From positions 14,668,761-14,732,760 of the forward strand of contig OY540818.1 in NCBI GenBank assembly GCA_961205875.1: a DNA stretch of 64,000 nucleotides, given 5' to 3'. Origin of the DNA: Sialis fuliginosa. Lineage: Eukaryota > Arthropoda > Insecta > Megaloptera > Sialidae. How positions within the stretch are numbered: position 1 is the stretch's first letter; each line of letters begins with the position of its first letter. The notes under the pieces were generated by a model, which worked only from the letters and a program-made list of their open reading frames with translations, ran no database searches and was not told the DNA's origin. This document shows positions 1 through 64,000 of this stretch, in pieces. The position numbers and the translations under genes are program-made.

Positions 1-46
1 GATTTGGTCACTTTAGATCTAAAATTTTTTCCCAGGACTGTAAAAA
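1..46 (+). repeat. Tail of dispersed repeat family A
   Basis: The AGATCTAAA.TTTTTTCCC stretch here recurs at 785-802, at the end of the copy at 621-806. The window therefore seems to open inside the 3' end of another copy in the same orientation. No coding content. Confidence 0.5.
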
Positions 47-620
47 AAATGTGTCATTAATTCAACACTAAGTCGCCTATAGAACCAATTATTTAAAAAA
101 AATAACTAAATCATCATAAATGCATATGTAAACTTAAAAAAATATCTTAATACGTACAGCATGCGAACATAATTGATATGTATTGTATATAAAAATATCA
201 TAATGTTAAAATTAGTTCAATTTTAATTATATATTTAAAATTTGTTGACGTAAAAAAATTTATATTGTATCAACGAAGCAGGCAATTTGATTTACAATGG
301 GGCTGAATGTACATAATAATATATTAGAGAGTTTTCAAACAAAGTTCCTCGTTGTATTACGCAAATGCTTTCTACAAACACATATTTCAAATTAAAAATA
401 TCTTTATGACTGACACTTTCTGTTGAAAAGCGTTGAAAGCTTCTGTGATTAATACATTGACCTGTACATATACATTTTTTATTCATCCAAGAAATATATC
501 TTAGTTTTTTTTTAGGTTTACAAAAATTATGAATCTTTTTAATTTCTAAATAAATATTTTACATTTGAACTTTTTATAAAAAGAAACATATTTTATTTTA
601 TTTTTTTATGTGATAGACAA
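47..620. other. AT-rich stretch, no gene seen
   Basis: Plain AT-rich sequence. A 64-codon minus-strand frame at 292-486 has no recognisable motif and is taken as chance. Confidence 0.6.
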
Positions 621-806
621 CGATCTTCAAAGCTCTTTGTAGATCGCTATAGATCTTTGTAGATCGTTGTAGATCTCTTTAGATCGTTGTAGATCTTTGC
701 AGGTCTCCTAGATCAAAAACCAGTGAATAAATATGATTTTGTCTCAAAATGCAGATCTATCCAAGATCTTATTTTGATAACTTCAGATCTAAATTTTTTC
801 CCGGGT
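621..806 (+). repeat. Dispersed repeat family A with internal tandem array
   Basis: The copy begins near CGATCTTCAAAGCTC, runs through a GATC-rich tandem block (636-714), then TGTCTCAAAATGCAGATC (about 740-757), and ends with AGATCTAAATTTTTTCCC. An inverted copy with a shorter tandem block lies at 29249-29345, and a tail copy lies at 1-46. No coding frame; the superfamily is unknown to me. Confidence 0.75.
636..714 (+). repeat. 20-bp GATC-rich tandem repeat, about 4 units
   Basis: Units start at 636, 656, 676 and 696, each close to TTTGTAGATCGTTGTAGATC. There is an internal 10-bp sub-period of the form TTGTAGATC. The inverted copy at 29249-29345 has only about two units, so unit number differs between copies of the same repeat family. 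Confidence 0.85.
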
Positions 807-1671
807 TATTATAAAAATTATAATCTTTTATTTAAAAATACAATATGTATGTAAATTATTGCCATACAGATAGTACATTTTTATCCAGGAATTATAATTT
901 TCCTCCGTGTTTTTTTCCCGTGTATTGTTTATTATTTATATTTTACTTGTTTATTTTAAGGTCAATTAATGATAAAAAAACTGCATTTGTGTTATGAAAA
1001 TGATTGTTTCAATTAAAATTTGTGTCAAGAAAATGTTATTATTTTATAATTATTATATTTATGTTTGATTTTGAAACAAAAATAAACTGTTATTTATAAT
1101 TTCTTAGTAGAAAGTAGTAATAAAATTTAAAAATTCCGGCAATATCCAGCCGGAATTTACTAGTTTCGACCGAAAAATAAATAAATAATAATATATCGTA
1201 TGCATTTCTCTAAAAAATCACATTTGTAATGTAAATGAATATCATGATAAATCTACGTTTTTAAATACCACGTTGAAGCAAATTATTTCTCGTGGAAAAT
1301 CATTTTTAACTCTTTTCTTCAAATTACACCATTCATTATCTTAAACGTAGAGCTTAATGTTGCATGACTTAAAGATTTTTTCCATCTCACTTTGATGAAA
1401 CTCATAACGATCGTATCAAAAGCTTTTTGTCGTTAAACAATAAACTTTCCAGCTTTGTATTTTATTCACCATTTCATTTTACTGGATTACGGATTTTTTT
1501 ATTTTTGAAATTTCAAATTTATCATAGAACGCATAAATAATGAGTTCACATCTTTCATATTCCTTACTTATTTATCATATAAAATATAATGGTTGACAAA
1601 TAATACTTCATTTTACAGTTTCAGATGCATGTCTCGCTTCATGTTACATTTTTATGCTTAAATAAATAAAA
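807..1671. other. AT-rich stretch, no gene seen
   Basis: Nothing recognisable. A short moderately GC-rich patch around 1135-1165 (CCGGAATT-type) is isolated. Confidence 0.55.
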
Positions 1672-2113
1672 TACTGGCACCAGTGTTAGATATGACCCCA
1701 GTAATGGCTATTTTTTAATTAAATGTACTGAATTAGAAATATTTGTTGATATTTGATTACTACCATTTCTGAATATTAATCTATATACATTTAACTGTCT
1801 TACAGCGTGATTTGATGACAACTAATTATAAGTATAATTTATCTTTTATATCTTTTGTGTCATAGTACTTATCATTTTGTAATCAAGTGTCCATCACTGC
1901 GTGCTTATTTTTTTACTTTAACCATTACTGGAGAAAATACATAAACAAAATAAAAAGCTATAATTTCAAAAACAAACTATATTTGACGACTTTAGTAATT
2001 AAATTGATTAAATAAAGAGTTACTTGTGAGTTCATTAGAATTACAAAAAATAAACCCGTTGATCACAAAAACAGTGAAATTTGCTCTTATAGCGGCCATA
2101 ACTGGTGCCAGTA
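1672..2113 (-). mobile_element. Terminal-inverted-repeat element, family B, full copy
   Basis: Bounded by TACTGGCACCAGT at 1672-1684 and its exact complement at 2101-2113. The terminal repeat is itself nearly self-complementary. A second copy lies in the opposite orientation at 3230-3500 and aligns with the reverse complement of this one over about 270 bp, including shared AGTAACTCTTTATTTAATC and GCACGCAGTGATGGACA. No transposase frame, so this is a non-autonomous MITE. No clear target duplication. Confidence 0.7.
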
Positions 2114-2330
2114 CCTTATTATCAAGAAGAATCAGTACGAATACATTAAATATTTGATAAAATTTAAGCCAATACGGTCAACCAATAATAATAACTAATT
2201 TTCATTTTGGTAGCTCATAGCTGTGACATTAAGATTTATGTAATGCTAGATTGGATAAATTCAGCTTACAGAGTTGTCATTAACTAACTATATCAGATAT
2301 ACCAAAACGCTGAACATTTAATCCCGATAT

Positions 2331-2780
2331 ACAGGGTGTCAAAAATGTTCCAGGACGGTCGTTTATTTCGACATACATCGAAAAACAAAAAAATACGTGT
2401 TTAATATTTTTGAAAAAGTTATTCAACTACACCAAACTCAACCCCCGTTTTCGGAGCGAGAAATTGTATATTTATTAATAATTATGCTTTTCTACTCGAA
2501 GCCTCGTCATTGATAATTTCTTTTACAAAATTTTTCTTTTCCATTTGCCGCGAATACAAAAAATTGTTTCAGACAAAAGTTACGTATTTTTTGACGCAGA
2601 ATCCGATTCTGCTATAAAAAATGGGGGTTTCCATTCCATACATCAAAGTTGCCACCACCACTTGTAGGTGGGGGGGTCGAGTTTGGTGTAGTTGAATAGC
2701 TTTTTCAAAAATATTGAACACCTATTTTTTGTTTTTCGAAGCTGTATATACCATTCGAAATATTCGATCGTCCTTGTATA
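2331..2780. mobile_element. MITE with ~115-bp terminal inverted repeats (family C)
   Basis: It opens ACAGGGTGTCAAAAATG and closes CGTCCTTGTATA. The outer ~115 bp on each side are inverted copies: TATTTTTGAAAAAGTTATTC at about 2406 pairs with GAATAGCTTTTTCAAAAATA near 2694, and CTACACCAAACTC pairs with GAGTTTGGTGTAG. The outer boundary ATA on both sides may be the target duplication. The 88-codon frame inside it (2714-2980) runs out of the element and is not a gene. Confidence 0.8.
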
Positions 2781-3229
2781 TTTTAGATCGTCATACGCTT
2801 CAATATTACATTAAGGTATTAAACTCTCGAATGTTACTATCGCATCAGTTGTTCGTATTCGGCAATTGGTTTAAAGCTACTATACAGCACAAGTACATTA
2901 CTGGACCGTCGGAATTATTGGGAAGTGAACAGCTTAAAATAGATTATAGCGCTACCCCTAAATATAACCACAATGAATAGCGAGTGTGATTTCAATTATG
3001 TTTTGATACGGGAGAAGTCGAATCACGTCCAAGTTTACTGGGCATTTCGAATCCGCTTCATCGATGTTATATCTCAAAGTTCATCTAGGTATATAATGTA
3101 TGTAGATATCGTTTGATATGCAAACTGTCATAACTAACTGTAAGGTGAAGTTGGTTTAGTTAATTGATTAATAATAATAATATTCATTCCTGGATTCTGA
3201 TTGAATATGATTATCAATACATACATAAA
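2781..3229. other. AT-rich stretch, no gene seen
   Basis: Between family C and the second family B copy. Nothing recognisable. Confidence 0.5.
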
Positions 3230-3500
3230 GTAAAGGCACCAGTTATGTCTGCTATAATAGTAAGTTTTCGGTTTTTTTTTCGATTAATGGGCTTGTTTTT
3301 TGTAATTCTCATGAACTCATGTTACTAATAAAACAAGTAACTCTTTATTTAATCAATTTAATTACCAAAGTCTGCAAATATAGTTTTTTTTTTATTATAG
3401 TCTTTTATTTTGTTAATGTTTTTTCTCAAGTAATGGATAAAGTAAAACCAGTAATGAGCACGCAGTGATGGACATTTGCTAATGATTACAAAATACTGTT
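3230..3500 (+). mobile_element. Family B element, 3'-truncated copy
   Basis: It starts AAAGGCACCAGTTATG and follows the reverse complement of 1672-2113 closely until about 3500, then loses similarity. The far terminal repeat is missing, so this copy is truncated. Confidence 0.7.
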
Positions 3501-3744
3501 TAGGTCTTTTTTTAAATTAATATATATTTTTTTAATTCTTCAAGAAATTTTACATTGTCTGGCTAATTCTAAGTACTTTTCATCCTTTTCAAAATTTTCT
3601 AAAAGTTGATTCTTTAGGAGATAAGCATAATTATAAAATGAGTTTTGATAACCCCACTTTGTACTATCACTTCCTCAAGTAACAAAAAATGTAAACAAAA
3701 AGGAAAAATTCCTTACTTTTGTGCGAGGTCCTTTCTTTTTCTCT

Positions 3745-3820
3745 ACTGCTGAATCTATTGTTTTAATGTCCTCGATAACTCCTGAAAGTTTGTCGGTATA
3801 TTTACGAGACACGCTGTATA
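3745..3820. mobile_element. Solo MITE end of the TATACAGGGTGTC type
   Basis: It ends TTACGAGACACGCTGTATA, matching the common insect MITE terminus CACCCTGTATA with one change. Only this end is recognisable. Confidence 0.45.
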
Positions 3821-4277
3821 ATAATTCACAGATAAAATTATTTTATATGAATACCTATGCTTTGTTTTTAAATTTTTGTCATTTATAGGTTCAATATTTC
3901 AATTACAAACACCAATAAACAATTGAATTACCATTTAGCTGAAAAACGATGTGATATACTGGTTTAAACAACGAAACTACGTGTATTATATGCATATGTA
4001 TATGAGTTGTATTGAATTATGTGGAACAAATGTACGTATTCGAATTACAATATAAAAATATGTTTATTAATAAAGGTCAATTGGTCAACGTACCCTAAAG
4101 GGCTTGTTAAAATTAATCCACTGTGAAAAGTCTAATATGATAATGAAATGTGAGCTGTAGTGGACATCATTAATAATAACTTTATTGAATATTAATTAGG
4201 ATAATAGATGATATTAATAACTTTAAAATTGTGGCGTTCCTTTTTTGTTTATTATCTCATTATTATTATTAACATAA
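3821..4277. other. AT-rich stretch, no gene seen
   Basis: Contains GTAGTGGACATCATTA followed by CTTTATTGAA (4149-4183). This recurs in shorter form at 33686-33714 and may be an old repeat fragment. Otherwise nothing. Confidence 0.45.
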
Positions 4278-4380
4278 CTTAAAAACTACTGGACCGATTT
4301 TGATTAAACTAGCAACAGTATGTTCCTTAAAAACTCAGACATACTATAGGATACATATAGTCACGCTATCGCTAAAAAGA
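4278..4380 (+). mobile_element. Short non-LTR-type tail fragment
   Basis: AAAACTACTGGACCGATTTTG resembles the 3' untranslated tail of insect non-LTR/SINE families. Too short for classification. Confidence 0.35.
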
Positions 4381-4734
4381 GCTGAGCAGTGAATATATTA
4401 ACTAAGAAAATAAAAAAAGTAAACAATGAGAGCATGGACCACTTAATTAACCCGAGTTTAATTACTTGTACTAAAAAGTCTGCGAAAACATGTATCTAAC
4501 ATTTATTTTTATAGTCGCTGTAGACGTTTTTATTTATATATAAAACGTAATCAGTTGGTACAGTAAGAACCTGCTTTTGAAAGGACATGTCTTAAGTTTG
4601 AAAATAATAATGTATGAATCACAAACAGTTCTTTTTACTGTGTATAACATACATATATTACATAACATGATGTAAAATGTACATAAGAGGAAGCTTTTTA
4701 TATAAAAAATAGATCTTAAGATAACATCCCTGAA

Positions 4735-4830
4735 GCAGAATTGGGAGATAAAAATAACTCACACCGTCAGCTGACGGGATATGAACTGTGTGCGTCAGGA
4801 TGTAACGTAACGTGTTTTGTATCCTGTTTC
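4735..4830. other. GC-richer patch with 14-bp palindrome
   Basis: CCGTCAGCTGACGG at 4764-4777 is a perfect 14-bp palindrome containing the E-box CAGCTG. A 65-codon + frame (4741-4938) crosses it but shows no family motif. It could be a regulatory site or chance. Confidence 0.3.
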
Positions 4831-5055
4831 TTTTACGTTGGGTCTTTTTTGAACGATTTTATTTCAATTTGGGTAGATCAAAGAAGCCGTTTACAAACTT
4901 GTTTTTATTCGTGTGAAGTACTTAGCAATAGTATGTGAGAGAGAAATCTTACAAATAATGTTACAAAGGTAAATTGCTTTGTTTTCATTATATATTCGTT
5001 AGAAAAGATGTGATATATTAGTATATTCTAAGATCAAGTTTGATTTATTTATAAT

Positions 5056-5393
5056 TAGCTGTTACCCGCGACTTCGTTCGCGTGGAATTTAGGTTAGTTA
5101 AAACAACACCATGAAGTTAAGTTAGGTCATAACAGAAATCTATATTATCTACAAACAGGTTTTTAATTTTGTATTTACAAGCTAGATGTCTACGCCAAAA
5201 AGGTATAATGCGTACATTGTCATTTGTCACATACCCATTTTTTATCTAATCAATTTTTCGAAATACAAACTAGCTTAGGTATATCCTTCCTTAGGATGCT
5301 AGCTATCTCGCTGCCAAACATCAAGATCGGTTTAGCCGGGGAAAGGTAACAGACAGACACACTTTCGCATTTATAATAATAGTTTGCAAGTTT
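5056..5393 (+). mobile_element. Insect non-LTR/SINE-type element, near complete copy
   Basis: The head GTTACCCGCGACTTCGTTCG and the tail GGTAACAGACAGACACAC followed by TTTCGCATTTATAATAATAGT are hallmarks of a very common insect retroposon type. A second tail copy, TCAAGATCGGTT..GGTAAC..CACACTTTCGC, lies at 19725-19873. No reading frame. Confidence 0.75.
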
Positions 5394-6010
5394 TGGAAAA
5401 AAATAGTTTTAATTCTTTCTTTGCTTCCTTCTTAAGATTTATATATTTTGTTTTAGTTTATTTAAAAAAAATCTTTTTAAAATAATAAGGGAAATAATTT
5501 ATAAATTAATAATACAGGAAAAACGGAAAAATGAGAAAAATGCAGTATTTTCAGAAAAACGTGAAAATTGCTATTGTTAAATTTAAAGTGCATTGAGTAT
5601 AGCCTAAATATTTGCTTTTAGTAAACCTTTTTATGCTTGTATGAAGTATGAAGAAACGATACTCGATGATAGGATATTGTTATAACAGTAATAAAATATT
5701 TATTTTTCATATTGTCATTTTATTTTATTTTACTTTTAACCTGAAAATTTTCCATATTGGCAAATATCGAAAAGAATTGGTAAAACGCAATTTCTATAGT
5801 AAAGCGTTTAGTTGTGTATATAGGTATATTGTTTCTATATTTTCATTTTATTTTATTCTTTCTCAATTGTACCGCTTTGTTGGTTTCGAATATACCTATA
5901 ACGAATTATTTATATCACATATCTTTATTTAGGACGATGTAGGTAAACATCTTATTTAAGATAGCAACAGAAATATTTGTAATACGTAAATGATTGAAAC
6001 TTAATTGTTA
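5394..6010. other. AT-rich stretch, no gene seen
   Basis: A 94-codon + frame at 5648-5932 is rich in Phe, Tyr and Ile as expected from AT-rich noise, with no motif. Confidence 0.5.
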
Positions 6011-6300
6011 TACCGGGTGTTTTTTTTAACCAGAAACTTTTAAATATCTCGAAAAATAGGTACTCTACGAAAAAAATGTCAATAATCAAAATTTAATCAT
6101 TCCGCGGGAAAATACATTAGTGCAAAAAAAATAGTCCCCACCCCCCTCTTTGTAGGTTGGGGCGGTGGTAACTTTGAATCTTAAATAGGAACCTAAATTT
6201 TTTATTGCAGATACGGATTCTACGGCTAAAAGAACGTACGATTTGACTGAAATATTTTGTTTGATTCATCATAAATGGCGCTGTAATCGACGAAATTCAA
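6011..6300. mobile_element. MITE fragment related to family C
   Basis: It opens TACCGGGTGTTTTTTTT. The C-rich/G-rich core (6133-6175, ..CCCACCCCCC.. TTTGTAGG.. GGGCGGTGGTAACTTTGA) resembles the core of 2331-2780 in inverted orientation. The second terminus was not found. Confidence 0.5.
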
Positions 6301-9142
6301 TTTATAATACAACAAAAAGAACCGGAAAAATTAAAAAAAAAAAAAAAACGAACATATATTTATTTTCCTAAATTCACAAATTAGTATAATATGAAACTTG
6401 TTAGTTTAAGTTATTATACTTTTCAACTAAAGTTTATGTGACTGTCACGAGCATTTATAATTGTGCGCTGTTATTAATAGCTACAATAGGCGGTAAAGTA
6501 CGTAAATCTTTTTTGTAAATTTTTTTGTTTCTCATGGCATAAAGATATATTACTTAAAATAAGGAAAGAAATATACCTACCCTCAACAAAGTTGAAATAC
6601 ATATTTAATTAAAATATAAAAGATATATAGATCAGGGCTGGCCTGCATATTATTTGAACAAATTATATTTAAGAACGTTTTTGTTAGTATCGGGTTATTT
6701 AAAATGCTTGAAACTGGTTTTATTTTCCCATTGTTTTCTTTAAAATAATATCTAAAATATTGTTTTATTTACGTATTATAGCTTAACTAAAAGTTTTAGT
6801 TATTAACAGTTTTCGTTGTAAATGCCATATTTTTTAAATTTATTATGTTTTGTGTGCATTGGCGTTGAATTTAGGGTATATGGGGGTGCGGGTATTGAAT
6901 TTTTCGGGTCACGATTGTGATTCGATGTGAGCGTAAGCTTTTTTCTTTTTTTTTGATAAATATATAAAAATATCAACTCGAATACAATATAAACATTTTT
7001 TTACGAACTAAAATAATACTCATGTTCGATTGACGCACCGATATGTTTGTTTTCAATTGAAAAGTAATTTTATTTTAATTAAACAAACTTAAATCACATT
7101 TACATCCAACAGTGTTGATAATTTATACAAAGTTTAATTAATTGCAATACTTCTTCTTACAATTATATATGTATAAGTACCCTACATACATAATACACTT
7201 ACACATTCATGTATATCTTATTACCACAAAAAGATACAACGTATATAAAAAAGTTCAACTTTTATATTAAATACATATAATAATAAGTACAGTAAAGTTA
7301 CTAAAAAGTATATTAATTAACTCACTTTTAAAACGTATGTAAATTTCCATTATAGTCGCTAGTTTAAAGTTTTGATTCTCTTTTCAATTATTTAAGTGTC
7401 AAATAAATTTTAATATTTTTAAATGAAAATACATACTACATTCATAAACCAAAAGTAGTTAAAATTCAAACAATTTTATCACGCGGAACTAACCTATTCA
7501 AGTTTAAAAAAATTTATATAAAAACACTAATAAATAAAAAATATCAGCTTAACTTTTAAATCAAAAATTTGCAACGTTTTAATTTGAACATTCTTTAAAT
7601 ACCTCCATTCCTATAACTATACATTCTATGAGAAAATTACAATTAAACAATTAATATTAAAATTCAAGAATAACTTTAAAAATTTATTATTTCAGCCAAC
7701 ACTGAACCAATTTATGTTAATACTTCCGTACTGTACCTAAATAAAACTCCACAAATGACGGCTATAACTTTAACGTCATTTGTATATAAAAAAGATACAC
7801 ACACGCGTGTTTAAAATAACCTCTCCTTTACCTCCTCACCAAGCCTCCTTTGTTGATTGATTGATCTCTTTTATCTGCGCTTACAACAATAGGGGCTATC
7901 GGTAATCTCGATAAAAGAGCAAATATTTGGTTTCTCGTCGCTAAGATTACATCTCCGAAAATATAGATATATATACATTACATACATGTCTATATAATAA
8001 TATAGTATAACTACTTTATTACGGTGCAATATTTCTAGTTACATATTGTGTTGGGTACATATTATATTTTATATGTATGTGTATTCTCGTATACATTTGT
8101 TGAACTTTGTGATGAGATACTTATTGGTTGATCGTGGTAAAATAGATTCTATGTAATATGTACACTGTACACGTTATTTTTCTTGAAAAAACTGATTGGC
8201 TAGAAATGTAAGTTTATGAGTTGTTTTATCAAACATTTTATAAAAATTAATCGAAGTATATATCAAATTATTATAAATGAAATGAATACCTCAGAAATAA
8301 ACACGTTTCTAAAAAAAAACTAGTATTCCTTTCTTTACAAGTATATGTACATTAGGGTGTTTAAACAAATTGAAATATTAACGGAATACCCCTTCAATCT
8401 GTTCTTTTTGACAAAAAATAAAATAACCACAAACTCAGCGTTGACAATTATGCTATGCTCAATGCACTTTAAATTTAACATATATTTTAAATAGCAATTT
8501 TCACGTTTTTCTGAAAATATTACTTTTAACGAAGAAATGGCCAAAAAAATTTAACCTAACTGATTAAAAATGTACCACTAATTTATATTATATGAAAATA
8601 ATTGGTGAATAATATATATAATATATATATATATATATACATTATATAAATGATTTTGAGAGTTGAAAATTACACCAATATTAAAGTATGCTTACCAATT
8701 ATTTATTTAGAGATTTTTGAATTTTAATCAAATTAATTATTTTATGAAATGAAACATTTTCGGATAAGTAATGATAAACTTTTACATCAAATATTACTAT
8801 AAAAAGTATACTTGTAGAATTTTAATGCTAACCACAATTTATGACAAGATTCATAAAAATAATATAACTTTATGTAATAGCTAAAACGTGTTCTTTACCA
8901 TAAAGAATTTTTCAAACATAAAATAAAACATATACACAATATGTACGTTATATATAATATTCAAAATAGCTTTGTTCATATATCACTAGCGGCAATAAAG
9001 TTATATTAAAATAAAATAAAAAAGTATTTGATTATGGCATGAAAGTAATGTAAAACTTATACATTACAATATAAAGTAAATTTTAAGTGAATTTTAAAAT
9101 AATTGTTTATATATACGTAGTATTACGTATTAAATACACCAG
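6301..9142. other. AT-rich stretch, no gene seen
   Basis: About 2.8 kb of simple AT-rich DNA, with a (TA) tract at 8611-8639. A 69-codon minus frame (8335-8544) has no recognisable feature. Confidence 0.55.
8611..8639. repeat. (TA)n microsatellite
   Basis: AT/TA dinucleotide tract with one interruption near 8620. Confidence 0.9.
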
Positions 9143-9290
9143 TGGTCTCCAATATACGACCCTCGTAAGGTTTTTGAAGTTATACTTCCTTAGGCGCACC
9201 GCGTACACATTTTGTCGCTTGCCCTGATTGTCTCAGGGCAACCTTCTATTCCATCATGTAATCCCCGTCAGGTGAGGGATGTTTCGATTT
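9143..9290. mobile_element. hAT-like end fragment with GC-richer block
   Basis: CCAGTGGTCTCCAATATACG resembles a hAT-type terminus. The block that follows contains a small hairpin, TTGCCCTGA / TCAGGGCAA (9219-9241). No second end or target duplication was found. Confidence 0.3.
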
Positions 9291-9900
9291 AAGGTCAACT
9301 AAAATTTGTTTTTCCAATTTTAACTAAAAATATATAATACAAATAATACTTAAATCAGGATAATATTTATGTATTACACTTATATTGTTTACTAAAAGAA
9401 ACGATGTTGACGAAAATATAAAAATTCTGTACATTTGTAAGAGCGTAGGTTTAGAATGAATAAGATTTAACAAGAATATGACAAATCTTGTAGGTGTGTA
9501 CCAAGATTTCAAATTCATATCTGCATATTCGATTATGCATGAATAAAGTCATATAAAAGTTATATGTTTTTCGTGAGCTATTGTTGCCTACGACGAATTT
9601 TCTAAAAGAAAATTATTCATAACTTATCCACAATTCCACACTATACAAAATTATAAATGAAAATTTATATATAAACAGCTTTAGATAATCCAGGCTTAAA
9701 GAAAAATGAGTGTGTAAAAAATATAAAGAAATATAATTATATATTTTTGTATGTGCATTGTGCACATATATGTACGTTTTTAAAATTTATTTTTTTGTTA
9801 TGTTAACTGTAATTTTTTATACCATTATTTTAGAAAATGTCTTGTTAGAGTCCGCACATAGTTTGATCAGTTTAGCAGTTGGTATGGAGTTATTATATAT
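9291..9900. other. AT-rich stretch, no gene seen
   Basis: Nothing recognisable beyond short chance frames (9324-9518 minus, 9758-9943 plus). Confidence 0.5.
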
Positions 9901-10020
9901 GAAGTGCACACACTTACCGATTAAAAGTCGACCGACTAAATAATCAAAAGGACTAGCCGATTTTTAATTGGTTAAAAGTCCAGCAACTATTGGTCGAGTG
10001 ACAATCAGTGTGGTGTGCTG
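9901..10020. repeat. Compact block of direct and inverted repeats
   Basis: GATTAAAAGTCGACCGACTA (9920) recurs as GGTTAAAAGTCCAGCAACTA (9970). The block is framed by GCACACACTT (9906) and an approximate complement, AGTGTGGTGTGC (10008-10019). It looks like a small MITE remnant just upstream of the Elk exon. Confidence 0.45.
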
Positions 10021-10029
10021 TAAGTATGT

Positions 10030-10062
10030 TTATTATATAGATTTTTACACGCTGATTTCGAC
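10030..10062 (+). repeat. Short fragment of palindromic family P
   Basis: TTATATAGATTTTTACACGC followed by TGATTTCGACC matches the inner right arm of the large palindrome (near 23693-23720) with few changes. Confidence 0.5.
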
Positions 10063-10070
10063 CAAAATCA

Positions 10071-10238
10071 TAATTAATGAAATGGACGTATATTTGTGTT
10101 TTTATTTAAAATTATGTAACTATATTATTATAAGCTCCGTCTTAGAAAAAGATAACAGATGACGTTTGTCTTAATATTTTTGAACCTGTTGTAAGCGATT
10201 CTGATCTTTACGGTGGCAGACGACTTAAAGCCCATAGT
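10071..10238 (+). repeat. Dispersed repeat family F, copy 1
   Basis: It runs from TAATTAATGAAATGGACG to the AAGCCCATAGT end, about 90 bp before the Elk exon. A same-orientation copy lies at 39771-39947, sharing TGGACGTATATTTGTG, AGCGATTCTGA.CTTTACG and GGCAGACGA. Antisense translations of both copies share IAYNRFK, but they also contain chance sequence, so coding is not claimed. Confidence 0.75.
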
Positions 10239-10320
10239 TGGCTGAGTCTCAGACATGAGTACAAAATGAAAGAAGTATGTACAAAATGAATATAAAATAT
10301 TTTTAGTGACATATTCATGT

Positions 10321-10330
10321 ATTGTTCCAG
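10321..10330 (+). other. Splice acceptor before the Elk exon
   Basis: ATTGTTCCAG ends in AG exactly where composition changes from AT-rich to GC-rich. It implies an upstream non-coding exon whose position I cannot identify. The alternative is transcription starting nearby with no splice here. Confidence 0.55.
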
Positions 10331-10364
10331 GATAGGCGCTCACAGGCGGCCTCAGGCCTTCTCG
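10331..10364 (+). other. Probable 5'UTR part of Elk exon
   Basis: GC-rich, 34 nt, in frame with the Elk ATG and without stops. If the acceptor is not used, an in-frame ATG at 10317 would add 16 residues. The family start supports 10365 instead. Confidence 0.55.
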
Positions 10365-10440
10365 ATGCCGGCGAGGAAAGGCCTTCTGGCTCCTCAGAAC
10401 ACGTTTCTGGATACAATTGCAACCCGATTTGATGGCACCC
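10365..10440 (+). CDS. Elk: ELK-type voltage-gated K+ channel, first coding exon (partial)
   Basis: Encodes residues 1-25 plus one base of codon 26 of an Elk (KCNH3/4/8-like) potassium channel. The translation begins [14 protein letters not shown] and ends TRFDGT. The [15 protein letters not shown] core is the N-terminal PAS cap of EAG-family channels, and the TIATRFDGT end is the ELK form as opposed to eag or erg. In the family the cap and the following PAS domain sit in the cytoplasm and tune gating of the tetrameric plasma-membrane channel. The exon ends at a consensus GTAAGT donor after 76 coding nt (phase 1), the position I recall for vertebrate KCNH exon 1. The exon is strikingly GC-rich against its surroundings. 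The ATG at 10365 is chosen because family members start with MPA/MPV at this distance from APQNTF. The PAS domain, six transmembrane segments, pore and cyclic-nucleotide-binding homology domain must lie in later exons not seen here. Confidence 0.93.
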
Positions 10441-10446
10441 GTAAGT
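10441..10446 (+). other. Splice donor of Elk exon 1
   Basis: GTAAGT matches the donor consensus perfectly. The preceding bases, ACCC, leave one base of the next codon, so exon 2 must begin in phase 1 (His or Arg expected; family His). Confidence 0.9.
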
Positions 10447-12496
10447 TGTATATATATATTTAATAAAACCTTCTTTTGACACCTCCTCCTTATATCGTGC
10501 TACCTGGGACGGACCAACCTCCATCCACACTGATTTGTGTTATTTTTTAGAGAACCTATTCTAAATTCACAAAAGAAAAAACATATTTTACTCTCTGAAA
10601 CTGCAATAATATAATTTTGGACTGCAATGTAATATAAATTGATGGATTAACTGCAAACATTACAGCCTAAAATTATATTACTACAGTTTCAAATGAAAAA
10701 TATTATGTTTTTGCTTACTATCTGGGATAGACAGGAAAACTGTAATTTTTACAGTAAATTTTTTTCTGTGTAGTTTTAATTGTTGATTATTTATTAATAT
10801 TATAAATAATGGACTACGAATACATAATTAATCTTGTACATATTAATTCTATTAACATAATTTCAATCAAAATATTAAATTCGATCACCCATTCCATTAT
10901 TAATTAAAAATCAATTATTGGTATTTTGATGTTAACAACAATGGTACATAATGATTTCGTTTGTGTGTATGTACAAATTGCATAAATTAAAAACAAAATG
11001 GATATTGATTATTATAAATTAGAATATTTAGCAGATAAATCATTCTATTCAGTATTGCAATAACGATTTAAAATTGCAAATTAAAAACTTTTATAGGTCA
11101 TCTATCCACAAAAAAACAATTTATAACAGAAGTGATTCAGGATAATCGAAAACTATTTTAGGAACTATAATCAAAAAGTGCTTAATTTTGTTTTTTAATT
11201 TAGCTTATGTAGACAGCCTGGACTATAATGTATTTGCTTGTATTAATTTGATTGAAATCACAATACTCTGGAATCTGAAAGAGATTGACAAGTCTTTATT
11301 GTGAGTTTGGTCCAAAAAACGGACAGAAATTAAATAAATGTTTATGGACAGTGTTAAATATATGATAAAATTCGGCAAAGCACTAAAACCCTTGTTGAAT
11401 TCCGGAATACAAAAATACGAATTTTTAAAAATTATAAAAAATTGGGTTTTTTGCGTTTTGTAAATCAATTTTGAAGTATATTGATTTTTTTATATGTTGA
11501 ATTTAACTTCTCACATAATAAAGGATTGTTAATATAATTATTAACCAGGGGGCTAATTTTAGTGAAACCCGTCTTCTTCAAAATTATAATTATGATTTCA
11601 TATTTAATTTAAAAAAATGAATAGAGTAATTTATATGTTTAAATATAATACGACAATAATCATCTTTAGAAAATAAAAAGGTTGAACTTAAATTTTCGAC
11701 GTAGCACACGTGGTATTAAAGCCTTTATAATAATAAAATATGAAGATTGTTCTGTTCTAGTCTCCGAAGTAAGTTCCTTGGTTACCAGTTTTTAATTTTA
11801 GGTACATATTTAAATTAAGAACATATTGTACATAATATATCATTTATATATTTCTGGCATATTTTACGACGAATATAAAAAATTTAATATAAAACTCGAA
11901 AGAATATATTAAATTTCTGTCCAATGTATGCTACAATTTTGTTGGATCAGTCCGTTTCTGAACGTCGTTTGTATGGCAATATTCATAAATGTGTATTTCA
12001 TAACATAAAATTGTGAACCTGCTATGATCTGGACAAATAAACAGGCTACTGAATTGAATCGATTCAAAAGAGAATTCGTCGGGTGATAAATAAACCTATG
12101 TATTTTTTCATGATGTCTTTGATGATTATTTATGTTGTAAAAATATTAAACCACCACCATGAGGAAGATATACAGAGCTGTATTTTGAATATTTTTAATA
12201 CTCACCAACAATATTGTATTAAATTACAAAGCAACAATTAATTCTTATAATAGTACAAAAAAATATGTTTAACTTAATTCGTCGCCACATCGAAGATATG
12301 AGAAGCTTTGTGATCGTTTTAAAATGAGAAAAAAAATTATTCTCGATTATAGTAGAAAAATAATTATTTACTGCAAATAATATAGTAAATTTATTATGAT
12401 ACTTATTAGTTCAATAATGCTTGAATACGTGTACAAATAAAATAACTAACTCAGTTATTACGGGATTTCCCTGACCGTCTGTTTAGGCACAGTACA
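10447..12496. other. Intronic AT-rich stretch, no gene seen
   Basis: GC stays moderate to about 10540, then falls. The 71-codon minus frame at 10315-10530 is the complement of the Elk exon and its flank. A minus frame at 11223-11468 has no motif. Confidence 0.55.
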
Positions 12497-12770
12497 TGTA
12501 ATAAATGTCTCTTAGGTTCAATTGAACTACAAATGTACCAAGTCTTATCAAAATTAGTGAGATAATACTCGCAGACGATAAAAGTTACAAAATTTCGAAT
12601 ATTTCCAAAACCCATAATCCGATTAGCACCAAAATCAATAGGTCTGGAGTACTCACTGAGACAAACATTTTCCCCAAAAATAATTCAGATCGGTATATTT
12701 TTACAGTAGTAAACGATTTTTTCGACGGTATTACAATACTTCCATTTCTTTCAGAACATGAAAGTAAAAA
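12497..12770 (+). mobile_element. Dispersed repeat family D, longest copy
   Basis: Shares AGGTTCAATTGAACTACAAA, CCAAGTCTTATCAAAATTAG and ACAAACATTTTCCCC with 25985-26210. Its end, TTCCATTTCTTTCAGAACA and AAGTAAAAATG, is shared with 55563-55621. The palindromic GGTTCAATTGAAC and the companion GGGTGA..TCACCC motif at the second copy suggest a non-LTR retroposon. No frame. Confidence 0.75.
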
Positions 12771-13351
12771 TGAAATTAATAACTTATATTACTTCTATGA
12801 ATCAAACACTTGCTAGATAATTATTGAAGATTATAATTATCTTGATAATTTTGCACTTTGAAATTTACACACATCAGTAGATGCAAATATTATAACAAAT
12901 TTTTGTTATAATTTGGAATTCTGAATATGCTTTGATGGGTAAAGGGAATACCAACACGATAAAATGTTTTTATAGTAAAAATACTTGATACCAGTAAAGT
13001 GTTTTTTTAACAGCAGAGGCATTAGATAAAAGCGAACTGTTTGTTATGAATAAATATTGATTTTATTGCAATAGTGTTCGGTATCGATTTGTGTGTTTAG
13101 GTATAAAGAGTTTTGATGGTTTTTTTATTAAATTTTTCCTATACACATAACATGTTCTCATATTTACAATAAACTGTACAGAGGCAATAATTATACTGAG
13201 TGTGCAGTTGAATTGCTGTCAAAAGTTACAATGTTTATAGAAAAATTATTTTTCATTCTGTTTTATTTTGTTATTTATGTTTACTTTTTATTGCAATAAG
13301 AGTACTTCATTAAGGTAATTGTTTTATTAGATCCGGCGGGAAAAATACCAC
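12771..13351. other. AT-rich stretch, no gene seen
   Basis: Nothing recognisable. Confidence 0.5.
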
Positions 13352-13600
13352 GCATAGGAGCCGAGATATTTATGATTTTTTCCGACTTGATTTACTATTA
13401 TCGTCACTGCTTATTCCTTATGTTACCTAACGTAACAAAATATATAGTAGAATTTGGTCAGAGAACATATCTATGAATTAAATGAAAAAAAACACGTAAA
13501 TCGGATAATTGGTTCTCGAGTTATAAGCGCCCGAATGGACAGACAGACAGACAGAGAGACGTTGCGTTTAATAATATATTTATATACATAGGTCCTGCAA
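13352..13600 (+). mobile_element. Non-LTR-type tail with GACA tract
   Basis: CACGTAAATCGGATAATTGG, then TTCTCGAGTTATAAG, then (GACA)n at 13538-13560 and a TTTAATAATATAT end. This order is typical of insect retroposon 3' tails. The ACRTGTAAATCGGATAA..TTCTCGAGT part recurs at 38845-38890. Confidence 0.6.
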
Positions 13601-13796
13601 TTATCAATATCTATCAATAAAGGTTATATTTTATTTTTGTAAAAATACAGGTACATTTGGTAGCAGTAATAAACAAAAACGAATTACGTGAAAAAGATAA
13701 ATGAAAAACATTACACAAATATCACAACGGTATCCAATTGTCGGGAAAAACTGTGCACTTTGTAAACATATGTCACCATAAAACTGTAAACCGTGC

Positions 13797-13880
13797 AGAT
13801 ACACATATGTACAAACATATATGCATTGTATACATATGTATGTATACATTTGTATATACGAATATATGTATATGCATATC
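13797..13880. repeat. Low-complexity CATATGTATGTATAC-rich DNA
   Basis: Overlapping CATATG, GTATAC and ATGTAT steps give open frames on both strands (13631-13894 minus, 13738-13965 plus). I consider these composition artefacts. Confidence 0.7.
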
Positions 13881-14244
13881 AGAACCTTGCACAAAATATT
13901 ACATAATTATCCTTTTAACACAACCTACGCTATACATTATCAATGGTACACTCTGTAAAGTGTAAATATGCATACAGCTTGCTGGTTACATACATATGTA
14001 TGTATTTGTACAGCGAAATATGGAAATGTAATGTTAAAATACACCCCACAAAAATAAATAAACAATATGTCATTGTTGCGTTTTATTCTTAATAGTTATG
14101 TACCTATTTTATATTTTAGTTATTGTTTTGATTTTACCTAAAGTCTCGCTCATGACACGATTTTACGCACATAATAATAATAATAAATGTGATTTCTAAA
14201 ATATTGTAAAACTAGTTTTTTGTTTTATATTTATTAGGATTAAA
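13881..14244. other. AT-rich stretch, no gene seen
   Basis: Contains a short (ATA)n run at 14170-14186 and otherwise nothing recognisable. Confidence 0.5.
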
Positions 14245-14422
14245 AGGGTCGATCTAGTTTATCGTGCCAGTCCCGATCCAGTCTCACTCCAGTCAAATAT
14301 AAATATACAATAAATAATGAAATCATTCACACTATAGGTATCGCTCAGGTCTCGGTTCAATCACGCTCCGATACAACATTACTATACTGAATATTTGACT
14401 GGAGCAAGACCGGATCGACCCT
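14245..14422 (+). mobile_element. MITE family G, complete copy
   Basis: Terminal inverted repeats AGGGTCGATC (14245) and GGATCGACCCT (to 14422), with inner inverted parts CCAGTCAAATAT / ATATTTGACTGG. Related copies lie in the opposite orientation at 18336-18442 (truncated) and 63575-63745. All share the AATCATTCACACTATAGG-like core. No coding frame. Confidence 0.8.
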
Positions 14423-14879
14423 ATAAGTATAAAATATTACATATATTTATTGAGAAAATTTAAATACTTCCTATGTAATTTGTAAATATAATTATTAGTA
14501 CAAAATATGTACATTCACTAATTATTTAAGAGTAGTAACTTATCTTTTATACTCATGAATGAAATGATTTATTAATAATAGAGTGAGCCATACAATTTTA
14601 TTGATATCAATTACTCAAATCTGCTTTTTGTTATTGTATGGAAAGGACAAATATAGTTAGTTAACGATTATATTTTTCAGGAAACAAAAAGATTTATTGA
14701 AAGAATATTTACAAATATATTTTCCAATTAGGTATAATATTTTGATTTAATAACTTTAAGAATAAGTTATAATATTTATATGAAAATTATTTCATTTAAA
14801 ACTGTATGTAAATAATATATCGCTATGTATTTCATGCACAGAATTACATCATATGTAAATTGTTCCTTTATTTCTCTAG

Positions 14880-14924
14880 CGATAAGAAGTCATTTGTAGA
14901 CCCGCGTGACCTAAAGGTCATAGT
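14880..14924 (+). other. Candidate 45-bp exon or GC-richer patch
   Basis: Preceded by a good pyrimidine tract and AG (CCTTTATTTCTCTAG) and followed by GTATGT. The enclosed 45 bp reads DKKSFVDPRDLKV in one frame, less AT-biased than neighbouring chance frames; that frame runs open to 15195 (111 codons). Spliced after Elk exon 1 in phase 1 it would instead meet a stop, so it is not an in-frame Elk cassette. It may be a poison exon, an exon of another transcript, or chance. Confidence 0.25.
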
Positions 14925-14930
14925 GTATGT

Positions 14931-16918
14931 ATGTAGGTTTTCATATTTAAATTCTGTAAATTTGCATTGTGGGGATAAGTTTGAAACCAGAAATATATTT
15001 TTGTCTTTCGGAAGGTCAGTGTGTGCAGTGGAAATGTATAAAAACGTATATAGAACGAGGGTTGGTTTATTTTGGAAATGTTATTGTTTCAGCGATTACG
15101 TATACTTATATATTTTATACAGACTGATTCAAAAGTTTATTATTCATATGAAATACAATGTATTTTATTTTATAATCAGACAAGATATTTTTTAATCCAC
15201 CAAAAAGGATAGAATCAATACAACGATATACAACTAGTATTAAAAAAATTAACAGTTTGTTTGATATTGGAAATCGATAACGCGTATTAATAATAAACCG
15301 GTTATCAAATTTAAAAATTTTACCACAGTGGGTTCTCTAGATATTAAATTTGGGCAAAATTTTTGGAATTTCCGAACACATGTTCACATATGATTTTTTA
15401 CTTAAAATTACATCCTCGATCTACTGTTAATTTTTTATTACATTAGTTGTAAATCATCCTGTTTATTTCAAATTAAATAATAAACAAGAAACGAAATATT
15501 CTAAAAAAAAGAAAATCAGGTATACAAAATAACTGACACAAAACAAATCGTTTATGTTTGTTGAAATTTAATTCGTATTTACTAAAATTAAACAGACCTT
15601 TTGTGCGTTATACAAAATGTCTGAAGGCGGAACGGAAAGACTGTTCTGTATATACTCGAGTATTTTCGATTCGGTTTTAGAATCGGAATAACATAATATT
15701 TAGAGTATAAACTAGCGATTACTACTACAGAGTAACAGAGCCTGTCGCCTCGAGCGACTGACGCGTGAAAATTTAACTAGATATTATTTTACAATTTAGG
15801 ATACAGCACAACTTTGTTATGTTCGAATGAAATTGATTTTAATATCGATACTGAATTTATTTTTCTTGGTTTATTAAAAATCGTTTATAATGGATATTAA
15901 ATACAATCCACTGAATATTTTTTTGTATTTTGCATTGTATTATATTCAACCGAATTTTTTTCGCTATACATATAATACAGAATATAGTAAACGACTGTTA
16001 ATATGAACATGAAATATGTCATACATAAAAAGCACAAAATTGTTTACAAAAAAACCGTTAAAAAAATTAAACACCGTTAAAACCATATTAATATTTAAAT
16101 TTAATTTTAATAGTTTCATTTGTTATTTGCTTCTTATAGACAACAATTTCAATAATACATATTATAATTATTAAATGTGAATTTTCCCCATTTGTTAAAA
16201 TTGAGATAATACAAACACTTATATACATATATATGAAATGTCTATTTTCAAATATTAACTACCCCATTGACAAATACAATTCACATATGAAATTACACTC
16301 TTTTATTGTGGTATTCATCAAAATTCTATTCAGTGAAGTGTCAGTCATTCGTCAACCATTGACCGATCATTAGAAATAATTGATATCTGAAAATATCCAG
16401 AATCCCATTTATATTTTGAATGGTGTGGTCAGAAAATCCAATCTGCAACTTAAATGAAATGTACATATGTACGAATATGTTCAACCGCATGCGTAAATAT
16501 AATTATTTTTATATTAAACAAATATTATGTTTCAATATACAATATTTGCTAGATTATATTTATTCATATGCATATAAACAAAAACATATGTAGATAGTAC
16601 ATAATTGATTTCACAAATGGAAACACAAAATGTACAGTCGATTGCCACTAGAAAAATGAATACCCTTATGTAAATTTTACAACTCAATAACTTACATATG
16701 AGGCGTTCAGAACTAAAGTGGATCTTGTTCAACTTTTTTAAAACCCAGTTTTGGGCTGATTCATATTTTCTATGCGATACACATTTATTTGGAGATTAAA
16801 AAAAATTTAATAATGAGTTATGTCTCTTTTTTACACAATTTATAAAAAAAATATTCTTTTAGCGTCAAGAACAAGTGTAGTGAACTAAAATTAAATAAAA
16901 CGGAGGCACACAAGTGAT
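14931..16918. other. AT-rich stretch, no gene seen
   Basis: A slightly GC-richer patch at 15600-15770 holds small stems (GTCGC CTCGA GCGAC, 15742-15756; CGATTC..GAATCG). No family or frame recognised. Confidence 0.5.
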
Positions 16919-17110
16919 AGGGTTCCGTAGTCATTCTCACTACGAGTTATTTCAAAAAATTTCATACAATTTTTTTACATCAATGTTCGTTATAATTTTC
17001 ATTGAAAGTACTAATTAAAAGCTACATCATCTTAATCGGTATAAAATTTATATAGACAGACGGACGGACAGAGCGAAACTATAAGGGTTTATAGTTTTTT
17101 ACGGAACCCT
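16919..17110. mobile_element. Element bounded by AGGGTTCCGTA inverted ends
   Basis: AGGGTTCCGTA at 16919-16929 and TACGGAACCCT at 17100-17110 are exact inverted copies. An internal AGACAGACGGACGGACAGAG tract precedes the end. This arrangement is common in insect, notably lepidopteran, repeats. No frame. Confidence 0.7.
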
Positions 17111-18335
17111 AAAAATGTTGAAATAAATTTACATCAACATAATATGATGATATTAAGAAATTTCATCCTAAAGTATCTAATTGTAGTAGACGATCTAGCT
17201 TGTCGATCATTTAAAACCTGAATATAATAAGTTTAATTATCTGGAGATTTATATGATGTATGTAGCTATAAAATAAATACTACAATATAAATGTAAAACC
17301 ATATCCGTTTTACTGCAACAAGTGAAGTATGCCTTGAGTTCTTTATATCAAATATTAATGTTCTAACTATAACGTTTTTACTTTTTCTAAATGTGTTTGA
17401 AAATTTAAAAGATAAGTTTCAAAATGATCTTGAAATAATAATAGTGTGTATGGAACTTGAAAAACTTCCGCTAAAATGGCCTAAAAGCAAACATGAATAA
17501 ATAAAACAAAAAACGAACCTTTTGCATGTTAGAAACCACTTTCAAGATGGTAAAATCAATAAATATTACTATATGAATAAGTACATAAATAAATAATCAC
17601 AGTACATACCGGGAAGTTGATTTAACATAAGTACATATGTATATATGTTACATATTTAAATCTTTATTGACAGTTTTTAAGGCAGTGTTGCGGTGTGACA
17701 ATTTAAAATGCTCGATTTTTTTTCAAATCCATATTTAAAGTATAAGTAGATACTATAAAAATTGTAAAAGAATTGTAGAAGAGAACGGACAGTGTTAGTG
17801 TAACATCTGTTACTAAATCTTTAAACGCGTTTTGTATACATACTTATTTTAATACCAACTTATTAACAAATCATAGTTTAAAAATGAAAATTAAATAAAG
17901 AGAGTTGGTATGAGGAAAGTTTGATAACATAAGATTTATTCAATACCTCCCCAAAAATATTTGCTGTTTGTTAATTGAAAGTGATTGAAAACTGTACCAA
18001 TAACATGTCTCCATACGTACGAAGCATATGTAGAATAAACATAGAAACGCGTGAGAAGTTTCTGTAAGCATCTCGTATTGTTTGAAGTGTTGAGACACAT
18101 GACGCTTTCTATCCATATAAACAATTCCCTTATAAAAATACTTGTAGTGCGTACCTATCGCAAATATTATCTATATATTAAATATAATCTTCTTGACATA
18201 AGTTCTTGGATTTCATTTCCTTTATTATTATTTGTCAAGATTCATTTCAAAACTTCACTATTACACTTTTACTTTATTTTCACATTTTGATAGCATAATG
18301 TCTTCTAATTGTAAGTAGTATTATAATACTGTATT
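17111..18335. other. AT-rich stretch, no gene seen
   Basis: Overlapping chance frames at 17936-18124 (minus) and 18051-18290 (plus) have no motif. Confidence 0.5.
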
Positions 18336-18442
18336 GACCTGAGCAATACCTAAAGTGTGAATGATTTAATTGTTTATTATTTATTTATATTTGATTGGAG
18401 CGTGACCGGGCCGAGATCGGTTCGATAGTCTGGATCGACCCT
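18336..18442 (-). mobile_element. MITE family G, truncated copy
   Basis: The reverse complement starts AAGGGTCGATCCAGACTATC and follows copy 14245-14422 to GCTCAGGTC, where similarity stops. The distal terminal repeat is missing. Confidence 0.75.
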
Positions 18443-19123
18443 TACTATTAATCTCTTAATGGAATTGTCTTATTATGATACGGACGTACCTTTGATATAA
18501 ACAAATTTTTACATTGGGAAAACTCATTTTCTTCGAAGAAAAAAAAACATGAGAATGAACTTCTTTATATATTAATAATATATATGATTTATATTGTAAA
18601 GATTTTGTACTCGATAAAAACTGAACCAAAATCATTCTACAAAATATAATATTAACTGTTTTAAGGCGACTATAAATTTAGCAATCATGTTTTTGCATAA
18701 ACTAAATATAGATATTGATGAAAAAAAAAGTTAATTTTAGTCGAGAGTAAATTGCTTTTAATATTTCGTATTCGATATAGATACATATTTATTTGTATTT
18801 ATTTTATTGTTAACTACATATAAAACTAGGACTGTTTGTCAGTTAGGGTGTTGTACTTTTCTGACAGCAAATTTTTATTTTTTCCCTACTCCTTGAAAGG
18901 CTTTTCCTGCGAATCTGAAAGTATATCAAAACATATGCTCACAAATAAACTATATTGTATATCTTATAATGATTAGTTAATTTTCTAAAATATAATTACT
19001 ATAATTTTGTAGAAAAAAATACAAACAAATAATTGAATATAGGAAGTGTACATTTCATATTCTAACATCAATTTCTATTAAAAATATAACAAACTCGAAT
19101 AAAATTTTTATAAATTATTAAAT
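18443..19123. other. AT-rich stretch, no gene seen
   Basis: Nothing recognisable. Confidence 0.5.
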
Positions 19124-19577
19124 TTGCTGCTACAAGTTTACTATAAACACACATGCACGTTACTGCCGTATGGTCAAGTAGAAAATACAAACCCCAAGAG
19201 AAGAAAATTGATAAGAATCGACAAAAGAAATCATTACAATGAATTTGTTCTCAATTCGGTACAAGAGGAAGAAGCGATGAAGGCGGAAGGGGGTAGAGTT
19301 CATTTTTAAGAGTGTAATGCTTTTGTGCGAGTTAAAAAGCAATACTTCCGTTACGGATGATGTCATCGTTGCCACCTCCGCTGGGCAACATAAGGTCATT
19401 CTCCCTTCTTTCTTCTCGATACCATCAACAAACGTCCGTTCTCTTTCGCGTCATGTTCGCATCAAGGAAGGATATCAAGTTGGCGACTATGCTAGTGATG
19501 ATCTACGCGAAATTCAGTCAATTAAGAAAATGTGTGAAATAACCCTCCCATCTGTTCATAGTATTTTATTAAGGTAA
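19124..19577 (+). other. GC-richer, stop-poor block (unassigned)
   Basis: Composition rises sharply for about 450 bp, and overlapping frames stay open on both strands: + 19124-19309, + 19317-19577, + 19357-19542, minus 19160-19399. The longest, 86 codons, has no family motif that I recognise. It ends at AAG|GTAAAT (donor at 19574), which could terminate an exon, but in a phase that does not match Elk exon 2. It may be an alternative 5' exon or promoter, an exon of a nested gene, or an old insertion. Confidence 0.35.
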
Positions 19578-19724
19578 ATAATTATAGTTCATTTCTGCCT
19601 TTTCCAAATAGAGGTGCCTAATGGATTAACTTAACGAAAAAATTGATAAATGAGATTTATGAGTTCTAGTCTACAAAAATAATTTAAAAAACAAAAAGCA
19701 AAAAATATTTTTTTGAACCATTTA

Positions 19725-19873
19725 TAGAACAGTAACTCCTATTATATTTATATGTTTTTTATCTAATCAATTTTCGAGCCAAATTTTATCAAGATCGGTT
19801 CAGTAACTTAACCGTGAAAAGGTAACAAAAAAAAAGACAGATAAACACACTTTCGCAATTATAATATTAGTAA
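19725..19873 (+). mobile_element. Non-LTR/SINE-type tail, second copy
   Basis: TTTTATCAAGATCGGTTCAG, GGTAACAAAAA..GACAGATAAACACACTTTCGC and the TTATAATATTAGTA end match the tail of 5056-5393. Confidence 0.75.
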
Positions 19874-20210
19874 GAATTATTTAGTAAAATTGTAGAGTAA
19901 ATTCCCAAAATTTATTAATTTTTTTAGATTATACCTATAACAGAGTTCTTAACTACTCACTCACAATCAGTTTTATAAAGAATTTCATTTTATTTTTGCA
20001 ATAGATCAAGAAATTAAAAAAAAATGTACTAGAGAAACCGAAATAAAATCCATTAAAAAAATAAAGTAAAAATGTATTTTAAAATACCTATATTAAATAT
20101 ATTTTAAATGCTTCAACTATATTTTACTTATTGTTTATTTATACGTGAAGCAAGCGAAAACACGTAATACAAGATACATATGAAACAAATCACGAATAAC
20201 TACTCATTAT

Positions 20211-20460
20211 CAACACGTAGGGGAGGCCAACTTGACAAACGTCAATCAAAGAGACCTCGTCTGACTTTGATTTGATCAGAGAATGCGACGACGACGACTC
20301 CGGTCGTCATGACGACCGCGAGACAGCGACATACGGCCTCTAAATATCGCCACCCCCTCCACTTCCATCAGTACTGGAACTGGAACCCCCATACGCTCAC
20401 TACCGACGAGATCTTGTGTCTGCTGGAAATACATTTGTAATTCAGGTTCTGCTAAATATA
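20211..20460. other. CpG- and GC-rich island, possible exon or regulatory block
   Basis: The most GC-rich block outside the Elk exon and the transposons. It contains an 18-bp perfect palindrome, CGGTCGTCATGACGACCG (20301-20318), and two CTTTGAT motifs on opposite strands (about 20253-20275). On the minus strand 20434-20276 an open frame of 52 codons runs to TGA. It starts MYFQQTQDLVGSER and ends in an Arg-rich tail (SRRRRIL), with an AG after TTTCC at 20423-20428 that could be an acceptor and AATAAA (minus) at 20139-20134. I do not recognise the product. It could be a terminal exon of a minus-strand gene, a + strand promoter or 5' exon, or a conserved enhancer. Confidence 0.35.
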
Positions 20461-23060
20461 CCTATATGCATATGCACATGCGATATGACGTATTTTTCGT
20501 AACAAAATAAAAGTATTTTTATATGTTTTTATTTGCATCTTAAATTATACAAAAAAATTGTCTTTGTGTTTTTGGGGGTCAAAGAATCTCTTCTCGTTTT
20601 ATTTCAATAATTTGTATGAAGAAACATTCGTATGAACCATTTCTAAAAATTTATTGATGCGTAAATTAAATGTCTTATTTAATTCTGTATGTTACGTTTA
20701 ATTCTACATGAGATCCTTTTATGTATATATGAAGTTCTTACGCTCACGAATGTTTCTGTTTTAAACTGTTTAATAAGGATAATTGTCTTGTAAACAAATT
20801 GATAACCACCTTTGCATAAATAAAACAACAATAACGTATTTAATTCAATTTTATTTAAGTGAATTCCCGCAAAATATGATTTAATGTGACAATTGTTTTG
20901 GAAACAAATATGATATTGTAATACTATTTACAGTGATATTTTATAGAGTAAAATATATTATAACTTGTCAGTAAAGATACAAACTTTGAGGCTTCTTTCT
21001 TTCTTATATTATATTTTTTAATTCTTATAATAATTAATTAAGACGTAGATTTTTCAAAATGAAATACCAATATTTTGTAGGTGCTTTAAATGGTTGATTA
21101 ACAAATAGAAAGTTATTATGATAGATGAATATTAATAATTTATTTTATTTTAAGACTCGTGAGCTTGAAATAAATATCATCTAATATTGACGAACGATGG
21201 TACTTATTTTTATTAAACTATGCAATTTTTATGACTACTCGTATCTCAACAGGTATAAATAATGCATCTTTAGTACGTCATAATTTTCTAATATACATAA
21301 AAATATTTCTATAGAAACTTTTCTTCTTCTTGCTTATATTATTACATTTTTTATATATTAATATGAATGCAAAATACCCTGTAGTTAACAATAGCGTTTG
21401 CTTTGATTTTGTTTTAGAACAAATCGTTTATAATATCAGAATAAAAAATGACTGTAACTGGTGAGATGCACAGTCGAGGGAATGACGTGAATACGTAGCA
21501 GTTATTTCTTATGATTTATACGAACGAACAATTTGTACGACTCCCTACACACAAGATAATCTTTAAATTATATGTACTGTATACATCTTAATAGCCGGAA
21601 CTTTAAGAACATAAAACATATATAAAACAAAATTTATATTTTATTATAGATGTAGAATGTGGGTATTCAATATCTAAAAGAGAATATCTGTATTATTAAA
21701 TAAATATTGCTGATGGCAAGAAACGACACTAATTAATACAAATTACAGTCCTTGCTTTAATAGGGTACAATAGCATTATATGTAATCGGAGTTAATTGAT
21801 AATAACTTTGCAAAATATAATTATCTGATTATTTGTATTGTTATTTCAAATGTAAAATAAATATTTGCCAATTATTCAGTTTATTGGATTTTTAATGCAC
21901 TTATTTTATTTAGTACTTGATGAAATCAACGTAAAGCTGATAATTATTAGATGAAAAAAAGAGCACTAATATCAAAAATATTAAATATAAAGTATAGAGC
22001 AGGGGTTATTTTAAGAAAAATTTTCAACTGCAAATACCTTTGTTACCTACATTTTGTATATTTCTCTCTTACAAATTATAGTGACCTATTTTTTGATCTA
22101 CTAATCTAAAATTGTGCCAATCTCAAATAAATATAATAGCATCAATCCCCTAAAACATTAAAAATTTCTCTTAATGAGTTCAAGACTGGTGCCGTTACCT
22201 TATCTAAACGTATTATTATTTTATAAAATAGAAAGTTATAGTAATTGTATCAATACGATGGCATTTGTATTAAATTTAAAAATACTTTACATCCACATTC
22301 CAAATGTCGTTAGTGGGTTAAAAAATGGGTTATAAAACTTTATAAATAATGTAATCATTTGAGACTTAGATGTGCCGTATAAGTTATTACATACAGTAAG
22401 CGATTAAAAAATAATCACTTTCATTTTATATACGACGTGGGAGAAATTGTTGAGATAATATAAAAGTGTTTTATAAATTATGCAGTCTACATATAACAAA
22501 GAAAAAGAATAAATAAAAATGATAACTTTATCGGAATAAATTAACATAAATTTTTAACTTCACATTGAAAAACTAAATGGTTCCTTTACAAAGTCTGTTT
22601 GTCAGTTTTCTAATATTTATTTAAAGGTCTTACTCGTTCAATAGAATTTTCAACCACGATTATATTTTTCGTTTCTCGATGCATAATTCAAGAAATAAAC
22701 TCGACAAAAAATTAATCTTCTATATTGAAAACCAATTGCCATTCTTGAATGATTAAAGGCATACAATTTAAATATTATTATATTCATGCAATTTGAAATA
22801 AATCACTGGTTTGATTTAAATTCAATTTCAATGTTCAATATTATTATTATTTTAATAATATCCGTCCTCTTAATAATATACAAAAGATGTATTTACATAA
22901 CATAGGGCCGGGATGGGGAAAGGAAGATCTCTTAACGCCTAAATGACGATGTACTTTAACAATTAACTATTGAGGGGGGGAGGGTAATTTTTAGGTTGCA
23001 GAATTTTTTTTATTTTTTAACATACAAATAAATTCATCTACTAGTTATATACTTCTATAT
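20461..23060. other. AT-rich stretch, no gene seen
   Basis: About 2.6 kb of plain AT-rich DNA. ACTGGTGCC at 22189 resembles the end of family B but is too short to assign. A G-tract lies at 22974-22980. Confidence 0.5.
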
Positions 23061-23110
23061 CAGTGGCGAAGCGTCCATGGAAGCAGGGGAAGCATTGCTT
23101 CCCTTACTTT
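23061..23110 (+). mobile_element. hAT-type terminus
   Basis: CAGTGGCGAAGCGTCCATGG followed by the self-complementary GGGAAGCATTGCTTCCC (23087-23103). CAGTGGCG is a typical hAT terminus. The opposite end was not found before the large palindrome. Confidence 0.45.
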
Positions 23111-23254
23111 ATGTGTAAATTAATACAAATCTGTGTTTTAAGTTAATAAATAATTTAAAAATAGTATTAGAATATTCGTCTTTATGCGCAACTCAAACAT
23201 TTTAATCAAAAATAGCATTTAACACGCTCAGTTATAAAACTATAATACCTCTAC

Positions 23255-23991
23255 GTCTTATTTTCTTGTATTTTAGTCGATATTTGTATGACGAGTTGAA
23301 ATTCACTGCAGGAAATTTCACTAAAAAATTTTGAATTTTTGATTTCGTTAAAAGTATGTTTATTGTATAGAAAATGACGTGAAAAGTTGTTTGTTTCAAA
23401 CCGCAGGTCTGTAGCTCAAACCGTTCTCGAGATATAGCCTCTCAAAGTTTTAGTTTTTTCAAATTTTTGGAGAAAAAAGGCCATAACTTTTGAACGTGTG
23501 GTCGGAATTGATTTTAGTTGACGGATTTGGAATCAGCATGTCAAAATCTATATAATGACATGTATAATACTTTAAAATCCGAAAAAAAAATTTTGGTCAA
23601 AAATCGACATTTTTTTAAGGTATACCCCTTTGAATTTTTTCGATTTTTCGTGAAATTTTTTTTTTCAAGTTTTAAGGTATTATACATGTCATTATATAGA
23701 TTTTGACACGCTGATTTCAAATCCGTCAACTAAAATCAATTCCGACCACACGTTCAAAAGTTATGGCCTTTTTTCTCCAAAAATTTGAAAAAACTAAAAC
23801 TTTGAGAGGCTATATCTCGAGAACGGTTGGAGATACAGACCTGTGGTTTGAAACACACAACTTTTCGCGTCATTTTCTATACAATAAACATACTTTTAAC
23901 GAAATTAAAAATTTAATTTTTTTAGTGATATTTCCTGCAGTGAACTCCAACTCGTCATACAAATATCGACTAAAATATAAGAAAATAAGAC
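23255..23991. repeat. ~737-bp near-perfect palindrome (family P)
   Basis: The left arm from GTCTTATTTTCTTGTATTTT is repeated inverted to the right arm ending AAGAAAATAAGAC, centred near 23622 at GTATAC. The arms are almost identical over the outer ~300 bp, including GTCGATATTTGTATGACGAG, TCTCGAGATATAGCCTCTC and GAACGTGTGGTCGGAATTG. They diverge only in the innermost ~60 bp. The mirrored 62-codon frames at 23518-23706 and 23541-23729 follow from the symmetry and are not genes. Partial relatives lie at 35399-35650, 52333-52392 and 10030-10062. Likely a foldback-type MITE; transcribed, it would make a hairpin of about 360 bp. Confidence 0.9.
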
Positions 23992-25941
23992 ATTTAAGAG
24001 ACAGTATTTTTAGATTTGGATATGCGAATTATAGGGACAATAAAAAATCAAACAATTATCACTGCTATAATAATAATATTCAACATCCACCCATTGTGTT
24101 TTATAACGAGATATGACTGCATTCAATAGAATAAAGGAACGCATATAATTGATAATTAGTTAAACCGCTAAACAAATTCATTTAAAGTACTGTGTTGTGT
24201 GGAATGTATAATTGACGAAGGTATAAAAAATTCAAATAAAAGTCTTTTATGTACAATATATCTGTATGTGTACTTTTAATTGTATATTTGAAAATAAATT
24301 ATTCACAAAGAAAGAAAAAAAAGGATATATAGTATTATATAGTATGTAACAAAATGTAAAAACTAAATAAGTAATTTTTTTTGCAATAAAAAAGTTTATT
24401 GTTCTTTTTGTGACAGTCATCTATGGTAGACCCTGCATGCGTTCCTTCAAAAGAAACATTTTTTTCTACAACTGTTAAAAACGCATTGTTTTACAACCTT
24501 ATTTTCGTACGAAAAATTGTAATTTTATGCCGTGTTTACACCAGAAAGACAAAACAACAACTAGTTGTTCTTAAATCAATTCAAAGGATGTACTGTTTTT
24601 TTACAATCGAAGATAAAAGTATCTAATATTAAATGACACAAATTATAGCTAAAGTTGTTAATTTATATATATGAAGCTAATTTTCCCTCCCCTATGACTG
24701 TTATACATATGTATATGGTTAAATTTGTAGATTTTAATATAATATAACATATTTTTTGACATTAATAATTGTTTTGGTTTTTATTTTTTTAGGGTTATGC
24801 AATGAATTTATAAGATTTTTAACTATTCAGTTTTGTAAGGAAATTCATAACGAAGACAATGATTTTTTAGTTTTGCAATCCGGCCGATAGAAATATAGAT
24901 ATTTTTAATATTGTACAAGAAAAATCGAAAAAAAAAACAGTCCAAAATAATTATCACCCAAAGTAAAGATTTCAGGTGATGCCTAGAACAAGTTCATAAA
25001 GAATTTCTCCTTCTTTTCAATTCCTTATAGAATTTTGTGTAGAATTTCAATAAATAGAGCACTTCCGGCGAGTTATCTCATTTACCGTGTATTAAAAATT
25101 CGATTTTCAATATCCAATTACTCAAAAACTAAACATCCAATATTTAAAAAAAAAGTAAAATATAATGAGCTATCCATAAATAACATATTAAAATTTTAGA
25201 CTTTTATCTATACGCTGCTCTAAAATATCTTATGTATCTTAAATATCTATGTAATTAACCTTTCATCCTCAAAATATAATATATTCATCTATACAATACA
25301 TCTATACAAACATATAAAATATGTATACCACCTTTATTTAACATTAAAGGAAATATAGAAAGCTTTATATGAATAAACCAGTTAACAATATCTATATAAA
25401 ATGTTTATTCCCACTTCTCGATCTTTGTCACTTTCAGAAATTTCTCTCAGCCACAAGCAACAAGCGTCGGGTAAACAACGGTAATGATTATATAAGCAAG
25501 CACCATACAATTACACAATTTCACTTATGCATAAAGTTCTAGCGTAGCTTCACACGACTTAAGCTCTAAAAGCTTCAACATTCCCCAGGAGCTTTATATA
25601 CGATCGTTACATCTCTTTGAAGATTCTACATTGTACTTCGATCTACTGCTGTAGTGGACATTGCTAAGCTTTTTAAAGGGGTTTAGGAATATTTTGTAAG
25701 CTATTTACTTGAATTTTTCATACTGTATTAAGTTAAAAATATTGTTCTTGAATATCTTTTTAAATAATTTTTAATACATGAAAAATTTCAATGGGATTTG
25801 TCAGAAATAAAACTCACTTTTGTATTATAAATATTAGTTTTCTAATGTCCTAATGTCAAAAACATAATACACATTCGTAGAATATATCTAATTTGACAAT
25901 TTGAATTTAGTTGCATTTGTTTCCAAGGAAACAAAATTTTG
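23992..25941. other. AT-rich stretch, no gene seen
   Basis: A 67-codon + frame (24423-24626) has no motif. Nothing else recognisable. Confidence 0.5.
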
Positions 25942-26210
25942 AGGGTGATTTTCACCCTTTCAATAGTTGTTTAAGTACGTACAAATAATAAATGTCCCTT
26001 AGGTTCAATTGAACTACAAAAATACCAAGTCTTATCAAAATTAGTGAGACAATACTCGCAACGTTCACTTTTAAGACGATAACAGTTACAAAATTTTGAA
26101 TATTTCCAAAATTCATAATCTGATAAGCATCAAAAGCAATAAGTCTGGAGTGCTCACTGAGACAAACATTTTCCCCAAAAATAATTCAGATTGGTAGTAA
26201 TTCTTAAACT
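25942..26210 (+). mobile_element. Dispersed repeat family D, second copy
   Basis: AGGGTGATTTTCACCCT (25942-25958) lies just ahead. From 25985 the sequence follows 12497-12720 closely, to CAGATTGGTAGTAATTCTT. Copy 1 lacks 13 bp present here (ACGTTCACTTTTA, about 26060). Confidence 0.75.
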
Positions 26211-26212
26211 AG

Positions 26213-26265
26213 GATCCGCGGTTCCCCGGGGGGCCGCTGAACTTTTTCCGAGGGTCCGTGTTAAA
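26213..26265. repeat. Isolated GC-rich repeat fragment
   Basis: AGGATCCGCGGTTCCCCGGG then GGGCCGCTGAACTTTTTCCG. It abuts the truncated family D copy and resembles hAT-type subterminal DNA, without a confirmed end. Confidence 0.3.
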
Positions 26266-26699
26266 AAAACTTTTACATTTCTATTTACCAGTGATTAATC
26301 AATATCTAATAAATAATAATATATTAAAGACATCTACTAGCCGAGTGTACTGGCATGTTTAAATACCCCTTTAGTATAAACTCTCTTACAAGCATTACCC
26401 AACGTTAAGCCCGCTTACTGGCGTTGTTTTGTGAGTAATATATCTTTTATAGCCGGTGTTTTATTGGATATTAACATTTATGAGATAAATTTGTACGATA
26501 CATTGTATCTAAACTAAGTTAAGTTTTACTATGAAGAGATGTATACCTACATAATACCTATATTATACAAAATAATAATATACATAATGCAATTTTGATT
26601 TAAACGACATTTATAAATATGAATATATTACATAATATACATAAACTAGTGTATTGAATCCATTGTTACCCGAGAATATAATTTTAATCAGTAATAAAC
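26266..26699. other. AT-rich stretch, no gene seen
   Basis: Nothing recognisable. Confidence 0.5.
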
Positions 26700-26935
26700 C
26701 TACTCAACATTGTTTGTTATTTACGCAGCGCTCACAAAAGTACCTCTCCGACGGTTGTCTTTTTTGACACAAAATATCCACAAAATCTACAAATTATAAT
26801 TTGAACCTTCCTCGAGAACACTCTTTTCATTAGTGAAAACCGAAATAAAATCCGTTCAGTAGTTACTGGGAAAATTGTGCACAGCGAGAGACAAACGTAG
26901 CGAGGAAATTTGTTTTATACTATGTATAATAAAAT
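26700..26935 (+). mobile_element. Insect non-LTR/SINE-type tail
   Basis: AAATAAAATCCGTTCAGTAG then GCGAGGAAATTTGTTTTATA is a common insect retroposon tail pattern. No frame. Confidence 0.55.
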
Positions 26936-26960
26936 GCTATTGATTATCCTTTTCATTTTC

Positions 26961-27180
26961 GCTGACCCGGAAAACGCTGTTCTGCACAAAAATAATTTGT
27001 TTAAAAATCAAATCATAAATACACATTTTCGTAAATATCTCGATTCTAATGCCACCTACTGGGTCTATTTTTTGTAAAAATATTTCATTCTACGTAACAA
27101 ATTGAACCATAAATACAATTTATCGAAATATCTTGACCCCAGCGCCACCTACCGGATTCAAAAAAAATATTATCTTATGA
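26961..27180 (+). repeat. Dispersed repeat family H, copy 1
   Basis: Opens GCTGACCCGGAAAACG..GTTCTGC. It contains two diverged units about 94 bp apart (CATAAATAC at 27014 and 27108), each ending in a GCCACCTAC.GG motif. Copy 2 at 58688-58911 has the same order. GCTGACCCGGCAAACG-type heads are frequent in insect retroposons. Confidence 0.7.
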
Positions 27181-27610
27181 GAGTAAGAAACATTTGGTGT
27201 GATATGTCCAGTGGTTTTTTGTACGTTATGTAAAAAGATTTAAAATACCTCACAGATATAGAAATCATCATTATTGTTTGCTATAAACAAATTTTAATAA
27301 AACAGAAATCTATACAAAAATCTCGATATATATATATATACATAAGTATATGTGAAACGTACCTAGAGAAAAATCTTCCAGTTTTAAATTAAAACGCAAA
27401 AGTTTTCAAACATTAATTTGAAAGATATCGTTTTTCAAATATGTTCTTACTTTGATATATTTATTTATTTACTTCAAAAATATAACTTAGAATTACTTTA
27501 ATTTAGAGTTCTTCTGAACTTTTTGTTTTTTAATGTTTACAGTTTTTGCATATTTAAATCTTAATTAATGATTTTGTTTATATTACAACATTACTTATGT
27601 ATACTAAATG
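27181..27610. other. AT-rich stretch, no gene seen
   Basis: Short (TA)n run near 27325-27341. Nothing else. Confidence 0.5.
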
Positions 27611-27783
27611 CAGTGGCATACCTAACCCTGAGTGAGCCGTGTATCAAAATTTCTTGGGGGGGGGGATTTATTATAATTATAATGGACAAAAGTTTTCCTG
27701 CATAAAATATATTTTTAATTTAAAATGATGTAAATAGTATTTTGAAAATATATATAATATAATATTTTTTTGCTACGCCACTG
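27611..27783. mobile_element. Small hAT-type MITE
   Basis: CAGTGGCATACC (27611) and TACGCCACTG (to 27783) are inverted ends of the hAT type. Flanks ACTAAATG / ACTATAAT match at 5 of 8 positions, a possible decayed target duplication. A run of ten G lies at 27656-27665. Confidence 0.6.
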
Positions 27784-29248
27784 ACTATAATATACAATGT
27801 CCGCTACAGCAGAAACCTCAAACTTTATTGAATTTTGGCTAGTATTCATTATCCAGGAATTTTATTCAAAAGTCAATTAACTAAAATAACAAAGGATAGA
27901 TAATCAACTGTGAAAATAGTTTCCTCCCATTAGTTCATTGTAATTTCATCAAAACTTTTAATGAACTATGTGAAGAGAAACTTTGAATTGAGTCAAAAAA
28001 TTAAATCTGATAACATTAAATAGAATACCGCCATTAATAACTTGGAAATGGGTTTCTTACAAGTAGTTAATTTATTTTAATTTCATGTATACTGTTTTTA
28101 TAATTATAATCACGATGGTTTTAGAAATCTTTCTTCTTTAGTTTGACTTTTGCTTTAAACTATAATCACATTTTATCAGAAAATAATATTAAATAAATTT
28201 TTGTATAGGTTCATTAAATACTAAACTATTTTACTACTCTATTTTACCTTATTACTTCAATCTATAACAGAACAGTCCCTCTTTTCACAAAGTCCTTTTG
28301 AATTCTTGTGCAAATAAAAGGTAAAATATTACATATTGACTATATTTCATTTTTCATTTCAGTTTTCCTACCCACGTATTTAAAAATAACATATAATTAT
28401 TCGACCAGAAGTAAAAGCTTTTGATGCTTACAAAAACGCAATGTTACTATAATCATGTGCATTTTATATAAAACTTGATGGGTCGGTGCAATATGGATTA
28501 TTAATCTCAAAGCGCTAGGTTGTTCTCATTAACAAGCATGCAGCTACTTTTTAGAATTGTGAATTTAAATTATAGAGAATAATATATAGGCATATGTATT
28601 TTACGATAAAAACGTGTGATGCATAAAAAACAGTATATTTTAATTTCAAATAATCCACACAGCTTAATATAAACGGTCCTAACATATTGTTATCAGAACG
28701 TAGCTTTTTATGTGAATGACGTATGGTCATTTTTCATATCCGATAATAACAGTGACGTTCCATTGATTGAGCGGTTTTAATAACCGAATTAGAAGAGACA
28801 GCGAGCGTAAATTCAGTTCCGCTCATTGGTTGTTTTTTAAAACAGATGCTGATATATGATAGCTTGTGCCACTATTATATTATTTTAAACGCTTTATCAA
28901 GGGAAACAATTATAGTACTGCCACAATTATGTATGAATTTTTTTTAATAGTAATGTAAAGATGAAGTTTTATAACTTTCAATTTCACTGAAAATTTTCAC
29001 AGGCGAGTGAAAATTTTTAAATTTTTGAAAAGTTTTTTTGTACGACTTACTTTAGTTGAAGTAATACAAAACAATACGCAAATTTTAAAAAGTAACAATA
29101 TATTTCTATATTCGTTTTGGAATTCGTTCGGGAAGTGGATGAAAAATTGGTTACACGTTTTAATCGGAACGGACAAAGAAGTCCAGTTAATAAAATTGTA
29201 AAAAAATAAGTAAATTGTGTATTACAATATAAACGTCCCAAGAAAAGA
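27784..29248. other. AT-rich stretch, no gene seen
   Basis: Includes a moderately GC-richer part at 28690-28850 with no recognised motif. Frames at 29007-29201 (plus) and 29047-29259 (minus) have none either. Confidence 0.5.
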
Positions 29249-29345
29249 AAGATCTGCATTTTGAGACAACATCATACTTTTGATCTGTGGAGACCTGCAA
29301 AGATCTACAACGATCTACAAAGATCTCTGAAGATCGCTATAACAT
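29249..29345 (-). repeat. Dispersed repeat family A, inverted short copy
   Basis: Reverse complement reads GATCTTCAGAGATCTTTGTA.., then TGTCTCAAAATGCAGATC, as in 621-758. About two 20-bp tandem units remain instead of four. Confidence 0.75.
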
Positions 29346-30395
29346 TGAAAATTCATTAACTTTCAGCGTTGAAATTTCATGAATTTAATTTAAAAATTAC
29401 CTTATCTAATTTTTATATTTTTGAGTATAATAAGTACTAGCACATTTGATGTAAATAGATATAAATGTAGCAATAAATAGCTACTCGGTATATTCCGCAG
29501 TTTCCTTTCAGTAGCTTGTTTGAATGTGATCAGTAGGCGTGCGAGTGTGACGTCAGATGTCAATAATTATCAACTTGTTTCACAGACTCTATAAACTAGT
29601 CTAAACCGTACTCTTGCGGTTTAATTTGGCAACACTGTATATACCTTATTTGAGAATGTTGGTATGAGGTGTTTATTTTATATATTGTGTTAATTTTTTT
29701 TATAAACGGGTAGAAATTAATTAATTTTTAATAGATACGTATAAAATTGATCCAAAATAACATTCTTTATATTTTGTATAAGGTTATTTGGAAGCCCGTA
29801 TATAACCACTAAACGTTTTAATATTTATATTTAATATTATGTACATTTAACAATACATATTTGCGTTCGTACATTGTCCCTTAATAAGGGTTTCAACTAC
29901 ATATAAAAAATTCCATATGTATATCGAATAAAGTTGTAAGTACATATGTATGTATATCAAAACAAAAATACAATCTATGTTTAAGTTCTAAGTCTACTTT
30001 TATGATTTTTTCGGGACAGACAAACAATTTATTTGCTCGTAATTTTATAACTCGAAATATTATCATACTTTAACCATATTAGACATTTTTAGACATTCTA
30101 AATTCATTAAATAAAATGTTATCAAATTCTTCCTCTGTATCACAGTTATGAACAGCTTTTGGTGTCAAACGGGTTTCTAAAAATTAAAATATATCTTAAG
30201 TGACGCAATACTTTGTGTTCAATCTGTTTATATTTTTAGGGACATAAATGGTCGATTCCGCAGAAAACTAGAAGACAGTTTTGGACGTCACCCTCACGGA
30301 ATTTTATTAAAATTTGTGACATTAATTTTTAATGTTTCTTAATACCAAAAATATACGTATTTTCTTTGATATATTAATATGAACTACTAATTAAC
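29346..30395. other. AT-rich stretch, no gene seen
   Basis: A patch at 29500-29640 with GGTTTAATTTGGCAACACTG resembles a repeat end. No copy found in the window. Confidence 0.45.
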
Positions 30396-30434
30396 GTCCG
30401 GTATTATAAATAAACTAACAAATAAGCACTTTCA
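30396..30434 (+). repeat. Fragment of dispersed family I
   Basis: GTCCGGTATTATAAA followed by GCACTTTCAA matches the start of 53182-53300. A TIR element begins exactly where similarity ends. Confidence 0.5.
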
Positions 30435-30709
30435 ACAGTAAGTCCTCGACTTAGACGATTAATTCGTTCCAAAGGTTTCCATATAAGTCGAGGAGTTACT
30501 GTAGCAAAAAATATAACAATCAGTTTTGTAAAACAAGTGAACGCAGCAGAGAAAATGTTTAAAATTGTAAACAAAATGCACCAACTCAATACTAAAAACC
30601 CTAAAAAATATATAAATGGCCACGGAGATATAAAGCGCCGAGAAATAAAAAAAAACACTTTTTTCAAATCGCATTAGTATGAATTCGCGTAAGTCGAGGA
30701 CTACCTGTA
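30435..30709. mobile_element. TIR element of the AGTCCTCGACTTA type
   Basis: ACAGTAAGTCCTCGACTTAG (30435) and TAAGTCGAGGACTACCTGTA (to 30709) are inverted ends. An internal TAAGTCGAGGAGTTACTGTA (30484-30503) repeats the end. Such ends occur in insect Tc1/mariner-like MITEs. Minus-strand frames across it (30404-30667, 30459-30737) show no transposase motif. Confidence 0.65.
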
Positions 30710-31688
30710 AAATGTATTTGAAAAGTTCATGTAGCAATTTAAAATAATAGTAAATATCATCGGTAAAGGGTTTGTATCATATATTCAGAAACGTTCTATA
30801 ACACGTGATTATTGTGCAATGCCACGTGAATCAAATTCATTCTTCCAAGAATTTATAAAACTTACATATACATATATGTACATCATACAGTCGTTCGTAA
30901 TTTATGAATTCTAAAAAAAGTATTTATTATAATATCAAATATACATATTTGAATTATTCATACTGGATTATATTCGTTTTATTTATTTTCCTAACCCTGT
31001 AATTATTTAAATTTGCAGTAAATCGATGGTAATAAATTAATATTTCATATATCGGTGAAATTAACCGATGGTTTTTTGATACATTTATTTATATTTAAAA
31101 TCCATTAGATATATGCAAGTAAATATTTATACTTACCACTACTTAAGATTTTTATAAGATTAATCTTTTATTTTACAAAGAATTACATTTGCTGAATTTG
31201 CGGATAAATTCGTGTGGTCCATTACTTATAATTCGATATTTTGAACATATTTCAGCTTCAATCTTCAAATTAAATGTTTTTAATGGTATATTAACCCTTT
31301 CACTGAAAGGTCTTCAACGACTTATTTATGATCTTGCTCTGTATTTTATAAATCATTTTCAATTAATTCAATATTTCTTGTAAATCACAAAATACCTCAA
31401 AATGTTATATTGATAGATGTGACTTGAGAATATTCAATTGACTGACATTTCTAAGTTTAAACTATTATTTGTCAGATTTAGTTTCGTGCTCTAGTCGGTT
31501 ATTAATGATTTGCTATTTGTACAAATAGTTTCGGTTTGTTATAGTTGACAATATCTCGTATTTGATTGTCTAAAATACACCTCAAGGTCTTCTAAATAAC
31601 ATGGCAATATATGACTGAAATGTAATTGTAAGATTTATTCACTATTTTTATTCATAAGGAAATATTTGTTAAAAAAATCATTAGTAAG
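30710..31688. other. AT-rich stretch, no gene seen
   Basis: A 64-codon + frame (31189-31383) has no motif. Confidence 0.5.
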
Positions 31689-31690
31689 TA

Positions 31691-31979
31691 CAGTAGCACC
31701 TCGCAATAACGGCAATTGGATCCGGACCCTCGTCAATAAGTAAAAACGCCGGTAAGTGAATTAAAGCTTTTTTTGTGCCTCGCGAGTACCTACAAGCAAA
31801 ACTACGTTCTATATACTAATATATGTATATTAAGTTTGCAATAACAATAACTATAAAATAATGATAGAAAGGAAAATTTACCCCTCCCCCCTTTTAAATA
31901 TATATTAAGTACGTACAGTATACGATTTACAACTGAAAAAGAAATGGAAATATAACGCCGTTATTGCGAAACGCTACTG
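31691..31979. mobile_element. TA-flanked MITE, CAGTAGC..TCGCAATAACGGC ends
   Basis: CAGTAGCACCTCGCAATAAC at the left and TTATTGCGAAACGCTACTG at the right are inverted. TA sits immediately outside both (31689-31690, 31980-31981), as expected for Tc1/mariner-like insertion. 289 bp, no frame. Confidence 0.8.
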
Positions 31980-31981
31980 TA

Positions 31982-34900
31982 ATTATTTTAATTAAACTTT
32001 TTGTAGACAAAATTCGGATATCGTTTATGTATACCTATATCTTATTTAACATCTTCTATATTAGTTTGCCCAAGAAAATATAAATGTTCTTTACTGTTTT
32101 CAGTCTGTCGGTAAGATAAAGTTAAATATGAAAATATAGGGGATATAGATAATTTATTTTTGTAGAGTAAGAAAATTTGAATATGTATGTACCTTTATAA
32201 AACTAATTAGGTAGAAATATAAAAAAGAAAATTGAAATGACATAAAAACAAATACTTTATCTAATAATATAATTAAAACATTTTAAATACAGGGTTTGTA
32301 TATATTTGAAAAATTACCTACCATTATAACGAACTCTATGCAGTAAATAAAACAATAGAAGTTCATTAACATCAGAATTGGTATTGTTCTATAACTTTTT
32401 GAATGTTTTCAACAATTTTTTTTGTTCTCGATAATGAATACTTCTCTGTTATTTGCAGTCAGAGAAATTTTATAAATGCTTAACGTTAATTAATTGTGAA
32501 ATTTAAACAAATTCAGGTACAGGTATTATTAAAATTAAGTATGTTTTTAAAATCAAAATAAAGAAATGTCGCTAATTTATCTCTGGATAAAAGTATTCTA
32601 GAAAAATTAGTAGAAAATGTACCACATCAGTTAGTAGCTATTATAGTAGCAAGGGGTAGTTATACAAAATATTAAATCGTTAAAGGACCGTTAAGTCTTA
32701 CAGCTCTTCTATATTTTAACAGTTACAAATCTGCAATAAAATATTTTTCTATTTATTCCATTGATTTGTATAAATAAATGTTTCATTCTTTTTTCATTTT
32801 TTGTCCACTTAATTTTGTCCCAGTCTGTATATTTTGATCCAAGGAAAGACAATAAATTTTACACATATTATAATTCAAAAAATAAAATACTTTATACATA
32901 TATTTAAACTCAAAAAGATCATATTTTCACCTTTTTAGATTGTCCACTTTTAATATAAAAAAACACATTTCTAATAAAACTTTTATTTCACGGTAAACTT
33001 ATTTTCGATAAACTAATTGAATTATCCCAGCATTAAATCACTATTCATGGTGTACATTCACTGTAAAAGTAGATTATTAAGAGCTTTATTCAATAAAAAC
33101 CCGCCTTTATGAATTGCGGTTTTTACGACATTATCGGAAAGATAATCTTCGCGTATATAAAATCTACCCCGTTTGTCCTCAATATGTATAAGAAGGGTAT
33201 ATCACAGTTATCAATCAAGTGAGCATTGAAAATCTTCCTAATATATCAACGTCATTGCTTAAAATGTGTTACAGCGTATAAAATAAATAATACGATATTT
33301 TGAAACATGTTCAGGAATCCCAAGCATATAGTACCAACATCTAGGTAATTTCAAACGTAGCATTCACTATAAATAATAGCCTTTCTCTGTCACGTAACAC
33401 ATGAAGTTAGCTGCACACACAACCAAACATAATAAACAATTTAAATTTTCAACATCTGTCAAAAAAGAGATTTTTTGCTACCCGACTACTCGAAGCCAAA
33501 TTAACCTAAACTACTTCACCAATTTCAACAAATAAGATATCATTCGATTTATCTTAATTGCTCGCGTGTCATAGGTAAAAAAATTTGCAATCTCGAGTAT
33601 AATAATTATTAATATGGTTCTTGACTTTTGAGTATAAGCCGAATCGATTATTCGTTCTATTGACCAACGTTTCATCGTACGTTGCAGTGGACATCATTAG
33701 GGCTTTATTGAAAGTTCGACGAAACGTTGGACGATACAACGACCAAATCAACGCGGTATTTACCCAGAAGCCAAGATCCATGTAAACTATTTTCATCATT
33801 AAATTCTTCGCTTAACAAACTGCAAAATCCGATATATATAAATATCTTATAAAATTTATTCCTTTGTTTCACAATCAGTGTCCTTTCATTTCTACTTTAA
33901 CTGATCTGAATAAGAATAAAGCATAATCGAAATATTGGTAAATATAATGTTTGTGATTATAAATCTAAAAATCTAGGTATTTTACTTAAACAATCAACTT
34001 TTGCAGGTTTAGATTTTTAATAAGTTGTACGTTGTATAAAAGTTTTCAAAAACATACACACAAACTTTAATTCTTTCTGTTTATACAATTACTTTCGTAA
34101 ATCTTTTTGAATTCGCAAACTTACTTTACGGGAGTTAAAATTCTCGAACAAAATATAAATGTAGCCATCGTTATAACAACTTGGAAAATACAAAGTTTAC
34201 TTTTAATTTTGACAAGTACAAAAAGGTATTTCGTGTATGTACAACGTTGCGTGTGAGAAAAAATATGTTCGTAACAAACTTTAGTGTGTAGTTTATCCCT
34301 TGATTGCCTTTACACTTTATTTTAAATGAAGAAACTTAAGAGAACAATGTCTATTTATAAAATATATTATCAATTAGTTATTTCTTCAGTGTATATAATA
34401 TTTTATCTTTTCATAGGTATTTCTTATATTAACATAAAAGATTCACTCTTCTAAGTATATTTTATTTTAGTCTCGTACCGGTCTCGAATTTTACAACTGA
34501 CAATATCGTATCATGAAAATCAAAGCCATCACGTCAGTGGAGACTTTGGATCAAATTAGGCATTAGGGGCTATTTAAAGCACTCTTTAATTATATAATTA
34601 TTTTATTACTAAGTAGAACATGTCATTAGATCCCCAATCTAATCTAAATCACATAAACAATACCAACCCCTCTCTCCTCCCTCTTTTGCGTACGTATTTT
34701 ATGGACGGCCCCCTATCTGTACCCAAAAACATGTGTTTTAACATACTATACTCCAATCGGAGATAAAAAATAATTTCAGTAACAAGTGGGTTACTAATAT
34801 TCAATATTCACAATAATCAATACCAATAACCAGTTTAAATGTTTAATTTTAGATATGCATAGTTATTATTTATTTATAAAATATTAATATAGTCCTTATT

Positions 34901-35398
34901 TCACATTCATCAGATTTTCAAAAAAGCAAACTGCCATTATCGTATTAATTATTAAAAATGTTATCAAAGAAATATAAAAATGATACAGATTAAAAAGTGT
35001 TCAGTAAAAAATATTAAATTTTCATATGCATCAGTGAAATTTGTAAAATGGTGAAAAAGTTAAAAATGTTCGTAATTATGTTATAAGACTTCAGCCATTA
35101 TCTCACTGTGTACTTCAAGTTACTAATTTTTTGTAATACAATATTTTCATGGGTTTTTAAATGGAATGTCTTAGAATTTTCACCAAAGTTGTTAAATTAG
35201 AAGATTGAAAAGCTTCTGTAATTAAAAGTAATGAAAGAATTTTAAATAGTCTTTATAAAATAATTATTATTAGAATTTTTATATCATAATTATAATATTT
35301 ATCTCATTTTCTATTTTAAATACCATTATTTTCAATTTTTTTTGACAAAGATACATTTTTGATTGAGATACATTATCATGGAATGCATAGCCAGCCAG
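31982..35398. other. AT-rich stretch, no gene seen
   Basis: About 3.4 kb. It includes an imperfect inverted repeat, CCAACGTTTCATCG (33663) with CGACGAAACGTTGG (33718-33731), inside a 76-codon minus frame (33569-33799) that has no motif. Otherwise nothing. Confidence 0.5.
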
Positions 35399-35650
35399 TA
35401 TTTTTTTTTCGAGTTTTTAGGTATTATATATGTAATTATATAGATTTTGACACTCTAATTTCAAATTCGTCAGTCAAGTCCGACCACTCATTCAAAAGTT
35501 ATGGCCATTTTTCTCCAAAAATTTGAAGAAACTAAAACTTTGAGAGCCTACATCTCGAGAACGGTTTGAAAATTTCAACTTTTCACGTCATTTTCTATAT
35601 AATTAACATACGATATCAAAAATTCTAACTTTTTAGTGAAATTTTTCACG
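35399..35650 (+). repeat. Family P, single-arm diverged copy
   Basis: Follows the right arm of the 23255-23991 palindrome from just outside its centre: ATAGATTTTGACACTC, TTCAAAAGTTATGGCC, CTAAAACTTTGAGAGCC, TCTCGAGAACGGTT and CACGTCATTTTCTATA. The mirrored arm is absent. More diverged than the two palindrome arms are from each other. Confidence 0.8.
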
Positions 35651-37787
35651 CTCATATAAATGTTTTATGTATCATATAAACATAACGTATATTTACAATA
35701 AAACTGTGATTTAAATATACATCGATATAAAATACTTGTACAAAACTATTGTAAACTTTAAAATCAGTACTAACGTATTTGACAACTCTGATAAAAGTTA
35801 GTTTGCAAAAATCACTCTATCTCGGAATATCTCTAATTTAAATAAAGTACACATAAACTTTCATTTGTCGTAAACAAATGGAAAACCAGCGGTAATGAAT
35901 AATTAGATACACGGATATATACTCTCCTAGCCCCAAGCATCAATATTTATCACTTCTAACTGTCCGTAATTTTCAAAGTAACTTGGCGGAGTTGGTGTTA
36001 CGAATAGTGCGAAGTAAAAACAAACCCAAAAGTGGGGATGTATTGTAACAAAAAACCACAGCACCCTGTTCTGCTACCTCAATTACCGGCTTAAAGTTTT
36101 TGCCGTGACATTGTTTCAAATTTTTTGTAAACTTTTGTACACACAAATATACTTTTAAAGTAACTAAAAACATAAATGAGTTATTGACTTACATATATCA
36201 CGTTTCATTGTACGGTTTTTAGTTACTATATAGTAAAATATAATTCATTTTAAGGAACAGGGATAGCAGGTGACCACGTTTATAAAATTAGTGAGATCTT
36301 GCACAACTGGCTTCTTTGAAAACACATTGCGATATGTAATCGTAAATCAATAATTCTTAGGCTTTCTTACAGTGAAAGTTCCATCAAATTCGGTTCAGTA
36401 GACAAAAAAAAATTTTAAATCCATAAAAAAAGTTTATTTTCATTAAGATTTAATAAATGTTATTACATACAAAATACAATTGATTTATCGAACATTCGTA
36501 CCTACATAATAATACAGTTAATAGATTTTTTTATACTTCAAATGAAGTCAATTAAAATACAAATAATGATGTTAACAATCATAGAATTAATTGTTGATTT
36601 TGTTCAACAGAGAAACGTGATTCATTAGTTAACTTAATACAGGAATGAGAGAAAATAACGAACGCTTTAAGTGGCAAATTCTTGAATTTATTCCAGATGT
36701 TCAAGCATTCCTTACATTTGGATAATATTCTGCACAACCTCGAGTGGTTCTGTTTTTACTATGCCCTGCAATGAATTATTTACAAAACCCTTCTCATAAC
36801 GTAATTTCCAATTTTCGCGAATATACGAATAAGCGAAAAAGGGAGTATGTATATTACAGAGAAGATACTTTTAGATACTTGAAACTTCCTGGATTTTTAG
36901 TAACGGACCCAAGCTAATACATTAATATTGATTGTATTGTATTAGATGCCGTCAACCTTTTATTCCCTAAGGGCTCATTAGGTATAGGAAAGGGTGGATG
37001 ACATAAATTATAAAAGGTTTTAGAGAAAAATACTGCGTATAAACTTAAATTTATCTACTGTAGGGGATATGTATATTACCATTTTATTATACCTACCTGT
37101 TGGATTGTTTTTTATTCACATATTTTAAATGATATGAATGAGTCAATTTTTTTGTTAATACCGCCCCAAAAACAATTTTTAAATATTGATTTAAATATAT
37201 TGTACTATGTTTATATTTTCTATGATGTAAAACATTATAATTACAATCTAAACTTTTCAGCGACTTAAAAAAATATCTTTCCATGAAATTTTACATCACT
37301 ATGCGTACATTACCGTATATCACAGAAATATGAACACATTATTTTATATGCATACGTAAATTTATTAATACATACTGTAGATGAGTAACTATCATTTCAG
37401 ATCGGATCTGCCATGGTTAAAAAGTTTATCACTAAAGGTACCACATACTGTCTATAATCAATGGAAACTTGCAATTTACTTCGGTAATTGAAGTCTCTTC
37501 TTCACTACTTACGGTAGTCGGATAACCTGAAATTTCTGGTGTCTGCCAAATACCTTATTATTACGAAGCTTACTGCGTGGATTTTTTTTAAACATCGCTG
37601 GCTTTTGATAAACTAACGGCATGACACATGAATGGGACTGGGGGCGTTTTTTTTTATAATGGCGTACCATTTTTGATGTAAGTATTACTGCTCTTTAATT
37701 TAACTGAAAGGAAGAAAAACTAAACTGAAACAAAAAGGAAAATGATAAACGTCAGTGGAAATTCGCTTGTCAAAGTTACCTTGCGTG
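35651..37787. other. AT-rich stretch, no gene seen
   Basis: Short minus frames at 35973-36173 and 37093-37284 have no motif. Confidence 0.5.
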
Positions 37788-37873
37788 ACTCTTAAAAATA
37801 TAATAATAATAATAATAATAATATATAATAATATAATAATAATATATAATAATAATAACTCTTAAAAATATAA
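37788..37873. repeat. (TAA)n microsatellite inside a 16-bp direct repeat
   Basis: ACTCTTAAAAATATAA occurs exactly at 37788-37803 and 37858-37873. Between them is about 54 bp of TAA/TA repeats with interruptions. Looks like a segmental slippage or duplication. Confidence 0.85.
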
Positions 37874-38844
37874 AAGAGATACGTTATTTGCAGTGAACTG
37901 ACTATAAAATGTTTAAAAACATTTTTGTTAAACAAATAATGTCATGTACATATGTCATTTTATCTTACATTGTTGTTCCATTAATCTTTTATATAGTTAT
38001 TTTTGTTCAGAAACCCAATGTTGTCTCGAGTCAACAATAACTACATAACATAATTTATATGAACTTGTTAGGTAAGCAATATACCTACTCCGTGATCATT
38101 TTATCAAAGTATTCATTAGCGACAGTCTCTACGCACAACGAAATCGTTATAGCTGAAACCTGACCGACCACGTTGCGTTTATATTTTTCTCTTAACGAGA
38201 CAATATACATATATATTTACTAAATACGAGACGTTAATGTTTATTAAAAGGTGTTTTTATTTTTAGATAATATATGGTATCTATCTGTATATTAAATAAA
38301 CTTAATATTACTGGTGTTTTAAGAAACGACGTAACGTACATAATTAATGTATATACACATGATTTTTTTAAAGTAATTTTGCTTTTTATATTTCTAGCCC
38401 TGAAATTATTAATGAGTAAATTACATTCATTGTATTTTAAATTATATACCTATGTACATATATCTAATTGTTCTAATGTTGTATTTTCTAGGCTGGTGTA
38501 TTCTATCTATTAAAAAATGTAATGATTGATATTTTCAATAAAATTTAATAGCATAATTATCCTTGCTTATTAAGGTGAAGTTATAGTACGTTGGTTTTCA
38601 GAACATCAGTCGAATTGATTTCAAAATACGCGTAGCTTACATCTTTGGTAAAATACATCTTTATTATACAACTTAAATTGTTTTGGGAGTTTTGAAAGTC
38701 AAAGTAAATACAGACAAATCAAAATATATAAAAAGAAGTCTAACTTTTAATAGAGATGTTAAGAAAAGTTTTTACGATGTTTATTTATTTAACTGAAATT
38801 AGATTGTCATTGTTAGTTTACTTTATTTAACATTATTCAACACA
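37874..38844. other. AT-rich stretch, no gene seen
   Basis: A 79-codon + frame (38274-38513) is AT-biased without motif. Confidence 0.5.
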
Positions 38845-38890
38845 GAAAATAAAACTCGGAAAAAAACATGTAAATCGGATAAGAAATTCT
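38845..38890 (+). mobile_element. Short non-LTR tail fragment
   Basis: ACATGTAAATCGGATAAG and TTCTCGAGTGATGA match the 13480-13525 part of the element at 13352-13600. Confidence 0.5.
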
Positions 38891-39770
38891 CGAGTGATGA
38901 TTTTTTTTTAATCGAAAATAATTCGATAAAAAATGGTCATACATCAATATAAAAAAGCTAATTAAAGAGACAAGTGTTATCTATAAAAATCTTTCATTAA
39001 ATTTATGGGGGCTCTCAATATTGTTAAGAAATTTCAAATTTTTTCGTAAATTCTTGGGGTCAGCGAGTGTTTTATTGTTAAATTCGTTTTCAGCGTCCAA
39101 ATAAAAGTAAGAAAAACATAGCCCAGTTAAGAGCACAAGACCTTCTTTATTGATCTGAATAATTTATATAAATAAATTCTATGAAGACTTGCATTAAGTA
39201 TTTTTCAATCGTAGTACATTAAATCGTTATTTATAAACTCTCAAACAATGTGTGTAGTCTGATAGGATTATTTATATTTTTTGCAACTCTAGCTGCGTGT
39301 AAATCCAATTTATTATAAACGAGTTGAACAAAATAAGTACAGATACGAAAGGGTGATATAATCCAAACGTACTTGAGTTGGTTCCAACTTACTCCAAAAT
39401 ATTTAATCCGATTTGCAGAATTCCAATTTCCGTTCAAACCTTCTTTAAACATGTCACAACTGGATCGTTTTTTTCCAGATTATGAACCATTCCCTTACTC
39501 TTCACATCGATTTATATTAAACTGTTTTTATTTAAAGTGGTCATTCAAATTCGCTTATCACAAACTTAGTAGGATCCGCCCATTTGAGTTTTATAATATT
39601 TAAATCATTTCTCCATGTACCAAACAAAGACAGATATTTTGAAACGCATTTGCTAGATAAAGAAGTACTCTTCGTTTATAGTACTATTTACTTTATAAGT
39701 AAATTTTGTGGCAATAAATATTTAAAATTCCAAATTTTAGTATTTAAATATGTATGTTAAAGATATAAAA
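38891..39770. other. AT-rich stretch, no gene recognised
   Basis: Overlapping frames at 39231-39452 (minus) and 39373-39603 (plus) fall in slightly GC-richer DNA. The plus frame includes LDRFFPDYEPFPYSSHRF, which I cannot assign. Confidence 0.4.
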
Positions 39771-39947
39771 TTAATTAATGCAATGGACGTATATTTGTGT
39801 TTTTATTTAAAATAATGTAACTATATAAGCTCTGCCCTAGAAAAAGATATCCGATGATGTTTGTCTTAATATTTATATATATTTTTTTAAATCTGTTGTA
39901 AGCGATTCTGACCTTTACGATGGCAGACGATTTTTGAAGCCCATAGT
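39771..39947 (+). repeat. Dispersed repeat family F, copy 2
   Basis: Same orientation as 10071-10238, with small indels and one inserted TATATATTTTTTTAA-like stretch near 39875-39890. Confidence 0.75.
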
Positions 39948-41224
39948 ACAAATACATATATGTATGTCTTGTCTAATATAATACAATAGGTAATTTATAA
40001 TTGTTATTCATTTTAATGTAGTAAAACCTTACTGGATATTATAAAACTTAACAGGATATCACAGTCATATTTAAATGTCATTAAAATTAATGCTATTATG
40101 AATATTTTGACTTAATTAATTGTCAAAAAATCAATCATTTTACATGTGAAAACTTTGAAAATTGTAATTTCTATTATGTATTGAACAAAACAAAGTAATT
40201 TTAATAATTCACACTTCGAATCAGCATAAATTGGTAATTTTAATCAAATCTGTTGTTTAATTAAATAACAAATCACAGTACAGTGATTTGCTAAATCGAA
40301 AATTCGCTTCAGGGCCGATTGGAAAAAATTAACAACGTTGAGTAATGTCAGCGGTGCTATACCGCAAAAACCATTAGCGAATATTAAACAAAAGTACGTA
40401 AATTTGCTCTTGTTCACAGAAACGATATTTTCTCTGTGAAATTATATTTTTTATTTATTTTTATGTGCAAAAAAATTTTGTACGAATTTCGTTATAGTAA
40501 TCGCGAAAAAGAATGTTAAAAAATTATTAAACTTTTAAACAAGTTTTGTCTTAAGATACTATCAATCTATTGTAAACTATCTCAGAAGCCACACATTTAG
40601 ATTATTAATTTATTTATTATAGTATTAAAGTACAGTTCGTCAAAAGCCAATCGGAATTGATAAATACTGATTTCATTGTTATCAAAAATTTATAAATTAA
40701 TGGGCGTTTTTGAAAAATATGGAACACAAACAATCAATAATCATCAGCCATACATGCATTTGCTCGTTATACAACAGATATTCAGATAATTAAAGCAAAT
40801 TACAGCGATTCTATTGTACTAGGTTTTTGAATACTTTATTCTCATATTTCTCTGATTGGATAAAGTAGTGAAAAATATATCGTGTTTTGCAAATATTGAC
40901 TTTTTATCAGGAATTTCGTTGTAAATAATTAGTTTCATCTGCTGTTCTGACAAACTACTTATTTTTTACTATTGAATCTAAAACATAACAAAATCGAAAG
41001 TAATGATGTTTCCATATATGCAATAATCTTATAAAAATATCATATTGAAATGTATATCATGATCATTTTTAAAACAGTTTACTTATAGTAAAAAAATATA
41101 TTATTTTCAAAATAGAGTTATTATTAATTTCAGCTGACAATAATGTTTTAAAGAGAATCAAAAATATAGTTAGATTAAGATTATATTCTAATATTTAGAA
41201 AATATTGATTTCGATGTAAATATG
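39948..41224. other. AT-rich stretch, no gene seen
   Basis: Nothing recognisable. Confidence 0.5.
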
Positions 41225-41226
41225 TA

Positions 41227-41768
41227 GGGTCAACTGGGGTAAAAGTGAAACAAAATACAAATCTTTCATGTTTTTTGGCAGTTAACGATACAAATTCATA
41301 CTTTAATTTTTTCTACTAAATGCGCTTATGAATAACCATTTTAAATACTTACGTCATTTGAACTGTACGATACAACACGGACTTTAAAAATTAAAAAAGT
41401 GTGTTTTATTTTTAACCTCTAATTTCGGAAAAAGTGAAACAGGCCTCTAGCTACAAAGACAACTTTGATTTATCTTATTTGTGGCATATCAATGTAAAAT
41501 TGTAACTTTAATTAATATCTGAGCTATACAGAAAGTTATTGCAAAGAATTAAAATTTAATTCACACGTTTTGACATCGACTAACAAGGAAATATGTAGGG
41601 GTGACACATCACTTATTAGGCGATTCATATTTTCAGGTCGCTTTAATAAACCTTTAGTGATGATATCAGTTTTTATAATTCTCCTATATACAAATTAGTT
41701 TTTTTAGTTGCTAGCTTGTTTCACTTTTACCCCATTTTTTGGTGTTTTATATTTACCCCGCTCGACCC
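41227..41768. mobile_element. TA-flanked MITE with GGGGTAAAAGTGAAACA motifs
   Basis: GGGTCAACTGGGGTAAAAG at the left and CGGGGTAAA-type complement ending GCTCGACCC at the right, with TA outside both ends (41225-41226, 41769-41770). AAAAGTGAAACA occurs at the left end, again at about 41431, and inverted (TGTTTCACTTTTACCCC) at about 41729-41745. No frame. Confidence 0.75.
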
Positions 41769-41770
41769 TA

Positions 41771-42360
41771 TATTATAATATAAAATAAAATATATATTTT
41801 CAATCTTTCTGCGCGTACATTTTTTTACTCATTAAAATCTTCTTTGTATGCATAAGAAATTCGACAAATATTTTTTTGTATTTACATTAACAGAGCCCTA
41901 TTTGTTAGCTTGTATGTAATCCGATTCTAATAAATAATATAAAAGATTTATGTAAAACATTGTATTCCAAACACGTTAACTGCAATTTAACAAATAGTCC
42001 ATATTTGTATAAAACTATTCGTTTAATCAATGTTTGAAATGTTGCTGATTTACACTGGGATACAAACATTGGATTGTTTGGTTATTAATTTGGTTTATTT
42101 GATATTTGTGAATAACGCTACAAAAATAAATGAAAAATTATTAACAATGTTATGCTCGTATTTGATTAATCAATTATGTAACATATTTAACTTTTTATAT
42201 TTTGTTATCGGTTCGATGCATTAAAATCTGTTAAGGTTCAATTGTTTTTGAATAAATAAAATAAATAAAAAATAAATTAAAGGGTAGAAAATTTTCAAAG
42301 GCTTACCTACTTATAAGAATTACTTTTTGTGTTTAATATCGTAATTTGAATTTTCGTTTT
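41771..42360. other. AT-rich stretch, no gene seen
   Basis: A 64-codon + frame (42030-42224) has no motif. Confidence 0.5.
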
Positions 42361-42846
42361 ATTAGTGCTCCGTACTGAAATTAAAAAAATACACTGTGTT
42401 TATCTGTCTGTCTGTGTCACAGACTTCTAGCTACTGAAACTTTTGACCTATATAGCTGAGATTTTTTTGGTTGTAGTAAATGGTGAATCAATAATAGACC
42501 TAAGTTATAAAAACAAAATTTCCAGTTTTTGGAGTAGGCAAATGGGTTACCAAAAAATTTGTTTAGTCATTCCTGACGAGTGGGGTATCAAATTTTATTA
42601 AATTGAATATCTTCGTTTAACAATTTTTTGTCCACTGCCCATATCTCTAGCTTTTTTGTTGAACCAGGAGAAGTCGGAAAAAGTTTGACGCCAACGCGCT
42701 CTTTTGCAATACGCGTCTAAACCGGTAAATATTGAACAATATAACGTAATAAATAATTGTGTAGAATAAAAAGATCTAAAATAAACTACGCGATACTATA
42801 TATCTAACTTTTATATTTAAGCGAGCGAAGTCACGAGCACAGCTCT
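42361..42846 (-). mobile_element. Non-LTR/SINE-type element, minus strand
   Basis: On the minus strand it opens AGCTGTGCTCGTGACTTCGC and closes with ACACAGACAGACAGATAAAC near 42400. The same head, more intact, lies at 57782-57826. No frame. Confidence 0.65.
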
Positions 42847-45474
42847 TATATTATAATAATACATTTTAACTGACGCAGACTGGTGTATTAAAACAAAATA
42901 GATGTACATTGTTCCGTTCTCTAAGAATACAAAAACCCATCGACTAGAATTCAAAGGTTTTTCTCGTAAAGCTTTTCATCTTTTTAGGATTAAATAAAAT
43001 ATAAGTTCTTTGACGCAAAACAAATACATTTTAAAACCAACTGACATATTTATTTGACATTTTCATTAAAAACATAGTACAGCTTGTACCGCGGTAACAA
43101 AGTACAATTTCTACTGTTGAAATATTCAATTTTTATTCAGCTTTGAATTTTTTTTTGTAAACCGATGTTATTTTTATATTTACGATGGTATTAAATAAAT
43201 AAACGAAGGGAAGAGATATGTACTATTTTCTGTTAGATGAAATTAAAACATAAAAATTACTTTTTATTATAAATTTTGTTTGAAAATGTGTATACTTATA
43301 TATATAATATACATATGTAGTTTTAAATGTATCTTCCTATAATATTGGAAAGCATATTTTACGTACATATACATACATGTAGATGGTTGAAGGTTGAATA
43401 CATGCATACAAAAGCAAAATGGTAATGTGAAAATATCGTTTTAGATAAAGTGAGATTAGTTTCTTTGTAATTAAATGTTTAATAATAATTATAGATTTAT
43501 TACAATTTTTATAATAAATAAATACAATTTCAATTTAAATTAATATTCTTTTAAATCATGTATTTTATTTATGCATTAATATTTCTAAAATTTTAGAAAG
43601 GGAAAATATAATAAGAAAAAAAATACAAAAACTATGTTTTTCATTTATATTCCTCTGAAATAGGTAATATAGTTAAAAAAAATGCAAAAACAAATCAAAT
43701 ATAATAATTACATGTATTATTAATAAGGATATTAACTGATGTTAGTCGAATCGGCTAATGAAAGCTTTTGTGTAGATAAAATACGATTAGCTTTCTAGGG
43801 TTAATATTGTTTTTATGTTCCAAAAAAAAACAAAATAAGATTCCTTATAAAAAATATCATATTCTATAGATTCTTGAAGATAATCTTCCAATTAATCTTT
43901 TATTAGAGTACTCATTTTAAAATGTACGCATAATCTTTTTTTCTAATTAAACATAATAATTGTATAAACACGTAGCAGGTACACCGAGGTACATATTAAC
44001 TAATTAAAAACGTGTCCATGCATTTTGATGTTGCGTCTTTCATAACGAGAACATGATGAGATGTGGGGCCGAAAGACGTAGATTTATACTCGACAAGCGT
44101 AAAGATCATGAATTAGGATTTCCTTGTCATTCGGTGCCACAACAATTGTTCTGGTTTTGTGACAAAAACATATACGCCCGTTTAGTGAGAATAATGTAAC
44201 ATATAAATGGTTATTGTTTGCTTGAATGTAATCATAATAATATGACTTTATACTGTGCAATGAAAACATTGTAATATAGTATATTATTAGTTTAATTTAT
44301 CAGGTATATTGTATTATTGTAGTATATTGTTGCATTATATATATATATTTAGGTGTCAGAGACTTAATTATAGCTCCCTTGTTACTACCCAATTTGTTGT
44401 TATCGAAAATTAGACGATACATAGAATGAATTTCATATAAACAACCGAATTTCTACCTTTAAGGTATTAACACTGTTGACCTAAATATACCTTATTAGAA
44501 TGTTAAATGTAATCAATATAAAAATTGTTCCTTTCATTGATTTTATAAAGTGAAGGTAATTTCTTAATTTTTTATTCCCTGTTATACATCAGTAATTATA
44601 GAAATGGAATGTATAAATTTTATTTATGTTATTAATAATTTATATTTTATACTTATTTCAATTTAATGTTGAAGGGTGTTTCATATACAGTATAATTAGG
44701 AGAATACTGAAAACCATTAAGAGATGAAAAAAAATAATAACTTTGAATTATGTAAACGTTTCTCACATTAATATTCGCAATGTTTTATAGGTGAATTATT
44801 ATAAAAAACAAAATTGTATGTGTATAGTATTAAAATATACATATGCATCAGTAATGCTGGGGAACCCCACAAATATAAGTTTTTTTTGTTAGAAAGAAGA
44901 TAGATAAACATATTTAAATATGTGTATCACTTAATCTTTCAAAATGTTCTAAAAAACATACAAGAAAACACTTCGAATTTTTATATAAATAAAACACGCT
45001 GATGCGCGATTTATTGCGAAAACATTTAAAATTCATGTAATAAATCATGACTCGACTACACTGATAAAAAAACTTTACATAGAAAACGTACGTCCTTTAC
45101 CATGTTATATATTTAAAGGTATATCAAAATACTTCTTTACACATCAGAAAACTTAAATGCAAAATAATATATTCCACAATTCCCAATAGAAACTTTCTGT
45201 TCTCGCACATTTGATACGTATAATGGTAGAAAAGACAAGACAGTATACTGTACAGGTTTTTATCTTAATGTTATGTGTATGTAATTACAATAAATATACA
45301 TGCAAACAATTTTATCGATTTTTTAGAAAATTACAAAAATATTTTTTTTATTTGCTGATCATATTTTGCAGTTTTTTATATTTTCTGGATTAGGTAAAAT
45401 CAATTTTTCTTATGAGTATTTTAACAAATTAAGAATAACATACGTACATACCTACCTCAAAAACTTCACACTCT
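42847..45474. other. AT-rich stretch, no gene seen
   Basis: About 2.6 kb. Short frames at 44084-44269 (minus) and 45211-45393 (plus) have no motif. Confidence 0.5.
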
Positions 45475-45552
45475 GAATAACTTTTGTCTGAAAAGAATTT
45501 AATTTTCGAAATGAAAATTCGTGACTTTTCATTTTGAACACCCGGTATAATA
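45475..45552. mobile_element. Solo MITE end (TATACCGGGTGTT type)
   Basis: Ends TTTTGAACACCCGGTATA, the inverted equivalent of the opening of 6011-6300. Confidence 0.5.
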
Positions 45553-45581
45553 ATTTTTACTATAATAAATTAATCTTTATG

Positions 45582-45599
45582 TATATATATATATATATA
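45582..45599. repeat. (TA)n microsatellite
   Basis: About nine TA units. Confidence 0.9.
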
Positions 45600-46004
45600 A
45601 TTAATAATGAATAGATGTATGCAGACGTATACATTTTAAGGCAAGCATAAACCTTACACTAACACATGGAATAAATTCAATGTAAATTAATTATAATTAT
45701 TGTTTTCGAACTGGACGTTGTAATCACTCTTACGTCAAAAAGTCAATTTCAATGATCCTGCCTGTAACTAATTATTAATTAAATATTAATATTCATGAAT
45801 GTGATATTTATTTAATTTGCATTCGAATTCATCCAGTTTTGATTATATTATATGTATTTTATATTTTAATTTTAATTTTATTAGTTTTATTATTTGCTTA
45901 CACATGTGTTTTTATTATTTATTTATTAAAATTAAATGAATTGATACCAAAAATATATATTTATATAAACTAGTATCGCATATGGTAAAAATTCGGCCAA
46001 TATT
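45600..46004. other. AT-rich stretch, no gene seen
   Basis: Nothing recognisable. Confidence 0.5.
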
Positions 46005-46290
46005 TTACCTGCCTTAACGGCAACATACACACACCTAACCTAATGTAACCTAATTTGGCATGCTCTACGTTTGACAGAAACCCACAACTATTTATTTTTG
46101 TCGCTTGGTGGCGCTAGGAGTATTGCTATGCTGTTGAACGATGCGATGGGAAATAAACAAACAGCGAGAGGGGAAATCATGTGTGTATGTTAACTTTATT
46201 TTACCTGGCTTAACGATCACATGATTTTTTTTGTGTACATCTATGGCACAGTACCTTTCGAATGATACAAGTTTCATTCACCTCCTTTTA
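46005..46290 (+). mobile_element. Dispersed repeat family J, copy 1
   Basis: ACAGCGAGAGGGGAAATCAT, GTTAACTTTATTTTACCTG, GGCACAGTACCTTT and TTTCATTCACCTCCTTT recur in opposite orientation at 57550-57700. ACCTGCCTTAACGGCAACAT at about 46009 repeats an internal part. The 61-codon minus frame at 46092-46277 is the antisense of the repeat. Confidence 0.75.
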
Positions 46291-49200
46291 TAATAAATAC
46301 TAAAAAAAGTTACGACAATTTTGGATGTTCATGTATTAATATATAGATTGTGGGAACACTGGGAACCGTACTTAATTAAAACGCAATGTTTCTAAAAAAA
46401 TTATATAAAAATCTTTTACTCCATTAAAATACTAAACTAAATTTAAAACAGCTCGAAAACAAAAAAAAAGCATAACAAAGTTTTTTTTATTTCTGTACTC
46501 TTCTTTTCTCACAACTTTAGCAAAACAATGTCGTATTTCCATGCTACGAAAAAATGTGCTCCACTGAACTAAATGTATTACATATAGATTTAAGTAAAAA
46601 AATATACGTCTTGTTCAAACTTTTTTTTAATATTTATACTCATTTTTCTGTTTTGTTAAATTAACTTGAAATAATATTTTATCTTATATTACAAATATAA
46701 AATTAAATTAAATTTTTAAACGTTTTGAAGAAGTTTTAAGTTAGTATTCAATTTCATATGAAAACAAAAAATAACAATGATTTTCCCTTTTTCTTGTAAA
46801 TTGTAGATACATGCAAAGTCTAGCTCTTCCTAGGTATAAACAAACCCTATATTTTATTTCGTCAAATTTGTCAAGAAATGTATTTTTGTCTTTATTTTTT
46901 CCATTTATAACGTCTCAAGGGATATGTGGGACACGCGAGTATAAATATCAGCAGCATTATTAAGACATTGATTCTAGTTTCTATAGCCCAAACAATCTCG
47001 GAAAATCGAACACATTGAAAATCCATTTTCCTCTTTGTTTTCGCCGATTCTTTTTTTGATTAAGTTCTCCAATTGCAATCTCAGAGTAATCTGAAACTCC
47101 TTTAGAATCTTGCAAAGATTAAATTGAGACCAAATTTATCAATTGTGGTCGACAATCCATATGTTTTTTTTCACCTAATTGGTTCGATTCTGTTTGTTTA
47201 ATATATAATAAATATATTCTTACTACCTTTTACCCCCAAAATGTAAAAAATGAGAAAAATGGTTGTAGTTTTTGGCACTCTACCGAGTTTTTGTCATTCT
47301 ACTGTGTCAATTTTACGTCATGTTAATTTATAATGGTTTTTCTGGTCTCACTTAACGGTACAAATACTCTGAGGGTGATTTAATGCTAGTGTTCTATTAT
47401 ATGCCAAAATTATAACCTTTTCTTCCTTTATGTTTTGAAAAGTCTAGTAAACTAAAAAGACATGTAGCTCATTGCTAATCTATATATTATAAATTTTTTC
47501 ATAAGTAATGTGTATGAAGTCGTCATAGAATCGAACGATACAAAAAACACTAAAAATTATAACAAAAGAAAGGTTTTATATATTCATTAAAACATTAAAA
47601 AATAGTTCCGCTATATATACCTAAATATATTATACATATATGTAAAATGTACTTATGTATGTTTATTATATACCATCTTTATATGCTTGATATGTATAAA
47701 TTGCCCTATATTCTTGGAATAAAATTTCTATGTCAGAAAATAAATCATTATTTTTTCTTAACAGAACTAATAAATTTAATGTCAATCAATTTTTAATAGT
47801 AGGTATTTTTTTGACGACTACGATAAAGCATTAGTACAGAAAAGAAAATCTCGATCTATAAGAAAAACGATAATTCTTAACGATAAAAAGATCGTTACCT
47901 ACTTTTTTTTCATGATAATGGTAAGACTTCGGTAGATTAAGGAATTTGGTACATTTACTTTTAACGTATTTCGTACTGAATGTAAGAATCATTGATCAGT
48001 GGTTGTTCAAATGTAAGATGAAAAGAGTGAAAAAATATGAAAAATAATTCTTAAAATATAAAGTTATTTCTGATTAAGAAAAAAAATGCGATCTCCATTT
48101 TTGTTGGATTAGGATATGTATATTAAATCTAATATATTTGATAAAATTTCAGATGAAAACTGATGATCAAAATTGAAAAGATGCAACAACTGGATACAGT
48201 GAATCTTTTGTATGGTTTATAAAATACTGAAATGATGTAGTTCGTAACTTGCTGATTAAAAAATTCTTATGGACACAGAGTCCGAAAATGTTTTAGTTTT
48301 TTTAGATATTCAAATATTAAATCATAAAAAAAAACATAAGAAATTATTAATAAAAATAAATAATATTAGATAATATGATAACTATTAGTGTGTAGAACAA
48401 CGTGATAAAATTATAGCCCAATCGGTTGATTAGAATTTTGTTTTTGCTTCCCACCAACCGAGAAAAACGTGTTTAAAGATTTAGTAACAGTATGTGCTAT
48501 AACTTCATAAATACTTTGAACTTCGCTTTATAAGTTTCACAGTATACTTTCAATATATTTTAATTTCAAAATATTTATAAAAAAATCGAAAATTTTAAAT
48601 CGTCACACCGCAATACTGCCATAAAGAACTAGTTTTACCTATACAAAAATGTGTTTAAAATGTATGAATTTTACGCTTTTTGGGCAAATTATATTAAATA
48701 TAAAATACTCCTGGAATTTTTATTGGGTGTGCCAATGTGTACAAACATCCTATATAATGCTGAATACCCGCATAATCCATTAGATCAAACATTATATTCA
48801 AGGTGTTCATTAACTACAGACGTTAATATATGGCACATTAACACATATTTAATAATTTACATATCGCAGGCTGCTTTTGGTACTAAATCGGTGAGATTTG
48901 ATTAACCTAATTGACTGCTGTTAATTTAATAGAGCTCCATAATTTTGGAAACAATTTAATTTAATTTGTTTATTTTAATATTGTATGTTTTTGAATTAAT
49001 TTAATCAGAATTTACCTATATATGTTTAATTAATAATTGTTTTTATTTAAATAAATACATTTGATAACAAATTGATTTTTATCTTACAATTAATAACTAA
49101 CAATTTTTTTTTGATAATTATTATTGCATCTTGAATATATTTACTTCTTACTGAAGATTTTTACAAAACTTTGATTAGTTTAATTTATTTAAATATTTAT

Positions 49201-49417
49201 ACGTCCCAAGTTTTAAATTAACAACAGTTTTGATGGTACTTCTATAGATTAAAATAACTATGACAAGTTTTCTGTATGAATATATAACGATACGGAACTC
49301 TCAGAGCGCGATTCCTACTCGCACTTGTCTGTATTTTTTCACCTTTTGTTTTTGGTGTAATACATACATGAATATTTAAACAAATAGTTTATGAGTTTTT
49401 TTCCAAATGTATAAAAG
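46291..49417. other. AT-rich stretch, no gene seen
   Basis: About 3.1 kb. An 84-codon + frame at 48651-48905 has no recognised family. A 48868-48888 segment lies between CAG and GTGAGA but is too short to call an exon. Confidence 0.5.
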
Positions 49418-49453
49418 TGTTCCGCGACAAGGAAAAGGTTAAGAACCACTGAC
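49418..49453. mobile_element. Solo hAT-type end
   Basis: TTCCGCGACAAGGAAAAGG then TTAAGAACCACTG is the inverted form of the common hAT opening CAGTGGTTCTTAACC. Confidence 0.5.
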
Positions 49454-50235
49454 TTATAGTATGAATATACAGATACTATAATTAAAGTATATATATACTT
49501 AATATATTTATAAACCGTACGTACCATAAGGTCATTTTTTGTATTAATCTGTATATTTTACCATCCGTAAATAGATATTCTATAAAAATAGATCGTTTAT
49601 TTTTATTGAGAGTTTTGTTTAATTTTATAAATATATAAATTGCCCACTAGAGAAGATGTTCCGTATGTTATTGTTTTTAAATCAGCCTAAGAACTTCGTT
49701 TATATTTTAATTATTATTCGGAGCGTGTTATTTTTAAATATCTTTGACGTAATAATAGAGTTATTTATATTATAAATTACTTTTTGAAGTTTTTTTTATA
49801 TACACATAAGCAATGTTAATTTTTAATATATCATAATAATTATTTTTATTTATATATAAAAATGATTTATATGAAATACCAAATAATTATAATTTAAATA
49901 CCTTTATTCTTTATCACAAAAATAATAATAACAAGTAAAAATAATAAAATTATTTAAATACCATAGCTATTAAATAATTAACCATGAAACAGAACAAATA
50001 AATTCACTCACTAATCACGCTTAAAAAGACCAACCATAACATCGTAAAGGTTATATGGGTTGTTTCTACAATAATAGAACAACCACATTGATCTAAAAAT
50101 AGACAAATGAATAGACCAGTGGTTTTTACACTAATTAAACTAGATATTCAAAACTATGTATAACTACTAACTCACAGTGGCATGTATCCCTGAAGAATGA
50201 TGTAAATCATGACTTATGGATCAAAAGATTCCATG
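49454..50235. other. AT-rich stretch, no gene seen
   Basis: Nothing recognisable. Confidence 0.5.
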
Positions 50236-50243
50236 GGTGCATG

Positions 50244-50521
50244 CAGGGCCGTAACTACCACCGGGGCAGCCTATAAATCGAGTTTTATGCAGCTCGATAT
50301 GAGAAATTAATGTTTGTTTTTTCAAAAAATTTATTTACTGGTGTAGTTTTTATTGTTTACAAAAAATATCAATAATTAAAATTTGATAGCATTCACATTT
50401 TTATTGAAAAACTTATTTTTTCGAAAATTCGAAAACTTCAAAATTGTTAAAAAAAATTTATAAGGAGGGGCCCTCGATCACCTGCTGCCTCGGGACCCCC
50501 GAGCCTCTAGTTACAGCCCTG
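50244..50521. mobile_element. 278-bp hAT-type MITE with perfect target duplication
   Basis: Ends CAGGGCCGTAACTA and TAGTTACAGCCCTG are inverted with one mismatch. The 8-bp GGTGCATG flanks both sides exactly (50236-50243, 50522-50529). An 8-bp duplication plus CAGGG ends defines the hAT superfamily. The subterminal DNA is GC-rich and the centre AT-rich, with no frame, so it is non-autonomous. The intact duplication suggests a comparatively recent insertion. Confidence 0.9.
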
Positions 50522-50529
50522 GGTGCATG

Positions 50530-51409
50530 GTCCGAAAATGGACAGGTTTTTAAGTAATTCAGGACCAAAGATTAGGAATTTAAATATACTTAGAGGTAAT
50601 GGGTTCAGCAAAGTTATACAATAAAACCGTATATTCCTTCCATTTTAATTTCTCTAACCTTTGGCACTGAATAACTTTTAAAAATCTGGCTTATGTTTAT
50701 GGGAAATTTTAATCAATAAGTCACGAGTTACATTATGTTTTAATTTCAGCTAATTTGACTGCACCCTCATTTTTAGATATTCGTTTTCTTAACCATTGAT
50801 CCTGATATTGCATCCATGGAAACTTTTAATCAGCATGTCACGAACTGCATCATATTTCAGTTTTAGCTAACTTGATACATTGATTTTATACGGTGTCTTT
50901 TCTCAACGTGATATTTTCAATGCAATTGACAATTGTGTTATGTTGTCTATAAATTTGAACAATTTATTTTCTACATAAAGCGAATCCATATATAGTTAAA
51001 CATCACACAATAAAATACTATGCAAAAAATGTTGCTTTTGTATGCTTTTGCTTATAAATATTTTTTTGTTCTATAATATTTATAAAAAGATGTCTACATT
51101 TTTTAAATTACAAAATTTCTTAAGATCAGAGAGTAACTTTATCTAACGAGGGAGGTAATGATAGCTTAGAGAGGTGTCATATTCGTCTGTCTTTACCTTT
51201 TATAGAGAACACAATTTATTACAAACAGAAAGTAATATTACATTTTTACAATTTAAATACTTTAAATTTTAAAATTTGAACATTCTATATTATATATGTC
51301 GTTTTCCATTACATATTTTTCGAAACCAATTTGTGTGGGTACAACAATATTATTTGAGTTGTTTTATCTTTATTTTATCACAATAATATTTTATTACATC
51401 AAAGATAAA
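50530..51409. other. AT-rich stretch, no gene seen
   Basis: TTAATCAGCATGTCACGAAC-type and TTAATCAATAAGTCACGAG-type phrases near 50710 and 50828 suggest a weak ~117-bp duplicated unit. Otherwise nothing. Confidence 0.4.
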
Positions 51410-51618
51410 TCGTTCGTTACATTAAAAAAATCGAGATGGCAGTGAATTTTGAAAGAATTTTTGCCATTCTTTCATATTGTAAAACCAGTTTTAAGCAACT
51501 CACTCAATCTTCTTTCGATTTAGCTAGTTTTGATCAAAATTGACATTAAAATATGAGAATACCAAAAATTCTTTCAAAATCCACTGCCATATTGATTTTT
51601 TTTAAATAGAACGAACGA
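51410..51618. mobile_element. Hairpin MITE with ~70-bp arms
   Basis: The left arm TCGTTCGTTACATTAAAAAA..GGCAGTGAATTTTGAAAG pairs with the right arm CTTTCAAAATCCACTGCC..ACGAACGA. Spacer about 70 bp. No target duplication resolved and no frame. Confidence 0.75.
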
Positions 51619-51891
51619 GTTTAGGAAAAAAAACACTGAGTTTAAAATAAAATACTGCTTACACTCAGAACTCTGGACATATTAATTTAATAATTCCTTG
51701 AGTTTATATCCACTGGAAATCACGACACTGTGAAACCGTAAAGGGTAAAGTTGATGATAAACCTTGATCCCTTTCATAATGTTGAAAATTCTACAGAGTA
51801 TTATAAAATATACCAAAGTTGAGTTATTCAAATTCTCTATACACATGCTTTTTAAACTATGTGTATTTGCTTGTAATTATTAAACAGTTTA

Positions 51892-51933
51892 ATGAAACTA
51901 TTCCTGTATATGCATATACAGGGATAGTTTCAT
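51892..51933. repeat. 42-bp palindrome
   Basis: Centred between 51912 and 51913 at TATGCATA. 20 of 21 base pairs match; the only mismatch is 51902/51923. Starts ATGAAACTATTCC and ends GGGATAGTTTCAT. No loop. Confidence 0.9.
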
Positions 51934-52332
51934 GAAATTCACATAACTTGTCTTTATTAAAAAATTGTTATATTTATTATTACATTACAAAAGAATGCAT
52001 AGGATCTATTATTATTAATGAACGACATTTTTATTAGTTTTTATTTATTTTTTTAGAGGGATTACTATAAAATGAATTCTTGCGCAAAATTAAGTAAATT
52101 TTATATTTTTTATAGTTTGCATATTTACCTACTCATTTTTTTTTTTAAATTTAATTTTACTTTTGTTGTTTTGTTATTGATTAATCTAGAAATAAAACTA
52201 CAATCAAACCTGAATTCATAAACAATATTTCCCAATTCAGTACCAAGTCTTCTTTATACAACTAAATACAGTTATTAGACAAATAACATATATTGTTCAA
52301 ACTTACAATCAGTGCCAGTTTATTTTAAATTT
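51934..52332. other. AT-rich stretch, no gene seen
   Basis: Nothing recognisable. Confidence 0.5.
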
Positions 52333-52392
52333 AGGAGAAAAATCGCCGTAACTTTTAAACGGGTGGTCAGATTTAATTTTTTTGTCGAATTG
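52333..52392 (+). repeat. Family P short diverged fragment
   Basis: GGAGAAAAATCGCCGTAAC, TTTTAAACGGGTGGTCAG and TTTTTTTGTCGAATT follow the left arm of the palindrome near 23470-23530. Confidence 0.55.
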
Positions 52393-53181
52393 TAAAAAAT
52401 ATTCGACTTTCGTGTTAAGTATGACTTTGTATTCCTTGCCAAAAATCATTTAAACATCTCTTTATCGTTAATTGACTAACAAATTCATAAAAGCCAATTA
52501 ACAAAAATGTGTATAAAATTAGCAATAAATATCTATTTGTGTATCACACACATTATAAGAGTGTATATCTGCAATCGTAATAACGACCGTTTCAATCTAA
52601 TTATAGTATAATTTGATTTGCATGGAAATAGAGCTCTGGAATATAACACACAGGATATAGACGAGATGCACTTCCGTTAAGCTATCTGATAAACTTCACA
52701 TGGCTTGCAATATGTAAGGTTAATGATTCGACAACCATAAAAGTTGTATCGCCTATGTGCCAATTGTATGGCTTTATATATGTATAACCTGATAATAATA
52801 TTGTATACGTATGAAATATCTGGTAATCGGAATGGTATTGACGCAAAATCAAACGATTATAAATGATTAGTCTGTTTCTGACATTTTATATATTCAATGT
52901 ACCTTTAAATTTAACTTACAATTATGTTTGTATATTGTTTATTCAAAAAATAAATTATCTTCAATAATACTTAACCTACAAATGTTTATAAATATTAATT
53001 TATTATACATCATTTTATGAGAAGTTTAACTACTACTAATCAAGTATTATATTAATTTGATAAATCAACAATTTTGACAACTAATTGAGAGCCCTACAAT
53101 TATAATATAAATTATTATTATTCTTTTCTCATATGAATCAAAAAATATTTCTACTATAGAATAGATTTTGATTTGACTTCT
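52393..53181. other. AT-rich stretch, no gene seen
   Basis: Nothing recognisable. Confidence 0.5.
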
Positions 53182-53300
53182 GTCCGGTATTATAAACGAG
53201 CTAGCAATATTTGCTAGCTAGCGAGCACTTTCAAATGAGGTTTCTAACCTATCTGACAGTTCTCCTTAAGTTTTATGAAGTATTTGACAAACTAACAACG
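53182..53300 (+). repeat. Dispersed family I, longer copy
   Basis: GTCCGGTATTATAAACGAGC, a small stem GCTAGCAA / TTGCTAGC (53201-53219), then GCACTTTCAAATG. Matches 30396-30434. Confidence 0.5.
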
Positions 53301-53312
53301 TTTACATTAGCT

Positions 53313-53565
53313 TAGTGCTTCCCAAAATGTGCACCACAGCGCACTGGGGAGCCGCGGAAAATTGTAAAAACATTCATAATATTTTGTTTCGTTTAAAATA
53401 AATAAATTTTTTCAAACGTGCAGTTGTTTGACTTGTTCATTAAATGTCCATTACATTTTTTTCTGGTTTTAAACGTATTTTATTTATTTGTACTCGTATA
53501 TATATGTTCATATGTATAACTTATGATTAGTCATACCGCGAGTCGAAAAAGTTTGAGAATCACTG
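53313..53565. mobile_element. hAT-type MITE, decayed
   Basis: Left end TAGTGCTTCCCAAAATGTG. Right end AAGTTTGAGAATCACTG, whose inverse CAGTGATTCTCAAACTT is the common hAT opening. Left subterminal CCGCGG and right CCGCGAG are GC-rich. No convincing target duplication. Confidence 0.55.
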
Positions 53566-55562
53566 CTAGGTGATATAACCATCCGCACTTCACATATGAA
53601 GAAGACCATAAGATGCCAGTCAAAACGTACATACATGAAGCATAATTATTCAAGTTAACATACACGAAAATTTTATATTAATTTTTTTACATTTACAATT
53701 AAACCACAGAATGAAATTTTCACTGTAATTAAAAATGCAGTTTTTTTCTAACAGAAACTCAATTCAATTTTAATTAAAAAACTCTCCATTTATACAGTAG
53801 CTTATTATGAGAATAAAACAATTGAGTTGTAAAACCCTTTTAAAAATGTTATTTAAAATAAAATTTAAAAAAATAACATTTGACTGAAGGTTTTTCGTAA
53901 AGTGAAACGATTTCAAGAAAACAATATTCCTAACAGATTCTTGATCTTCTTTTCTATAGAACATTTGTGTTTTTCTCCAAAGTCACTTAATTGTTACAAC
54001 GTGATGATAGTATCTACAAGTAATCTTTAAAATAATTCAATCGCAAGAACATTTGTTCTGACAAGTGTTTGAAATTTCGCAATTGTAGATATTCACTCTT
54101 GTTATTTTTGCAAATGTTATTTCATATTTCAAAGACACAATGTAATTTTATTTAGATTGATGTAAGTGCTTTTTAAGAAATGGTTTATTTATATTTTGTG
54201 ATTATTTATATGTCTATAATTGGCATTTTTTTAAAATCTTTATAAAAAAGTAGAACGAATCTTGTATATTTTATTTTGATTATTGATTTAAATATTAATA
54301 TTAAATAATTTTGTACCAATTAATATAAATATATTATGAAGTATCGGTCTTACCTTTTAAAAATTGTAGAACCCAATTTCATCTCCATATTTATACGATA
54401 TAAAAAAATGAATTTTGTGAAAATAATTTCATGAACAAAACAAAATTTCATTGTACCAGATGTAGGTACTCAAGAATAATAAAATTAAAATGATACGACG
54501 TATAATATAAAGATAATAGCTAACATAAACGGTTAAGATAATGGAACATAATATAAAACTATCGTATATTTAAAAATATGTATTCCAATTCAGCGCGCTC
54601 ACGACTGAAACAGCTTGCGTTAACGGCTACAGATATCAACCATCAAGACTGTAAATATGCTACGTTTATTATGTTAAAAGCTTTTTGAAATTCACGTGAC
54701 ATTTTTTACCTCAAACCTTCATATTGTTTTATATTAATGTTAATGTTTTATTTCAATCAATTTTCTATTGTTGAATGTGTGTTAGTGGGATAATTTGTAC
54801 ATTTTTAATACATATCTCAAATTATTGTTCACCCCTTAATAGTTCACGTAAATTTTTGGTGCTCAAATGATCAGAGGCAGAAAAATCGAAATTCTGACAA
54901 AAAATACCATAATTTTTTTTCACGAGTTTCATTAACTTCTTCTTAAAGATCTTCACACAAATTGTTTTATTTATATAAGGGGACCCTTCCGTGTAACGCA
55001 CCACTGATGCCAATACAAAATACAAATCGACTAATTAACTATCATAATATAAAAATGATAGAGACAATGCGAAATAATAAAACAAACATTTGATATTTTA
55101 TTAACTATGGTTATGTTCGACAGAATAATAACTTTGTTCATATCAGAACATGAACGTATAGAGACGTACAAATATAGAAATAAATTTCTCTCAGAGACAA
55201 TCTCCCACAGCTATGATTGTAGACGATAAAGGGGTGACAGTAACAATGCATACACTTTAATCTCTGCTCTCGACGTGACTACGATGCAACACGTCCTCGT
55301 GAAAAACTCTGTCTAGTCCAGGATTAGCTATATTAGTATAATATAAGTTCTTGTAGTAAATGCGAGCATATGCGGGTAAACTTTTGAGAAAATTCAGTAC
55401 TTTTGTCTGAATGTATCTATTTTAATTTATTTTTTAGAAAATTAATAATATGTGTGGAAACTATATTTTAGATCTTAATTTATGAGCAAAACTATTTCAT
55501 AATTATTTCGTATTTATTTGTAACAATTAGTTAGTACAATTAAAATCAGCTCTTATCTTGGA
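53566..55562. other. AT-rich stretch, no gene recognised
   Basis: A moderately GC-richer part at 55140-55330 and minus frames at 53770-53964 and 54822-55025 have no motif I recognise. Confidence 0.45.
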
Positions 55563-55621
55563 CACGATTTTTCAAAGGTATTACATTACTTCCATTTCTT
55601 TCAGAACAAGGAAGTAAAAAT
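55563..55621 (+). repeat. Family D terminal fragment
   Basis: GGTATTACATTACTTCC, ATTTCTTTCAGAACAAGG and AAGTAAAAATGG match 12726-12772. Only this end is present. Confidence 0.7.
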
Positions 55622-56106
55622 GGTGAAAAAGAAACTAATTTTATATAATATAATGCATGAAAAGATATTTTTTTATTTATAAATCACATCATTATCAAAA
55701 TGTCCTTGTGTCAAATATAAAATATTCCTTTTGCTATAAGTTATATAAAATGCTCAAAAAGGCATCGGGATAACACTTCTCTAACAAGTGTAAAAAGGGT
55801 GTTTTTGCTACAAAAGATTTAAAGCGTTGTTAAAGTTTTATTATCCGTTTCAAAATGAAATTTGATTAAATGTACTTTTGTTATGTTTAGTTTACGCATA
55901 TAAAATTTATTTATATGTTTTTGTGTTTGTTTTCATTATATATAATGTATTCAAATTTATGTGGAAGTATTTCGAAATATACATAATAATACAATCAAAT
56001 ATTAAATTAAGAATTTCGGTCTTTTACAATGAATTTAATTTATTATAATCTAAATTATCAATATATAAAATAAATATTTACTCATATTTCGCTGAATATA
56101 TTTTAA
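55622..56106. other. AT-rich stretch, no gene seen
   Basis: Nothing recognisable. Confidence 0.5.
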
Positions 56107-56180
56107 GGGAGCGTCCATCAATTACAAAATTATTTTCGAAATTTTAAACCCCCGCCCCACTCCACCCTTGTAGGCTGTTT
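56107..56180 (+). mobile_element. Fragment of GGGAGCGTCCAT-type repeat
   Basis: GGGAGCGTCCATCAATTAC followed by a CCCCCGCCCC tract resembles a repeat head common in insect genomes. Only one end seen. Confidence 0.45.
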
Positions 56181-56612
56181 TTCAATGAATGTATTTTAAA
56201 ATAATTAATTGTTATTTTCCCTAATTTAAAAACAAATGTAATATAAATGAAAAAATATATATACGTAACATTTTTTATTAATCAAGATTGAGACAGTATA
56301 TGTTATGTATAGTCAGATTCAATCTAAATTTCAATAAAGAGACACATTGTTCTCGTAAACAATAAACGTAAAACATATATCTACTTATTTACTCTGTCAA
56401 GCAATAAGGGCTCAAAGATCCTAGAGAAATGAAAACAACCTTCTAAATAACGGTGAAAGAGAATAATAAATACAGTGAAGGAGTCATTCACCTTCCTTTT
56501 TTCCATTTCAAAACCCCTATAGATTTGAATTCGCCTACTTCCTCTATCCCATCTCAACTTCACCCCTATCTCATCACTAGCACTCGTCATCGGTTTGTTC
56601 GATGTACAAGTT
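56181..56612. other. Flank of Harbinger element, no gene recognised
   Basis: GC rises after about 56400. Overlapping frames at 56381-56629 (minus) and 56453-56656 (plus) run into the element and carry no motif I know. Confidence 0.4.
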
Positions 56613-56922
56613 ATAAGCGGGCTTTCCACTGCAAAAGGGTAATGTGCGAGAAATAGTTGAGCTGAACGGGGTCTAACTAGTTAAAGTAGGTTTTGCCTTC
56701 CATTAACAAAAAGTTTTGATAATTTTTATTATTTCCCTTCCATTGCGAAAGAGAAATTAAAACGAGAAATGAACGGAGCGAGTTAAACGGAAAATGAGAA
56801 ATTGGTCAAATTCCATTGCGAGCGAGTCTAGTCGGACTTTGTATTTGGAAGGAAAAGCTCGTGAAGCCGATTCTGACTATATGCAAACAAAGAAATGTTT
56901 AATTTTATAAGTATACAAGAAA

Positions 56923-57096
56923 AAGCGCGCCAAACCAAGGTTTTGGTTAAGTAATCATATCAAAGAGAGACCGTTAAGAGGTGAATATAGATTGTTCTAT
57001 GATTTACATGATGAACAATTCAAGAATTACTTCAGAGTTAGCAGAGAACAATTTTAAGAACTTCTGTCATTTATAGAGGCCGATATTTTAAAATAA
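56923..57096 (+). pseudogene. PIF/Harbinger transposase (HARBI1-like nuclease) N-terminal remnant
   Basis: The frame reads FWLSNHIKERPLRGEYR then DLHDEQFKNYFRVS and, after a TAA at 57055-57057, ELLSFIEADI. This matches the N-terminal block of Harbinger nucleases: Trp, R..GE, L..D...F..YFR(M/V)S, F..LL..I. In the family the protein cuts and joins transposon DNA through a DDE nuclease further downstream. Nothing of the DDE core remains here. The in-frame stop falls directly after the REQF segment, a second stop ends the remnant, and no start codon of its own is evident. Flanking inverted ends confirm the context. Clearly inactive. Confidence 0.85.
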
Positions 57097-57136
57097 AATA
57101 TCAACTTTAGGGAAGCTATTTCACCTCGGGGGCACG

Positions 57137-57433
57137 CGGAGTCCGTTAGAAACTAGTCAGTGGCACTGTGACGCAGCGAACTCGTTTTTACCTATTTTTA
57201 TTCGTTTGATCCGTTCCGTTTACCCCTTTACCAGTGGAAGTGCTACTATGTAATTTTCGATTGCTAGTCGAACGGAGTCCGTACGGACACCGCTCCGTTT
57301 GTTTTAGCGGAACGAGCTCGTTCTTAACTATTTTTACTCGCTCAGTCCGTTCTACTTGACTCTTTGTTGGTGGAAGCATTACTATGCAAATTACATTTGC
57401 GAGTCAAACGTAGTCCGTAAGGACCCCGCTCCG
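57137..57433 (+). repeat. 136-bp subterminal tandem repeat in the Harbinger element
   Basis: CGGAGTCCGT at 57137 and 57273, and CGCTCCG at 57291 and 57427, are each exactly 136 bp apart. CTCGTT....CTATTTTTA..TCG blocks at 57181 and 57317 give the same offset. About 2.2 diverged units. Confidence 0.85.
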
Positions 57434-57539
57434 CTTGCAGTGGAAAGCGGGCTATACAGTGAGTCACAAAAGTATTATTTTAAGCTAGAACAGATTTATT
57501 TTATCTATATGTGAACATCGAAAATTGTGCATTTTTTTT

Positions 57540-57826
57540 TACTAATTATTATGAAAGGAGGTGAATGAAACTTACATCATTCAGTAAAGGTACTGTGCCA
57601 AAAAAATCATGTGTGTATGTTGCCGTTAAGACAGGTAAAATAAAGTTAACATACACACATAATTTCCCTTCTCGCTGTTTGTTTTTTTCCCCTCGCAGAT
57701 TTTGGTATATATTTTGTTACATTAGATAATAATAAATCATATAATAGTAGTAAATCAAGTCAAAAAAACGTTTAATACCATATATCTAACTTTTATACTG
57801 TTGCGAGCGAAGCCGCGGGCACAGCA
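57540..57826 (-). mobile_element. Dispersed repeat family J, copy 2, with SINE-type head
   Basis: The minus strand opens GCTGTGCCCGCGGCTTCGCT (57826 downward) and ends near GGAGGTGAATGAAACTT (57556). ATGTGTGTATGTTGCC and AACATACACACAT (57610-57660) form a small hairpin. The body matches 46140-46290 inverted; the head matches 42846 downward. Confidence 0.75.
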
Positions 57827-58687
57827 AAAAGTATAAAACACAATATTTTTTTGCTCCTCCCATGAGAATCCTTAAAATAGAATAAAATCCATATAATAGA
57901 AAGTACTCGTAATTTTAAAAAGTATAGGTTACAGGTGAAAATGTAAAGACATTTTTCACGATTTACCAGTTAAATCCTGGTTTTCCAATCCCTCAGTTAT
58001 AAATGAAAATAATATAATCGATGCGGTTCATTGGCGTTAAACTTTACAGAACGTCGTCAACATATACAGATTCCAGTAATGTTTCGAGGTTTAATTAAAG
58101 TGCACGAAAAAAAATCGATTACGACTGATCCAAAGCAAGTTTACTTGTATTTACAACAATGTGTTTCAGAATTGCTCGTATATTTTTTTGGCTCGCTATA
58201 TATTTTCATGAGATTGCAATAGCGTTGAAAATAGCAAATGCAAATTACGCTTCTCCGATTTCATTTTGAAACTGTATTCAACGGGTGTATTATTTATTAT
58301 TTCGCGAAAACGTTACGACTGAGATTAATAAGAAGATGATAAAATTGCTTTGCGGTTTGTAACAAAAACCGCGGTAAACTATTAATTAAATACTTCATAA
58401 CAATTAACTTGTATAATAATATATATAGCGCAACACATTTTATTAACTTTTAATTTATGATAACGAAGAGCTGTCGGAAGAAGAGAACAAGTTTTAGCCG
58501 ACATTTGTTTAGTAATAATAAAAATTTATGATTTTCACATTTTTCAAAACTAGTAAAATTAAAAGATCCTATGTAGTTTTTTATCTGATTTTAATTACAA
58601 GTATAAAGGTTCAAACAAAGTTTTCTTCGACACGGGAGTTAATATTTCACCCCTTATCACATATGGAGGGTTGTAATTGTTGTTTTA
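57827..58687. other. AT-rich stretch, no gene recognised
   Basis: A 63-codon + frame at 58031-58222 has lower AT bias (FTERRQHIQIPVMFRGLIKV) but no family that I recognise. Confidence 0.4.
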
Positions 58688-58911
58688 GCTGACCTGGCAA
58701 ACGTTGTTCTGCCCAAAAATAATTTGTTTGAAAATCAGACCATAAATACACATTTTCGTAAATATCTAGACTCCAACGCCATCTGCCGGATCCATTTTTT
58801 GTAAAAGTATTTCTTTCCACGTATCTAACATATATTCTGAATATGAACCAAATCAGATCATAAATAATAACACATTCTCGACCCCAGCTCCACTACTGGG
58901 TCCAAAAAATT
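58688..58911 (+). repeat. Dispersed repeat family H, copy 2
   Basis: GCTGACCTGGCAAACGTTG, CATAAATACACATTTTCG, GCCATCTGCCGGATCC and CTCGACCCCAG follow 26961-27180 in the same order. Confidence 0.7.
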
Positions 58912-59403
58912 ATAAACCTGACGGAGCACTAAACTAAATTATGGCTTCAGAACATATACATACATACGCACCAACATGGCGTTATACTTTGTTAATTTTA
59001 TTAATTATTAGAAGATATGTTATGATTTTACCAACATTAATGTTTGTTCGAAGATTTTTTTCTTTTACAAGTACTTACTTACAATAATTATAATGAAATA
59101 TAATACTTGAATTGTACCCACGTAAACTTATAAAGTTAGACGTATTCGGAAGCCAATATAATATCAAACTTTTAGTTTGATATAAAAAAAATGCTGCTTT
59201 TTTTATGCGAAAATTTGTATGATTTCTATACATGCATATATATTTGCAACATATTTAAAGTTTATAAGTAATAAAAAACCCTTACAATCAGTACCATAAA
59301 CCCATGAATTTAAATCGGTTACTTACATCAAAAACAACATAATAAACATTATTAAAATTATACAAAAATCAAAGAAAATTATATTAAATAGGGCTGCATT
59401 CAT
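58912..59403. other. AT-rich stretch, no gene seen
   Basis: Nothing recognisable. Confidence 0.5.
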
Positions 59404-59489
59404 TCCGAGACGAGATATTTCTCGGTCTCGAAACGAGATCGAGATCGAGACGAGAGTGCCTTAAATTCTGACGAGACGATACCGATACA
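59404..59489. repeat. GAGACGAGA-rich degenerate repeat with hairpin
   Basis: CGAGACGAGA / TCTCGGTCTCG form a stem at about 59406-59430. GAGATCGAGATCGAGACGAG follows at 59436-59455. Probably a transposon terminus of unknown type. Confidence 0.5.
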
Positions 59490-60867
59490 TAAAATATTGA
59501 CTATTTTAATCTCATGTACAACCATGTATTTTGCAGACTACCTTTATAGATACCAAATCTGATTACTCAATTTTCTGATAAATTATAATTAATTTTATTA
59601 TATCGTTTTATTTTGCTTTTTGTTTTTTTAATTGACTGATTCATTTATAATCAAATATTTATTATAGATTATATCTAACCTCTTTTGATCATTTCTTCAA
59701 AACAAAATTGTACGCGTATATTTGAATTGTATATATCTACCAAAGAAATTAATTATACATTAAAGTATGAACCAATACTTTTCATATTGCGTTGGTATAA
59801 GATTGGATTTTTATTGCTTTGATATGAAGATTGGTTCTTATTTTTACAAACGTCTTCTCAGATTAAAATAAAATTTAAATTAGTATGATTTATTTCGTTT
59901 CAAAGAAAAGCGATTATGAAAATTGCATATATAATAATATTTTGTAATATGAAAAGTAGAGTATGTTAAATATTATTCATACACGTTTTAAATAATTTTA
60001 TCGAGTTTTGTGTTTAAGAACAAACTTTAGTAAACTTGTTTAAAGAAAACTTCAAAGAGGGGTATATTCAAAACAAAAAATATTTTAGACAATACAGTTC
60101 TATGTGACTAGAATTTAATTAAAATATTTTATGTTCGTAAAACAGAGAACAAAAAAATATTTAAAATGCTTAGATATATATTTTTTAATAGATCTTTCAT
60201 TAAACGAGTATAAAATAAAACAATTGTATCATATGTACATTTAAAAAACATTTTCACGATCTTTAGAACTGGTATTACTTATTAAAGATGACAATTTATT
60301 TTTCCGAAAAGTGTTACTTTGACATTTTCTGAGATATCATTTAAATACGAAATTAACAACTTGAATTTCCAATTTTATTACTTTAATTTCAAAGTTTTAT
60401 AAAAGACATTTACATTAAACGTTAGAATCTTGCTTATCTGTTAACATCCACTGTCGTCGAATTTAAATTAACATAATGAAGACATTTGCAAGTAAAGGCT
60501 TCGGAGTTTTCGTGTTGAAATGCGTTCTTGTACATGTTAAATAATAAAGTAGCATTATATTTGAATAATTTCTACAAAGAAAATAAGCATTTCGTTTCGT
60601 CATTTAGGATTATTTTTTATCATGATAATTACGACTGATATATTTTTTAAAGCGACGATTAGATTGCCTTTTATTCGGATAATTTTGAAACGCGAGAGAG
60701 AGACAATAAAAACTATTTAATAGTCTCGTTTTGAGTCTCGGTTTTAATAGATTATCACTAATTAGTAAAAATTCGATCAAGACATACACGGGTGTATGCC
60801 ATAAGGGTTCCAAAGTACGTGGACTGTTTGAAGCCACTTATTTTATTTTATAATATAATATAAAAAT
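59490..60867. other. AT-rich stretch, no gene seen
   Basis: A 75-codon minus frame (60610-60837) has no motif. Confidence 0.5.
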
Positions 60868-61310
60868 AGGGTCATGTTCTACTAATTCAGATCTACATAT
60901 TGATACCCCGCTTGTCTAGAAATGAAAATAAAAATAAAAAATTATATGACACCTCTCCCTAATTCTCCAAAATTCGAAATGATATTGTTGACTTTAGTAT
61001 TTGTCGTTGGTAATCCCACTGAAGCCTTGTTACCAATTCTTTTTTTCAGATTTTTTGAGCCAGTAGTTACCGAGTCAGAGAGGGAGCAAACAAGCTTCGA
61101 GCCCCTTGCAGGCGCCATTTTTGAGTTAGAAAAAAATAATATTCGACTACATTTTGACACCTCACACGCCTTGGTATACAATTTTTTTGTTTTTTGGATT
61201 TGCCTTAAAACTCCTTGCAGGCGCCATTTTTGATTTTGAAAAAAATAAGAAAGAGGGTCAAATTCTACTGGTTTGGTTATACATTTTGACGTGCCACCTA
61301 GTATTTTCTT
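60868..61310. repeat. Internally duplicated repeat block
   Basis: CCTTGCAGGCGCCATTTTTG at 61104 recurs at 61213 (109 bp apart). AGGGTCA..TTCTACT at 60869 recurs at 61254. TACATTTTGAC-type phrases occur at 60895, 61147 and 61281. The 103-codon + frame (60922-61233) and 79-codon minus frame (60942-61181) span it and look repeat-derived. Confidence 0.65.
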
Positions 61311-63574
61311 TTATTTAAATTTATATTTAACAAAATATCCGTAACATTAGTTTAAAGTTCAAACGATGATTTATTATTGGCATGTTGAATCTAGCGTATC
61401 TAGGATAATTAAAAGAAAATGGTTCATTAATTTAATACGATTGTATCAAAGGGACCTATAAACACGATTGCCAACCGGATAATTATCGGTAATGGTAATC
61501 CAGTTGTGATAATTTAAATTGATTATTGATACAACTAACGAAGGTTTTTCATAGTATTGATTTCCACCTGATAAAGCTTTGTTATTATCTAATACAAAGA
61601 GTATAATAATTTTATGTGAACATCTTAATAAAGAAGATGTACTATATCTAAAAACAAATAAAAAAATTGACTAAGTATATAATTTTTTAAATACAATAAT
61701 GCAAACAACCTTGTCAACAATATTCTTCGTTTTCGTTTAAATATTCACCAAATCACTCCATAAAATATAAACACACGTGTTGAATTTAATTATAAATAAT
61801 CCTTTACATCGTCCTGACTGTAAATTACATCAAAAGAGATGTACCTAGCAATCCCCAGTGTTATTCTAGATACCACTGTAGGCCTTGATGACAAACAGCT
61901 ACGTTTATAATGGCAGCCTATGTGTAAAATAGAAGAGGGTGTACCTTAAAATTTATTTTAATTAATTATTAATTTTTGTACTCGAATTATCTTAAGATTG
62001 ATACGTAGAAAGTGGTTTTTATGGTTGAGTTTTTTTTTGTTTTAACAAATATAATTTTCTTTAGAAATGCATAAATACTACTTACAGAAGAGAAAGAAAT
62101 ATAGAGAACTATAGTGTCCATACAAAACACAATAAATATTTCCGAATCTCTATTTAAATAATTGAAGACTATCTGAAAATACTTTTTCTGGTAAATTTTA
62201 AAAAAAGACTATTTATTTTAATTAATTTTTAGATTCCCTCTCCGCAGAAAATCGATTAAACATAAAAATTTGTCAAATTACTAAAAAAAATCGATTTTCA
62301 GCAGAGACAGAATTTATAAATTCATTTTAAAAAAACTAGTCTTCTTTAGAAAACTTTCAGCTACCAAAAAAAGTTCTAATATACAGAAAAAACGAAAAAA
62401 GTAGTATTTTAAAAAAAAATTGTTATTTAAAATACATGTTAAAGCATTAATATTAATTGTAATCACAAAGTTTGCGGCTAGCTTATTTTTTGGTCACAAA
62501 GAACAAATTGAGGTGTCATAGTACATAGTTTAAATTTAATATTATGTAGAAATCATTTTTCACATCTGTTTTTCTTCGTTCGTGTGTAGAAATTTTTCAA
62601 CTGACTTGATACTTAATACTTTTTTTGTTATTATTTTTTTGCTGGAATTAATATATTATACTTTTAATAACGTCTTTTTGTCATCCTGTTTTAGTGAATA
62701 AATAACCTTTGTTCGGTTAGTTTAAAATGTCACTATGCAAATATTTAATTACTGCATCAAGTGTAGAGGGAATACTATTTACAGTTTTATAAATAAACTA
62801 TTTACTTTTATAAAGTAATTAATTTCCAACAGTTCATTGATATAAAGGCCATGACACTTTTAAGTAAAGGTTGGTTGTGCTAACTATTTTGTATTTTCAC
62901 AAGCCGCCACTGAAACTCAAATAGACTAAACACTGATGTGATGCATAAAACATACCAAAACATTTAGATAAAGCATGTTTACAGGCGACACACAACTTGT
63001 GCGTTCGTTATCGTACACAAATCTATTCGCTAAAACCCCAACTGTTATTTGCTTCAATCATAAACACGTGTGTACACGGAAAAAATTAACACCTTGTTTT
63101 TTTTATTCACTGTATAATTAGAACATTATTCTTTGGCTTTCCGGCGTTTTGTTTTTTAGTTTTCGTGGTGAAATTGGATCTTTGTTTATGATGATGTAGG
63201 TATAATGATTATCATTTTTTAATTTTAACCAACTAGAGATAATTGGTTGTTAGTGTTATGTGGAAGTTTATAAATTAAAATAATAAATTGCGAAAAATAC
63301 AATAAATTTGTTTAAATATTAATGATAACACATATTTCTTTCTTTATTATACACAGAAAAAAATGCATTTAGCGAGTTAGTCGTTTCATATATATGTATG
63401 TATAACAAAAACAAAATTATCTTAATATTAGAAAATTATTTTATTCCTTAAATTCCAGGGCTAAGCTTTCAACTCCGATTTTGACATTTTTACTGTACTA
63501 ATAGTTAGCATAAAGTATTTCATCGTCACTTCGTGTATTAAATCAAATCTTATGATATTCACATTAACGAGCCA
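61311..63574. other. AT-rich stretch, no gene seen
   Basis: About 2.3 kb without recognisable content. Confidence 0.5.
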
Positions 63575-63745
63575 CTCTCGGGCCTGTCTCGGTCCGGTCT
63601 CGATACAATCCATTCCAGGTTCGATCACACTCCAGTAAAATATTCTTTGCACTAAGCTGTATCGGAGCGAGATTGGAACGAGACTTGACCGATACTTATA
63701 GTGTGGATGATTTCATTGTTTATTGTTTATTTATATTTGATTACA
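63575..63745 (-). mobile_element. MITE family G, third copy
   Basis: The reverse complement contains GAAATCATCCACACTATAAG, TCTCGCTCCGATACAG and TTTTACTGGAGTGTGATCG, in the order seen at 14310-14410. The outer AGGGTCGATC terminus is not preserved. Confidence 0.7.
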
Positions 63746-64000
63746 AACATTCATAATTTGATTTTGATCGTTCATTGCATCAAGATTTACATTATTTTTA
63801 ACTCAGACTGTACCTGCCATACATCCTTAAACAAAAATCTAGATTAAATTAATTGAATCATATTTTTTTAGATAAATGATCATCTCATTATTTATTTAAT
63901 TAATGAAAAAATTAAAATTATACAGAAAAAAATAATAAACTCAAAACTTCATTCTGCATTTATACTGCTTGATTAAATGAAAACATACAAATAAATTGCA
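63746..64000. other. AT-rich end of window, no gene seen
   Basis: Nothing recognisable. Confidence 0.5.

What the first reader, a model, noticed from the sequence alone, without database searches (positions are those of the whole stretch)
10331..10440. Single Elk channel exon in a 64-kb repeat landscape
The frame [20 protein letters not shown] between a splice acceptor and GTAAGT identifies the first coding exon of an ELK K+ channel. It anchors the whole window as Elk 5' region plus a very long intron. None of the long open frames of the window would reveal it; the only frame over it is on the wrong strand.
Basis: partly seen in the sequence, partly recalled or inferred. Interest (0 to 1): 0.7.

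Follow-up and report, generated by a model that had tools for sequence, protein, structure and literature searches.

The report
First coding exon of Elk channel
A short, highly conserved stretch in an otherwise gene-poor window is very probably the first protein-coding piece of an ordinary Elk-type potassium channel gene, set off from the rest of the gene by a very long intron; it is a correct but unremarkable gene-annotation call.

Summary
Window 10331-10440 (+) lies between an AG and GTAAGT and holds an ATG (10365) followed by [25 protein letters not shown] plus one base: 76 coding bases, a phase-1 donor. The peptide is the PAS-cap of KCNH (EAG-family) K+ channels. It matches the Drosophila Elk PAS chain 15 of 15 over residues 11-25, against 10 of 15 for hERG (counted). 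0 of 50 and 0 of 200 shuffled windows reach its score. The donor lies exactly where human KCNH2 intron 1 begins: exon 2 of that gene starts at c.77, Ser26 (PMC12251465 passages). This argues against a retrocopy. No other KCNH exon was found in the window; planted 77-residue PAS exons were found in 200 of 200 trials, shorter diverged pieces less surely. If the gene is intact, intron 1 is at least 53.56 kb. That the rest of the window is only Elk 5' region and intron is likely but not shown; the genome search did not complete in ten tries. The likely role is the gating cap of the channel's N-terminal eag domain. Ordinary orthologous exon of a known gene; low interest.

The parts
10331..10440 (+). 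First coding exon of an Elk (KCNH3/4/8-type) potassium channel gene: 34 bases of 5' untranslated sequence plus 76 coding bases
   Evidence: sequence and translation; phmmer against PDB KCNH chains; tblastn and shuffles
10365..10440 (+). Coding part: [25 protein letters not shown] plus first base of codon 26; the PAS-cap of the eag domain
   Evidence: PAS-cap described in PMC7515569 passages and in the start of the PMC5016179 abstract (listing)
10329..10330 (+). AG of the putative splice acceptor of a 5'UTR intron (usage not shown)
10441..10446 (+). GTAAGT splice donor, phase 1, after coding base 76; same position as human KCNH2 intron 1
   Evidence: PMC12251465 passages
10441..64000 (+). Inferred part of Elk intron 1 (at least 53,560 bases to the window end), with no detected KCNH exon
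   Evidence: tblastn with planted-exon controls; continuity of the gene is inferred

Best explanation
Window 10331-10440 is the first coding exon of an intact orthologue of Elk (Kv12-type KCNH channel). Shown: it encodes the 25-residue PAS-cap and ends at a consensus phase-1 splice donor at the intron position also found in human KCNH2. Inferred: it is spliced over an intron of at least 53.5 kb to the exon encoding the PAS core. The encoded PAS-cap then sits on the PAS domain (residues 14-21 form an amphipathic helix on the beta-sheet in the fly Elk crystal structure) and, with the PAS-CNBHD contact, tunes deactivation and voltage-dependent potentiation of the channel, probably in neurons.
For: Peptide match to 17 distinct PDB sequences at E<=10, all named as KCNH or Eag-like channels, the best at 1.2e-05 with a 25-residue query. 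15 of 15 identity with the fly Elk chain 4hp4 over residues 11-25, against 10 of 15 with hERG (counted from the alignments). Window scores above all of 50 shuffles for both queries and above all of 200 for fly Elk. The GTAAGT donor falls after coding base 76, and human KCNH2 exon 2 begins at c.77, in codon Ser26 (PMC12251465, passages). The exon is GC-rich (58% against 29% in its flanks) and has no second copy in the window. No stop or frameshift in the coding part. Function from passages of PMC7515569 and PMC3598652.
Against: No PAS-core, transmembrane or CNBHD exon was found in the window, so continuity with a channel gene is not shown. Pfam finds no family for the 25-residue peptide alone (probably too short for a domain model). 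The start codon has T at -3, a weak context (sequence; judgement recalled), and the acceptor is of ordinary strength. No transcript data, and the species is unknown.
Confidence: 0.9

Rival explanations
1. An isolated or duplicated genomic copy of the Elk first exon (segmental duplication or pseudogene fragment), with the working Elk gene elsewhere.
For: No second KCNH exon detected in the 53.5 kb downstream; repeats lie close by on both sides: 10064-10238 matches 39767-39947 at 81%, and 10573-10716 matches its own reverse complement at 73%.
Against: Coding sequence without lesion and identical to fly Elk over residues 11-25, an intact donor at the position shared with KCNH2, and GC well above the flanks. 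A processed retrocopy is very unlikely because homology ends exactly at the donor.
Confidence: 0.07
2. First exon of an Erg- or Eag-type KCNH gene rather than Elk.
For: The stretch [10 protein letters not shown] is shared with hERG, and hERG gives the best E-value in the phmmer list, where the Elk chain lacks the first residues.
Against: Residues 18-25 are IATRFDGT as in fly Elk; hERG has IIRKFEGQ. Eag chains score lower (KCNH1 and KCNH5, E 0.0057 to 0.2).
Confidence: 0.02
3. Chance open frame resembling a channel N-terminus.
For: Short (25 codons).
Against: 0 of 50 shuffles reach the score (maxima 25.4 and 25.0 bits against 35.8 and 40.8); 0 of 200 for fly Elk (maximum 28.1); 0 of 100 shuffles hold the DNA pattern.
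Confidence: 0.005

Closest known systems
Drosophila melanogaster Elk (PDB 4hp4; PMC3598652)
   Same: Identical in all 15 residues that can be compared ([15 protein letters not shown])
   Different: The first 10 residues were removed from the crystal construct, so they could not be compared; the fly gene's intron position was not examined here
Human KCNH2 (hERG1), exon 1
   Same: Exon boundary after 76 coding bases, phase 1; 16 of 25 residues identical (my count)
   Different: Erg-type residues among 19-25 (IRKFEGQ against ATRFDGT)
Vertebrate Elk channels KCNH3/KCNH4/KCNH8
   Same: Recalled, from no call: nearly the same start, [20 protein letters not shown]
   Different: Not compared by any tool here

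Membership tests
   length range from the start of the PMC5016179 abstract
KCNH (EAG) family | PAS core, S1-S6 with pore, C-linker and CNBHD | tested here: inconclusive
   None detected inside the window (PAS controls, no control for the transmembrane and CNBHD exons); they would lie beyond the window end, and the own-genome search did not complete (ten tries)
Elk (Kv12) subfamily | Elk-type residues in the PAS-cap (IATRFDGT against IIRKFEGQ in hERG) | tested here: met
Elk (Kv12) subfamily | Placement with Elk in a tree of the S1-CNBHD core | not testable with these tools
   Core exons are not in the window
KCNH family gene structure | Phase-1 intron after codon 25 (human KCNH2 c.76/77) | tested here: met
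   and PMC12251465 passages; one human gene only
Expressed gene | Transcript joining 10440 to a PAS exon | not testable with these tools
   No RNA data

The most novel reading that the evidence does not exclude
The PAS-cap exon, flanked closely by repeat remnants and cut off from the rest of the gene by more than 53 kb, is optionally used. The animal would make two kinds of Elk, with and without the PAS-cap, by choosing between this start and a downstream one (for example at the unexplained GC-rich island at 20210-20440), setting the channel's gating speed at the level of promoter choice.
Probability: 0.04. Interest if true: 0.35.

Novelty: already known. Interest (0 to 1): 0.1.

Why it matters
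It is a useful annotation point: a 76-base coding exon that an ORF list misses, and without which the predicted channel would lack its gating cap. The intron position shared by this Elk exon and human KCNH2 fits an intron older than the split of the Elk and Erg subfamilies (two genes only). Neither point is surprising.

Tried and rejected
Search for further Elk exons: tblastn with the fly Elk PAS, hERG PAS and a recalled Erg S1-CNBHD sequence. Apart from the exon, the best match was to the fly Elk PAS, minus strand 24487-24368, 25% identity, gapped, 25.8 bits, E=0.020. It lies just above the best of the first 50 shuffles (25.4), but 3 of 200 further shuffles reach 25.8 bits, and with composition-adjusted statistics it falls to 23.9 bits, E=0.10. 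It also runs through the codon-25 intron position and is on the other strand. I take it as chance, though I did not exclude an old degraded copy.

Sensitivity limits: PAS pieces of 77 residues with 20-50% of positions redrawn were found above 30 bits in 200 of 200 trials. Pieces of 40 residues: 50, 50, 49 and 40 of 50 at 20, 30, 40 and 50%; pieces of 25 residues: 49, 47, 35 and 19 of 50. A PAS core cut into very short, diverged exons could therefore escape.

Other GC-rich spots (20210-20440, 50455-50540, 57140-57450, 19281-19577, 63578 and 9185) were read as candidate exons. Pfam gave no family above its cut-off for 10 chosen reading frames, one of them the exon itself (best non-significant E=0.09); the other 9 are 9 of the 62 frames of at least 70 codons, so 53 were not scanned.

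A 48-residue frame at 56911-57054 looked to me like the start of a PIF/Harbinger transposase (recalled); Pfam and PDB found nothing, so that stays a guess.

Rfam 0 matches at gathering scores, ARAGORN 0 tRNAs. A back-translated pattern of the exon core has 0 exact matches in viral contigs and in genome contigs, as expected for an animal gene. The species could not be settled: I lean to an insect by recall of repeat types, but no call shows it.

Papers: passages seen in PMC7515569, PMC13398235, PMC12251465, PMC3598652, PMC9989356 and PMC4299485 (not relevant); PMC5016179 and PMC5440166 only as start of abstract in listings. The listings (20 of 137 papers shown) show no paper, by title or abstract start, about this intron position in Elk genes. 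That is no claim that none exists.

Full report
What was claimed.

The sequence reads ...ATTGTTCCAG|GATAGGCGC... at 10330/10331 and ...GATGGCACCC|GTAAGTTG... at 10440/10441. The first ATG after the acceptor is at 10365. From there to 10440 there are 76 bases, coding [25 protein letters not shown] plus one base. The frame is closed by stops at 10293 upstream and 10461 downstream, so it is a 55-codon open stretch on the plus strand. Frames of 123 and 74 codons run over it on the minus strand, so an ORF list with a usual cut-off shows only those; no ORF of at least 120 aa with a start codon exists in the window. The exon is 58% GC against 29% in its 500-bp flanks.

It is not chance. As a 25-residue query the peptide finds 17 distinct PDB sequences at E<=10; all are named as KCNH or Eag-like channels, the best at 1.2e-05. 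In the reverse direction, tblastn of the hERG and fly Elk PAS domains against the window gives the exon at 40.8 and 35.8 bits (repeated). The best of 50 dinucleotide shuffles is 25.0 and 25.4 bits, and for fly Elk the best of 200 more is 28.1. A degenerate pattern of the core is found once in the window and in 0 of 100 shuffles.

It is Elk-type. Over residues 11-25, which is what the aligned fly Elk crystal chain 4hp4 offers, 15 of 15 residues agree; hERG agrees in 10 of 15, and in 16 of 25 over the whole exon (my count on the alignments). The C-terminal part IATRFDGT is the Elk form; hERG has IIRKFEGQ. That vertebrate KCNH3/8 start nearly the same way is recalled and was not tested.

The exon end is the strongest structural argument. 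Human KCNH2 exon 2 begins at c.77, the second base of codon Ser26. PMC12251465 reports the intron-1 variant c.77-2del, in its table 'the canonical splice acceptor site of exon 2', and lists c.77G>T as p.Ser26Ile (passages). Exon 1 of KCNH2 therefore ends after 76 coding bases, phase 1, exactly as here. GTAAGT is present only 13 times on the plus strand of the window, so its presence at this one phase-1 position is unlikely by chance. A retrocopy would run on through this point; homology stops here instead. The shared position also suggests that the intron predates the Elk/Erg split (inference from two genes only).

The rest of the gene is not in the window, as far as the search can tell. The second-best match to any query is a 25.8-bit, 25%-identity stretch on the minus strand (24487-24368); 3 of 200 shuffles reach that score and it weakens to E=0.10 with composition-adjusted statistics, so I read it as chance. 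Planted PAS exons of 77 residues with 20, 30, 40 or 50% of positions redrawn at random were detected above 30 bits in 50 of 50 trials at each level. Shorter planted pieces are less certain: 40 of 50 for 40 residues and 19 of 50 for 25 residues at 50% redrawn. The controls cover the PAS domain only, not the transmembrane and CNBHD exons. If the gene is intact, intron 1 runs at least from 10441 to 64000. Whether other genes or promoters lie inside that stretch is open. The own-genome search did not complete in ten tries, and no transcript data exist here, so 'the whole window is Elk 5' region and intron' stays an inference.

The surroundings fit an intron with old repeats. The stretch 10064-10238, about 90 bp upstream of the exon, is 81% identical to 39767-39947, and 10573-10716, about 130 bp downstream of the donor, matches its own reverse complement at 73%. 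Further two-copy families and an inverted repeat with 297-nt arms at 23324-23923 are listed. Rfam and tRNA scans are empty.

How it works. The exon encodes the PAS-cap. In fly Elk, residues 14-21 form an amphipathic helix that packs on the PAS beta-sheet (PMC3598652, passages). In cryo-EM structures of hERG and rat EAG the PAS-cap points toward the S4, S4-S5 linker and C-linker, and in ELK channels it affects voltage-dependent potentiation and the dynamics of the intrinsic ligand (PMC7515569, passages). The exon boundary at codon 25 thus lies close to the boundary between cap and PAS core. Shown here: the sequence, its homology and its exon geometry. Inferred: splicing, expression, an intact channel and its gating role.

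Verdict. The object is a normal orthologous exon of a well-known channel gene. It is neat as an annotation exercise and of low interest as biology.

Noticed in passing
20210-20440: GC-rich island with no second copy in the window and the highest local GC of the window (59% over 110 bp at 20281); CpG o/e 1.22; several short frames open on both strands. It showed no KCNH match in the tblastn. Could be a promoter, an exon of another gene or a conserved element.
   Followed up: partly
23255-23991: Long palindrome: 297-nt arms, 91% complementary, 6 nt apart, flanked by 85-nt arms; a related stretch lies at about 35395-35632. Looks like a foldback or MITE-type element.
   Followed up: no
10064-10238 and 39767-39947: Dispersed repeat pair, 81% identical, one copy about 90 bp upstream of the Elk exon.
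   Followed up: partly
56911-57054: 48-codon frame (RFWLSNHIKERPLRGEYRLFYDL...) that resembles, from recall, the N-terminus of PIF/Harbinger transposases; Pfam and PDB give no match.
   Followed up: partly
19788-19872 and 57808: Sequences that recall 3' tails of insect non-LTR elements (ATCAAGATCGGTTCAGTA...TATAATATTAGTA; CGAAGCCGCGGGC); each pattern once in the window. Identification is from memory.
   Followed up: no
24368-24487: Minus-strand stretch with weak similarity to the start of the fly Elk PAS domain (25.8 bits, 25% identity); reached by 3 of 200 shuffles, so probably chance.
   Followed up: yes
1-64000: CpG observed/expected is 1.21 over the window, so there is no sign of CpG loss by methylation.
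   Followed up: no
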